A DNA stretch of 64,000 nucleotides, from contig NC_079234.1 in the NCBI RefSeq assembly GCF_028502605.1, positions 2,542,001 to 2,606,000 on the forward strand. The letters run 5' to 3'. The notes under the pieces are model-generated. The model had not been told where the DNA came from and searched no databases. It saw nothing but the letters and a program-made list of their open reading frames with translations. Each line of letters opens with the position of its first letter. The first letter of the stretch is position 1. A program made the translations under genes and the position numbers. This document shows, in pieces, positions 1 through 64,000 of this stretch. The DNA is from Trichoderma breve. Its lineage: Eukaryota > Ascomycota > Sordariomycetes > Hypocreales > Hypocreaceae.

Positions 1-943
1 CGAAAAGGATAATGTCTTTAGTCCATATGCAAAATGACGAATTTACTTGATGCCATGCATTAATCACACAGTTTTTTTTTGTCCTCTACCTTTCCATTAT
101 ATAAAAAACATAAAAGCACTCATTAATATCAGTCATCATAATTCGTAAATCGGAGTCCAGCTTGCCAGGCCCCCACACATGCAAGGAAATCAATGTAAGC
201 CATCCAAGAATTCCGTCCCTCAACCTGTTTTCCAACCCAAGTGTTCCAATCATCGTAGATCTACCCTTCCTCTGCATCGCCCGCCCTGGGCCGTCTTTGC
301 CGGACCTACTGCATATCCCTTCCTGCTTCATTGAGATTCTAGGATGTGCCACGTTACCTAGCATGGCCGTTATCCAAGAATTCATCAAGCCCGCGCCTTT
401 CTCGTGTTGGCCTGCATGGAAACGTGTACCAATCCATGCAAAGTGCCAGATCCGGCCTTGATTCCGAGAAATAACTGGCTCCTCTCGTCAATCGATCGAG
501 TTGCGGCCGTGCTCGAGCATGCCGATTCTCCGCAATGGCCATGATTCCATCCTCTCGGGTGCATTCCTTATTCTCCGGAAAGGAACAAGCACTCAGTAGC
601 GCCGGTGATCTGTAGCAAATCAATCATTATTAGTCAGTTGTTCTTAATATAGATGCAAGAGTATTGAAGAAAACAATTTTGCTAAGCTCAAAGCTCAATC
701 TATATAGCAGCACGCAGCACATGAAGTCATTTCAAAGGTTTCACGGTCCCTGATTGGAAGGTGGGTAACCAATGCCAATATTAGAACGAAAGTAGTCTTC
801 CCGCAGTTATACCATCCAAGTCGTGTAGTGAATGGTTTAAGTGACGGGGTGAGCTCGTAGAATCTGAAACGTAGAAATGGAATGAAAGGTTGTTATAAAA
901 GGAATGTTGTTGGTTGGCGCTCAGACTCCTTAGTGGTGGTGGC
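1..943. other. Intergenic region, left edge
   Basis: I see no convincing gene here. The short open frames on both strands overlap one another and show no domain, signal peptide or splice pattern. The part from about 600 to 943 is probably the 3' flank of the minus-strand gene that ends at 944. Confidence 0.5.
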
Positions 944-3058
944 TCAACGGCTATCCCGCCTGAGAGGCGGTTGGAGTTGAGAGACCGCACTGTATCTGCG
1001 GTCGAGGATGTATACTCCATCCTCATTGTCTCCATAGTATCCGTCGTTTCTCGGCCGCGATGAAGTTGACCAGCTTGAGGATCGTTTTCTTTCTCCAAGC
1101 TTCTGGCGCTTCTCTGCTCGCTTCTCACGGCGGCGCTCTTTTTCGCTCTTCCACTCTCTGCACTCGTGAGTCATATCTCTAGCTTCTTTGAGCTCGGATA
1201 ATGCGCCCTTGATACCAATGGCGGCTATACCGACCGAAGCTGCGTCTTGCATGATAGCTTTGGCCCTGAGCTTCTTGGCTTCTTGTGAAGAGAGAAGGCC
1301 TTCTTTGACTGCTTCTTTCCGTGCCTTCCTCTTCTCCATGCTTTTATAGACTCCATGTGCTGCGTGAACTGTGGCAATGGTCGCAAGACCTGTAGTTATA
1401 ACTTGCTTACCTCTCATTTTCTTGGCCCTTCTCTCATCCTCGGAGGAGTCTCCTAAATCGGACTCAGATCCATACCCACCCCTCCTGCGGGATTGGTCCC
1501 GAGATCGAGAACGGTCTCGGTCACGGGATTCACCACGGCCTCCACGGCGTCGGTATCTAGGATCATCGTATACGTGATCATCATCTCGTCGACCGCCGGA
1601 GTGGCGTGAGCTCCGGTCGTCATAGTCGTCATCATAATCGCGTCGGCGACGGTCATCAGCAGCGACGAGAGCACCGCTGCCGAAGCCTAGCTTCGCAAGA
1701 CCATCTCGTGCCTTGTCCACAACGCTGCGGCTTCGGCTGCGGTGACGATCCCGATCTCGCGAGGGGCTTCTAGAAAAGCTCCTGTCGCGTCCACGGGATC
1801 GCGATCGATCAAAGGCCTTTTTAGCGCCGAGGGCACCCAATCCAGCCGTTGCAAGTGCTGCGAGGCCGACACCTCCATGGCCGTCCTTTGATCGTGCACG
1901 AGATCGGGAGCGGCTTCTGCCAGTGCGACGGTCCTCTTCAATGTCATTCCTGGAGCCGTTGATCAAGCGGTTGCCCACCAGACCTCCGATGACTGACTCG
2001 GCGAGACCCAGCTTTCCGTGGTCCGCGCCGTGGGCGGCATCCACAGTGGCGGCACCGGCGGCGGCAGTAAGAATTCTCTTGGTCTTTTCTCCCCTCCAGC
2101 CGCCGGGCTCCTTGGCGACCCGGAAAGCCTCGGTGGCTCCGGCAAGAAGCGAGGCGATGGCGGCCTTTTGGACTTTGCTGGCACCTCTGCCGCTTCTGGA
2201 GCTCGAGCGGGAACGACCGCTGCGGACGCTGCGTGAGCCAGGGCTACCACCGCGGCTCCGAGTGTCAGAGTGCCTGTCGTCACCTAGGCCAGTGAGAGAC
2301 TTAACGGCGGCTCCAAGACCGGTAGCGGCGATTGCACTCTCAAGGAAGTTCTTGTGGCCCTTCTTCTCCTTGGTATCGCTCTCACCATCCGACTCATAGT
2401 AGTCGTCAAGGCGGCCGTCCCGGCCACGCTGGAGAATGTAGGTTGCCTTCTGATCCTTCCTTGCTTGCTGTTTGCTGTAGAACTCAGCACCTCCATATGC
2501 AGCGAGTGCGCCAAAGCCCGCGAGCGCGGCCGACGACAGTGCATTGCGCTGCACTGGAGTGCCATTTCCCTCCTTCTTGGCTTCATGGCGGTCATAGAGT
2601 TCTTTGCCGCCCACGAGGAGGGCGGCGCCGGCAACAGCAGCAATGAGCTTCTCTTGCTTCGATAAAGTCTTGGTGTGCTTGGGCTTTCTGTCACGATCAT
2701 CGCCTCCATGGCTGCTCCCAGCATACCTTGAGTGGCGGTCACTGTCCCGGGCGTCGAGCCGCGATCCATAAGTGCGGCGGTATTCGTAATCCTCCTGGTA
2801 GTAGCCGGGCTCTGCAGAACGAGCACGGCGCACATCGTGAGTGTGAACGTAGTCTCGTCCACTGGGTGGCGGGAAATCACGACGAACTTCCTCTACAGAG
2901 AGGCTGCTGTCGCGAGGGTCTGCGCGAGGAACGAGGTCGCGGTTCCGAACGTTGGCATCTCCATAGTTGTCAAAATAGCGGGGATCGCGGTCATCCACGA
3001 CGTCCCCTCGCAAGTAGCGACGGGAATATTCAAAGTCCTGCCCGCTGTGGCTCGCCAT
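944..3058 (-). CDS. DUF3824-like Arg/Ser-rich, Gly/Ala-repeat protein
   Basis: This is a single-exon gene of 704 codons. The N-terminal ~130 residues are rich in Tyr, Asp and Arg. Several hydrophobic Gly/Ala stretches follow, such as LIAAVAGAALLVGG and ALAGFGALAAYGGAEF. They alternate with strongly basic RS/RD repeats (RSRSRSRARSKDG and similar) and with a long Arg/Asp-rich region of about residues 430-560. The C-terminus has a Lys/Arg/Glu helix-like segment and a short Tyr/Asp-rich tail. Alternating Ala/Gly hydrophobic patches and RS-rich spacers fit fungal proteins annotated with DUF3824, whose biochemical role is not established. The repeats could drive membrane association or self-assembly, but that is inference. 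The start is the first ATG of the open frame, and the Tyr-rich N-terminus directly follows it. The family assignment is from composition and repeat pattern, not from an alignment. Confidence 0.75.
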   Translation of the reverse strand: MASHSGQDFEYSRRYLRGDVVDDRDPRYFDNYGDANVRNRDLVPRADPRDSSLSVEEVRRDFPPPSGRDYVHTHDVRRARSAEPGYYQEDYEYRRTYGSRLDARDSDRHSRYAGSSHGGDDRDRKPKHTKTLSKQEKLIAAVAGAALLVGGKELYDRHEAKKEGNGTPVQRNALSSAALAGFGALAAYGGAEFYSKQQARKDQKATYILQRGRDGRLDDYYESDGESDTKEKKGHKNFLESAIAATGLGAAVKSLTGLGDDRHSDTRSRGGSPGSRSVRSGRSRSSSRSGRGASKVQKAAIASLLAGATEAFRVAKEPGGWRGEKTKRILTAAAGAATVDAAHGADHGKLGLAESVIGGLVGNRLINGSRNDIEEDRRTGRSRSRSRARSKDGHGGVGLAALATAGLGALGAKKAFDRSRSRGRDRSFSRSPSRDRDRHRSRSRSVVDKARDGLAKLGFGSGALVAADDRRRRDYDDDYDDRSSRHSGGRRDDDHVYDDPRYRRRGGRGESRDRDRSRSRDQSRRRGGYGSESDLGDSSEDERRAKKMRGKQVITTGLATIATVHAAHGVYKSMEKRKARKEAVKEGLLSSQEAKKLRAKAIMQDAASVGIAAIGIKGALSELKEARDMTHECREWKSEKERRREKRAEKRQKLGERKRSSSWSTSSRPRNDGYYGDNEDGVYILDRRYSAVSQLQPPLRRDSR

Positions 3059-5207
3059 TTGGAAGAAGAGTTGATTCTGCCTTGTGTCGTCCTGTAGAGG
3101 GTGGTTGGTTCGTAGAGATGAAGCGTCTAAGTGCGCTGGCGGGGTAGCTGGCTTTTATAATATGCCGCACAAAACTACGGACGAAAGCAACTGCCGATCT
3201 AGCCCTTGTATTTGTTGCTTTACTTTGGTGCAAGAGTCAGCTGATGAGCGCTTCTGCGGGTGTTTTTGCTTTTCTGCTGGTGTCTGGCGCGTCGATGCCG
3301 GTGTTTGCAGCAGATATACTCGTATCTTGACGGTAACAGTTGGAAGAGGTTTGAAGAAGTAAAAAGAAACTTCGGCTGCAAGATTTGCGAGAGGCAGGAC
3401 CAAAAGACATTGTCGAATTGGGGGCCTTGGAAGGAGGGACTTGGCCGCAGCGCCTGCATGAAGCAGCGGGGCAAGACGTAATGGCGACACATGAAGATGA
3501 CCGGGGGTAGGCGCACCCCTGCTGTTGCCCTGCTTTTGTTTTTGCCTTGCGCTCGGGCTGGCGATTTGATAGGGCAAGGCGGTCTGAGCGGCATAATTGC
3601 TGAACTGCAGGCTTTTACCATACCGTACAGTAATGCACTGATGCCATGCACAGACAGAGAAGGCTGTGGCTCAGCAGCTGCGCCTCATGGTTCAGTTGGT
3701 TGAGATTCTTGTGTTCGTAACGGTTGAGGCGATATTCAGCAATCTTGAAGGGTTACTTGACCTACTAACCTTGGTACGCAGCAACTATCCGCTCAATATT
3801 CGTGTAGTCAAAGATCAAACTCACCCATCATGTCTCCCAACAAACACACGCACGCACGCACACACAAACTCGGGCGCTCCGATGTCCTCCCACTCGCTCT
3901 TGTGGTGTTCATATTCAGCCTCAGCAGCCAAGCAGAGAGGGAGCGCTTCTAGGCCTGCTAGACTCCTCTACGTCTGGTCAAGCTTCGGTCGGTCGACTGA
4001 ACCAGAGCCAGCTGAGTAGCCTCATGCCCGTCTTGGACACCGGGTGACCGACAGCTGCTAATCTCACATAACTCCCCTACTGTACACAAGCACATTACGT
4101 CGCCTGATATTATTCAAGTCTATGTGAAGTCTGTATCTCCCTTGCCATGCCGTCTCAACAACCTCACGGGAGAACCCACGGCCACCCGCCGCCTAGAACA
4201 AGCCCCAACGCCACATCCAGCCTGAGCCCGAATCTGAGCGCCTCTTTGGCATGGAAATCAAATCTTCTCTTCCATGTTTCTTCTCCCTATTGTTCTGCTC
4301 AATTGCCTACTAGGTAATACGTCGACCCCGCTTCTCTCCCGAGGCCTCACCCGCCTTTTCGACTCGTTAGCCACACACGCCAGCCACCCGTGACTTGACC
4401 TCATTCGCTGGATGTGGCTCGTGACGGGATTTATTGGTTGAAACAGAGGCTGTCGCTCAAGCCACTTTATGGCGGGGTGACCTCTTTGGAGAATGATGTC
4501 ATGCCTCTTGCGCAGAGGAAAAATGAAATGCTCCCAACAATACGCCTGGTAACAGATACAGATGTTGTATTGCATCATCTACAACGGTCTATTTAGTGAT
4601 CGCCATCAGTTCTTATAGCATTTACAATTAAATAGACTATATTCTCAGAACCGTAGAAAAAGAGCATTACAACCTTACGGCTCTGCGCTCGTTTCCCTCG
4701 TAAATACAACCAGGGCAACGGCTCTACAAGGCCATATCCATCTTCCCTTTCTAGCCTAGCGCAACTTGCACCTTATCGTGACACTGCCGTACCTTTGTAA
4801 CAACAGCTTCTCACAATGCTTAAGTCTCCAAACCCAGCCAGTCGAATGCTACTCTGGTATCGCTTCGTTATCCAAAGATATAAAGTACCTTGCCTTGATT
4901 ACTTTACCCCCGTAAGAATCGAAACTGCGCAATTAAATGGGGCCGAAAGAGAAGGGGAAAAAAAAAAGTACACGCTGCCCGCCCGCTATGTGACGACGTA
5001 TGTGACGAGGCTCAGCCTGGGCAACTGTCTACATTCCAATCATACACGCTTTATCGGCTTTTGAACTCGACAAAATTTACCATCATTTTCATGCATGCTC
5101 CTCTGCTTTCTCTTCTTCATTTGATTTACAGATGACCAAATCTGTCACTCAACTACCTTGACAACCCTATCGCATCAGATGCCAGATACAGCAAATACTT
5201 CAAAACC
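3059..5207. other. Intergenic region, divergent promoter
   Basis: This is the promoter space between the minus-strand gene starting at 3058 and the plus-strand gene starting at 5208. It contains short CA/CG-rich simple sequence near 3843-3870 and no open frame with recognisable protein character. Confidence 0.5.
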
Positions 5208-5947
5208 ATGCATCACTTCATCGCCGCTGTCCTCGCAACAAGCTCTCTCGCCTTGGCGCATCACTCAATGTAGGTCTTCTTAGTACCTGGATTAATTCTG
5301 CTTTGAGAATGTATAAAACCAAAATCTTCAGTGATCATTAACTAACGAAATATACATTCTCTTTTGCAGAACTGCGACTCGGCACTTCTCAAGGCCTGTC
5401 CAGCCTACAGCATTCGCCGATGATCCTGCCCTGCTTCCTCCTAGACCACTCGTTATTCTCACGCCGAGCGAGTCGGATCTTGGTGATGTTGAAAGTACAT
5501 TGAGTTCATCACCGTAAGCTACCAACTATTCCCCTTTTGTTATCTGCTGTCATGTCAACCTTGAAGAAGACATGTCTTTTATGTCCTCTTATTTCATGTT
5601 GAATCTCATTCTAACCATAAGGTACCAGAACCGTCGAAGCCACAACTATTCCTTTTGAAGATGTCGACCCTACTCTATTCATACTATCCACTTCATCCAT
5701 ACTGCATTCATCTCCCTCTTCCACATCATTAGCCTCTTCTACGGCGGCATTCGCATCATCTACATCAACCGCACCGGCAAACCACGCAGAGAAACGACTC
5801 GCCTCATCTAGTTCTCCCTCCCTCACCACAATAACAGGAACTAGCACCACAACATCATCTACGTCTAATCCGGCCTCAGTGCCAACAGCCTTTGCCAACG
5901 CTGCTGTCGGCCTCATCGCCATTGTAGGGCTCGCAATGGCATTATGA
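5208..5947 (+). CDS. Small Ser/Thr-rich, probably GPI-anchored secreted protein
   Basis: I rebuilt three exons: 5208-5269, 5370-5513 and 5629-5947, giving 174 residues. The introns have donors GTAGGT and GTAAGC and CTAAC branch points. The second acceptor is the CAG ending at 5628, because the nearer AG at 5621 leads to an early stop. The N-terminus (MHHFIAAVLATSSLALAHHS) is a typical signal peptide. The middle is rich in Ser, Thr and Pro, as in O-mannosylated wall proteins. The last ~17 residues are a hydrophobic tail (AAVGLIAIVGLAMAL) after a small-residue stretch, which is the usual GPI-attachment layout. It probably sits at the plasma membrane or cell wall. No catalytic domain is visible and I do not recognise the family. 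The multi-exon structure is supported because the reading frame stays open only with these junctions. Confidence 0.7.
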
Positions 5948-7495
5948 GCGTAGATGGCATCACCAGTTAACACAACTTATTTCTGCAACCTTTTTTTCTT
6001 CTTCTCCACGGCAGACACGAGGTCAGCTGAACAGAGACTAAAAGGAGAAATAAGAGAACCAGGAGAGGATAAACCCTCCTATTACACTAAGACCAAGACG
6101 ACCTAAATGCTTTGTATCTAGACGCAGGCAACCAGTTGTTTTTTCATAAACCAATAGAGAGGAGAGTCTGTTTATCCTCAGACCCGATGACTGACTTTTT
6201 TTTTTTGGTATTATTCTTGAATCCTATCGTACAAATTGAACAGTTTTGCAGCAACATCGTACTACGCTGTCTCGCATCAAATGCCATAGGCAATCCAGCC
6301 CTGAAAACAACCCTCCGAAAATACGGACTCAAGAAATTGAAGTTTAGAAAAAAAAAAAAAAAAAAAAAGATCAAAAAATCTCATTGTGCAACCATTTTTG
6401 CCAAATTCGCATCCCATTTAAATGCCCTTGGGTCGTTCGCCCATCATCTTGTTTTGCTTTTTCATTCTCTCGTATTTTTCCTCACTTTTTTTTTCTGGGC
6501 AGCCCATCCCGTCATTTGTCTAGCAAAAATGATAATAATAATAAAAAAAAAGATCGTAACGGAAGCCCTTTGCGTTTCTCATCAATAGCATGGTAGCTGG
6601 AGCAAACTTGAACTAATGCTCAGGAGTGTGAAAACAGGAACAGCCCTTTTCATAAAGCCTTCCGAGATCCCAACAGGTGCAAGACTAGGTATGCCTTTCC
6701 AATCCAAGTCCTGCCGTGAATAATATCGTCTCCTGAGCCCCAGAAGTGTGTGAAATCTCATCCACTCTCTACCGAAAACCGTGTCAGAGTAACCATGGTT
6801 GCCCAGCCAAGAGGAAAAGACCTCCATATTAACACAAGGTCTCCAATGCCAGCGCCCTCAAGCACTGGCTCTATTTCCTACTCTCAAACTTTTTTTTCCC
6901 TTTTCCTCTTCTCCTATGTCTTTCCCATTTTGTCATTCTTTTTTTTTTCTTCATTCTTCTTCTTTTTCTCAGAAAGGAAATCCCAAACCAGAGTGCCAAA
7001 CGCTTTTGCTGCGTTACAGGTTCCGGACCCAAAATAAAAACACAAATCTCCAGGGGTATCTTTCTTCCCCCTTTTTTGGTTGTGCCCTCCTAGAGTAGCG
7101 AAACGCCCCGTCTCCGTCGTCTGTCGCCTTCATCTGCGCATAGGTAGACAATCAAAGGGCAAAGAAATGAATCTTACAAAACCAAAAATCCTTAAATAAT
7201 TCACAGTTTGTTGCAACGCTTTTTGTTTTGCCGTTTCCCTTGCCGAGCCTTAGCCAAGAATAGCTAGGCAGAACTGTGACGAAAGAAAAATGAAAAGGTT
7301 AAAATGCGTTTCCACTTGAACCGGCCAAGGAATTGCCATGACAAGCTTTCTGAGCTGTCCGGCCAAACCACAAGAAACAGATATGCAGGAAGCGCCTTCA
7401 AGGCTATTCGCCCAGACACCACAGACGAGAGAAACCCCCAAATGGCCAGGAGTCAGTACCGCTGCTGCATGACCAGCTAAGGATCAAATATTCCC
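5948..7495. other. Intergenic region between convergent genes
   Basis: These are the 3' flanks of the GPI-protein gene and the La-motif gene. The region holds an uninterrupted run of 21 A at 6348-6368 and many T-rich tracts (for example 6199-6207 and 6940-6975). I see no gene. Confidence 0.5.
6348..6368 (+). repeat. Poly(A) tract, 21 bases
   Basis: Mononucleotide run of 21 A in the 3' flank of the gene ending at 5947. No retroposon-like body was found upstream of it. Confidence 0.9.
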
Positions 7496-9926
7496 CTACA
7501 CCGATTGCTCGTTGTGTACACCGTTGGGCAAAGTGCTGTCAACGGGCTTCTCGACATGTCCATTCACGGCAATTGGGCCGTTAGTCTTGGCCAGGCCGTC
7601 GAGAGCACCTGAGGGAGCAAAGTCGGGCACATCTGCCGACAGCTGACTGACGCCGTTGACATGGCCGTTTGCTAGACCGTTGACTCCCTGGCCGATGAAA
7701 GCATCCTCGGGCAGCTGCTGAAACGGGACTTCAGCGTGGGCTGCATACGCAGGGGGTGATGCCATGCCGTATGGTACAGGCACTCCGTTAAACTGGGGTG
7801 GCATTTGCGAGGGTCGGTTCTTGAAAGTGAGGTGGGCGGGTCCGTGGTTTCGAGCAAACTCATCCCGGTCCTCAAGAGGCAACACAAAGCTTTCCCACGC
7901 CTGGCTTCGTCGCACGCGCTCAATGTCATCTTCACCGACAGCGAGGTCGAGTTCGGTGGAGATCTCACAAACAGCACGGACCATGGCGATATCGGCAGAC
8001 AGCTCTCGCACACGCTTGAAGGAGGCAATGAAGTGCAAGGGCACAAAACCTTGCGAGTCCATCCGCGCGCGGAGATATACGTCCTTGCACAAGTTCTCGA
8101 TGGAGAAGTAGTACTCAACCTGGCTCTTCAATACCGGCACCAACATGTTGTCCCAGTAGGGCTGAGGCTGGAAGGGCATGGCCGTCATCGGCGTGATGGG
8201 ATACTCGTAGGGCCCAAACTGAGTTTGAACCTGAGGAATGCGTGCTGATCCATTGGGCAGAGACATGCGATGGAAGTTTTGGCCGTTGTTGCGGCCGCCT
8301 CTGCCACCCCTTTGAGATGGCATGAACATCTGACCATGGCCACCTTGTCTGGGCGGTGGGCTGTAGGGGCCTTGGGCTCGTCCGCCCATGGCGCCCGATG
8401 CAGAGAAGCTGGATGCAGTGTGCTGATGCTGGTGCTGGGTGTTGACAGGATGATGTCCGCCACGGCCGCGGTATGCACCTCGTGGTCTATCATTGCGGTT
8501 CTCCGTTCGTTCACGGACAGCATGGCCCTGCTCCTTAAAACACGAGTGTTAGCACATCATTCCAGAACAATGGCGGTGAGGTTGGTATGGGAGTGTCCTC
8601 TTCCACCACCCCCTTCTCAGCTGCAATTGCATTCATCGAGAAATTACTTACAGTTGAATTTGATGTAGCATCCTTGTTCTTCTCGCTACCAGCGTGGTTC
8701 GCGGCTTTCCTTTGCTCACGTGCGTTTGACATGTCTGTCGATGAACGCTTAGCTTGAGGCGCTGGGGCACCGCGGTTCGGGCCGTTGGCACCATCGCGAG
8801 GGCGCTCCTTGTTGCTGCCGTTGCTGTTACCGCTGTTGGTGTTCTCACTGGGCTTGCCCTGGCTGGCGACGGGCGCGGTGCCCTTGTCACTGGCGTGGGA
8901 TGGTGTAGCCCTTGAGCCATTTGCATTTCTAGCTCCACCTCGAGGCTTGGAGTTACGCATCTGAGGAAGCTGCGTTTCAAAGTTGACGCTCGGCACGTAA
9001 TCCATAGTCACCCATTTTCCCTTTTGTCTCGGCTTTGACTGGGAACCGTCCTCTGAGGCATCCTTCTCGGGACGATCGGACTTCTCTGCGGGCTTCTTCT
9101 TGTCCTCTTGGATGGCCGTCTCTGGAGTGGGCCAGGCCGTAGTATCGGCGACTGAAGGGGGTACATTGCCAGCATCTTTGTCCGCTACTCTTGAACCACG
9201 GCTGGCATTTCTCTCAGATCGAGGGGCATCGACCAATTTGCGAGGGGGCTTGACGCCATTTGGTATGCTATCACGCTGGGCAGCAGCTGGAACACCGTTC
9301 TCAGCCACCTTGGCGGATACGTCAGGCTTCGGTGAACCATTGGTTGTCTGCTCTGCAGAGCCGGCAGATGGCTTGGTCTTTGCCTGAGCTTCCGCTCGCT
9401 GCCGCCAGATATTGACGGATGGAATGGGCGCCTCAAACAGTTCGACTTTGGGAACCTCTTTCTCAGACTCCTGGTCCTTGTCCGTTACTGATTGCTCGTT
9501 GGCTTGCTTTTCAGCAGCCTTTGACTTCTTAGACTTCCGCGGCCTTCTGGAATCTTGTTCGTCGACCGATCGCGTGGTCGTACTCGAAGACCTCGTGCCT
9601 TTGTCGCCTCGTCGCCAAGGGCGATCTAATCTGCCAGACTCGTCATCCCGTACGGGCTCGCGGCGCGTCTCCTGGACTTCCTCTGATCGGGTCTCAACCT
9701 CCAAACCAGTATTACTGACGGCATCCTGCTTCTCCGTGTTGGCGGAAGAATCGGCGCTTCGAACGGCACCGTTGGATTCGGTCGCATTTTCGGCGTCCGC
9801 GGTAGACTTGGGCGCGGCTGCGGGTGGCTGGGAGTCCTGGACGGGCTGCCCAGGCAAGGCATTTGATGGCACGGTGCCCTGGCCCTTGGCGGCCTGCGCA
9901 TAAGAAAAAGCTGAAGCGGTTGCCAT
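7496..9926 (-). CDS. La-motif RNA-binding protein (LARP / Sro9-like)
   Basis: Two exons, 9926-8652 and 8533-7496, encode 770 residues. The intron has a GTAAGT donor and an AAG acceptor, and both junctions are in phase 0. The first 425 residues are low in complexity, rich in Ser, Pro, Lys and Glu, and begin with ASAFSYAQAAKGQ, typical of fungal Sro9/LARP proteins. RGG-type Gly/Arg stretches (RGAYRGRGG, SQRGGRGGRN) precede the domain. The La motif lies at about residues 555-650, with the diagnostic VEYYFSIENLCKDVYLRARM, then GFVPLHFIASFKRV and a final WESFVLP. No RRM follows it, as in Sro9/Slf1. Such proteins bind mRNA, associate with polysomes and affect translation and mRNA stability. The C-terminal ~120 residues are Asn/Gly/Val-rich and disordered. 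Intron retention would give a 463-residue product without the La motif. Confidence 0.88.
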
Positions 9927-12900
9927 TTTTGATGGAACCGTAAGAGGGGATGGTGAAGAAGAAGAGAAAGAAATGATGCGGCAGCGAAACTGATGTCTTT
10001 GATAAACACTAAAGGCGTGATATCCCGGTACAAGGTTTCAAGTCGCACCTCGCAGTGGCAAGTATAAGGTTATCTCTCGAGGTGGAAAGTTCCAGAGAAA
10101 TTTCTTTGGCGTATGGGAAAACGCTAAAGAGGCACCAGACACGGAAATCCTGCTAGAGGGCCGAGAGGCAGTCGATTTCTTTCTCTTGGAATGCTTCTCG
10201 GGAGGAGAAGCGAGTGCGTAGAATCCGTAGCTGTAAAGCGGGACGGTCGTCTCTCGAGCCCAGGCAAAGGGATCAAGATCACGTCGGTAGGTGGCGGAGG
10301 GGCCCGAAAACTATTAACCGGTCGAAAACGCAAAGGCGGCCGGTCGGCAAAAGGCGCCTCAAGGCGGTGGCTGTCGCACACTCAGAGCCTCCAGGCGTCG
10401 CACGTACACGTACGGGTGGAAGGACAGAGAAGCAGGCCGAGCAACAAGTCAGCCAGGTCAGGCAAAGGGAGAGGTGACAACAGGCTGCCGGATTGAGGGT
10501 CGAAGGTGACCGGGGTGCAGGAGGAAATAACTGTTGCGCAGTGGCACGCGGGCAATGCAGGGCAGAAGAAGGAAAAAGATGAAGGAGGAAAACCAGCTGC
10601 GCTCCTCGACAGGTCACAGCGCAGCCTGTCAGGAAACGGTCAAACAAATGCCAGCCGGCGCGGCAATTCTTGAGAATTGACTGGTCAAGGTGGTGGTGAA
10701 AAAGATGAAGAGGGCACAAAGGGCAAACGAAAGAGGCAAGTTGATAATTTTTGCTTTGTGTGCCAGAATAATAAAAACTTTTTTTTTTTTTTTTTTTGGT
10801 TCCCCTCTCTTCCTAGACGATAGGGCGCCTAGACGGGTTTGGCGGGTTTGGCGGGTTTTTTGGGGCCCAGGACAGCGTCCTGAAAGCGGAGCGGCTGGGC
10901 GGCTTAGTTACAGCCCCCAGCGAGCGAATTGGCGCTGGATTACGGAGTGCAGTTGGCCCCCAGCGGGCCTATGGAAGCACGCTCTTACAGCGCTGCTGGT
11001 CCCAAACTAGTAGGTAAGAATGGAGGTAGGGCGGGTTTCCAGGGCCTTGTGCCTGTGAGAACTGGGGGTGAGGAAGGGTAAAAATAATGGAAGCCCAGGG
11101 TTTAGAATAATATTGAATAATAAAAATAAAAGTAAAAATAAAGACAAAAAAAGCCCTTGCTCGTGAAGCTGATGCAATTAATTCGATTTGCCCGGCCGAG
11201 GGCACAACTGCTGGGGCTTCCGCGGCCCACACTTGGATAATGGAAAATCGTTTGCTGCAGGTGGAGTGATTGAAAATGCGCGAATATGGCTTGTAAGCCG
11301 AATGTCGGGTCGAGTCGGTGTCTGGTGTTTGAGAGAGGCAGCCCGAGCGTTGCTCAAGTTCGAGTCGGTGGCTTTTTCAAGTACCGGACTGCCGGAGAAA
11401 TATAAATACTCAATAGGATACTCGGTGTCAGAACATTAGAACCTCAGTAGTAGGTGGCGGGTAAGCAGTTTAAGGCTCTGTTTGCCGTCTTGTTCATGGC
11501 CCTTGTTTCGTTTCCATGCCGCCTACTTCGTTGCTTTTCTTCGGATACGAACTACAGCAGGCCTGGCAGCGAATAGCGAATAGCAAATTGCAGAAGCCGG
11601 CGGCGGCGTGAGACATGCACATTTAGTGCGGAGTCATTCAAACCCGACCTGTGTGCGGCCCTGATTTGTCCATGTACATGCGCAAACAAGGTGCGTAAGG
11701 TTGTACCTAAGGCAGAGATCCTGTGGTGCGGCGCCAGCATTTTGGGGCACTTCAGCCCCCCGGAATGCGTTGTCAGGATGCGATCCGCCGCTATAATTAT
11801 CAGGCATCCTATTGGCAGCCCGGCTGCGAGGCTTCGTCCTTGCGGCCGTGCATAATCACTGGCCTTGTCCTGCTCTTTCTCATTTCGCTTCGTGATCAGC
11901 AGGCTGCGTGCCGGGAGATCGGCCGCGTTTGTCGTGACTTGCTGCGTCGCGCCGCGCTTTATCACTTATCCTCTATCATATCATTTATCGCCCTTATCGA
12001 CAAGCGATATCCGCGATAAAGGGTCCGTGGGCAACATTTTTTGTGCCTGCGCCGAGTGTCACTGGCGATGAGGGGAGCTCTCTCAGTTTAGTACGGAGTA
12101 GTATTTACTTGTAAATCTCTCATGTACGAATAACCCACGGCAGAGGGTAGCGGGATTTTGCACGTAGTACCCAAAGGAGAAGAGTTGGTGACATGGAAAA
12201 TGTACTCTGTCGCAAATACTCCGCAGTTGTGGTGCTACTGGCTGGTAAGAGTCATCGTCATATTTGCCGAGGCCTCTCTGTCTCAGTCCAGCCCGCCCTT
12301 GCGAGTACTACATAGCAGCACCAGCACCAGCACCAGAGAAAACGCAACTGGAGAGCACTTTTGATTCCCACTTTCGTATTCCGCGCCGAGCACTTCGTAT
12401 ACCCGATACATAGTAATCACCCGCTTTCTAGGCATTTACGGCCAAATGGGCACCGGAAATGCTTCTCCGGTTGTCATTGTTTGCTTTTGGACTGTGGTGG
12501 CTTAAAATGGGCTGCGCAGCGCAAAGTAGCGCTACCTCCAAGGGTATACCGGAGGTACGGCGTTTCGGAGTACCCTGCAATACCGCACCAGCGTTACCCG
12601 TGACAATGCACATCTCTGTTGGTTTTTATTGCTCACTTGGACAAAGTGCAAATCCTTTGTTCTAGATGCTGTGATCTGCTCCGGATCGTCTTTATTCAAA
12701 ACTACTAGATACTAGTAGGTAGTACCTACCTTAGTGAAATAGTACCTGGCAGGCTCCAAGCATGATGATCACCATGAGCTCATCAATGAGGTAGATGTTG
12801 GTGGTACGGAGCACAGAGACCTCTCGACCTTCAAAGGAGCCAATCAGACCCGTCTCTTTCCCCGATTAATATATGTCAACAACCCCTGGCATGGCAGGTG

Positions 12901-13305
12901 ACCTCTTGCCCGCTCTGCATTTCCCAGTCTATGCTTGTGTTTCCGGCACGTGGATGAGATGTGCCATGTCTGTTAGTTAATATCCGGAGAGATTGTGCAT
13001 TAGCACCGAGCAAAGGTAGCTGGTCGATTATGCATAAGGATGGATGGGGAGCTTCGGCAATAACTGATAGACACGCTTCTGAGAGACATGTTTTTGGGTG
13101 GATTCATTCCTATCGCTACACGAGACTGCAACCCAGATGCCAGATATTGCCGAAGTGCTTCGAAACTCCAGGCCTCACATAATACATATATATCCACAAT
13201 ACATTACAAAACAAAAAGCCATACTCAAAAGATCATCAGGTGTCAAGCTTGAGTACTAGTGGGGAGATTCTGCTTGCTGATCCGTCTTGTCCAAGACTCC
13301 AAGAC
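9927..13305. other. Intergenic region upstream of the La-motif gene
   Basis: About 3.4 kb without a supportable gene. It holds a run of 19 T at 10779-10797, a GGCGGGTTT tandem near 10835-10858, a CAGCAC tandem near 12316-12335, and a TACGGAGTA word at 12092-12100. Around 12700-12735 there are short inverted words of the ACTAGT and GGTAGTACC type. The start of the La-motif gene at 9926 implies that its promoter is just above 9930. Confidence 0.5.
10779..10797 (+). repeat. Poly(T) tract, 19 bases
   Basis: Mononucleotide run of 19 T within the intergenic region upstream of the La-motif gene. Confidence 0.9.
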
Positions 13306-14446
13306 TCACCCCGAAAGCCATGCAGTGGCCTGTCTTGCGCCAAATGAAGTAGCCAAGCGCAATCCTGTTTGACCCATTGGGAAATAACTAACCAGATACC
13401 AAAGCAATGCGGCGAGTTGAATAAGGGCAGCAAAGAGGGTGAGGATAGTGCTATGAAGCTTCGTCATGTTAGCAGGCTTTTGTTTCTGATTACGCGGCAG
13501 CACCTTCTCCTCCCCCCTCATGTCTCACGGGGCCTTGACATACCTTGATAGAGAACACCAACGTCAATGCGATGGAGCCAAAGTAGGCAGCGGTAAATGG
13601 GAGTCTCGGGGCCGAGAAGAGGTGGTAGACGTAGTTCATTGGCCCCATAATGGCAGCAAAGGACGCCAGGAAGAGCGCCGAACCGACTGTCCATCTAAGT
13701 GGGGGATTAGCGCTGCGCAGCTACATGGGTAATTGGTCTCGGCAGGTAGAGACGCATGCAGGTAATCGATGCAATACCGTCTACCGAGAATTCCGGCTAG
13801 GCATATATTGCGTGCATGCATGCCTGGATAGGTGTGACAGGTGTCAAGGCTGGATTGTTGGGGAAGAAGGGGGCCAGGGCAGCGACGAAAAGGGTGTGTG
13901 AAGAGCTCTGCAAGAAGAGGCAACGACGTCATCAAAGACTTACAGAATCACAAATTTGCGTGGTCTCAGAGAAAGGACAGGGAACAGGGTGAAGCAGATG
14001 ACGAAGCAGGCAGCGGCAGCCAGATTGCAAAAGGCAAATACCAGCATGCGGTCCCATCGACTTACTACACTCCATGTTAGCTACTTCCAGCCACGAGGCG
14101 TTGCATCTGCATCACATGCAGCATCCAAGGTGCGAGCTAGAGCTGCGAGATGCACATGTTTCGTCTGCAGGAGGGGGGAGGGGTCGCGATGAAGGTGATG
14201 GGACAATGTCCAGGTTGACTCACGCACAAACCAGCCTTCCTCCTCTTCACGCCGAGTGGGTGCCGGCAGTGGTGCTCCTGGACCTTCTGAGGTGGGAAGG
14301 ACAGTATACCCGCGATCCTGGAAAGGGTTCAGACTCTGCAGAGAGGACAGGAGGCCGGATGACTGCTGAGATGTGGTGATGGGCGCCTCCTGTCGCCGGC
14401 TCCAGCCCAGGGAGTTGATGGAGTCTCGAAAACTGCTGGAAGCCAT
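13306..14446 (-). CDS. sft2: Sft2-like vesicle transport protein (Golgi, four TM)
   Basis: Four exons, 14446-14224, 14064-13944, 13694-13544 and 13458-13306, give 215 residues, the usual size for fungal Sft2. All junctions close in phase, with donors GTGAGT, GTAAGT and GTATGT. Introns 1 and 3 carry CTAAC branch points. The ~75-residue cytosolic N-terminus starts MASSSFRDSINSLGW and ends EEEEGWFV. Four hydrophobic segments follow: LVFAFCNLAAAACFVICFTL, VGSALFLASFAAIMGPMN, YFGSIALTLVFS, and ILTLFAALIQLAALLWYLVS with a final YFPMG. The LSRWDRM lead-in and the closing aromatic YLVSYFPMG motif are characteristic of Sft2/Got1-family proteins, which act in fusion of endosome-derived vesicles with the late Golgi. 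The gene is easily missed because no single exon exceeds 223 nt. It is divergent from the bHLH gene. Confidence 0.9.
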
Positions 14447-17400
14447 GGTTACGCTGAGGATCCAATCGCCAAGCTTGACAGCAGCTGTGGGTGAGCACCC
14501 GATCGACGCGGCAGAGCTTCGAGGTAAAACGGAAACGGCCAAGGGAGAAGAGAAGAGGAGGGGCGTCGCTTCTCGCAGTCAGCGATTGATAGATGACAGC
14601 CCTAAGAGCGTAGAAAGCTGCTAGCTCCACTGTGGACATGGTCAGTCGGGGGGCATGATCAGATATGTATAGAAGCGCAGGGTGTGGCTTAGAAGAAGGT
14701 CGAGGACGAGATGGAGGGATGGGGCAGAGGGAAGCCTACCAGCTTCGACTATCGCGGGCGACAGGCGGGCACGAGGCAACGGCCGCGTCGGGAGAGATGG
14801 CGACGGCGGCAAGAAAACGGGCGGCACGGGCTGGTGGGGGGCAGGTCGGAGACGTCGAAGCGATGGACGAGGTCGAAGATGGGGAATCTGGCAACGGGAA
14901 CGAGATGTTTGACGGGTGGAGGTTCAGGCCAGATTCAAGGGGTGTGGGATAAGAATCGATACGTCGTTGGAGGGGGCCACATGATTGGCAGCACTGGGCC
15001 GGTGCTATTATGGGGTGGTAGCACCGCTGGGGTTCAGTGAGCTTGAGCTCTAAAAAGGCCCTAAAAGGCCCTCCAAGGTGAGAGTGCCGCTGCTAGTGCC
15101 GCTCACCTTGGCAAGGATAAGACGATACGATAGCGATAAGCCGCACCAACGTCATCGCCAGTTCCAGTCGGTCCTTGTCCTGGTGCAACGGCGACTGCAT
15201 GCGGGTAAGGTAGTATGGCAATGTGTGGGGGAGACATTCAGCATTCCGTGGGACCAGCACTCTTTGTTTCTGTTTTAAACAGACTGACCGACTTTTGTTA
15301 ACACGAGCTGCGTCTGTGTGGTTGGGCGAGCCGATAGACGGTCTAAGTGAGTTGGTTGCAGCGCTGTTGCTCCGTATTCCGTTCTCCGTGTTCCGTGTAC
15401 ACCACACCCATTGCAATCTGTGCCTGACCTGACCTGACCTGATCTGCCTAGCTGCCTCTTCAGCTTCAGCTTAACCAACGCGTGTAGCATCGCCACGATA
15501 TAGCGGAGCCTAGAGAATATAGGAGAAAGGAGAAGAAGCAGGGCTTCCAGAGTCGTCATCGTCATCGCGTCCGTGGCTGACCTCTGGAACCGGTGCCTTA
15601 CATGACCGCGTGGCCAGAACGGTAGATGGTTCACGGAAGATTTGGAACGCATGACCATGAGAGACACTGCGATGGTCCATAACGCCCGGCGATGGGCAGC
15701 CCCTCTTAGGTTAATAGCGAGGATGGCGTTTATGTCTTAACGGAATCGAGTCACGCTCATCCTGGTTTCTCTGCCTCCCCCCCTCCCTCTTCGTAATAAC
15801 GTGGGTGTGGTAACTGGATGAGAACGAGCCAACCATTTTCTTGCGCAAGTCAGAAGACGAAAGAGGCAGCAAAGATTTCTCGTACTGGAGATCCGGTATT
15901 TTTAGCTACCGGCATCGATTATAAAACGTGAGGCCGGGTACCTTGCTGCCGAGCTCTCGAGGAGAGATTTGGAATGATCCGTATTCTGCATCAATCGTGC
16001 ATCCATCCGCGCTATCCCATCAGCTGCTTTTGTTTCTGATCTGCATCTCCTTGCTCTCAGACAAAGCACCACCACGACGGACTTTTGCATCCAGCTGCAG
16101 CCCATACCTACCTTTACATACCTACATAAGAGAGCCCGCACGGCCCGATTCGTCCGCCTCAGCCAACCGACAGGTAAATACCAACGCCACCTCGCAAGCT
16201 TTCGTCCATCTCCAACGTACATACATGTATAAGCACTTGCATATATGTATGCATGTACGAGCACTTGGAGCGCAACAACAACAACAACAACAACAACAGA
16301 CAGTAGAGACTGCTAAGCCATATCTGGGACACCACCGGCCGGTCCATCGAAAAGCGGCATCTAGAGCGACCCGAAGGAAGGGCTAGATATCGGGACTAAC
16401 AGGCGTGATTCACTGCCTGCTTTGTCTGCCCTCTGGATCGTCATCTACTAGGCTTCTCCATCGGGCATAATCCAGTCCTACGCCTCGTCCTCATTCGCCG
16501 ACGACGTGGTTGCATGCGAGCAAGTAAGGCTGCAGGCGACAGAGTTTAAACAGGGACACGAGAAGAAAGGAACTTGGAAAACAATACAATAAAACCGCAA
16601 AGGGCGCTCCAGCGTCTTGACACCACCGCCGCGGCCTATCAGCTTATCGCGGGCACCACCACCAGCACCGGGCGCCACTTGGACAAGACTTGCTTTCTGC
16701 CCATCCACCACCCAACAGCCAGAAGACGCCAATAATACAGAGCGCTATTGCCGCTACTGCTCTTCCTTCATCCCAGCCCATCCCAGCCCAGCCCAGGCAA
16801 TATTCGATACGACACGACCATCGGCTTCAGCTCGCTGGGTCAGAAGAGATCACTAGAGACAGATCCGAGAAGTCGTGCGTCTTTGGCGTCTAGTCTATAT
16901 GCACTAGCAGGGGGATTGCTAACCGCTGCAAAAGGCAAAAAGCGAAAAGATCTCACTATCCCACTCCCACTCCCCCCTCCCCCACCAGACAGCGGGAGGA
17001 TACCACCTCTGCGACGGAGTACAAGAGAAGAGAAAAGGGCCAGAATTCCAATATTTGAGTGTCTCGTCCCACCGCAAAGCACCGGAGCCTTTTTGATTCT
17101 TGTTCAACTTGTTTGCGTGCGTGCTCACTACTTACTTCACCACCCTACCCACCGTCTAGCCAACATACTCGTACATACATACGTTGCGGCCACTCACATC
17201 AAGCGGCTGCTCAACACCACGCCACGCAACATCTCCTGCACAGCATAGAGGACGCATATACGCGCATATGTGCATTGCCTAAGTACTAAACTAGCCGCTC
17301 TATCCTGGCAATATTCCGATTTACCTGCGGCCAGCAAAACGTCTCGCCGTCATCTTCTCTCGTTGCTGTCCTCGACCATCACCGCTAGTGTCCGCGCGCC

Positions 17401-17646
17401 TCTCAGCCTCCGGCGCACCGAGTCGTCTCTCTCCCCGTCTTTGTCGCTTTTGAGGGTTCTAGCCTCATCTACATCTATTTGGAGATTGTGGGCCGTCACA
17501 GCGACCCAGCAACAAGGTCTCGCCCTTTCGTCATTGTGCAACGCGGCACGCAGGGTTTGGCAGCCCGCTTACCAAACCAGACGCCGCCAAGGCCATCCTA
17601 CCGCAGCTACGGAACATCGACAGACATATTACATGCATGCTTTATG
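14447..17646. other. Intergenic region between SFT2 and the bHLH leader
   Basis: No gene is supported. There are short tandems: two copies of TAAAAGGCCC near 15051-15070, CTGAC x4 at about 15423-15442, and nine CAA units at about 16273-16299. A TTCCGT/CTCCGT cluster lies at about 15367-15400. Much of this is presumably promoter of the bHLH gene and of SFT2. Confidence 0.45.
16273..16299 (+). repeat. (CAA)9 microsatellite
   Basis: Perfect trinucleotide tandem upstream of the bHLH gene. Confidence 0.85.
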
Positions 17647-19014
17647 AACAAATAGGCATAAAGCATTCAAGGATCTGTTAAAAAGGCCAAACGACGACCC
17701 CGTCTGTTGCCCGTGTATCGTGTCAAATACATACGATACACGCACGATAATCCACCCGACTGTCTTCTGCCTGCTGCCACGTCTCTACTCACAGGCAACC
17801 GAACTACCTACCTCTACCTGATACAATACACCTCTACCTTTGGTGAGTAGAAGCGACTCTGTGCCTCCATCTCCCTTGTTGCATCCCTCCCTCTCGATTC
17901 CCCCTCCCTCACCTTCTCCCCCGCGCAGGTGGCATTGCATCTAGACTCGCTGCAACGCCCCTCACGAAAGGGCAAGAAAGAAAGAAACAATCACACCCAA
18001 GCCCTGCACCCGGAGTGAGCAGATCGTCTTGGCCCATTATTCTTCCCCTCACTACCTCCCCCCATCCATTCATACTCGTACATGCCCTCTCAGCGAGTGC
18101 GCTTTGGACCCCCGACAAGCTAATAATAAAGCGCGCAGTGCAGTGCAGGGCTCGTCCATAGAGATTCATCCCATCTCGCGGCTCGCATCTTCGCTCATCA
18201 GCTCTCCACATCGTCATCGCATCCCGCGGTTTCTTTTCTGACGGATTCTTACTGCGCATATAGCGGATTCCCAAGCGCCCGTCACCGCCTGCACCCCAGT
18301 TACACGACAGCCCGCCATTTCCGCCCCTCCCATCGGCCGGCTGCTTGCACCCTGCCACTATTTATTTTTTTTTACGCACCTAGCATTGCCGAGACGACTT
18401 CGGCCCTTGGGCTCACAAAAAGCAATCGTCTCCAAACCCCTCCGAACCTCGCATCTTGACAACCCTCAACCCTTCACCCACGCTTTGTGATCGCTTGATC
18501 GCCTCTCGCCTCTCGCCTCTTTACTCTTTGATTCCAAAGTTTGCAACAATCGAGCATCTACTACTGTAGCAACGCAAGGTCAACCGTGGCCTTTTTTTGA
18601 GTCAAGTTAGTCTCTCTTTTTGTCAGCCCCTCCTACACACTTTGTCTTCCGGTCCCTCCATTTCTCTCTCCGACCGGTTGCGCCACGTCAGGCCAACAGG
18701 CTCCGTCGTTGCCGCCGGCTATTTGATCAGCATTTGTCTTGTCGCGCACAGCTGAGCAATCCTTTATTGCGCGCACATCACTGACTCTTTTCTCTCTATT
18801 GTCTCGGTATAGCCACAAACCATTCCCCCTTCAGGCGGGACTTGCCGATCCTCGAAATCCCGAGGGCCGCTCCCCGGTTGCCCCGTTCAGCAATCACAAA
18901 GAGCTGTGAAAAAGCGCCTACAACCTCAAACAAGACAAATCAAAGCACTCTCGACTCATCAGCTGCCGACCAACTGCGAGCCTCTTGAATCGATTGAAAT
19001 TCTGACCTTCTGCA
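17647..19014 (+). promoter_or_regulatory. Long, nearly ATG-free leader of the bHLH gene
   Basis: Reading every line, I find only one ATG (18082) on the plus strand in these 1,368 bases, and none from 18085 to the CDS start at 19015. The sequence is C/T-rich with tracts such as those at 17880-17930. A GTGAGT at 17842 and a pyrimidine-rich CAG ending at 17928 could bound an 87-nt leader intron. The pattern fits a long transcribed 5' leader under selection against upstream starts. The transcription start is not known from sequence alone. Confidence 0.55.
18082..18123 (+). promoter_or_regulatory. Single upstream ORF, 13 codons, in the bHLH leader
   Basis: The only upstream ATG in the leader opens MPSQRVRFGPPTS and a TAA stop, 891 bases before the main start. 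It could act as a translational control element if it is present in the mature transcript. No conservation data are available here. Confidence 0.4.
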
Positions 19015-20544
19015 ATGGCCCAACACGGCTTCACCCAGTTTGGGTCTGGCCCGACCGGCGGCCACATCGACCCCAACGATCTGGCCATGTCGGGCGGATA
19101 CTCCCCGTCCTTTGCCAACAACAACTTCAACACAAACTCCAACACAAACGGCTTCTCGAGTGGCTCTGCCGTATTCGGCGATGACGAGCTGCTAGATGGC
19201 CTCCCTTCCGATGGACAGTCTGGCCTTCATGGCCAGGGCCAAGATTTCCACGGCATGAACATGGGTTACCAGAACACCTTTCAGTCACACCGCGGTTCTG
19301 GTATCCAAATCGACCCATCACAGATCAACGGCTACTCCAGTACCCCGGATGGTGACCCCATTCAGAGCCCATATGCTTACAATGCGCACTACCGCGCTCT
19401 TGGCAACCCTCTGCAGTCACCGTTGTCCTACTCTCAATCTCCCCTGGCCGCCGCCGACATGGCAGACGGAAACGATCCCAACTTCCTCAATGCCAAGGCG
19501 AGAGCCCGCATGTCCCAGCAGATGCAAAGAAAAGCCTCCAACACCAGGAGTCCGATGACTCCCAAGACCAACAGCATGCACAGCATTCCCATCGGCCAAG
19601 ACTCTCCTGGCTTTGGCCCTCAGTCTCTCCGGAATGACAAGTCACCGTCTGGTCACTGGCTCAACACCCCCAACGGAAGCATCCCCGCCTCTTTCAATTC
19701 TGGCTTTTCCTCTCCCATGCAACCAGGCATGGTGCAAATTAACGAAGTCATGATGAAGGGAGGCACCTCTATGCCTGCCAAGCTTGGCGTGGGAAATGCC
19801 ATGTCTACCCAAGAGATGAAGCGGAAGCGCCGTCGCGAGTCGCACAATCTCGTTGAGCGCCGCCGCCGTGACAACATCAACGAAAGAATTCAGGATCTCA
19901 GCAGACTCGTTCCCACACACAGATTGGAAGACGAGAAGATTCGCAAGCTGATTTCCAATGGCACGCCCTTGTCGCCCACCCTCACTGGTGTTTCAAGCGC
20001 TACCTCTGGTTTGGCCGGGCCTGGTGCCCGGAGAGCTGCGGGCGCTGGAGCTGGAAACATTACAACCGGCCTGCCTATTGAAGACAAAGACAAAGGCCCA
20101 AACAAGGGTGACATTCTCAACGGCGCCGTCAGCTGGACGCGGGATCTGATGTGGATGCTGCATCTTAAGCTGCAGCAGCAGGAAGAGCTGATCAACCACA
20201 TTGCCGAATTGGGCGGCACAATACCCTTTGAGCAAACCGATGATGAGCGCCGGATGCAATCTGAGCTCATGGATGCCATTTCCAGAAATGACTCGGGATC
20301 GTTTACCTACACACGCACTTCTGGCTCAGGCCTTCGTGTACCTCACCACACTGACTACCGTGGCGAACCCACCAACGGAATGAGCGGCAACCTTGACTCT
20401 GTTGGCATCACTCCGGAGGGAAGTGGTAATGGCGGACTACCCGGCGATCTTGGAGATGCCGCGCAATTCTGGCATGACCCCGATGATGATGCCAATCTCA
20501 ACTTCAAGGAAGAGGATGAATATGATATGGATCTCACACAGTAG
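19015..20544 (+). CDS. bHLH transcription factor with a long loop
   Basis: Single exon, 509 residues. The N-terminal ~260 residues are Gly/Ser/Asn/Pro-rich and look like an activation region. The basic region and helix 1 lie at about residues 269-300: KRKRRRESHNLVERRRRDN, then INERIQDLSRLVP. The His/Glu/Arg pattern (H...ER.RR) matches E-box (CANNTG) binders. Helix 2 (GDILNGAVSWTRDLMWML) only begins at about residue 364, so a loop of some 60 residues separates the helices; it contains the segment NITTGLPIEDKDKGPNKG. A Gln-rich helix (HLKLQQQEELINHIAELG) extends helix 2, as in bHLH-leucine zipper proteins. The C-terminus is acidic (DPDDDANLNFKEEDEYDMDL). It resembles the fungal group annotated as HLH transcription factor GlcD-gamma; that is from memory of the family. 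Target genes are unknown. Confidence 0.88.
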   Translation: MAQHGFTQFGSGPTGGHIDPNDLAMSGGYSPSFANNNFNTNSNTNGFSSGSAVFGDDELLDGLPSDGQSGLHGQGQDFHGMNMGYQNTFQSHRGSGIQIDPSQINGYSSTPDGDPIQSPYAYNAHYRALGNPLQSPLSYSQSPLAAADMADGNDPNFLNAKARARMSQQMQRKASNTRSPMTPKTNSMHSIPIGQDSPGFGPQSLRNDKSPSGHWLNTPNGSIPASFNSGFSSPMQPGMVQINEVMMKGGTSMPAKLGVGNAMSTQEMKRKRRRESHNLVERRRRDNINERIQDLSRLVPTHRLEDEKIRKLISNGTPLSPTLTGVSSATSGLAGPGARRAAGAGAGNITTGLPIEDKDKGPNKGDILNGAVSWTRDLMWMLHLKLQQQEELINHIAELGGTIPFEQTDDERRMQSELMDAISRNDSGSFTYTRTSGSGLRVPHHTDYRGEPTNGMSGNLDSVGITPEGSGNGGLPGDLGDAAQFWHDPDDDANLNFKEEDEYDMDLTQ

Positions 20545-21675
20545 AATTACTTTACTGGTGTTTTCCCATACCTATATTCATGTTGGGGATTTTCATCTTT
20601 TGGCCGACTTATCCTGTCTGCCTATTCGCATAACCCTCCATTCCTATCCACTCTCCTTCCATTTTCGGTTCTTATCATTCTGGGTCTTTTTTTCTTCTGG
20701 TTTTTCTCTATGTGTGATTTCGCATCTTTTTGCGGCCCATCTGACGATGTTTTTGCTAGAAATCTAGCAGTAATCATCTAGGAGAGGAAATATGTGTGGC
20801 TCTGACATACTAAGAGGAACATGTCCGAGTGCCCGTACTGGCGGCGTTCTAGGTGTCAACTATTACATCGGCAGGGCCTCGTCTTTTTGGAGTGATAGGG
20901 TGCGTGCTACTGGCATCGGCATTGGGCATGGCTTTTAAATAGGATGGGTCATGTTTTTCATTTCGTCTTTCCATCTCTCTCGGTTCTTCTTATTTCATAT
21001 ACTACTGCATGACAGCACAAAGGGACTACGCGTCTCTCTTGCTTGCTTCCCCCCTGTTTCTCATACACACAGAGAGAGGCTTTATGCCTCTCTCTGGCTT
21101 GGTCTCTTTCCACCCATCGATTTCCTTTTACAGCTGTCAAGCGCTTTACTGATACTACAACCCGTTATGAGATATGCATTTGCTGGTTTGCTTGGTCTTG
21201 GTCAGGGACAATACAGAGGGCTCTCATAGTGTGAGATGCCCTACGACTGGTATGGTTTTCTCTTGTTTTTTTCTCAATTATCTATGGTTTCTTTTCCTTT
21301 ATTAGGTAGCAGTCTCGGCTTCGGCCTCTCTCTGTGGGATAATGGGACTTTGTTATCGCTGCTGATACACAGCTATTTGCTTTACGCTTCTTCTTTTTCA
21401 GTCTTCTTCTGATCTTGTGTTGGCTTTCTGGAGGATTACACTTTTATATCCGTGTACTTAATTTTAACCTATCGACATCTCTTATATCCTGTGGCTCCTT
21501 TGCTTTTCTATATTATTTCAGATACCACTTATGACCAATAAACAGCCGAGATGAATCTTTGCTATTAAAACTGTGCCTTGATTTTAACACGTATGATTAA
21601 TTACGAGTAATGACGAGCTACGGCAGCGTCTTTGGCGACAAAGGTTTATCAATTATCAGTCATCACCATCTCTAT
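20545..21675. other. Convergent 3' flanks of bHLH gene and NPR3
   Basis: About 1.1 kb of T-rich sequence between two stop codons that face each other. It probably carries both 3' untranslated regions. No open frame of interest. Confidence 0.5.
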
Positions 21676-24019
21676 TCACCAGTGTCTTGTACATAGTAGA
21701 TACTCCCTCATGGCCGTCAACAAAGCCCAGGCCTCTTTGCGCTTCATGTCCTCCTGCAAAGCGATCCGCTCAAGGGCACATCGCCCATCAAAATACTTAC
21801 ACATGTTCTGCCAAGCCGACCGCAGCTTCTCGTCCTTGAACCGCCGCGCAATAGCGGAGAGGTAACGAGACTCTTTGCCCGCCGCCTTCTTGGGGTCGAG
21901 GATGATGTGCGGCGTGAGGCCGACGAGGTGCGGCGCATCGTTGAGGGACGGGTTTGCCGTCGTAACGGGGACGACCTTGCGGGCGTGAGCGGTGGCTTTG
22001 TCGGCGGCTTCTCGGTGTGCTTTCATGGCAATGCGCTCAAGACGGGCCATTTCGGCCGAGTGCTCGGCTGCGGAGAGGGTGGATGGGTTAGGGACGTTTG
22101 GGGGTGCTTGGGCCTGAGCCTGAGGCTGCGGCTGCTGCGATTGCTGCGGCTGGGCCTGTTGCGGCGGAGGCGGCGGCGTAATTGAGGAGCTGGTGGATTG
22201 CGCGTCGACGTTGCTGTTGCTCTGGGTGGTGTGGATGCTAGTAGCATCGGCCCAGTCGGTTGAGGAGGAGGTGGCGAGGCCGAGTTCTTCCGCTTCGATC
22301 TCGTAGTCGACCTCGTATAGGATCTCCGGCCATACAACGACATAGCCGAATGTGCAGAGCTGAGTGACCCAGCCACCGCGCATCAACCAGGCCAGCATGC
22401 GGAGATACAGCGGCCGGTGAGCTTTACTAGGCGAGATGTGCTTGTAGGGCCGGGGCAGCACGGAGAGCTCGGCAAGGAAAGTTGACAGAGGCGGAGCTAG
22501 GGGAAAAGCTCTCTGCCAGTCTTGGGCATCCTGTGGTAGCCTCTCCAAGTCACAGTTCGGAGAGACGATATAAACATCTCGGGGGTGAAGGGGTGGAATG
22601 GCCATGGCACGGCGCCAGAAGATGAAGTGCTGGGCGTACTTGCGGACCTGATCCAGAGTAAGGAGGTTGCTCTGTCCAACTTGGTAGAAGCTTCAAGAGG
22701 AGACGCGGTCAAGTTAGCAAAGAGAATCAATGGCACAAGGGAGTAAGGTAAGAAGCAGGGAAGACTGACGACATTGTCGGTTTTGAGAGGCGCACAAACT
22801 CAATCATGGATTGAGTAGTGGGATCACGATCACTCTGTAGCTCTGATACAATCTTCTTTTCATCATCCATGAGCAAGAGCGCAAAGTTCCGGTCCAGGAA
22901 TCCGGGCTCCTCGAGTGCGTCTTGGCTCAAGAAAGCGTTGGATGTTGTAAGCCAAAGGCCACGATGCCTCTCATCGTCTTCTGCTGGGAGATCTGAAACG
23001 AAAAATGGCGCCGGAATCTGGACTGAGGGTGTCAGGATACCGTCCACAGTATCGAGATGTAGAGTTGCAATCCTGTTTTGAGAGATGGCGTTATAAATTT
23101 CACACATTGAAGCTGCCAGTGAAGAGTTTTGAATAAGTTCTTTCCATAAAACGCTCATCTTCTTCTCTACACAATGCAATGGTTAGCTCTGTCTGCCTTC
23201 TGACTACCTGTGTGGCGGCTTGGTGGCCTGTCCCTTTGGGTGGAAAAACTCACGATCTTCACGGGCCCTGTCTTTTGCGAGCAGGATACGTTTGGATTCT
23301 TTCCATACAAACTCACTATGCTGCTGGCTGTACTGGTATGCTTTGTTGACCTTTTTCACAATATTAGAATACAGAGAGTCGATGAGTTCCTTGGTTTCGT
23401 GCTTCTTGGGATTGAGGAAGAAGACAAGATTGAACATGGTCATAGAGCTGCGCTTCTCTTCGTCTGCCTCATCCTTCTTGCCATCTTTGGCTTTTTCTTT
23501 ACATGGTTCTGTTTTGATTGTGGGTAGGGGGTTGGGCTCGTCTGGTGCGATACCCTCGTCGGCATCTTTGTTGGCCTTTGCCTTGTTGGCCTTTTTTGTC
23601 TTCTTCCACTTCCCGTTTTCAGGTACATGAATGGGGTAAGAGACACAGAGGAGCGGATCAAGAGAAAGCTGAAACAGCTTCTTATGATAGGATCTGGCGG
23701 GAGTCAAGATGCCTGCAAGATCACGGGATGGAAAGCCGGCTACGTGCTCCCAGGGAACGACCTGGATTCCCGACTCGGTCATATAATGGTCATCACGAAC
23801 ACCTTGGTTCTCGGCGAGGTCGGCAGGAGCCTCGGCGCCGCCAGGTTGTGAAACTCGCTCAAAAAGGATATCCTCGACGTCTATGGTGTCCGACTTCTCG
23901 AGGCCACTATAGAGGGCGGGGACTTGAGCAGGATAATGGAAGACGAAGGCGGGCCCATCGCGAGACCGGTTGATGACGAGCGCGACGGCGACAAAGTTTT
24001 CGTCGTTGACGCAAGACAT
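21676..24019 (-). CDS. npr3: Npr3, nitrogen permease regulator 3 (SEACIT/GATOR1 subunit)
   Basis: Three exons, 24019-23254, 23166-22770 and 22690-21676, encode 725 residues with consistent phases (1, then 2). The N-terminus has the longin-like start of the family, VALVINRSRDGPAFVFHYP. A following block has WEHVAGFPSRDLAGILTP, which is typical of Npr3 and is the site at which it packs with Npr2. A Lys-rich insert (about residues 130-200) precedes FNLVFFLNP. Exon 2 carries the middle domain (SMIEFVRLSKPTMS) and exon 3 the C-terminal part with YKHISPSKAHRPLYLRMLAW, a Pro/Gln-rich spacer, then SRYLSAIARRFKDEKLRSAW and a final CTRHW. Npr3 with Npr2 and Iml1 forms the GTPase-activating complex that restrains TORC1 on the vacuole when amino acids are scarce. 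The second donor (GTCAGT) is slightly weak. Confidence 0.9.
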
Positions 24020-26229
24020 GGCCGCAGATTCGAGGGACTAAGGCAAGGCGCCTTACATGATGCGATGCACCCCAACCAGCTTAGCCGTCACTATCCAGGA
24101 GAGACACGGTCAATAGTCGGGCTGTGTCCGCTCCGAGTCCCGTTCTGCTTCTGCTTCGCTTGTGCGCCGGATCTCAGGCAGCCGCTGCTGTAAGCGATTC
24201 TCCCCGTGAGCGGACTGTGGTTAGATTGGGAGCTCCTCTTCGCAAGAGGCTATTTGCTTGTGCAAGGATAAGCAAGATAGCTTGGCTGGGTTTGCAGTTG
24301 AGGTTGATGAGGAAAGGTGAAGCTAAGCAGTTTGCGGTCGCTTGAGTGGTAGCAAGTAAGAGCTGTGCGGGATGAAGTCGTGTCTACCTTCATTTACTAC
24401 CGGGTAAATATACATCGTGCGAGTACACGGTACTAAACTCCACTGGCTCTCAGCCTTCCTCCAAACTTAGTCCCAACGACCCCAAGAGTGACAAGGGATT
24501 GATTGATGCCCACGTCTTTGCGTTTGGGATTTAATAAATGATCCTGAATATTCATCTATTCTTTTGAAGAAGTAACAAGGTAGCAAACTGCAGAGCAAGA
24601 GGCCCTCTATTTTGTTGTTTCCGGGGCACAAACAATGAATATCGGTTAGGTGTACTTGCACGTAATTCCCCGGTGCGTTGGATGTACAGTTTGGGGATGT
24701 TTGGCGAGCTATTTCAGCTGATAGTGAATGCGGGGGCAGCAGTTGGAGAGAGCCCGGCGCCTGAAGTCATTCTGTGAATCTCCACCGCAAAAGGCCCCTG
24801 TATTTTTGCTCCTTCACATGCCAAAGGACGATGCGGTGCTGCTCGATATCATGGGTTTAGCGCAACAGGCATATTAATGGATGGATTCTTCTAGATGCAG
24901 ATTCCCAACAATTACTGAATACCCAGTTAATGCCTTGTACCCAGAAAGTGGCATTTTCCCCATGTGTTTGAGGTGTAAAGACGTGGCATTTGCCCGTACA
25001 AATTGCTGTGTAAGTTATGGTGTACGATGGGAGTACCAAAACTTGACGTCAGTAGCCACGTACCTTTTTGGCAGACTCGTGCGTGTCCATTGATGGCCGT
25101 TTCTGCAGTTGGGCGGTGAACAGATTTGGCCCCTACGAGTTGGAAAAGGGACCTCGAAAATTAGGAGGTGGCACCAAATAGACTAGCGCAGTCACGTTTT
25201 AAAAGCACGTGCAAAGTATATTCGGAGTAGAAGTTAGGTACCGAAATGATTTAGTTGGATGGAATATGGGATGAATCTAACCCAAAATCAACCTTATAGA
25301 TACTTCTTCTAGACTTGGACCCTGGCACGTCTTAACCGGGATGCGGAGGTGCTAATCTCATCAAGTTCTAGCATTAGCAGCAGTTGCCAGTGTCCCAACA
25401 AAATTTCGCATTCTCGCGTGCCAACTACAGGCTGATGTTACTTTGACGACAGCGACATCAACAGATATTGGACCCTGCAGGTTTGAGAGCAGCCTGGAGC
25501 GTCATCGCGCAGAGTACTTTGCATCTACACTGCGCCGCTGGTAATTTACAAGTACCAGCGCCATTGCAGAGGCCACTTTCAGCCCGTCGTTTGCCATTCG
25601 CCTCCCCCATCCCCTAATTTGGGCTTGTCTCGTGGCTTTGCTGTAGCCACCATCACATGGAAGCGTCCTACCCTTCCACAAGCGGCCCACACTATCCGAC
25701 GCTCCTAAGTCTTTTCACACACAACAATTCGACGGCTTGGGAGGGCAACAGGTCGTGTGCGATTCTTCCAGCCTCACCCGCTTCCGTGCGCCTCCGTCAT
25801 TCGCCCGCCCATTGAGAACACCCGAGCTTGGCATCCCGTACTACGAAGACGACAACTCGCTGAAGCAAGCACACGTCAACCGTCCTACTCTTGTACTACG
25901 AATCTGTTATCGCAATTACGACAACACCGCCATCTCCGAGCCTGCCAATAGTCGATGACAAGAGAGACAAACAAATCCCCCCTTGATTTAAGCATTGAGC
26001 CAGTTTTGTCCACCAACCTTAAGCAAACGTCGCAAGCCCTCGGCCAGCCCCCAGTAGAGACACAAAGGCAATAAAAGAAGAGCAAGGAGCATTATATTAC
26101 AGTCTCGCTGCGCGCGTGACCCTCCCACTCTCTCTCTTCCACCCCATTTAACCTCTCTGGGTCTCCTCTCCCGCACAATTCCTACCAACTCTCATCAACT
26201 CCCGCTTTACCTCTCCTCTCTTCTTAGCC
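24020..26229. other. Divergent promoter region, NPR3 / ethanolamine kinase
   Basis: About 2.2 kb between divergent starts at 24019 and 26230. The last ~150 bases before 26230 are C/T-rich, as in strong fungal core promoters. No gene seen. Confidence 0.5.
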
Positions 26230-27544
26230 ATGTCTCCAGCTGCCACAACCAAGGGCTCTGCCCACAGCCATGTCCGGTTTCTCCCCATTACCTACGACAG
26301 CAGTGATTCACAGGCTTCAGCTCAGAAGCTCATCTTGAGTCTGTTCCCTCAATGGGAGAGCGACGACTCCAATGTTGACTTCGTTCGCTTCACTGACGGC
26401 ATTACCAACACGCTGCTCAAGGCTGTCAACCGGCTGCCGGGCCTATCCAAGGCTGACATTGACCGAGATGCCGTGCTGCTCCGTGCTTATGGAAACGGCA
26501 CTGCGGTCATCATCGACCGAGAACGCGAGGCAGCGAACCACGAGCTGCTGATGAAGCATGGCCTGGCCCCAGAACTGCTGGCCCGCTTTGCCAACGGCAT
26601 GCTGTACCGATTCGTCCCCGGTACCGTTGCCCAGCCCAAGGACCTCTCCGACCCTGCATTGATCGCGGCTGTTGCTCGACTGCTGGCTCAGTGGCATGCC
26701 ACGGTGCCGTGTCTGCCCGACTCGGCCATCAAGGGAGAGTCGACAGAGAACGGCAACTCCGAAGGCCACGACAGCCACCGCAAGGCCATGATCGCCAAGG
26801 CAGCAGCGGGGAAGCCGATCCCCAACCTGTGGTCGACCATGCAGAAATGGATCCTGGCCCTACCGACCGACACGGAGCAGCAGCGCGAGAGACAGGCCCT
26901 GCTGCAGCGTGAGCTGGAGGAAATGATTGAGAAGCTCAGCCAACGTCCCGGACTTGGACGGAACGGGGTATGTATCCGTTGACCCGCCGCCTTACATGAT
27001 GCGTTGTAGAAGATCCCTTCTTTGTGCTAACCAGAAGAATCTATAGTTGGTTTTCGCCCACTGCGACCTGCTCAGTGCCAACATCATCATGCACAAGGAA
27101 GCCGGCCAGGAGCTATCCGTGAGCTTCATCGATTACGAATACGCGACGCCCTCGCCGGCTGCGTTTGATATTGCCAATCATTTTGCCGAATGGGCAGGGT
27201 ATGACTGTGACTATGCAGCCATGCCATCCCGGTCGCAGCGACATGCCTTTATTCGTGAATACATTGCGACATATGCAAATCTGTCAAACAATGGCATGGA
27301 CCTCGAAGAGGAGACTGACAAGCTCGTATGTGAGGTAGATGTCTTCCGTGGGGTTCCTGGCTTCTATTGGGGTATCTGGGCCTTGATTCAGGCGACCATC
27401 TCGCACATTGACTTTGATTACGCCTCGTACGCCGAATTGAGGCTCGGTGAATACTGGGCCTACAAGGCTGAGGAAGACGGTAGCCGTGCAGCGGCAGGTA
27501 AAGAGATACCGCTCCGAGAGAAGACGTGGTCCCGAAACGAATAG
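26230..27544 (+). CDS. eki1: Ethanolamine kinase (choline/ethanolamine kinase family)
   Basis: Two exons, 26230-26967 and 27047-27544, give 411 residues. The intron has a GTATGT donor, a GCTAAC branch point and a TAG acceptor, in phase 0. The enzyme phosphorylates ethanolamine (and perhaps choline) with ATP, the first step of the CDP-ethanolamine (Kennedy) route to phosphatidylethanolamine, in the cytosol. The N-lobe shows FTDGITNTLLKA and VLLRAYGNGTAVIIDRE, the nucleotide-contact region. Brenner's motif is VFAHCDLLSANII, with the catalytic Asp; Cys takes the place of the more usual Asn before it. The choline-kinase motif FIDYEYATPSPAAFDIANHF follows, with the metal-binding Asp. The C-terminus has FYWGIWALIQATISHIDFDY. 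Fungal ethanolamine-kinase-type features predominate over choline kinase, but substrate choice cannot be read with certainty from sequence. Confidence 0.88.
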
Positions 27545-30392
27545 AGAGGGCCAAGTCAAAAATAGAAGAAAGACATGAAAGAAAAAGAAAAGGGAAGCAG
27601 GGGGATTCCGTGGGGTGTCACGGTTACAATGCCTTAGAGAGAAGCCGTCTGCCTGCCTGTCATTGTGCAGCAACACAGCAACAGCAACAGCGGCATTAAC
27701 CAATTGGTATCTCGCAAATGTGGCGGTGACAACGAAGAGAGACTGCAATGAAACAGTCTTTCGTGGGGGGAGGGCGCAAAGACGGCGTTGGCGCTGGTTA
27801 GTGCTTTTTTATTATTCTTTTAATTATCCCGTCCTGCATTTGTCTAGATCTGGATTGGGGGGAACTCGGCTACGTCTTTGTAGAGACAGCCATTGGATTA
27901 TCTACGAGTTTAGAGTATCATGAATACGGGTGGGATGGGGAATGGCCTGACATGACAGCAAAGAGAAGCAAAAAGACGAAACGAAGGAAGAAATGGCCAT
28001 GCTTCCACTGAGCATGAGCTTGGTACTGCCACACTGTGCTATCTATCGTTCGCCTTGTTTCCCTTTCCCCTTTATTTTCTTACCTTGATGATTGTTTCAT
28101 CATCTGGATCGCTCTTAGCATGCGATTTATTACGAGTTTTAATATTAGACGACGTTCGACGAAGGGCATAAGCCACAGTCTCTCTCCGCAACCACTAGGT
28201 GTGAAGTGAAATAAAGACGCAAGCATGGGTTACCTCCCCGAGGAGATCAATTAAACTGCGTATACTCAATACAGGTAATACGAGTACAGTAGCAACAGGC
28301 GGCATATACCTCGGCACACTTCTATTGGCAGTAGATGCGCACATACAAGAATAAGCAACTCCGATTCTTTCGAGGCCCTAAGAAGAAAGCGGACATACGG
28401 GCATGATGAGGCGCACGCAATTCCGGGGAGCCTTTTGTGTCCATGTAGCCTGACGTATGAGTATCAGGTCTCCGTCGTGGGGAGAAAGGGAAATGATTGG
28501 GGGGGACGGCAACCTTTTCACCCCCGCGTCATTTCGCACTCCAAAAGAGACAGAGAGAGACACCTGAGGATGAAGGGGGGATGCCGAAGGCGAAAGACAA
28601 GGGGGGGCTTCTGTTTTCTTTTGCTGATCGATCTTTGGTTGTGTGGAGAGATTGGCGGCAGTCAGCGGCTTGGATACGACGTGCTGCTCTATGGAGCAAG
28701 CAAGACGGGGAGAAAAGGATGGAGAAATGGAGCTTTTTGTGGCCATTGTAAACCATGGATGGACAAGACAAGCAGCAGGTAAAGTGGCACTGTACTCGTA
28801 GAGTGGTACTGTACATTGCAGATGGAAAGCACACGGAGCGATTTTGGGGGTCCTTGTCCTTGCCCTGGTCCTGGTCGGGGAGGGATTCTCGCCTCCAAGG
28901 CCATGGACGGGGACGTTTGCCTGGTGCTACCTTGACCGGGCTACCTATCTCTCGTCTTGCATGTAAGGCATGTAATGGACATGTAATGTAATAGGACAGG
29001 ACGGCCAGTAGAGCTGCTTGTTGCTTGACCTTGTATGTAAGATGATGACCTTGTTATGCCCGGCCAAGAGTCTGTAGATACGAACGAACAAACACCCGGC
29101 TGCTGCTGCCAAGTACAGCACTACGACCGAAGCAAGCTGTCTGTACTGTATTATTTGCATATCGCACGGCGATTTCTTTGACAATCACTTGCCACCTTGT
29201 CAAAAGCCATGGATGTAGCTCCATACTCCATAAGGCGGGCTGGTCGGTATGCTTTCTGGGGAGGTAAGATAGCTCTTTTGGCTGGGATACTCCTTTCGGC
29301 AGTGATACGGAGTGCGCTCCGTGCCAGCCCAACACCCCAACCAACAATCAAGATACCTAGCTGGCTTGTATGTATGTATATAACTGACAATATGATAGGA
29401 TGCGATACGAGCAACAACGGCGATGGGAATATACAGTATGTAATGACATTAGACAGACCGGCAGAGATTAGACTGATAGCGACAGTGGCATTGCATGCAC
29501 GCACATGTTCTCGTACATGACATGACATGCCCGTACGTACATACATGCCTCCGTACATACGCGGTGGCTTGTTTTGAAAATGGGCGGCAGCCCGAATCAG
29601 ACAGAGTTAGCAGCATCCAAGCAGTGCATCATCGTCACTTTTCGAGAGCGGAATTATGGGGAACAGCCCTCGAGCAGAAGCGGGTACAGGAATTACCAGT
29701 AGTTAGTTAGGCTTGGGGTGAGAGGGAAGGGAAGGGATGGGATGGGCGTCAAATGGTGTGTGAGTGAGTGTCTGTGTCTGTGTGTGTCCGTTCAAGTGCT
29801 TTTTGGCATTTCCATCCATCTCAGCCAACCAGCGGCGGGCGAGTGGCTTGAGAGTTGTCTGTCTTTGTCTGACGCAGCGCTGGCATAGCATGGCATGGCA
29901 TGGTATAACAAGCTTGCTGTGTGGCCTTTTAATTCTCTCTCTGTCTCTGTTTTTCTCACTCTCTCATCCACACTCACAGTCACACAAGCACGCTCTCTCT
30001 CGCCGGTCTCTTTTTTGCCCTTGTTTATTTTAATTTGCTAGGCTCTTGGGCTGGAATTTCCTGTTTGGGGGTGGAGTAGGCCCGGCACAAGTGTTTTAGC
30101 GTGGTGAAGGGTTTTGGCCTGAGCGTTGGAGCTAGCCCAATGGGGAAACGATGGAGAAGGGAGGTAGGGGCCTGCTGTGGCGAAAAAGGAACGGGACGAG
30201 TCGGCGTTGTCTTGGGGGACGTGCAAGTACCGGTACAAGGCGTGTGCGCTGTGTGCGTGCGAGTGGATGCGCGTGTGTGCGTGGATGCGGCTTGTCTGGC
30301 TTGGAAATGTGCCGCGGACTAAACTGCGCTACACGACGTGATGTTCGAGAATGGCGGAGGCGGCTCCTTGTTTTGGTTGACGGGGGGGGGAT

Positions 30393-30416
30393 CCTGTGTC
30401 CTGTGTCCTGTGTCCT
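30393..30416 (+). repeat. Pentanucleotide tandem (TGTCC-type)
   Basis: CCTGTGTCCTGTGTCCTGTG-type tandem repeat within the gene-free region. Confidence 0.7.
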
Positions 30417-31346
30417 GTTGCCTGTGTAAGAGTACCTGGACTCCAGGTATCTGGGCCGTAGTGCGTTCCGCCGCTCGGTACAAGTGTCTCCGGTACTGCG
30501 CGCAGGTCGGCAGAGCACTTGTACTCGTACCTAGGCCTAGGAGGCAAATAGGCGGTAACTTGAGGCCGTTGGGAGTTTGTTTAGCGAACACTTGAGACAA
30601 TTGCCTTGCCATTGAGCGGCAGAGATGTTCGTTTGTTGGTTGGAGGTGTCGTCACAATACCTAGTACCTACCGACAGGTACTCCGTGCTCGTACGCACAT
30701 GTACCGAAGCCCCCCGGTGCAGCTAACTTGACTTGCACGGACAGACTTGATGCGGATTGGGGTGCGTGTGCGTGCGTGCGTGCGTGAGTGAGGACGTGAG
30801 TGAATGCTGGCCGGCTGAGTGGCCAGATTGGACGGGATGGGTGGCTACCGTACGAGTACAAGCAGCAGCACAAGCACAAGCAGCTGGGCGAGCGGGACTG
30901 GATGAATGGGATGGAACATGAGAGTGAGCAGGGCGTGCATGGAGGTTGTCAGTCAGGTCGTAGCGTAGCGGGTGACAGGTGAGGCGAGGCGGTGATTAAA
31001 ACAAGCCCTGGGCAGAAGCACAGCACGCACCACACTTAGAATGTACTAGTACGCGTACCACCAGGCAGGGGTGTGTGGAGGATGGCAAGCAGAAAATGCA
31101 GATGCGACGAGAAGAAGAGAGAATGAGTGAGTGAGAGCGCGGGAAGATGAGATATCGCCGGTTGGAGTTGGACCAGGTGCCGGTTAGCGGTGCTGTCTTG
31201 GGGGCCACTAGCAGCTCCAGACCTTTCCCTCTCCGTGATACCGCGAGGAAACTAGCCTGGCGAGTACCCAGAATGCAATTTTGTCTGTGGTGATAGAGTT
31301 TAGCGACAGTTGAATCAGTCAATGCAAATGCGGTGGAGTGCTGCAT

Positions 31347-31375
31347 TGGTGCTGGTGCTGGTGCTGGTGCTGGTC
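31347..31375 (+). repeat. Hexanucleotide tandem (GGTGCT)n
   Basis: About five perfect copies of a six-base unit. The complementary unit (CAGCAC) recurs as a tandem near 12316-12335. Confidence 0.8.
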
Positions 31376-32463
31376 TGAGGGCTAACTAACAACTGACATG
31401 ACATCCATCTGACTCTGACAAGACCGCACGTATGCGCACAAAAGTCGCAAGCCATCGACTCGGCCGACACTTGCCTCCCACTCTCTGCCGCACGAGATGC
31501 GTCGATGATGCTACCTTCCATGCCGGGCCCTCCAACTTACAGCCAGACAGGGCGGTTTCATTCGCTGCGGCGGTATCGAGATGGGGGGGGGAGCATATAC
31601 TCGAACAGGAGCAGTTATCGTAAGGTATGGATGTCTGTATGTATGGACGAGCAATTTGATAGCAGCAGCCCAGACTAGACTACCCAGACAACTGAACTGG
31701 TGACTTCTTTTTCCCTTTTGGCTTGGGGTGGTTGTCGGGAGCTTGTGCACCGGCCACCTTTTTTTTCCCTTCTCCCTGCCTTGGTGGGCTTGGCCTTGCT
31801 CGAACTTATTTTGCTGTCTGGTCATTTTTAGTGTCGTCGGATGTATTCCGAGACGGCTCGTGTGCGTGCTTCTTTTTTTTTTCCCTTGCCTTGTTCCCCC
31901 TTCCGAACGTGAGGCTATTTGCTGGATCTGGATTCTTGCAGTATATGCTTACATCTTGGTTATACTTGTTCAGGACACCTCGCCGAGTGCGTCAGTACGA
32001 GTGCTAACATAAGAAGACAGGCATCGCGATAGGCCCAGTTCTTACCATAGAGTACCCACGCAGTTACTAAGGGATTAGTAGTGGTACCTTGCGAACGGAG
32101 GCCTGTTCCGTGTCTTCTGGAAGAGATGCCATCGCAGGGTCTTGCCGGCATCTGCTCTGCAAAGGTGGCGCCAAGAGCACGAGCACCACCGCTCTAACCA
32201 AGTCGGAGCAGACACGCTATGAGTACATGGAACTAAAGTCGAGCCCACAGCTGGTCCATTCGCCCTGCCTGATGTGGTTTTGCACTCGTACTTGTACGGA
32301 GTAACAGTACATGCTCGTCGAGTGCTGCTCAGGTACTCGTAGCACACGGCGGCTCATACAGTGCGGGGATGGGGCCACATGGCACTCTTCCGAGGTCTCA
32401 GACACGGTGCAACAGCCGGCCCCTCTGGGGTCAAACACAGTGCGCCACACCTGGGCCGTTTAA

Positions 32464-32497
32464 CACTCAACGTCCAACGCTCAACGCTCAACGCTCA
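32464..32497 (+). repeat. Octanucleotide tandem (CAACGCTC)
   Basis: Three to four copies of an eight-base unit, the first copy diverged (CAACGTC). Confidence 0.65.
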
Positions 32498-33590
32498 CCC
32501 GCACCCGCATCCACCCTCACTCCCACACCCCGCGTGAGACATGCCGTCCAGGCCGTCCAGCTCGAATAATACCTGGATTATGGAGCCCTCTCGGTCTGCA
32601 GAAGTGGGTGTGCGTCCCCAAGTACCGACTACCTATCTCGCCTGCCCAGGTGCTGCCTGTGCGCTCTCGCTGCCGTACCCGCGTCTGTACCGCTACCCGC
32701 AGATTGCGTGCGCCCAGGCCCGTGGCCGTCGTACGCTTCATGTATGGAGTACCAAGGCGGCGCCTAATCGGATGCCCTGCCTGCAAGGCTGTGCCCCACG
32801 CACCTTGTAGCGTGTACGAGTCCCCGTGTGCGACCATGGCAAGAGAAGCGAAAAGAAGCAGAGAAAAAACCGTTGCGTTTCCAGCCATGGAGTCGCACCC
32901 ACCTCCAGCAAAGCCCACTCGCACCGCCCTATTGATAAAACACCCCAGCCCGCAATTCCCGCGAAATGGCCCCAATGGATAATGCAGGGGAGGCGAAGGG
33001 GGTGGCAGGCGGGTGTGTATTTCGAAAGGAGACAAAATGCAAGTGAGAAAAGCTGTTCGGAGACGAGACCGACAGTAGGCGGGCAGGGGGAAGGGAAGAC
33101 AAAAAAAAAAAGAGAGAGAGGAAGAGTGAGAGAAGAAACCAGTCTGGTTGCAAGAAAAGAGATCGAGATCGCAACAACGCCAGCGAGAACAAGTGAAAGG
33201 GGGAGGTATTGATACGCACGAGAGAAACACCCGAAGAGACAAGAAGCAAGACGCAAGACGCAAGAGAGAAACACAAGGTCCGCCAAAAGGCCTTCACGAA
33301 GCCATCTCCAAGCGGAAGCAAAAAGACAGCCCGGGACGCTTCCCATCCCCCACGAGATTTTCCCACGCCCTCTCTTTCTTCTCCCCTCCTCAGCTCGCTA
33401 CTTGCTTGCCCGCTCACCGGTCTCGCTCTCCTTCACAGCAGCCCCGATCCCGGGGCGCGTGCCAGGACAACGGCAGTCTCGGCGCCGACAGCATGTCCTG
33501 AGACCTCGATGCCGACGAACCTGGCCATGAAGACGGGCAAAAGCAACGACAACGCAAGAGGCCATTTAAAAGCAATAACCGCGAGTCGCC

Positions 33591-36500
33591 ATGTCTGGGC
33601 TTCTCGACACCGACTCGGTCGTCGACCAACGGGCCGGCATGCACCTTCGACACGTCTTCCACCATGGCCTCAACCTACCGGAAGAGCTCGAGATGCTGCG
33701 CCACAAACTGCGCGTCCTCCAAGACGTCGTTGATCACCACGGTATGTCTCCATGTTTCTCACTTTCGGTCCGCCCTATCTGCCTCTGTCTCTCAGTCTCT
33801 GGCTTGTCTCGCCTGGCCCTCCCGCTCTCACCCCCATGTGCGCATGTGTGTACATGTACGGGCTGATGCCCTGTATGTGTGTGCGTATTGCGTATTTGCA
33901 TCATAGGCTCCCCCTCAATTGCTCTCTTTTTTCTTCCTTGCCTGTCAAACCCCTGTCCTGTCCTGATACAGCCTTGTCCACATTTGAGCCCGGCCTCGAT
34001 TGACACACACACACACCACACATACACACGCTTTTTTGCTCCCCTACCTTTGCCTTGCCTTGCCTTGCCTTGCCCTGCCCTGCCCTGCCTTTCCTTACCT
34101 GACCTTATTACTCCGTACATACATGCATATATGCTGCATCCACGCTTGTTTTGTACTAGACAGGCAGACGGACAAGACCAGGCCAGACCAGACCAGACCA
34201 GACAGATACCGTACATATTAGTGGTAGCGCTCCGTACATGCCCTCACATACTTACACATACATACGAGCCGTCATTCGTTTTCCGGTCCGGCAACGGAGC
34301 CCGTGTGCTGACTCGCAAATGCTTATCAGGCCTGGCGTCGCGCGTAACCCCCTTCATGTCCGACATTGAAGAGGCTCGCGCGATTCAGCACCGTTGCGAA
34401 TGCCTCGAAGCTGCTTGTGTTCGAGATAGTAAGCTGAGACCAGACCCTCCTACCGCTACTTGATTAGCTAGCTGCCCATCTCCCGTTCTCCACGCAGCCC
34501 GCCGCCGCCGCCACCAACCCGCCTCATGCAAGCCCCCAATCCATTTGTCAAAATATACTGCTGCTACTCCATGCTACATCTGCCTTGTACTCCATACATC
34601 GTCAGGCCCAAAAACAACCAAGGCCGGGACCTGTTGTTAGTTCGCCTTGCCCAGACGCTGACCTTTTCTCTCCTTCTCTTTGCTCCCGCGAAATAGACGT
34701 GGATGCTGTCGAGCCCCTGAGAGGCTCTTCGCGATCGGCGCCGCCAGGGTTCGGCTCTTGGCTGGACAAGCATCTGGAGCTCCACGACCCTGTCCTCCGG
34801 GCCCAGCGGGAGTGCGGCAGCGAAGTTGTGTCCAGCGCTTATCCGCTTCCCTCTCTAAAGTGCTGGGACGACCGGTGCATCCACTACGTTTACGGTTTTC
34901 TCACCGAGCTTGATCGGAGCAGCCACGCCCGAATGCATGCCTCTCACGCAAAGAGAGACTCGGAGCTCTCTGCCGCCAGTTCGTCGCTGTCCTCGTCGTC
35001 GGTTCTCGCCTCTGGACACGGTCCGTATCTGTCCAATGCCTCTGAACCGTTGGGCCCGTCGCCTCTCATGCACCTTCCACGCCCCGCCCTGTCCTCCAAG
35101 CTCCCTCCTCTCAGAATCCCGACGCCGTCGACCGAACGGCGAGACTCGCTCATAACCTACGCATACTCCAGCCGCTCCGCCGCCCCGAGGAGTGCCGTCG
35201 ACGCCGATGTCGAGCCCCTCCTCCCGCCATTGAAGAGGAGCAGGGTCGGCAGCTTGCCTCGTCTCGAGTCTATCGGAGAGCTTCGTCTCTTTCACGACCA
35301 GCGGCCATGCCTCCGCTGTAAAGTGACAAAGAAGGAGGTGGGATACCGTTCTTCTTCTTCATTCTTCTCCCAAACTCTGGGGGCCGTTCCTGTCGTGGAC
35401 TAACATCTATTTCGTCTCTTGTCTGGGAATCCAGTGCGATAGAAATCAGCCGTGCTCAGCCTGCTCAAACCTACCATTGATAAGTTCCGAGGACCATTGG
35501 GCCGTCATTGGGTGCTTCCGCAGTTCCCTCAGCACTTTTACCGACTATTTACTGCCAGGTATAAACGATTTGGTTTACTCTTCTCTTCTGTTTTCCTTTC
35601 TTCGTATGGCCTCGATTTGCACCTTCATGTTGTTATGGTTGTCTTGTTTTCCTCGTTTCGGCCTTTGCAAAACCGGAAAGCTCCAACGCATTTCTCTAAC
35701 AACGCCGGCTAGGCTCTTCTTTCTCACACGGACAAATTCAAACACCCACATCTTCCACGTCCCCCACACGACGACAAAATGTGAACGATTATCTGCAGAG
35801 AACGTGTGTTTTTCCAGCGCATATTGGTGAACATGTCAGAACATGTATGGACTATAGGGATGCCTTTTGGTGGTCCGGACAGCAACAATCTCATAGAAGA
35901 TACGATGGGCATCACGAGACCCAGCAGCTCACCCAGGATATGGTCAGCCGCCCTCCACCTATTCTCTGCGCCCTGGCTGCTAGCTGGAATTGCCAGGAGA
36001 CATCAGCTAGCCCGCTCGATCTCCTGAGATATACCGGATATATATCGCCCTCCCGCGAGGCCGAGGAGTCACAGTACCCAGTTTTATACCATGCAAAGGT
36101 GCTGCTCCGCGAAACTGCTTTTTACTGCCTTTTCCATCCCAAACCGGTCCTTCAGTTGGATCCCAGCTTCGGATATCAGCCCCCATCAGACCGCCTGGAT
36201 TTTACCGGAGAGCACAGCCGGCTTGTCGAACAGGCCATGGTATCATTCTTGCAGTCCTTTGAGACCATTTCTCTGAGAAGTTCTCCTCTTCACTCGAAGG
36301 AATGGCTGGCCGTTTTTTACTCTTTGTGTATCTTCAGCATAATTCGCACCTTGCTCATGGACCTCGCTTCAATATCGTTGCTACCTTATCCGGCGTTTCG
36401 ACATCAAAGTCCACTCAGAGACAGTCCGCAGAACACCATAGACAGCGTATACAAGGCCTTGGTCCACTTGTTCATCACGAGTGGGCCGATGTTGACGGAT

Positions 36501-38402
36501 GGCTCTCCCAGCGATGTTCCACAGGAGGACGTTCCCGTATATGAGCTCACGCGCCGCATCATGCGCATGGATACGTGGCAGGCCCGAAATATTCGCTCCA
36601 GTGCAGATTTCCTCATGAGTTTAGGAAGCGGAACTAAAGATATGTTTGGGTTCAATGGCTTCATCCGGCCCGGACGGCCAAACGTTGTTCCCATCATTGA
36701 TTCTCAGCTGTCAACTCCTCAGTCCATCTCGGCACGTGAGCCACGGTGGTCATCCGTGGGGAGCTCTGCATTTCCTCCCGCACCCTCCCACAGAGAAATA
36801 CTACTTGGACCGCGTCCAGAGGCATTGGACGATGCTAACATCAATCGCGGAGGGGTTTCGTCTTCCTTGAGCCAACCGGTCCCAGAACACGTCGGACGTG
36901 CCAGGAGGCACACGGTTGCGGGGGAGACCACCAACAATTCGAGCCCAATCTTCGGGAACCACTTGACTCCCATGAGATTCAAGCCTGCCTACCAAAGACC
37001 ACCTCTCCGGCGTGTGTTTTGCCGCAAGTGTAATGAATATCCCGAAGGATTTCGGGGCGAGCACGAACTGAGACGCCATACAGATGCTAAACACGCAGCG
37101 CTAGTAAAACGATGGGTTTGTTGCGAGCCTGGAGGACAAAGCCCAGCATCCCCACAACCTGCCATTCCCCTTTCGAGCTGCAAAGCTTGCGTTATGCAGA
37201 AGCATTATGGCGCCTATTATAATGCAGCGGCTCATCTTCGACGAGCTCACTTCAACCCCCACCGCGGAGGCAAGGCCAGCGGGGATTGGCCGCCCATGTC
37301 GTTGCTGAAAGACTGGATGCGCGAAGTTAGGCAATCTGTGGCGGAGGTGGGCGGTGATGTGGACAATGACATGTCGAGTGATGGCGAAGAGGAAGAAGAC
37401 GTGAAGCACCCTACCAGAACGGTACCTCTGGCAGCTATACCGCCGGCACCGGTGATGGAGCTACCGCCGCCTATCCCAATCGTCAGCTCACACTTGTCAG
37501 TATCATCTGTCAGCTCGATGACAGTATCTCCAAGTATCATGGAAGATCAGGTGCCATGGGAAATGGTCTCGAGGAGCCCGGTCGGCCGGTTAGCGCCGCC
37601 GCCGCCACCACCTCCGCTGTCACTGCCGCCACCATCGTCCCAGCCGCCGATCCCACACCACCTATCGAGGCCTATACCGACACCGCCAGCACCCGAGAAC
37701 CGTAGCAGATGCCCGTTCCCCGATTGCGGGCGCGTGTTCAAAGACCTGGCCGCTCATATGCTCACGCACCAGGAGGAGAGGCCTGAGAAGTGCCCCATTG
37801 AATCATGCGAATATCACACCAAGGGCTTTGCTCGCAAATACGACAAAAACCGACACGCGTTGACACATTACCGAGGAACCATGGTTTGCCCGTTTTGCCC
37901 GGGGGTCGGCTCAGCCTATGCAAAAGCATTCAATCGAGCCGATGTGTTTAAGCGCCACCTTGCTGCAGCTCACCAGGTCGAACAGGCGCCTCTGCATAGT
38001 CATACCACCAACAGAGGTGGCCGGCTCATTACACTTTCTGCTAATTCAGGGGCTAGCGCCATCTGCTCGATTTGCAACAACCGCTTTGCCGCACCGCAGG
38101 ACTTTTATGAGCACCTGGACGACTGCGTGCTGAGCGTCATCGTTCCGGCGGGTACCCGAGCGGCCATGGAAACGAATAACGATGCTAACGACGAAGATAA
38201 AAAGCCAATACGAGGAGGATCCGCCGGGGCCGGGACTGGAGCCGGAGCCGGAGTCGGATCTGGCCCCGGTACAACCGGAGAACGGACAGCTGGGAATGGA
38301 AATGGGAACGGGAATGGGAACGGAAACGGGACAGGAACCATTGATGGTACACAGGGAATGATTTACATAAGAAGAGCGAAAAAGTCTGCACGGATGGAAT
38401 AA
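33591..38402 (+). CDS. Zinc-cluster-like plus C2H2 transcription factor
   Basis: I assembled five exons: 33591-33741, 34330-34428, 34697-35337, 35435-35558 and 35713-38402. They make 1,234 residues with every phase closing. The N-terminal ~285 residues are mixed and Ser-rich. Residues 288-307 (CLRCKVTKKECDRNQPCSAC) have the start of a Zn2Cys6-like cluster, and exon 3/4 splits it between E297 and C298. Downstream, SVxDYLxRT-type text (NVNDYLQRTCVFP), then FWWSG and PPPILCALAASWN, is a helical regulatory region seen in a family of fungal C2H2 regulators. At about residues 772-850 is the VFCRKCNEYPEGFRGEHELR block with a C2H2 finger and a Cys-rich partner (DUF7896-like). Further C2H2 fingers lie at about 1003-1080, and a last C2H2-like unit at about 1123. 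The C-terminus is Gly/Asn-rich. Probably a nuclear regulator; targets unknown. The fourth donor (GTATAA) is the weakest junction. Confidence 0.8.
34003..34027 (+). repeat. CA-rich microsatellite in intron 1
   Basis: (CA)n with interruptions, inside the 588-nt first intron of the zinc-finger gene. Confidence 0.7.
34051..34090 (+). repeat. (TGCCT/TGCCC)8 pentanucleotide tandem in intron 1
   Basis: Eight consecutive five-base units, TGCCT then TGCCC variants, within intron 1 of the zinc-finger gene. An ACCAG-type tandem follows at about 34178-34203. Confidence 0.85.
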
Positions 38403-39171
38403 GCGCTCTGATCTGTTTTTCTTTTTGCTCTCTTTTTTCCTTTTCTTTTTTCTTCTTCTTCAACATTTTGTGTTCTTTTCCTTTTTGTGTGATTCCTTGG
38501 AGTGATTTCATATTTCCTTTTCCCTTTTATCGTCCTCTGGTGAGGGCACATGAGCGATATCTGTTATTCATTTTCCTTTGGGTACACGAGTTATGTCACT
38601 AGCACCCAGCATCTACTACATACCCACCCCCTCACGAGTGCAAAATTTCCTGTTGTGGAATATTGCGGGCACCTGTACAATAAACGAATCATAGCGTAGC
38701 GATGCTCTGTCTACTTTGAGAAGGCGAGCGGATGGAAAACAAGAGCGTATGTCGTTTTGCCAGCAGTTGGATAGTGTTGCCGTGAAAGTATGAGGTTTAA
38801 CAGCAACAAACAAGGCCAAATGTACGGAACAGTACGGTCGTGCACTGTGTGAGGCAGCGTAAATGCATATACATCGGTATAGCTGAGATCAGACTCAAAG
38901 CTGGATGCAACAGACAGTGTAACGATGTGCTGTAACAATGCCAGGATGTCTAGATTGTACAGCAGCTGCTCCGTATTTACGGAATCCTGGAGAGTTGCGG
39001 AGCGGATTTAGGTGGGACCCGGGCCCGGACTTAAACTAACGATGCGCGCCACCCAACGTTACCGCATCATCACCACCTCGGCAGCTTTCACGATGCTCGT
39101 GGTTGTTGGCGTGATAGCATCATTTCACAGTCCAAGGCATAGCGTGTAATATCAAGAGTCTACGAGACGCC
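38403..39171. other. Intergenic region between zinc-finger and bZIP genes
   Basis: 3' flank of the zinc-finger gene (T/C-rich to about 38530) and promoter of the bZIP gene. A CTCCGTATTTACGG segment at 38969-38982 is a near-palindrome. No gene seen. Confidence 0.5.
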
Positions 39172-40254
39172 ATGTCAGACACTACAAGCCAGGAGGCGGA
39201 GGGTACGGAGACATTGAGTGCGGCAAACAGGCGGAGATTGCAGAACCGACTGAACCAGCGTGCGAGTCGTAAGTGACGATTAACTAGCTGCCCATCTACC
39301 TAGCTTTCTTCTCGTTAGTTCACGAGAGCTGATGAATGAAAAGGCATGAGAAAGAAGGAGTTGCAGAAGCAGCAACAGCAGGACAAGAATCAGGTTAGCA
39401 AATGGGTCTTTTATGTAGACCCGAGAACAGAGGACGCGCAGCTGGACGGGCGGCCGCTGGATCGGAAGCGCTATCAATGGCGTCTTGCACAAACGCAACC
39501 GGTGTCGTCTCTTGGTGATTGGAAAGCGTCTGGCTCGGAATTGACTGTTGCCACCCGCAATTACTACGGTACAGGCTTCACCGACGTGTTCCGCTCTCCC
39601 AAGCACCGTGACGAGATATTTCGCTTCTTTTGTAAGTTATCAACGACCGAACGGGGTATCTTTTTCCGTCGGCTGTATGAATTGGTTACTCGCCATGTTG
39701 CACAGCACACGCTGGACAGTCAGCTATTGTTATCCGTGATGCAGTTCAACGTGATCCGGGCCGCGGGGGTGAATGCTGCGGTCATCGGCATCGGGATGGA
39801 TGTCATGGCCGAAGATGTCATCTCGCCCTTCTACACCGGCGCCGGTACTCAGCTTGCTCTGCCTTCCGCGCCTGGCGGTAGCGCTCCATACGACAAGGAG
39901 ATGCAGTATCTGCCGCCGAACCTGCAGCCAACCGCGTTGCAGAAGCTGGTCATCCACCACCCCTGGATTGACGTCTGCGCTCAGCCTTCGTTGCGAGACG
40001 CGCTGCTGAGGCGGTTGCATAATCTAGATGAGGATGAGTTTTGCCATCACATGTTTCTACAATCTGGCGAGTCGGACAAAGACGGCATGATTGGGATGGT
40101 CGTGTGGGGGGAGGCCTGGGATCCCGCGTCGTACGAAATCTCGGCCACCATGATACGCAAGTGGCCGTGGATAGTGAACGAGTGCCCAGATATCATCAGG
40201 ACGACAAATTACTGGCGGGCAAAGAGACAGGAGGGTCCATTGAAGATTCTTTGA
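39172..40254 (+). CDS. bZIP transcription factor with DUF3425 domain
   Basis: Two exons, 39172-39268 and 39344-40254, encode 335 residues. The short first exon is needed to complete the basic region: SAANRRRLQNRLNQRASR at the end of exon 1 continues into RMRKKELQKQQQQ in exon 2, with a split Arg codon. The N-R-x-x-Q-R pattern is the DNA-contact signature of the fungal bZIP group that carries DUF3425. The leucine zipper is short and weak. From about residue 170 the DUF3425 domain follows: LLSVMQFNVIRAAGVNAAVI, then LPPNLQPTALQKLVIHHPWI and WGEAWDPASYEISATMIRKW. Such proteins often sit beside metabolic genes and act as local regulators. Its stop is only 98 bases from the stop of the convergent dehydrogenase gene, so the two 3' ends probably overlap. 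Confidence 0.88.
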
Positions 40255-40352
40255 TTAAGATGTGAGATATGGGCTTTTTCTTGATTTCTATCGACGGGCC
40301 AGCGCGAAGCCGTTCTGAAGGAGTGTACATGAGGGGAGGTGGGACACGGAGC

Positions 40353-41525
40353 CTAGATGATAAAGGGCTCTCCGATGAGCTTCTCGCTGAGCTCCCACAG
40401 CTTGGTCCAGTTATCTCGGTTCAGGATGTGCGACGTCAAATGATCCTCGGCAGGGGCATTCTGGTGCAGGAACGCACCGTGGGCCTCCTCAATGGTGGGA
40501 TCAATCATGCCCGTGATGAGCGTCGCCGCACCCTCAGATGTGCCTGTGAAATTCGGCATGTTATAGGGGCGGCCGTCGAGATCGCGCATTGCTGCTTCAG
40601 TCAACTATCGGTTTAAGAAAGGAGGACGAGGGAGCACGCTTACGTTCAGTCGACTTGCGCAGTACCTGAATCTGAGCAAGGAACTCTCCGCCAAAGTGGC
40701 GCTGTAATCCTGTTTGAACCGCTGTTGAATCGAAAGGCGACTGGTTAGCCATGGTTCACCAAGTTTCCATTGGGGGATTCATGGCAGGATACATACCACC
40801 GGGGTCGACGCTGAAGACGCGGATGCCTTCTCCTTTAAGCTTCTCGCCTAGGAACAGGGCAAAGATTGTTCTGGCGGCGTTTGACTGGCCATATGCGTCG
40901 AGAGGGTCGTATGTTTCTCCGTCCTGTGGAACGGGCAATATGTCAGCAATCAGGGCCGTTCTCAACACGTATACTATGGAAGACGAACGCTGTAGTTGAT
41001 GTCGTCAAAGTGGACCTGGCCTCTTCGCACAGCGGAGCTAGAGCAAATGACAATGGAGGACTTTGGCCCCGCAGCCCTGATCTTGGGCAGCAGCTCCTTG
41101 ACCAGCAAGAAGTTGGCCAAGTAGTTGACGCCAAACTGCGACTCGAGGCCGTCCGCCGTCTTCGCGTACGGGGGCACCATGACGCCGGCCACGGCGACGA
41201 AGTGGTCGATCTTTGGCACGTCGTCGAGGTCCTTGACCGCTCTGCGGACGTCCTTGAGGTCGGAGAGGTCGAGCTTCAGGAAGCGAGTGGAGACGTCGGG
41301 GTTCTTGGACTTGATCTTTGCGACGACGGGCTCGACGCGGGACTCGGAGCGGGCAGTTAGGATGACGAGGGAGGGCTTGTAGGCGCTAATTTGGACGGCG
41401 AGTTCGCCGGCGATGGAGTCGTTGGCGACGCCGGTGATGAGGATTGTCTTGCCGGCGAGGGATTCGCCGTATTTGCTGAGGATGAACTCGGAGGAGAGGA
41501 TGAGGCCGCCGTCCCAGCTGGGCAT
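40353..41525 (-). CDS. Short-chain dehydrogenase/reductase, atypical active site
   Basis: Four exons, 41525-40989, 40923-40797, 40721-40644 and 40591-40353, give 326 residues with consistent phases. The Rossmann fold starts with ILITGVANDSIAG, a variant of the TGxxxGxG cofactor motif. The second-strand segment LVILTARS favours NADP(H). DLSDLKDVRRAV and VAVAGVM correspond to the D-loop and NNAG-type motifs. The catalytic Ser lies in SSIVICSSSAV. The Tyr is in DAYGQSNAA, where the usual Lys of YxxxK is Asn. A C-terminal substrate region runs through FSVDPGAVQTGLQRHF. The subfamily is closest to retinol-dehydrogenase/WWOX-like fungal SDRs of unknown substrate. The first donor (GTTCGT) is non-consensus. 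If Lys is truly absent, activity may be changed or lost. Confidence 0.85.
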
Positions 41526-42504
41526 GGTTGCTGTTTGATGTATGTGTTTTTTACGAAAGGGTGATGAAAATAAAGTGAACGATGTTGGAGTAGGAGAAGA
41601 TTGAGAGCTTATTTGAATTGAGTGATAAAGTACAGTGTTGTCTGGGTATACAAGACTTTGAATCCGCGAAACCTCGTCGATACTTATACTCTTCGACTTA
41701 CACGCAAACCCACAAAGACATGAAAATCACAATCCAATGCAACAGCAACAGCTTCGCCCATAATTCCCAACAAGGCTAGCCCTCCAGTCATCAACATGCA
41801 CTCCATCCCCACCACCGGCTTTAAGCCTCTATATCCAACTTTCTTCCTCAGGGGGGGACTCGCTTTGCCTCTCGTTTAAGGTTGTCCAAACTTGAATTGT
41901 TCCAATCACGATCTCCGCAAATCCCGAGATGCGTCTTTACTGTATCTAGTTAAGTCTCATTCTTTCTCTACCTTATTTAGTTAGAGCGGCTGTCAGCACT
42001 CGGAAGGACCCGCAGTTGCCTCATGAGGCAACATTCCCTCTGAGAACGACAGACGGATAGACGGACAAAGCAGAGAGGAGGAGGAGAGAACGCATGATTT
42101 CGGTGTAAAGAGGGTTCTTTGCGGAAATGCGGACTGTTGGCTGCGGAGCGGTTTGTTTGGGTGGAGGAGTTGTCTCGGCTTTTGATGGAGTTTGCACGGA
42201 TTGTGACTCTGCGGCTGAAGTAGAGCGAGAGAAGTTTACATTTTGACAGAGTTGATTATGTTAAACAATATCGAATGAGATATATAAGGTAGAGAGCTTC
42301 ATAAGCGCCATCAAGCTATACGCAAATAGAAAGGATTCATAAACTTTAATAGTCGAGAAAAGACCCTAATCATGCAACGCCAGAGAAGAAATGAAAATGA
42401 AACCACCGCCATAACTGTTCGTCATGTCTAGCCATTCGCCGTAACTTAGCTGTAAATCTATTCAAAACTTCCTAATAGTGCGTCTTGGTGCCGGCTCAGG
42501 ATCA
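41526..42504. other. Intergenic region, SDR promoter and C2H2-module 3' flank
   Basis: About 1 kb. The half near 41525 serves as SDR promoter; the half near 42504 is the 3' flank of the ankyrin/C2H2 gene and is A/T-rich around 42240-42370. No gene seen. Confidence 0.5.
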
Positions 42505-45500
42505 TCATGCAATGGTCTGTCTCCACTTGCCATGGCATCTTGGCTGCTTCCCTTTCCTGTTCGCGCAGTGTTTGTTCTCATGAGCCTTGATATTCGATTT
42601 ATTGGGGTCCCTCGTGCCACATCCGTAACGGCAGTTGTATATTACCCGGCGGTAATTTGCTATGGTGTCGGGATGATGAATTTTCATGTGTTTCTGGAGA
42701 TTGCTGGCCTGGCCCCTGCGGCCATTCTTTCCGAGTTTAAATTTTGAACCGCAACGCTCGCAGTAAACCGCTCCGTCCATCAAAGTGCCCATGGTAGTCG
42801 AGCTAGGCGTAGCTGTAATCACTGAGGAGGGTGAAATGGTAGTGGCGGGTGATGAAGCCGTCAGATGTGACGACACACTGGGCGAGCAGTCCATGATAGA
42901 ATCAACAATACTAACACTATTAATTACGAATGTAGAGATGATAGGAATTGGAAGCTTACTCGGAGGGGTCGATCATAGGATAATCACCCTCGTAGGGCGC
43001 CTGAGCGGTTGCCATAGGCTCCTGAGCTGTCTCTGTCGGGAGACAGTCTGGCACCAAATGGTCGGTGCTCTTGCAGCTCTCAAAGTCCACAGGAGACGTA
43101 AATCCGACATATATGGCAAGGATGGCGGTGTTTCGAGTAATTATCTGATCCGGAGCCCGACCATCCCCGCCATCTGAAGTCAGGATGGGTAGGCATAGTG
43201 TCGAAAAGCCGTATCGAGATACTATCTCTGTGTTAGACTAAACAGAAGTAGACGAAATACGGGAGTACTTACGACATAAATAGAGCAGGATTACGCCGAA
43301 TATGGCGCCTGCCACTAAGACGGTGATACGAGCCAAGATACTTAGCTCTTCCCACTCTGGGTCCGGCGGCTTGGGGGCATCGGTGTGTGGACTTTCTTGT
43401 ACTGTTTGCTTGGGTAATGGATGCCACTCGGCCAAAGTAGGGTTTCTTTCGCATATATTAGTAGGACTCATTTCAAAAGAGTATTGTTGTCGTAGAGTTT
43501 GCAGCCGATAAGAGTTTCCAGACCCAAGATCAAAAAGCCCGGGTGTCCTCACGAGATGCTTGACCATATCTTGTAAGGACATCAAAGGGCTCGCGAGACT
43601 GTCCGCCAATTCATAGGCGACTGTTGAGGCCGGAATTCCCCAGAGATAGGACGCTATTTCGAAAAATAGGCGTCGATCATCTGGACTCACAAGAGAAGCC
43701 CATCGTGGGATGTCATTAATAAATCTACATTATCAGCCAGGTTAACATCAAGAAAGGGTTCTAGTCTACTTACTCTTTCTTCGAGTACCCTAATCCCGAA
43801 GTTTTAACGACCGCCCGCATTGCATTTGCAACTTGCAGTGCGCTGACGATATCCGAGAGGCTACGCGGCTTATAGCCCTCGTAGATTTCCCGAATCGCAC
43901 GTGTTCCTCTCTCCCAGATGGATGCGCTGGTACCGAGCTGGTCCACGTATGCTATGACTCCGGCAGAGGCGTCCTGTGTGGCGCTTGCGTCAAGCAATTT
44001 TTTGCATGATTTGGCAACTTTTGCAAGTAACTTGCGCGCCATGGTTCTGCGATCTCGGGCCCGTATACCGGCGATGGCTTCACGACGCTTAAATGTGTCA
44101 CGAGGCTTGCCGGACAATATGGAAGGATATAAATCATCAGAATCATCCAAGACAGAACCCTTGCCCTCATTTTTGGAGAGGGCTGCTCCAATCGAGGATA
44201 AGAACTGAGCCACTTCACTTTTATTCGACTTTATAGCTGCTGCCAGGGGCGAGTAACGCGGTCGTGTACAAATCGCATACTTCATAGTCGAGTTATACGG
44301 GTTAACATAAGCACCAGCCTCTACAAGGCAGCGGACAATCTCGAGGTAGCCCTTTGATGCTGCTACTGCCAGGGGCGAGGAATGCTCTCGGTGACATATT
44401 GAAGAGCCCTCAGCCGCTCTGCAGTGCCGCGTATCTGGATTGACATTTGCACCAGCCGCTACCAGGTAACGGACAATGTCGAGATGGCCCTCCGATACAG
44501 CTGCTGCTAGAGGCGAGTAATGCGGTCGTATACACCTCGAATCTTTCGCAATCGAGTCGCCTCTGTGATGCGTATATGGGTTGACATCCGCACCGGCCTC
44601 TACCAGGCAACGGACAATTTCAAGGTAACCGTTCGATGCTGCTACGGCCAGGGGTGGAGAATGTTCTCGGCCACACAACGGAAAGTTCTTAGCTTCTTCT
44701 ATACTTCTTCCAAAACGGACCAAACCATTCTGACGCACAAAAACAGCTCTTCGCGGGTACGACCAGCTCAGCAGAGAGCAGTGCCGTGTATCTGGATTGA
44801 CATTTGCACCAGCCGCTACTAGGTAGCGGACAATATCGAGGCGACCCCTCGATACTGCTGTCAAAAACAAACGATCACGAGCGTCATCGTTCATGCCGGT
44901 TCTGAAGCGTCCGAGAATCTCGTCTAGCCCTATCTGCTTGGTTCTCACCAGTCGAGGCAGAAGTACTAAATATTTATCACTAAGTACATTCGCTCCGGCA
45001 TCCAGTAGATAGTCGATAATGTGTTTGTGGCGATACTTGATGGCCCGAGCTAGCGGACACATGTACTCATTACCATTGATGTTTGCGCCTTTCTCCTCGA
45101 CGAGGTATTGGATAATTTCGAGGTGACCGCCAGAAGCTGCACCATTCAAGGCTGTTGTGCTGATGCAGGAATCTCCTCCCTCTTTGTTGGCATCATAAGC
45201 TAGAAGCAGCTGAACTGCGTCCATGAGGCCAGCTTTTGCGGCACTGTATAAGAGCTTGGCGAAGATATCATCCCCGCCCACCTGAGCGCCGTGCTTGAGA
45301 AGAAGACGGAAGACGGTCTCTTCATAGTAGTGCATGGCTAGGTATAAAGTCTTAGTATCAACGAAGGCTAGGTATGTGGCGAGCACTTTGTCCACGGCAA
45401 CGGGATCGCGCTCTTCGATGGCAGCCTGTAACTGGGATCGGGGGGGGCTCATTCCTGAAGAGGTAGGGCTGAATTGACCCCTTGATATCGGGCTCGTTAA

Positions 45501-46085
45501 TTTCGCTGATGGCTTCGTCTAGAAGGTCAAGATCTTCGGACATAGAGCTGTTCTGACTCTGAATGTCATGGAAGTGGAGTTCTGTAAGAATGTGCCTTTT
45601 TTGGAGATGCTCAAAGCCGAAGGTGGCAAATACCGAGCCTTCGCGGAGGAAATGACGGACAAACAAATCGAGTGCATCGAAGCTGTGTCCCTCTCTTCTG
45701 TCCTGGTTGAACTTGGCACTCATTTCTGGGTAACGGGGTAATAGACGGTCCATGCTGATGAAGGGACCAGGGGAATTATTTCTAAGGCTGCCACGCAGCG
45801 AGGAGATTGCACGCAACCATTGTAAGAGGTTGTCGTCATGGATATGGACGATGAGTGAGTTCTTGTTCTTGTGGAGACTGAAGCAGATCTCGAGGTCGGC
45901 GCTTGGATCGCCCTGGATGAAGCGGCCGTTACCGCACGAATGAGCCTTGAAAAATCCTCTTGGTAATGGTTAGCGTAATGCGAAATAGAAAGCTGCAGAT
46001 GCTGCAAGAGGGGCACTCACACTGTTGAGTCTTCAATAAAGACGAAGGCTTTGCGCTGGGACGAAGCCAACTGCTCTAAGCTCAT
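42505..46085 (-). CDS. Ankyrin-repeat protein with TM helix and C2H2 tail (one-gene model)
   Basis: Six exons: 46085-46021, 45958-45558, 45454-43774, 43724-43273, 43221-42960 and 42910-42505. They total 3,267 nt (1,088 residues) and stay in phase throughout. Residues 1-155 are an unknown region (MSLEQLASSQRKAFVFIEDS...). Residues ~157-600 hold ten or so ankyrin repeats, for example HLEIIQYLVEEKGANIN and PLAVAASNGYLEIVRCLVEA. A conserved-looking ~150-residue segment (FINDIPRWASLVSPDDRRLF) ends in one hydrophobic helix, ARITVLVAGAIFGVILLYLC. A Ser/Thr/Pro linker leads to two C2H2-type units (YCERCGSKF...HMKIHH and CRYGCGT...HENKHC). Introns at 45455-45557 (donor GTCAGA) and 43222-43272 (51 nt) are the least certain. 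Alternatively the ankyrin-TM gene ends at 43238 and the zinc-finger part is a separate gene starting near 43001. Role unknown. Confidence 0.62.
45440..45447 (+). other. G8 homopolymer at a frame switch in the ankyrin gene
   Basis: On the coding (minus) strand this is C8. The frame read through from 45816 and the ankyrin frame differ by one base here. It is either a homopolymer indel, or the whole segment is spliced out or around by the proposed 103-nt intron 45455-45557. Confidence 0.6.
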
Positions 46086-46605
46086 GGCGGCGGCGGCGTG
46101 ATATCGCCCGAGAAATGGTGTGTTGATGGCCGGTCAAGAGGCAGTTTGTAAGAATGAAAACGTGAGTTGCATTGAAAATGAACTCAAGAGCAACCTAGAA
46201 TAGGGAGATGAGCGAGAATCATATACTCTACACCGACTGCCTAACCCGCCACTCATTGGGCTCGTCACCATACATACACACCTACATGCAGGTGCCTCAG
46301 ATTGAGCCGTCCCGAGAAAACTTAGGAATCAGTACCGGCGTTCGAGGTCGTCATGTTAGTAACCGCATCGTGGTTTTAGGAATCTGCCACCAAACGACCA
46401 GCGCCGAGGGCAAGGCACACCAACTACAAACTAACATGTGTACCTAGACAGGCGGTGCATCATGAGGCTGGACTGGGACTGGCAGGGGATGCATTCCTAA
46501 ATACCCAAGCCTGACAGACAGGGGTCCATGGCCACTAGAAACCCCAGATCCGCCCATCTCCCGTCGTGGCTCCCCTCTAGCGCGTGCTATGCATGCATCC
46601 ATATG

Positions 46606-46704
46606 TTGTTAGGAATCGCACTAATAGAGGTGGAAGGCTGGTGGCAGCATGTACTGAAACCATCACTATCAAAGCACAAGTCAGCATCCTTCGATTCCTA
46701 ACAA
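46606..46704. repeat. 13-base inverted repeat pair
   Basis: TTGTTAGGAATCG at 46606-46618 and its exact reverse complement at 46692-46704 bound a 73-base interior. A third copy of the right arm (TTCCTAACAATTGA) is at 46858-46871. TTAGGAATC also occurs at about 46321 and 46376. Confidence 0.6.
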
Positions 46705-47092
46705 TTGACATAGATGTACCCAATTCTACATACGCATACCTGATATATATGATATGTATATATGCTGGTCGCATGGCTCTATCTTGCAGCATGTCTTCCT
46801 AACTTGCGCCACTACCTGCTGCATCTCATTGGTTTGAAGTTCCCGGCTGTCGCTGCGTTCCTAACAATTGATGAATCAAGTTTGCAATTCTCTGTGGCTC
46901 ACCAGCCCCCGAACATCGCTGAGATCCCAATTTTGATGATGCTTTGCTGTGTTCTCCGATCGTGGAGGAGCCACTCGGTCATTCATTGCCATGCCCCAGT
47001 GATACTCTCAGCCTCCTCTCAGGAGCCTAACAACATGGAACATTTAACGGACGGCACCAGCGTTTCCTTAAGCCTGCTATCATTAGATTCCA

Positions 47093-47124
47093 CTTCTAAC
47101 CCCATCTACTTCTAACCCCATCTA
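47093..47124 (+). repeat. 16-base perfect tandem duplication
   Basis: CTTCTAACCCCATCTA occurs twice back to back just upstream of the membrane-protein gene. Confidence 0.9.
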
Positions 47125-47171
47125 CACAAACCCATTGTCTCAAGGCCAACGCCAAATGCCCGATTTTCGCT

Positions 47172-47861
47172 ATGTCTTCGTCATGGGATGTTGAAACGGG
47201 GTACCAGTTCGAGATAACATGGATCGACCTCCGTGTAGTGATGTTCAGCCATGGCAACTACCTTCTCTATCACATTCCACTTCGATCTTCCGATAAGGCA
47301 ATTGATGTCATGCCCAAACTCAAGAGGTCTCTTTTGACCTCTCGCGGATGGTGGACGGACAAATTAACAAAGGTTGTGCCCTTTCTAACGCCGGTAGTTT
47401 ATAACGCAACAATGTGCCCAGTTTGTGTTTCATCCTCGCGTTTTGAACCATACAGAAGCTAACTTGTAGCTCCTTTCTAGGTACCAATCGAGGTCATCTC
47501 TCAAGATCTTCCCTGCGTCGTTGACATTGGAGCCGAATATCGCTGCCACATTCTGACAAAGGCTTTGAACAATCCCAGAGAGTTCCCAGCCGGGTGCGAT
47601 TTTGTCACCTCGTATCGCCGTTTTACAGCCCTCGTCGAGGCGCCTGGCACTCTCCGCGCTAGAGATGTGTTATTAATTCGCCTGGAACTCGACAAACTGA
47701 TTTTCTCAGCGTTTGTGTTGTTATCCCTCATCTTATCCATCATCTGCGGAGTCGTGGCGGGCTTTTGTTGGAAGAGCTTAGATACTGGGCTGGGTGTGTT
47801 TGGTGCTGTCATCGGCGTAGATGGTGTCGTGATGGGTATTTTGGCCTATTTTTTGAACTAG
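47172..47861 (+). CDS. Hypothetical protein with two C-terminal transmembrane helices
   Basis: Two exons, 47172-47420 and 47481-47861, give 209 residues. The junction is in phase 0, with donor GTTTGT and an acceptor at ...TTTCTAG. I do not recognise the family. The N-terminal ~130 residues are a soluble-looking domain (SSWDVETGYQFEITWIDLRV, HGNYLLYHIPL, VPIEVISQDLPCVVDIGAEY), mixed in charge with scattered Trp and Cys. The C-terminal third has a basic Arg-rich connector and two hydrophobic helices (LIFSAFVLLSLILSIICGVV and LGVFGAVIGVDGVVMGILAY) ending in FLN. This suggests a membrane-anchored cytosolic or luminal domain. It lies divergent from the ankyrin gene and convergent to the aldo-keto reductase, only 217 bases away. 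The start has an acceptable context; an upstream ATG at 47156 is out of frame. Confidence 0.65.
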
Positions 47862-48078
47862 ATGTTGCTTTCCGAAGCAAGCATTTCCATAGCGAGCAGT
47901 ATCACGCTCCTCAGTCGCGATTCTATTATACAAAGTCTATTTGAACGGGAAACTATTATTTGTACAAGGGAACTAGGTATCGCCAATTCTTCTACGCACT
48001 ACTACTTATTGAGATCTACCTACAAATATAGTGGCACAATTTGCATCTGCTATGAGTAAGTAAATGGAATTGGCCGGG

Positions 48079-49009
48079 TTACTCTGCTACAGTCGATAGT
48101 TTCGACAAAAGCTGGCGGAACGCGTTGATATCTCCTTGCAGCTCACGCAACCGCCCTCTATTACCAAACACCTCGCCAACCGTCTTCAAGTCCTGTTCCA
48201 TTCGCTCAGGGTTTGTCGTACCATCTAGTATCTGAGTCCCGCCTAAACCCAAGATCAAGACATAAAAGGCGAGCTCCTTCTCCACGTTAAGCTTTGCAGC
48301 TACGGACTTCAAGATGTCTGATGCTAGAATCTCCGGGTTGTTCCTGAGCATCCAGTATGCCTGGTACGTTATGCCTCTCTCTACGCAAAATTCTCGCAGG
48401 TCAGAGTCAAAGCCCGTCTCTTTGTAGAAGCGGTTCTGCACCATGACAGGCTTAACCGTTGCGTTGGCATACACCTCCTTAAGCTGTAACAACTTGAAGT
48501 TGGAAACACCGAGGGAACGGATCGTGTGTGGCACAAAGGTCTCGAGAACTTTCCAGGCGATCAGATTGTCTCTATCATCCTCAAATGGTACATGAAGCAG
48601 CAAGGAGTCCAAGTAATCGACTTGAAGATGCTCAAGACTCTGTCGTACCGACTCAGTTATCTGGCCCTCAATGTCCTGGTGAGGATTGAAGGGGATCTTT
48701 TTCGGATGGTGAGCCCAGACTGGCGCGAATTTCGTTTGGATCTAAGCATGGCGAATGAGTCAATCTGGCAAAATCAGATATATGGAGAAAAGGGAAAGAA
48801 AAGGCACGTACAAAAAGATCGCTTCTTTTGATACCAGACTTGAGGGCCGCCGCAATTCCATCGCCCGTCAGTTTCTCGTCGTACGTAGTCGGGTAGTTGG
48901 CCGTATCGATGCATGTGAAGCCTTTCAACACAGCCGTCTCTGTAAGATGAGCCGTCCTTTCCTCTTTCCAGGCGGTTCCATAAAGAAGAAGCGGGATTTT
49001 GAGTTCCAT
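48079..49009 (-). CDS. Aldo-keto reductase
   Basis: Two exons, 49009-48812 and 48741-48079, encode 286 residues; the intron (donor GTACGT, acceptor TTAG) is in phase 0. It is an NADPH-dependent oxidoreductase of the AKR superfamily, probably cytosolic. The catalytic tetrad is visible: Asp and Tyr in FTCIDTANYP, Lys in IQTKFAP (first codons of exon 2) and His in DSLLLHVPFED. The substrate/cofactor strand motifs RSLGVSNFKLLQLKE and PVMVQNRFYKET follow. The C-terminal cofactor region is LGGTQILDGTTNPERMEQDL. The length is a little short for an AKR because the C-terminal loop region is compact. An in-frame ATG at 49078 would add 23 residues of no family character, so I chose 49009. It shares a 323-bp divergent promoter with the beta-lactamase-like gene. 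Confidence 0.87.
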
Positions 49010-49332
49010 GACAGATGAGAGTGATGGTTTGTTTCTACAGAGTGAGGGAAAATCCCCAATTGGTGAAGAGAAAGACAAGGGAGATGGGAGTGCTGTTGGT
49101 CGAAATCATCCGTGCTTGCTCCTTTGGTATACTGCTACAAACATATGCATGCGGCCAACACTCGCATAGATCAGAACCTTTATGTCCTTAAATTAGGACA
49201 AAGAGTTTCTGCTTCTCTGCCTAATACAAATACTGTGGAAACTCTATGAAATCCGAACCAGGAATTGGATCAAGCAATCTCACTTTAATAACAGCACCGT
49301 TTCGCCCTATTCATCACGGCAACGCTACCGAT
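49010..49332. promoter_or_regulatory. Shared divergent promoter, AKR and hydrolase
   Basis: 323 bases between two divergent starts. This arrangement often gives joint control of neighbouring metabolic genes in fungi. No specific operator can be named. Confidence 0.45.
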
Positions 49333-50967
49333 ATGCTCGCCCTCACGCTCTTCCCGCTCCTCGCAGCCGCACGGCAGATACCTCTTTTACCTCCAGAATC
49401 TAACCTTTCAGGGTTACGGGACAGACTGGTTCGCGCCCTGCCAGAGATTGAAGCCCTCAAGAACATCGGCGGCACGACTGGCATGTCCATCGGCGTCATG
49501 AGCCACGGAAACATCGTTCTAGAGACTAACCTTGGCTTTGCCGATGTCGAGCGCCGTCTGGTAGCCGACTCCAGCACGATATACCCCATCGCGTCTCTCA
49601 CAAAGGCTTTTACCGCCGTGATGATTGCGCAGTTGGTTGATGAAGGTCTACTCAGCTGGGATGAGCCCCTGAACAGCTACATCCCCAAACTCTCGTTTGA
49701 GCACGATCCATCCCTCGCCGGTCAACTCTCCCTCGTCGACCTCTTATCGCACCGTACAGGACTTGCTCAACTCGACAACCTCTGGCTAGGCGCCGACAGC
49801 CAAACCTTGGTAGCCAAGAACTTTACGGTTTCGCTGTGTAATCACTTAGTACCCATGTATCCCGTGAGATCACAGTGGCTATACAACAACTGGATGTATG
49901 CGCTGGCAGGCGAGGTCATTGAGAGAGTCACAAACCAGTCCTGGGGCCAGGTGCTCTCTGCCCGAGTGCTGAACCGACTTCGGCTCTCACATACTTCAGC
50001 CATCGCGTCTGAAATCCCCCGGGACTCGCTGGCGCTGCCATATGTGGTCCTCGACGACTTGACGGCAGTACGCGTTGGCAGTTTCGACCTCGCCGACGGC
50101 AGCGCCATGGCTGCTGCGGGCGGCATCCGCAGCACCGTCGGCGACCTTCTCACCTGGGGCAACGCTCTCCTTTCAGTCTTCCGGGACGGCGAGACACCAC
50201 TCGCCCTTCTCGACGCCGTCTTCTCCGGCCGCAGCTTCATGAACAGCACCGCTACACCAGACAAGCTTTATACAATGGGCTTCGTAAAAGTCATGACCCC
50301 AGCGCAAGTCGGCACGTTAGGTGTCAACCCCAGCCTCGTTGACGCCATGCCCCTGATAGGCACCAGCTCGAAACCCCAACAAGTCTTTTATCACAGCGGC
50401 GCCCTCACTGGTTACAACCACTGCTTCATACTGGTTCCGGAGTCTCAATCCGTCATAGTCGTCCTATCCAACTCCATTTCCCAAGGAGAAACCCCCTGCT
50501 GGGTCGCCCAATCTCTCCTCCAAGCCGTCCTAAACGAGAAGCACCCCCTCGACATGACTCAATTTGCAGAGCAAGCCGCCGCCAAATGGAGAACAATTCA
50601 CCAAGGAATCTCAGAAGCTCTCGAAAAGGGCCGCAAGCCGAACTCGCCAGAACCCATACACGAACTTCTCCTAGGCAAGTACTGGCACAAGACCCGAGCG
50701 ATATATCTCGACGTATTTCAGGAAAACGGTGCCCTCAAATTCAACATCAACGGGAAGCTGGAGCAAGAGCACGTCCTGTCACACTACAGCGACGATACGT
50801 TCGTCTTCTTGCCTTCGGCTGACGAGCGGATTCACAAGGGCCTGTTCCTCTATGGCCCTCCCTCGTGGCTTTTACATTTCAAAAAGGACTCGAGCGGAAT
50901 TTTCACAGAAATTCAGTGGGATATGGGCAACCATACTCCCTTTCCAGAGAAGTTTACCAGAGAATAA
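49333..50967 (+). CDS. Serine beta-lactamase-like hydrolase
   Basis: Single exon. From the ATG at 49333 it encodes 544 residues; an in-frame ATG at 49246 would add 29. I favour 49333 because it starts a short hydrophobic segment (MLALTLFPLLAAARQ) that may be a signal or anchor, and its context is better. The fold is that of class C beta-lactamases/penicillin-binding proteins. The nucleophile motif SLTK has Ser88 and Lys91, the Tyr184 motif is YNNW, and the third motif is HSGALTGY (His354). Supporting blocks are YPIASLTKAFTAVMIAQLVD, LVDLLSHRTGLAQLDNLWLG and AAAGGIRSTVGDLLTWGNAL. A C-terminal lipocalin-like region (ALKFNINGKLEQEHVLSHY) follows. Fungal members include esterases, D-amino-peptidase-like enzymes and hydrolases in metabolite clusters; the substrate cannot be told here. 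Confidence 0.88.
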   Translation: MLALTLFPLLAAARQIPLLPPESNLSGLRDRLVRALPEIEALKNIGGTTGMSIGVMSHGNIVLETNLGFADVERRLVADSSTIYPIASLTKAFTAVMIAQLVDEGLLSWDEPLNSYIPKLSFEHDPSLAGQLSLVDLLSHRTGLAQLDNLWLGADSQTLVAKNFTVSLCNHLVPMYPVRSQWLYNNWMYALAGEVIERVTNQSWGQVLSARVLNRLRLSHTSAIASEIPRDSLALPYVVLDDLTAVRVGSFDLADGSAMAAAGGIRSTVGDLLTWGNALLSVFRDGETPLALLDAVFSGRSFMNSTATPDKLYTMGFVKVMTPAQVGTLGVNPSLVDAMPLIGTSSKPQQVFYHSGALTGYNHCFILVPESQSVIVVLSNSISQGETPCWVAQSLLQAVLNEKHPLDMTQFAEQAAAKWRTIHQGISEALEKGRKPNSPEPIHELLLGKYWHKTRAIYLDVFQENGALKFNINGKLEQEHVLSHYSDDTFVFLPSADERIHKGLFLYGPPSWLLHFKKDSSGIFTEIQWDMGNHTPFPEKFTRE

Positions 50968-51567
50968 TCTTGATGTGAAACTCGTTTGCATATACAGTTT
51001 GTAGAAGAGGAATGGAGTCTACTGGCGAATTATTATTGGTCTGCATCATTCTTGTTATAGAGCGAATCTATGGAATATATAGCAGAGCTGCTAGTCTACA
51101 AGTAAATAAACAGCCTACGAGTCTCAAATCACCTTATAAAGGCACATGCCATATGGCAAGCGCCAAGTTCATCACATCAAGACTTCACAAAACCATTTTA
51201 ATATCACCATTCATCAGCTCCTTGTAGATTGTTGGACACTTTGATTGTGTTTCATTGATATCTATACTCAATATAGCATACCATAATCATGCTGCTTAAA
51301 CATCATATCCTCTAGATAGGGAACAACTTTTTCATCAGGGAATCTCATAAAATCCAAAAACGAGAGTCTTCTCTCAGCGTCCCTCTACTTCCATAAACCG
51401 GATATCAGGTATAACAAAAAAAGAAAAGAGAGTAGATCTCCACCCTCCAAAGCCAACTCCACTTGTGCAGATTACGCGTTAAAATAAAAATGTAGTAAAA
51501 AGATATATAGAACAATAGTCTTTCGGAGAGAGATGTGTGTAGAAAATTGGAAAATTGGTTGCCGACT
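50968..51567. other. Convergent 3' flanks
   Basis: 600 A/T-rich bases between two facing stop codons. No gene seen. Confidence 0.5.
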
Positions 51568-53631
51568 TTACTCGGAAGAAGCCTCATCGCTGACGGTCTT
51601 CTCATTCAGGATACCACCGTTGGAGCGGGCAGCGGGGCTGGAGCGCTTGAAGAAGGCGTGAATCTCAGGAGAGAACTCGCCATCATCAGGCATGCCACTG
51701 TGGTCAGCCTCGGTCTCCTTGGGTCCACGAGCAGCCTGGACAGCCTCCCACTCGGCGCGCATGTCCTCAACCTTCGCCTTCCAGTCCGCCTGGGGATCAT
51801 AGGTCTTGCTAATGCCACGGAATCTCTCCCAGAGGGACAGGTGGTGGGGGTGGACGGCAACTCCATGGTACTGGTCAGCCTTGCCGTCACGGATGTAGCG
51901 CCATCGTCGCTCCTGCTCCTTGAGGTCGAGACCGGTGGTGTCGGGGAGGAAAAGCCAGGTCAGGAACATGCCAGCAAGGCCGAACCATGGGACGACGTAG
52001 AATCGGGTCTGGATGTCGATGTAGTTGTACAGAATCGAAGCGAGCAGAGCACCAGCCTTTCCGAGACAGGCAGAGAAACCGTGGGCAGTAGCTCGGATGG
52101 GGGTGGGGAAAACCTCACCAGCAATGAGGAAAGTGACAGAGTTGGGGCCGAACTGGTTGAAGAAGGAGGACAGGAAGTACATAGCCTGGAAAGCGTGGAT
52201 ACCCTGGGGGCTGGTGTAGTACTCGTACTTGAACGCGGGGATGACGAACATGAGGAAGCACATGAGGAAACCAATCTGCTGCATCCACTTACGGCCATAG
52301 AGCTTGTTGTCGATGAGGAAAGTCGCGCAGTAGTAACCAGCCAGGGAGACGACAATGTTGACCAAGCTCCAAGACCAGGTGGTCAGGAGGGAGTTGGGGT
52401 TGTCGGAGATGACCTTGATGAACTGGCCCTGGAAGAGCTTGTTGCCGTAGAAGAAGACGTCGTTGCAGAACCAGGTACCGGCAGTGGCGAGCAGACGGCC
52501 ACCGAAGTGAGTAAAGCAGGACTTGAGGGCGGTAACATCGTAACCGGTGACACTGGTGCGGCTCTTGGCTTCGGCGAGCTGCTTGGAGGCGTTGGGCATC
52601 TTCCAAGTTCTGTAGTAGACGAGCCACAGAGTGCCAATGGCAGGGAAGGCGAAGGACAGACGGAAGGTGAACTGAGCAGCCTCCTTGGTGTAAGGGGGGC
52701 CGCCCTTGCCGTGGTTGAAGATGACGAGCAGGACAATGAGCAGAACCTGGTTGACAAACTGGCCCCAACCTTGCATCAGGAAAGCCATGGTGACACGGCG
52801 ACCACGGTGCAGACGATCCTCCTTGGTGGAGAGCTTGCCGGCAGTGACAGCGCTCTCGAGGGAAGAAGTGGCAGTGATGGGATATTCACCACCGACACCG
52901 AGAGAGTAGAAGAACAGCGACCAGGCGTAGCAAATAACCCAGCCCTGGAGAGTGTTACCCCAGCTGGCAGTGAGCATGAGGAGACCGATGAACATGATGA
53001 TGGCATCTTGAATGAGACCCCAGCGACGGCCAATCCAATCACCAATAACCTGTACAGAGAGAACTCGTTAGCGTCATGCGTCTTTTTGGTGTTCTAATTT
53101 GGCTAGTTTGCAGAGAGCACTTACACCAACAATGACCTGACCAATCATGATACCGACAACTTCCAGATAAGTGACAGCGGCAATCCAGTTGGGGTCGCAA
53201 ACGGTAGGCTTGGAACCCCAGCACTCGGGCCAGACCTGGCTGAAGAGAGGAGACAGGTTACCGATAGAGAAGAGAACGTAGCCTTCCAGACCAAGACCGG
53301 CACCAGGAATGACGGCATGGCGGAAATACCAAGAGACGGGAGACAGAGGATCCTTCTTGATCATTGACCAGATGGTGCTCAGCTCCTCGCTGGCGGCCTG
53401 TCGGTCGACGGCAGAGACGAACTTGACACGCTCGCCAAAGGGCAGATCGGCCCAGTAGGTGCCGTCGGGAGTGTAGCTGTCATCGGGACGGGTGACATGG
53501 CTGAAAACACGGCGCTCGTCCTCATCGAGAGGGTAATCATCACGGTCGTCGCCATCCCCATGGGGGCCGTGGGGGATGGGAATTTCACCAGGGACCAGGC
53601 CGCCGAGGTGGTGGTGCTCCTGGCTGGCCAT
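51568..53631 (-). CDS. MFS transporter, phosphate/glycerophosphodiester (PHS) type
   Basis: Two exons, 53631-53125 and 53049-51568, give 662 residues; the intron (donor GTAAGT, acceptor CAG) is in phase 0 and falls inside the second membrane helix region. The protein has a long acidic, His-rich N-terminal tail (about 90 residues), about twelve hydrophobic segments and a long charged C-terminal tail. The major-facilitator loop motif GDWIGRRWG follows helix 2 and the family motif GVGGEYPITATSS lies in helix 4. It also has the helix 7-8 block NQFGPNSVTFLIAGEVFPTP and the late motif LPDTTGLDLKEQERRWRY. These match fungal proteins of the phosphate:H+ symporter family, including Git1-type glycerophosphodiester permeases. 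Plasma-membrane location is expected. Codon use is strongly biased to C-ending codons, which suggests high expression and creates a long antisense open frame. Confidence 0.86.
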
Positions 53632-56600
53632 TGTAACGGATATACTAATGCAACCGACTTATGCAGTGCACAGTAACTGAATGATCAGAAAATTGTTCTG
53701 ATCTCGTTTCCCACAAAGCAATCTGATTGGAGGAGGGGCCCAAGATTGCGGGGAGAAAGTCCGAGAATAGAGAGGGAGGGACAAAACCCTAGCAACAAAT
53801 AAGGTTGGGGGGTTGCTTCGACCGCGGCCACCACACCAAGAGATGAAGATGGGGATGAAGAGAAGAAGAGAGGGAACGAGGGAAGAAAGATTGACGGGAC
53901 GCAAATGCTTTATTTGTGTGTCGAAGTCGCAGTCGCCATGCGCTTTGTCACCCTTGATAGAAGTGCATCAGCTTGGGTGCAAGCTAAAGACCCGCGAAAG
54001 GCAGTATTTTAGAAAGAAATTCAACATCCGCCATGAGATTCACGGTTTAAGCCGCATTCGACGACCGAAAGACAGCATTTCGGCAGCCAGTCAGATGTTG
54101 AGATTTACCATCGTGGGCGAACCTTGGACCTCGAGTGGCTTTGGCCGGGGGCAGACTCGCCTGGCCCAGCTGCTCCATTCCGTCGTCCGCCTCGTGGTCT
54201 TTGGGATGCTCCCCACAAGCTTCCCACACACCATGTCCAGCCATGACCCGCTCGCGGTATCACTAAACCCTGCCGTCGGTCTCTTTTGTCGTGTGCGCAG
54301 TCTACGACCCGTAATAGGTGCTACCTTGTAGGCCGTGGCGGAAAGCTCCCTTTGATATGCCACACTTCTGGGCCTTCGTGCTCGCCGTAGCGCAGCAAGC
54401 GTAGCTCGAGCCGAGTTTGACATGCGCACAAGGGACGATGTGAAATTCGCCGTAGCCCGGGAGAGACATGGCGCAGAAGCCATGATCTCAGGCTTTACCG
54501 CCACCATCTAGACCAATCGGTTGTGTTGACCGCAGTGGCGCCTTTTGGCTCGTCGTAGTTCGGAGAAGGCTTTTGCTAGCCGATTGCTTCTCTCTATTTT
54601 TCTCTTTTCTCTTTTTTTTGCCCTTGCCCTGTCTCGCTTGAGCAAGATCTGCTGCGAAAATCGGGCCATCTCAACCCTCGCCTCAGAGCCTATGACGCCT
54701 CTGCAAGGCTTGCTTTGGCCACCTATGCTGCTATGCAGGGCATTCGGTCAGGGTTTGCGTCCAAATGCTGGCTTGTGGCCGTCCTGTAGGCAATAACCAT
54801 GTTTCTTCGGTGGCCGATCTGGCATCCATAGCATGTACTTACGAGTCCAGCCGCAGCAAATGGTGTGCACTCCCCTCGAGCCTCGGTCAACGGATCCAAA
54901 AGGTTCCCTGCCTGGCTCGATCTTCATGTACAAATATGGAGCATTCAATACAAAGTCACTCGGTGCTCAGTGCATGAATCCCCGTGGTGGGTGGCGGGAT
55001 AAAAAAAAAAAGTGAGACCAGACGGCGTCCCCATTGCGGTGGCACAGAGGGTAAAAGAAAAAAAAATTACAGTACAGATCCATGGACTTGATGCGCACAG
55101 TTTCGCATCCTTTGGCTGTCAGGCTGCCGCTGAACCAGGGCGCGCACAAGCACTACGACGGTCTCTATTGGCGAAAAGCTCGTCTTTGGTCAGCATCTTA
55201 ATAGGCACCTAGTCGATACGAAGGTGTCGCTCAGGGAATGAGGGCAAGGGCGTGGTGCGTCGTCCCTTCCCGGTTGGCGCTGCTGCTGCTGCATCCGGAT
55301 AGAACGGCACCTCAGACAGTCAAAATCCGTGCCGATCTTTCCAAGAATTATCGGGCCCCCCCTAACAAAGCAAGCAGGTGCAGCCACAGCACCTGGCACC
55401 GACAAGAGAGTCTGACTAGATGCTAAAATTGCCCAAAAAGAGACTCTGAATTGCTTCGTTTCGTCCTCGACGATGCATTGTGTTTTTTTTCCATCCGGGA
55501 CGAATGTCGTCCAATCTCTCGGCACTTGCAGCCTATCACGTACCGGCTCTGCTTGGCGACCGCTCTTTTACGTCACGCAATCCACCTCTGCCAAGTACGA
55601 CCAACCAGAGTGGGAAAGTTGTCGCGTGAGTCAAGTCCAGAGTCGAGACTTCCCCCTCTCGGTGTTACTCCAGGACGTAATCGGAAAGAGCGCCGCGGGC
55701 GGAGCAGCACACGATGGAAATTGTAAAGCAAAACCCAGAGAAAAGGTACGAGTACGATAATCACAGCACATGTGGCAAGCTGAAGAGAAAGAATGCGTGA
55801 TGAGTGAGATTATCGAACAGCAATATCCATTTATTTCCTCAAACACGCACCGAGCGTCTATCAGTGGCGCAAAAACGTACTTTGTACCTTTTACCGCAGC
55901 GTCTGCGGCTGAGATGCACTAGTACCAGATACCCTCGTTTCTGTTGCGCACAACCTTTAAAGTTTGATGGCAATTTGGTTTCTCTACTTCGGCCTCACCC
56001 GCGAGCCTCTTGCCTCTTGCTCTTTCATCCAATCATTGCAAAACGTGCAACGTGCTGACACGAGGCTGGCCAATGCTTGATTCTCCAAGATGCTTGTATT
56101 GCAAAATACTCATTACCTATGTGTTATGTGCCATTGCCCGGTCATCTCCCTGGCAGCGTGTTGGCACTGTCCTCTACCTGCGGGATTTGGCAAGAAAAAT
56201 CTTTGCAAGACATGATACGTGGACTAACTGCTCCCAGCAGGGAGCATCTTCATGCGCGCATCAGGCGGTAGCACGAGCATTTGGTACATACAGGCAGGAG
56301 TATCACTGCAATTGGTGTCTGACGCAGGTCTGGGTGCATGAAGCACGAGCCCTCATCAGACCACGGCCCATGCATGCTCTGGGCCCGTCCGTACTCAATC
56401 CTACAGATATCCCTCGAAGAATAGAGTACGAGTACGGCACGAGGTCCAATGGACACGCAAATTCAGACACCAGAAAGAAGAAGAGAAAAAATCACCGTCT
56501 CCGCCGCCACCGTGTCGCCGTGGACTTACAGTAGTAGAATTCTGACGGAGCCGACGCCGACGCCACTGGGAGCTATCCAGAGCGGTCGAAAGCCTAGTTT

Positions 56601-58388
56601 TGTCTCTTTTTGTCTCTCTTTTTTTCTTTTTTGCCCTCGTCCGAATTCCAGAACAAGTTACACTTTACACTTTCCTCTCTTCGTGTAACTCCTAGTTCTT
56701 GGGGCCACAGTCCAGATGCGACGTTCCGTACGAGTATGTAGTAGTGCTGAATGGCAGTAAGGTTATCGACGGAGCGACGCGGGAACCTGATCCGGACTTT
56801 AAGGGTCTTTCGGCTAACATCCGCTTTCTGCACCCCTTTTGAGAAAGTTTTTTTTTTTTCTATGGAGTATTCTGCGCGGAGTCCTCTTCAGCTTTGCTTG
56901 CTCTGTTTTTTTTGTTCGTTGATCCCTCTTCGCAGCGCTCACCAATCAAAGCTGTTGATCAGCGCGGGGTAGAGGGGAGAATACGGAGTACTCCGGGACG
57001 ACAAGCTCCTACAGCACTTCACTAACATGCAGTATCACTCAGCTGTCTCTCTGTAATGCACACTACCCTGGAGACGAGACGCATTTCAAAATTCACGACC
57101 CCAAACTTTTTTCAATGCACAACGAGCTCAAATCCACTCAATCAGTAGAAATTCCAGCTGATACACCATAATCTCATCGCATAAATGCTTTCCAAATAGC
57201 CAACTTAAAACTCACTGTAAACCTTAGCCTTGGAGGCCTTTTGGCTCACGCGTAAAAAGTCAATTCCCGCCTCAGCCTCAGAAAGCTTCATGGCGCATAG
57301 TACATCAATGCACTAGCCACACCAAGCAGCCACAACCTCCCTGCTAACATGCAAATGCTCACCGAGAGCAGCCTCAAAGCACCCCAGATTTTCTCACGTT
57401 TCGCCACATGGTAATACAAGTACACATAATTCCAAAGTCGGCGAAAACGCTGTCGCCTTTTTGGTCAGCCGCTTCGGTGTCATATCTGGTATGAACCCGT
57501 TTTGCGTAGCGCGGCTTTGCTGCGACTATTCCTTTGGGCGGGAACATCTCCGCGCTTCTGGCCCATTGTCCCGGCAATAACAGGTATTATTTCCATGAGA
57601 TCAATAGATAATGACAAGGACATCGGGGAATTGTCCTAATCGAAGAAATCAATATATTCGGGCTAAAGGATCAGTATACTCGTCTAAACCGTTTTTGCAG
57701 TTTCTCTGAATCCTTTGTTGTCATTGTAGGCGGCTATCTCCCCGTTGACTCTCTACAGCATATCAAACTGCAACTTACACGCAAACATCCCAGGACATCA
57801 AAGCAAAAACAGCACAAGCAGAGACCAGATAATAGCTAGTTTCATTCCTATACGTCAGAATCTCTCATCTATATACACACACACATCACCACCCATAACT
57901 AAAATACCGGCCATGACGAAAACCCCAGCAGACCAAAATCATCAAACTACCCCGAGTAATAAAAAAGGCCATCCCTTTGGCTCTTTCAGAGCAAATGTTC
58001 CATAAAAAAGATGATAGCGAGGCTCGTTGTATCAATTCCGTCTGCCCAGTTTCATCTCCATCGCATCCATTTCATCTGAGTAAGCATGCATGCTATCGCT
58101 CTGTTTTGCATTTCGTCTCGAGTCGTCATGTCCCATGTAACGCCTCGCTGCTGTGTTCGTACAAAAAAGGAAAAAAATAACTTTCTTTTTTTCAACTCGT
58201 CCCGAGCAACGAATATTTTCGTAAGTGTAGAAAAAAAGGGGGCTTGAAAATAGGCGAAGCTTTTTTCCTCCAGCAAGCCAGGGAGAAAACGAGAAATAAA
58301 AGGGTGTTTGAGTAGAAGGCAAAAAAGGGATAGTAAATGAGTGAAACGAATAAAATGAAAAAAATCGTAAAAAGCGAGGCCTAATTCA
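53632..58388. other. Intergenic region between transporter and RIM15
   Basis: About 4.7 kb without a supportable gene. The first part is promoter of the transporter and the last part (from about 57,700) is the 3' flank of RIM15. It includes a CGGAGTACTCCG palindrome at 56984-56995 and a TTCCGTACGAGTA word near 56722. Frames at 53813-54331 (+) and 56010-56534 (+) have no domain or composition that supports a gene. Confidence 0.5.
56984..56995. promoter_or_regulatory. CGG-N6-CCG palindrome, possible Zn-cluster factor site
   Basis: CGGAGTACTCCG is a perfect 12-base palindrome with half-sites CGG and CCG spaced six bases apart, the geometry bound by some Zn2Cys6 factors (Ppr1 type). Its use in vivo is unknown. 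Confidence 0.4.
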
Positions 58389-61300
58389 TCATGCCTGTTT
58401 GCCCAAGGCCCTTGGGGTTGAGTCGTCTCCTTCAAGTTGAATTCTCACCACCGAACCCCCGCTGTCAGTCCGATCTGTATCTGTCCCGGCTACGGGTGGT
58501 CTTGGTGTCGCCTCGGTGCTCCCAGGGCCCAGCATGCCTTCCAAATCGGCCCCGGCCCCAGTCTTGTTTGGCGTGCTCAGTGCTGCCGCTATGTCTGGTG
58601 GCATACCGACTAATTGTCTCTCCAACTCAAGTGAAGGTGTTGTTGCTACCTGCGTCACAGCTTCTGATGTGCTATCTGACAGTGTGACGCTGTCATGGCT
58701 ATCCGCTCGCATCATCTCAATACCAAGCTTCGAGCTCGGTAATGAGCCCTTTCCAATCACAGCCTTGCTCCCCCGTCTCAGCTGCATGTCTCTCCTACCA
58801 TCAAGCTCTTCATCTTCGTCGTCCGCGGACTCGGTGCCCTCCGAGGGCTTCTTGTCAAAAATGTCCTGCCTAACCTTGAGTCGGTTATCAAGACCGCGTG
58901 ACATGACTTCTAGGTGTGCTGGCGCCGACTGCTGGCACAGGAGCAAGGGTATGCTCTTAGGTGAATTATCAAGCCCAGCTGCTGCGTCCATGTCGGTGAT
59001 TCCAAGGCCACCGCTGTCATCCCCCCAATCACCGGTTGCCTTGCGGCTGATGACGACCGGGATCTCATCCGTAGTGTAAGACTCCGAATCCCCAAACATA
59101 CTAGATGTGATGGAATCTTCCCGGCTTGACACCATCGCCGATGCATGGCGGCCCGTAAACGCAGAGATGCTCGACGTTGGACTGTCATCGATTGGACGAG
59201 GGGGGTGAGCTCTCCTCAGGTTAAGCGGAATGGTTTGCGGCATGGAGGGAATAGCCGGCCTGTGCGGGGATTCGGGCTGCCACTGGCAGAGGCTCCGAAG
59301 CACCTCTGTTAGTTTTGATGAGCTGATGGGTTTCTCAATCAGGGAGTCAAAGTAGTGCGGCGCCTGCAGTTCCTTTAGATACGCCGTAATAGCTACGATG
59401 GGGGTGTGCGAGTTGGCATTCTTGGTCTCTCGTATCATGCGAGCCACGTCGGCTCCATTGATCTGTGGAAGTCGGTATTCGAGGAAGATGATGTCAAACT
59501 TGATCTCGCTCATCGAATATCGCACTGCTTCCGATCCGTTAGCTACGGAAATGGTGCGGCAGCGTAGCTTCTCAAGGAGTTTCTCCATCACCATCCGAGA
59601 CACGGGATGATCTTCACAGATGAGCACGTCCAAGGGCCGGAATGTCGGTCCGTTGTCAAAAGCAATCTGAGAGAGCCGTCGTGAGCTTTGCCGACGCCGC
59701 TGGACCCTCAAGAGAGCGTTATGCTTGTCTCCTTCGTTGTCTGAGGATGAAGGCGACATGTCAAACACTTGACTTCGACGATTCCGGTGGTGATGCTGGA
59801 GCATGTCTGTTGCTATGGGGCTGGCTTCCTGCGATCCCACAGTGAGGGACCTCGACCGGCTTGTCGAAGATGTGCTTCCCTGCCGGACCGGCGTTGCCAA
59901 CACCTTTCCTGGAGACAACGCAAGCGGAGGTGGTACCGCGTTTCCATTACGGGGTTTAATCGGCGATGCAGATGCGGATGTTGCAGCTCTCTGCAGGCTA
60001 GGGGGAACTTTTGGTATCTCAAAGGCGGAATTTGGCTGCAGAGAAGATGATGATTGGTACGACAAGCTGGATGAGTTACTTGATGCCTTCCTACGGCCAT
60101 CTGATGGTACTTGTCCGGCTGCCGTGAAAGAGACCAGCAAAGGAGATGAGGGCTGTGAAGGCTGCGAGACCTGCGAAATCCTGTTGGGAGACGCATTCGC
60201 GAGGCTTAAGCCTGATGGGGATTGCGGGCGAGCCTTTGCGTTGGACAAGGTTCTTTGAATATGGGTTGATACCACGGGGCTGCCTTCAAGCGACGGTGCT
60301 GGAGATGGTACACCTCCAAGCCCTCCAAGCCCTCCGGGACTAACGGCTGACTGCTTGCTTTGGACTGCCAGGGCCTCTGCCCTAAGCTTCTGGATCACGT
60401 CCTTGTTTGCCTTTTCCAATACAGGCAGGTTCTTGAAAGAGAAGCTACCAAAGTCATCGGCAGCAATTGGCTCGCTCAGCCTCCGTGATTTGAGGTCTCG
60501 CACGTGAGGGGGAATGTGTAGTGGCATCAGCTTCCTACCCGCTTGGTTTACTTGCGAACGGACTCGCGAAAGGGCGTCGTGCGGCCTATCTGGATAGTCA
60601 GTGGACCCAGTAGTGGAAGATTGCGGCGACATTTGGTCCTCCATCTCCTCTACGAATGATTGAAGGACAGCGCCTCTCGAATCAAAGTATTCGGTATCTT
60701 CTGGGTTCTCCGGCTGAGGGACGAACTGAGCCTCATCTTCCAACAAGGTTTCCCAGTTGACTCCTGCAAACCAAGGATGGCTTCGTATCTCCTCACCACC
60801 AGAAGCGAATTTTTCTTCACGGTTGGAACCCAAACGTTGCGGGGGGTCCATGCATAACAGCTTGTTGATCAAATCTTTGGCCTCATCAGACACTGGCTCA
60901 CAGTCTGCATCATCTGGCCACTGAATCTTGCGTGCCAAGATGTTCTCGAAAACCTGCTCGGCTTCGCCGGCGTGGAATGGTGGGATGCCGTAAAGAAACT
61001 CAAACATGATGCATCCGACAGACCACCAATCACTCGTCTCATCTTGCTTGTCTCCCTTGATCGTTTCTGGGGCTAGATAATCTGGAGTTCCGACGAAGCG
61101 CCTGTTTGTATCTTCGGGATCAAACAATGCCATGGGAGGTGGTATCATGTTTGGCGGCGGGTGAGAGTTTCGACCGTGGCTGTCCATGCTAGTTCTGGTG
61201 GTTGAATATGGTGCCAGATCTGGTGATCCGTGAATTACAGCGTCCTCATCCAGGAACATCCTAGCGCTTGCAGGCTGAGAACCCGAGTCGGAGTCATGGA

Positions 61301-64000
61301 TGGAGAATGTGGTGATCATGCGGCTCAGCGTCTCGCTTCCACCGCTGTCGCTTCGATGGCTATTCGAAATGCGGCGTGGGTCAGACTGAGCAGGGCCAAG
61401 ACTGAAGTACGACGGCTGGCCAATGCTCCCGACATCCGGCGTCATCTGTGGTGTTGCGCTGGGAGAATAAGTTTGACCCTGAATATCGAGCGATGTTGAT
61501 CGTGAGGATGCCATAGACGTAGAACGAACAAATGGTCCCTGCTTGAGCAGGTCTGGAGTAGAATCTGCGTCACTGTTCAACGCTCTCTTCTGTCGACCTA
61601 CTAAACCCATGCGCGAAAGTCCGAAATCAGTCAGCTTCAGATGGCCCTTTTGATCGATCAACAGATTATCGGGCTTGAGGTCTCGATGGATGACCCCTCT
61701 CTCATGAAGATGCTCCACGCCCAAGACAACTTCTCCAAGATACTTTTTGACCCAGTCTTCAGGAAGACCGCCCAGCACCTTGATGAGGGAAGCGCAATCG
61801 CCTCCGTTGAGATACTCCATGACAAGATATAGGTAATCTTTGCTAGAAAATGTCCAGTACAGCTTCGCAACGAATTCGCTCTGTCCTTGCCACATCATAA
61901 TAGCACGCTCCGCCTTGACATTTCCGACCTGGTTTTTGGCAACCATGTCGGCCTTTTTCAGCACCTTGATGGCGAAATACTCTCCAGTAGATTTCTTTTT
62001 CGAGAGATAGACGCTGCCAAAGGCTCCTTTACTTATGGGCTTGATAATCTCGAAGTCTTTGATCGACGGCTGCGACGATCGGGGCTGCGGCGGCGGCTGA
62101 TTTCCAGCATTGAGACGTGGAGATGGCGGCGGCTTCATGACGAAGTCAGATATTGCGGCTGAAGATTGTCTCCTGTGATGTCTAGACGGATGAGTAATGG
62201 GGGAGCTGAATTCGCTACTAGGAAACATTGGTGATGCCTCGGGGGAAATGATTGACTCGTGCGCTTGAGGCAGCACCCGAGCCTTGATCCTCAGAGGAGA
62301 GGATGGCTGCGTCATCATCCGTGACGGGGATTCTTGCCGTCGGGGAGAAGCTGTCTCCGGGATCACTAAGCTCCGCCTGTGCCTCCTGGAGCTCGCTGCA
62401 CGTCTTAGATCGCCAAATTCAGAGATGGGCGATTCAGTCCTGTTGTGCCCTCGCGAGGCTACCGATGATGATCGTAGGCTTCCCTCACTCTCGCCAATGT
62501 CGCTCTCGAGAGGGAGGGTTGACCCTCGGCGTGAATCTCGAGATTGGCTCAGAATGCTCAACCCACCCGGATGAGATCGAGGAGTTGGGCATTCTCTAGG
62601 ACTACTGGATCTAGTAGATCCCACAAACGATGTAGGGCGAGATCGTCCAAGTCCCCCGGACATGTCGACCTGACGAAGTGCTGCAGCCAGGGCAGAAGGG
62701 CTGGTAATGGAGTGATCAAAATGCTCTTCGCCGGCGTGGCTTGTCGGCTCGGTGGTTTCACTCCTCACTTCGATGTCTTCTGTGTATGCTTCCGACTCAT
62801 CAAGCTCGTCTTCGGTGGAATCACTAAACCGACCCTCGGCAATGCGAGCGGCTTTTCTGGTCGCCTCATCAATACAGTCTTGTACGAGAACCGCAAACTC
62901 GATGCGAATTCGCTCCGCATATTCAATAATCTGCCGATGGCGGAAGACAGCATCCACCTTGGCTCGAGCCACCTTTTCAGTATCTTCGCAGAGCAATGCC
63001 AGACCTTGTTCTTGTTCGAGAGTGTTGGAGCTTGGCGACTGCCACTGGAGCACTTGCGAGATTCTCGATTCCGACTGAGGTGATTGGGTGCGCAGTTCCC
63101 AGTTGCCATGCTGCGAAGAGCTCTCCTTGATACCCGGGCAGCTGATTTCGATGGCAGTATCGCATAGATCCAACAGGAGCTCAACGATACGTGCTTGTGG
63201 TCGACGAATGGCAAAGGAACGGGCTCTGGCGTGTCCAAACCCGCCCGGTCTTTCTCGTGAGCGAGCGAGCGAAGTCCCGGGGGACGACTGTGCCGATGGC
63301 GGAGGGCCAATGGGCTGGCCTTTGTATTCGGCGACGGGAAGATTGGGCGAGTCGCCGCCAGTCAATGATCGGCTCTTGCGTGATTCTAGAGCGTCAAGGA
63401 CCTTGACAATGTGATTTCTATGCTCACTCAGGCTCTCCTGAGCCATTTGCACATCCATTTCGGCATGGTGCTCTTGGAGACACAGGTCCGTGTGCTTTTC
63501 GAACCACCAGGGCGGTATCTGACGTTCGCAAATGCGGCAGAGAACTGGAGGCGGAGGTTCTGGTCCTTCTGATTCTTCGCTTGCAGCTTCTGCTATGCGG
63601 GTGAGGATACCGGCGAGGATTTCGACTCCCGAGCCTAGGGAGTCGACAATCACGGCGGGGAGATCGATTTGAACTTCGTGTGGTATCCACGGACGAATCA
63701 TCCACATTGTCTAAATCATTCACTGGTTAGTAAATAGAGAGAATCAAGGGCCGGGAGTAGATTCAATCGTCGAATCTCCCGTTCACCTGCCCAAAGTCGA
63801 GAAGAACCTACATGGCTTTCACCGCCCGAGGCACTGTCGTACACCATGATACCCTGTGCCTCGAGATCGGCCACCTCCGTTTGTGGGACTTGTGATGGAT
63901 CGAGAGCCGAAAGGCTGTCCAACGAGCGTAACTTTGACAGAGGGCCCAATACAACAGAGAAGCGAACCCTGTGGCTCTTGGAGTCGTCCCTCTTCATCGA
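58389..64000 (-). CDS. rim15: Rim15-type nutrient-response protein kinase (partial, 5' end outside window)
   Basis: The visible exons are (outside)-63812 and 63710-58389, with the phase-0 intron 63711-63811 (donor GTAGGT, branch ACTAAC). At least 1,835 residues are visible; the N-terminus lies beyond 64000. A CxxC...HxxxC motif (CRICERQIPPWWFEKHTDLC) is characteristic of Rim15. The kinase domain begins DFEIIKPISKGAFGSVYLSK, about 555 residues into the long exon. It has AIKVLKK, HRDLKPDN and DFG, and reaches GTPDYLAPE after an insert of roughly 180 residues, as in Rim15. The receiver domain, VLICEDHPVSRMVMEKLLEK, has LEYRLPQINGADV, in which Glu replaces the phospho-acceptor Asp. The downstream acidic tail contains RS and Thr/Ser stretches. 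Rim15 integrates TORC1, PKA and phosphate signals to start quiescence and stress programmes. Confidence 0.93.

Follow-up and report, generated by a model that had tools for sequence, protein, structure and literature searches.

Comparison with related proteins gives good support to the view that the ankyrin, membrane-helix and zinc-finger parts encoded on the minus strand between positions 46085 and 42505 of the window (the whole 64-kb stretch of Trichoderma breve DNA that was analysed, from a genome of 38.5 Mb in nine contigs) constitute one gene. The predicted protein of this family has a beta/alpha domain at its N-terminus, followed by ankyrin repeats, a helical middle domain, a single transmembrane helix (TM) and a 224-residue tail that ends in a pair of C2H2-type fingers. 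The best explanation of this architecture, to which we assign somewhat less than an even chance in its full form, is a membrane-held C2H2 regulator the fingers of which would act on nucleic acid once freed.

All features of the gene lie on the minus strand. Exon 1 (46021-46085) contains the start codon and MSLEQLASSQRKAFVFIEDSTV, with identical residues in the published T. breve protein P0001, in which the 62-nt intron 1 (45959-46020, GTGAGT...CTAAC...AAG) is also spliced out. Exon 2 (45441-45958) encodes the N-terminal block, a mixed beta/alpha domain without a Pfam family, of 63% median identity to 21 relatives. Exon 3 (43774-45449), with the ankyrin repeats and the beginning of the middle helical domain, is followed by the 49-nt intron 3 (43725-43773, GTAAGT...TAG), spliced in P0001, at which the open reading frames of the relatives P0018, P0031, P0033 and P0034 end. 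The remainder of the middle domain, a proline-rich linker and the TM (LARITVLVAGAIFGVILLYLC, 43274-43336) are encoded by exon 4 (43273-43724), and the 51-nt intron 4 (43222-43272, GTAAGT...CTAAC...TAG) separates them from the post-membrane segment of exon 5 (42960-43221), present in P0001 and relatives with a median identity of 58% (14 relatives). Intron 5 (42911-42959) has a GTAAGC donor and two acceptors 6 nt apart, at 42917 and 42911 (43 or 49 nt), both in use among the relatives' gene models according to the alignment. Exon 6 (42505-42916) contributes a serine/threonine-rich linker, the two fingers (42568-42762) and the stop. Spliced together, exons 3-6 (45449-42505) form one open chain of 933 residues, running from the ankyrins through the middle domain with its helix and exon 5 to the fingers, after removal of introns of 49, 51 and 43 (or 49) nt, all with GTAAG donors. 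No Rfam match was found within the 64-kb window, and no paralogues in the T. breve genome, the finger exon, TM exon and N block matching their own locus only.

Ten of the 16 neighbouring open frames listed were scanned with Pfam, and three of the ten had no Pfam family. A 1773-residue frame at 58392-63710 (minus strand) carries protein kinase and response-regulator receiver domains, a layout which we take to be that of Rim15/Cek1-type kinases. The frames at 35700-38399 and 39340-40251 (both plus strand) contain DUF7896 and DUF3425, and those at 40977-41726 (minus), 48082-48741 (minus) and 49225-50964 (plus) encode a short-chain dehydrogenase, an aldo/keto reductase and a beta-lactamase-like serine hydrolase, respectively. 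The frame at 19006-20541 (plus) has a partial helix-loop-helix match covering the first 30 of 53 positions (residues 276-305 of 512), and an intron inside that domain is likely.

The preliminary description had left room for a head-to-tail pair of genes, one for the ankyrin-TM part and one for the fingers. An ATG at MDCSPS within exon 6 and the end of the published T. breve model ahead of that exon speak for such a division, but the gaps of 51 and 43-49 nt carry intron signals and are too small to separate two genes. Moreover, ankyrins, TM and fingers occur in single annotated proteins of T. afarasin (P0002) and T. aethiopicum (P0012); the P0012 model reads through a 17-residue in-frame counterpart of intron 4 (matched by eye). 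TM and fingers also occur together in P0003, which has no ankyrins, and in P0014, the N-terminus of which is cut. In the P0023 open reading frame exon-5-like sequence runs into the fingers with no intron; its first 75 residues score 61 against exon 5 and the linker, the maximum of 200 shuffles being 42. P0023 and the ankyrin open reading frame P0033, each from a contig of 16,527, may be neighbours. Finally, among the finger-exon matches (six proteins of 15 candidates, proteins of about 75-240 residues) there was no annotated stand-alone finger protein. The division into two genes was therefore rejected and must be considered extremely unlikely.

The single gene is broken near its front in this T. 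breve copy. The claim that six exons keep phase holds within exons 1-2 and within exons 3-6, but not across the join of exons 2 and 3: exons 1-2 read MSLEQ...FRNEP in one frame and the ankyrin part is read in another. P0001 joins the two through an intron at 45633-45519, thereby losing the block VFATFGFE...NEP (alignment columns 201-270). Of the 15 other relatives aligned, 14 keep this block; P0014, which lacks its N-terminus, does not. This intron was rejected, as it would delete a conserved block. The conservation of the block indicates that it is coding and that the frame switches at the C-run at 45440-45450, where no plausible intron was found and where relatives are continuous. The break is either an assembly error or a real lesion. 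A gene decaying in this strain, with no full product or only an ankyrin-frame product from an internal start, would account for the frame change at 45440-45450, and broken or shortened models are met in relatives too (the P0013 N-terminus, P0014, P0027, P0028). Against decay, the sequence from 45449 to 42505 is entirely open once spliced, the fingers are 96% identical to those of P0002, and a change in a run of a single base is also a common assembly error; we regard decay as improbable. Broken or mis-modelled N-termini are recurrent among the relatives of this gene; the first ~40 residues of P0013 (T. evansii) seem, by eye, to correspond to another frame of the conserved N block.

The published protein differs from the chain described here at its other end as well. 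P0001 comprises exon 1, exon 2 up to REGS, exon 3 (starting ~70 nt earlier) and exons 4 and 5; it is 100% identical over 81% of the searched region (chain residues 440-880), the remainder being the finger part, left out because the model ends at intron 5. Seven ankyrin-TM models stop at the intron-5 donor, P0001, P0004, P0005, P0006 (partial), P0007, P0010 and P0013, and P0029 does likewise; P0016, P0030 and P0036 have other endings, without TM or fingers, and P0016 looks as if it skips the TM through a wrongly predicted intron. These endings could mean that the gene mainly yields the published ankyrin-TM protein, terminating in ...DPSE, the finger form being rare or absent in most species. 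However, read-through of a GTAAG donor in this phase meets a TAA at once, so gene finders easily stop there. The finger part of exon 6 is also more conserved than exon 5 (median 74% vs. 58%), although the linker preceding it is not (54%), and no intron separates the exon 5 and exon 6 sequences in P0023. A finger-less main product thus appears quite doubtful. Given the donor and its phase, a stop at intron 5 is to be expected, and it does not prove a splice switch either. Such a switch through intron retention is nonetheless possible: with intron 5 unspliced, the stop comes immediately after PSE, and with intron 4 unspliced, reading ends at a stop at 43238, giving a tail-anchored form that extends 11 residues past the TM (RKYSRISSTSV). 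Excerpts from the literature describe intron retention in fungi.

The ankyrin repeats are a strong assignment (PF12796, Ank_2, E 1.4e-37), as had been proposed, with a median identity of 48% among 16 relatives; the middle domain reaches 71% (18 relatives). A PAS domain in the middle part was not accepted, PAS_3 scoring 16.1 bits, below the cut-off of 25.6. Mean pLDDT was 56.6 in the predicted model of P0003 and 57.7 in that of P0002, so only confident stretches were used, such as N-terminal residues 11-70 of P0003 with pLDDT of 79-91. Foldseek with the P0003 model gave no match for the N-terminal domain fold at E ≤0.001 (73 at E ≤10).

The single hydrophobic helix previously pointed out, ITVLVAGAIFGVILLYLCL, has a Kyte-Doolittle value (KD) of 2.69 over 19 residues (computed on P0001, which has the same letters), and the TM shows a median identity of 87% in 12 relatives. 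A second TM that could resolve the topology was sought and rejected: outside the ankyrins the next-best stretch of P0001 scores 1.18 (exon 5), and the best of the N-block 0.71, so that one TM stands. One TM places the ankyrins and the fingers on opposite sides of the membrane. In 11 proteins, P0001 included, the net charge of the 15 flanking residues ranges from 0 to -4 on the N side and from 0 to +2 on the C side, which, by the positive-inside rule, hints at fingers in the cytosol. On the other hand, the ~850 residues ahead of the TM, without an N-terminal hydrophobic segment to carry them across, argue against cytosolic fingers, and topology is the weak point of the membrane-held regulator reading. 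Fingers in the lumen would need a release step like the retrotranslocation of Nrf1/NFE2L1, a bZIP protein without ankyrins, which is cited here as a precedent for fingers on the far side of the membrane, with no homology claimed. In the sections of PMC3896944 consulted, Nrf1 enters the ER lumen first and is then pulled back and processed.

The two C2H2-type units suggested earlier do exist, even though Pfam scores remain below the cut-offs: zf-C2H2 gives 12.5 bits in the window and 19.7 in P0021 (cut-off 25.2), and zf-BED 18.4 bits in both P0021 and P0022 (cut-off 20.6). The predicted model of a relative matches tandem C2H2 structures over this part, resembling the DNA-binding pairs of Tramtrack, CTCF and Kaiso in fold. 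The spacing C-X2-C-X20-H-X4-H ... C-X3-C-X12-H-X3-H is found in the window and in 12 of the 14 relatives listed by the script, only finger 1 matching the pattern in P0009 and P0022, and the identity of the pair is 63-96% in 13 relatives (median 74%). A canonical C2H2 finger has about 12 residues between the second Cys and the first His, whereas finger 1 here has 20. A sequence search of solved structures with the fingers yielded one weak match, 1x5w (E 0.54), and a search with a profile of five ankyrin-less relatives yielded none. In the ankyrin-less P0027 and P0028 the annotation follows another frame across the linker ahead of the fingers (AQCVVTSDGFITRHYH), and it is in this frame that they end; the same frame is open for ~30 residues in the window too (~42895-42805, minus strand). 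It reflects either an annotation choice or decay. Judging from these gene models, the DNA of P0027 and P0028 joins the middle domain to the linker without a TM.

The long, BED-like spacing of finger 1 bears on whether the fingers act on nucleic acid at all. Zinc fingers can bind proteins and ankyrins are protein-binding modules, so the protein might be a membrane-anchored adaptor, with ankyrins and fingers both holding partners on either side of the membrane or at a contact site, and never a gene regulator. The opposite-side topology suits such an adaptor, but few parts are as well conserved as the fingers, which are retained in models without ankyrins and TM (P0011, P0015). We consider the adaptor rather unlikely, with a chance still worth reckoning with.

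The C-terminal half is matched by 16 Trichoderma proteins, one of them that of T. breve, with E values no higher than 4.5e-74, which makes chance untenable. All organism-named matches are from Trichoderma, 20 of 20 among 29 proteins and, in the search with the C-terminal half, 16 of 16 among 20. As both searches scored the 7,996 candidates with the most shared words, and distant relatives elsewhere could escape them, the family appears so far only in Trichoderma among the organism-named matches of those candidates. In a midpoint-rooted tree of 29 sequences, built on 364 columns of the N block and middle domain, the ankyrin-less proteins (P0003, P0008, P0009, P0011, P0015, P0027 and P0028) form one clade with a bootstrap of 100. 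Support for many of the surrounding nodes is weak (32-64), but ankyrins are present on every outer branch, which makes a single ankyrin loss the simplest reading. Within the clade only P0003 has a full TM (KD 2.26). P0008 has a shortened one that may still span the membrane (KD 2.04) together with both fingers, P0009 a shortened one (KD 1.47) with finger 1, P0011 and P0015 have fingers but neither TM nor ankyrins, and P0027 and P0028 end in another frame, lacking the TM. By comparison, 9 of the 12 annotated ankyrin models have a TM (KD 2.31-2.69), the other three being P0016, P0030 and P0036. As far as the gene models go, this suggests that anchor and ankyrins go together. The TM is thus shortened or missing in six of the seven ankyrin-less models while at least one finger is kept in five of the seven, which fits a coupled 'hold' module made of ankyrins and anchor, with the fingers as the output.

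The term 'membrane-tethered zinc-finger regulator' used in the preliminary description fits a protein predicted to combine a TM and a finger fold. In the membrane-held regulator, the ankyrin and middle parts would bind a partner, the helix would hold the protein at the membrane, and the finger pair would act on nucleic acid once freed or in the nucleus, the freeing possibly being by proteolysis or through a TM-less form. The ligand sensing by the ankyrins and the proteolytic release put forward in the preliminary description are speculative. In a more elaborate scheme, the ankyrin sensor and the anchor of these genus-restricted regulators would make up a 'hold' module that can be removed as a unit. 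A single loss of the ankyrins in a sister clade would have been followed by erosion of the TM, giving finger proteins no longer bound to the membrane, and the same gene would switch between tail-anchored, finger-less and finger-bearing forms according to whether intron 4 or 5 is retained. Taken as a whole this scheme is unlikely to hold.

It had been stated that no described fungal system of this layout was known. The domain order and DNA-binding domain are indeed different, but the statement overlooks tethering and release in yeast Mga2/Spt23. In the part of PMC7005026 consulted, Mga2 is an IPT-domain protein with one TM, membrane-bound and processed, its active part being released from the membrane after ubiquitylation. 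No TIG/IPT family was found by Pfam (E up to 1) in the N block or the rest of the chain, and no Rsp5 motif LPxY or PPxY (LPKY in Mga2) in the chain. In Mga2/Spt23 the ankyrin repeats precede the TM, the IPT domain lies ahead of both, and the TM is close to the C-terminus. The T. breve protein shares with them the ankyrin repeats and the idea of a membrane-bound fungal regulator with one TM, but the fingers come after its single strong TM, within the 224-residue tail; for want of an IPT domain and of a TM near the C-terminus, membership in the Mga2/Spt23 group was rejected. Searches of open-licence PMC papers brought up none that describes this layout in its title or at the start of its abstract. 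A 2026 survey of membrane-bound regulators (PMC13294678) mentions, in the portion available, Notch in connection with ankyrins, and a fungal family that has the DNA-binding domain of MYRF; 'zinc finger', 'C2H2', 'Mga2' and 'Spt23' are absent from that portion of its main text. The gene may be seen as a new version, confined to one lineage, of the membrane-held regulator, with a mechanism that would be as proposed above.

The zinc fingers are missing from seven gene models, that published for T. breve among them, and a survey of fungal membrane-bound regulators based on such models could miss the family. The gene belongs to the large class of ankyrin-repeat genes expanded in Trichoderma: according to the sections of PMC6560777 consulted, ankyrin genes are among those gained in the highest number in this genus and are highly polymorphic, and no systematic characterisation of ankyrin proteins in Pezizomycotina existed at that time; those sections make no mention of the ankyrin-TM-finger layout. 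Within this class the present gene has a putative output domain, and since sensor and anchor are present in some of its natural variants and absent from others, a comparison of species should allow its wiring to be tested.
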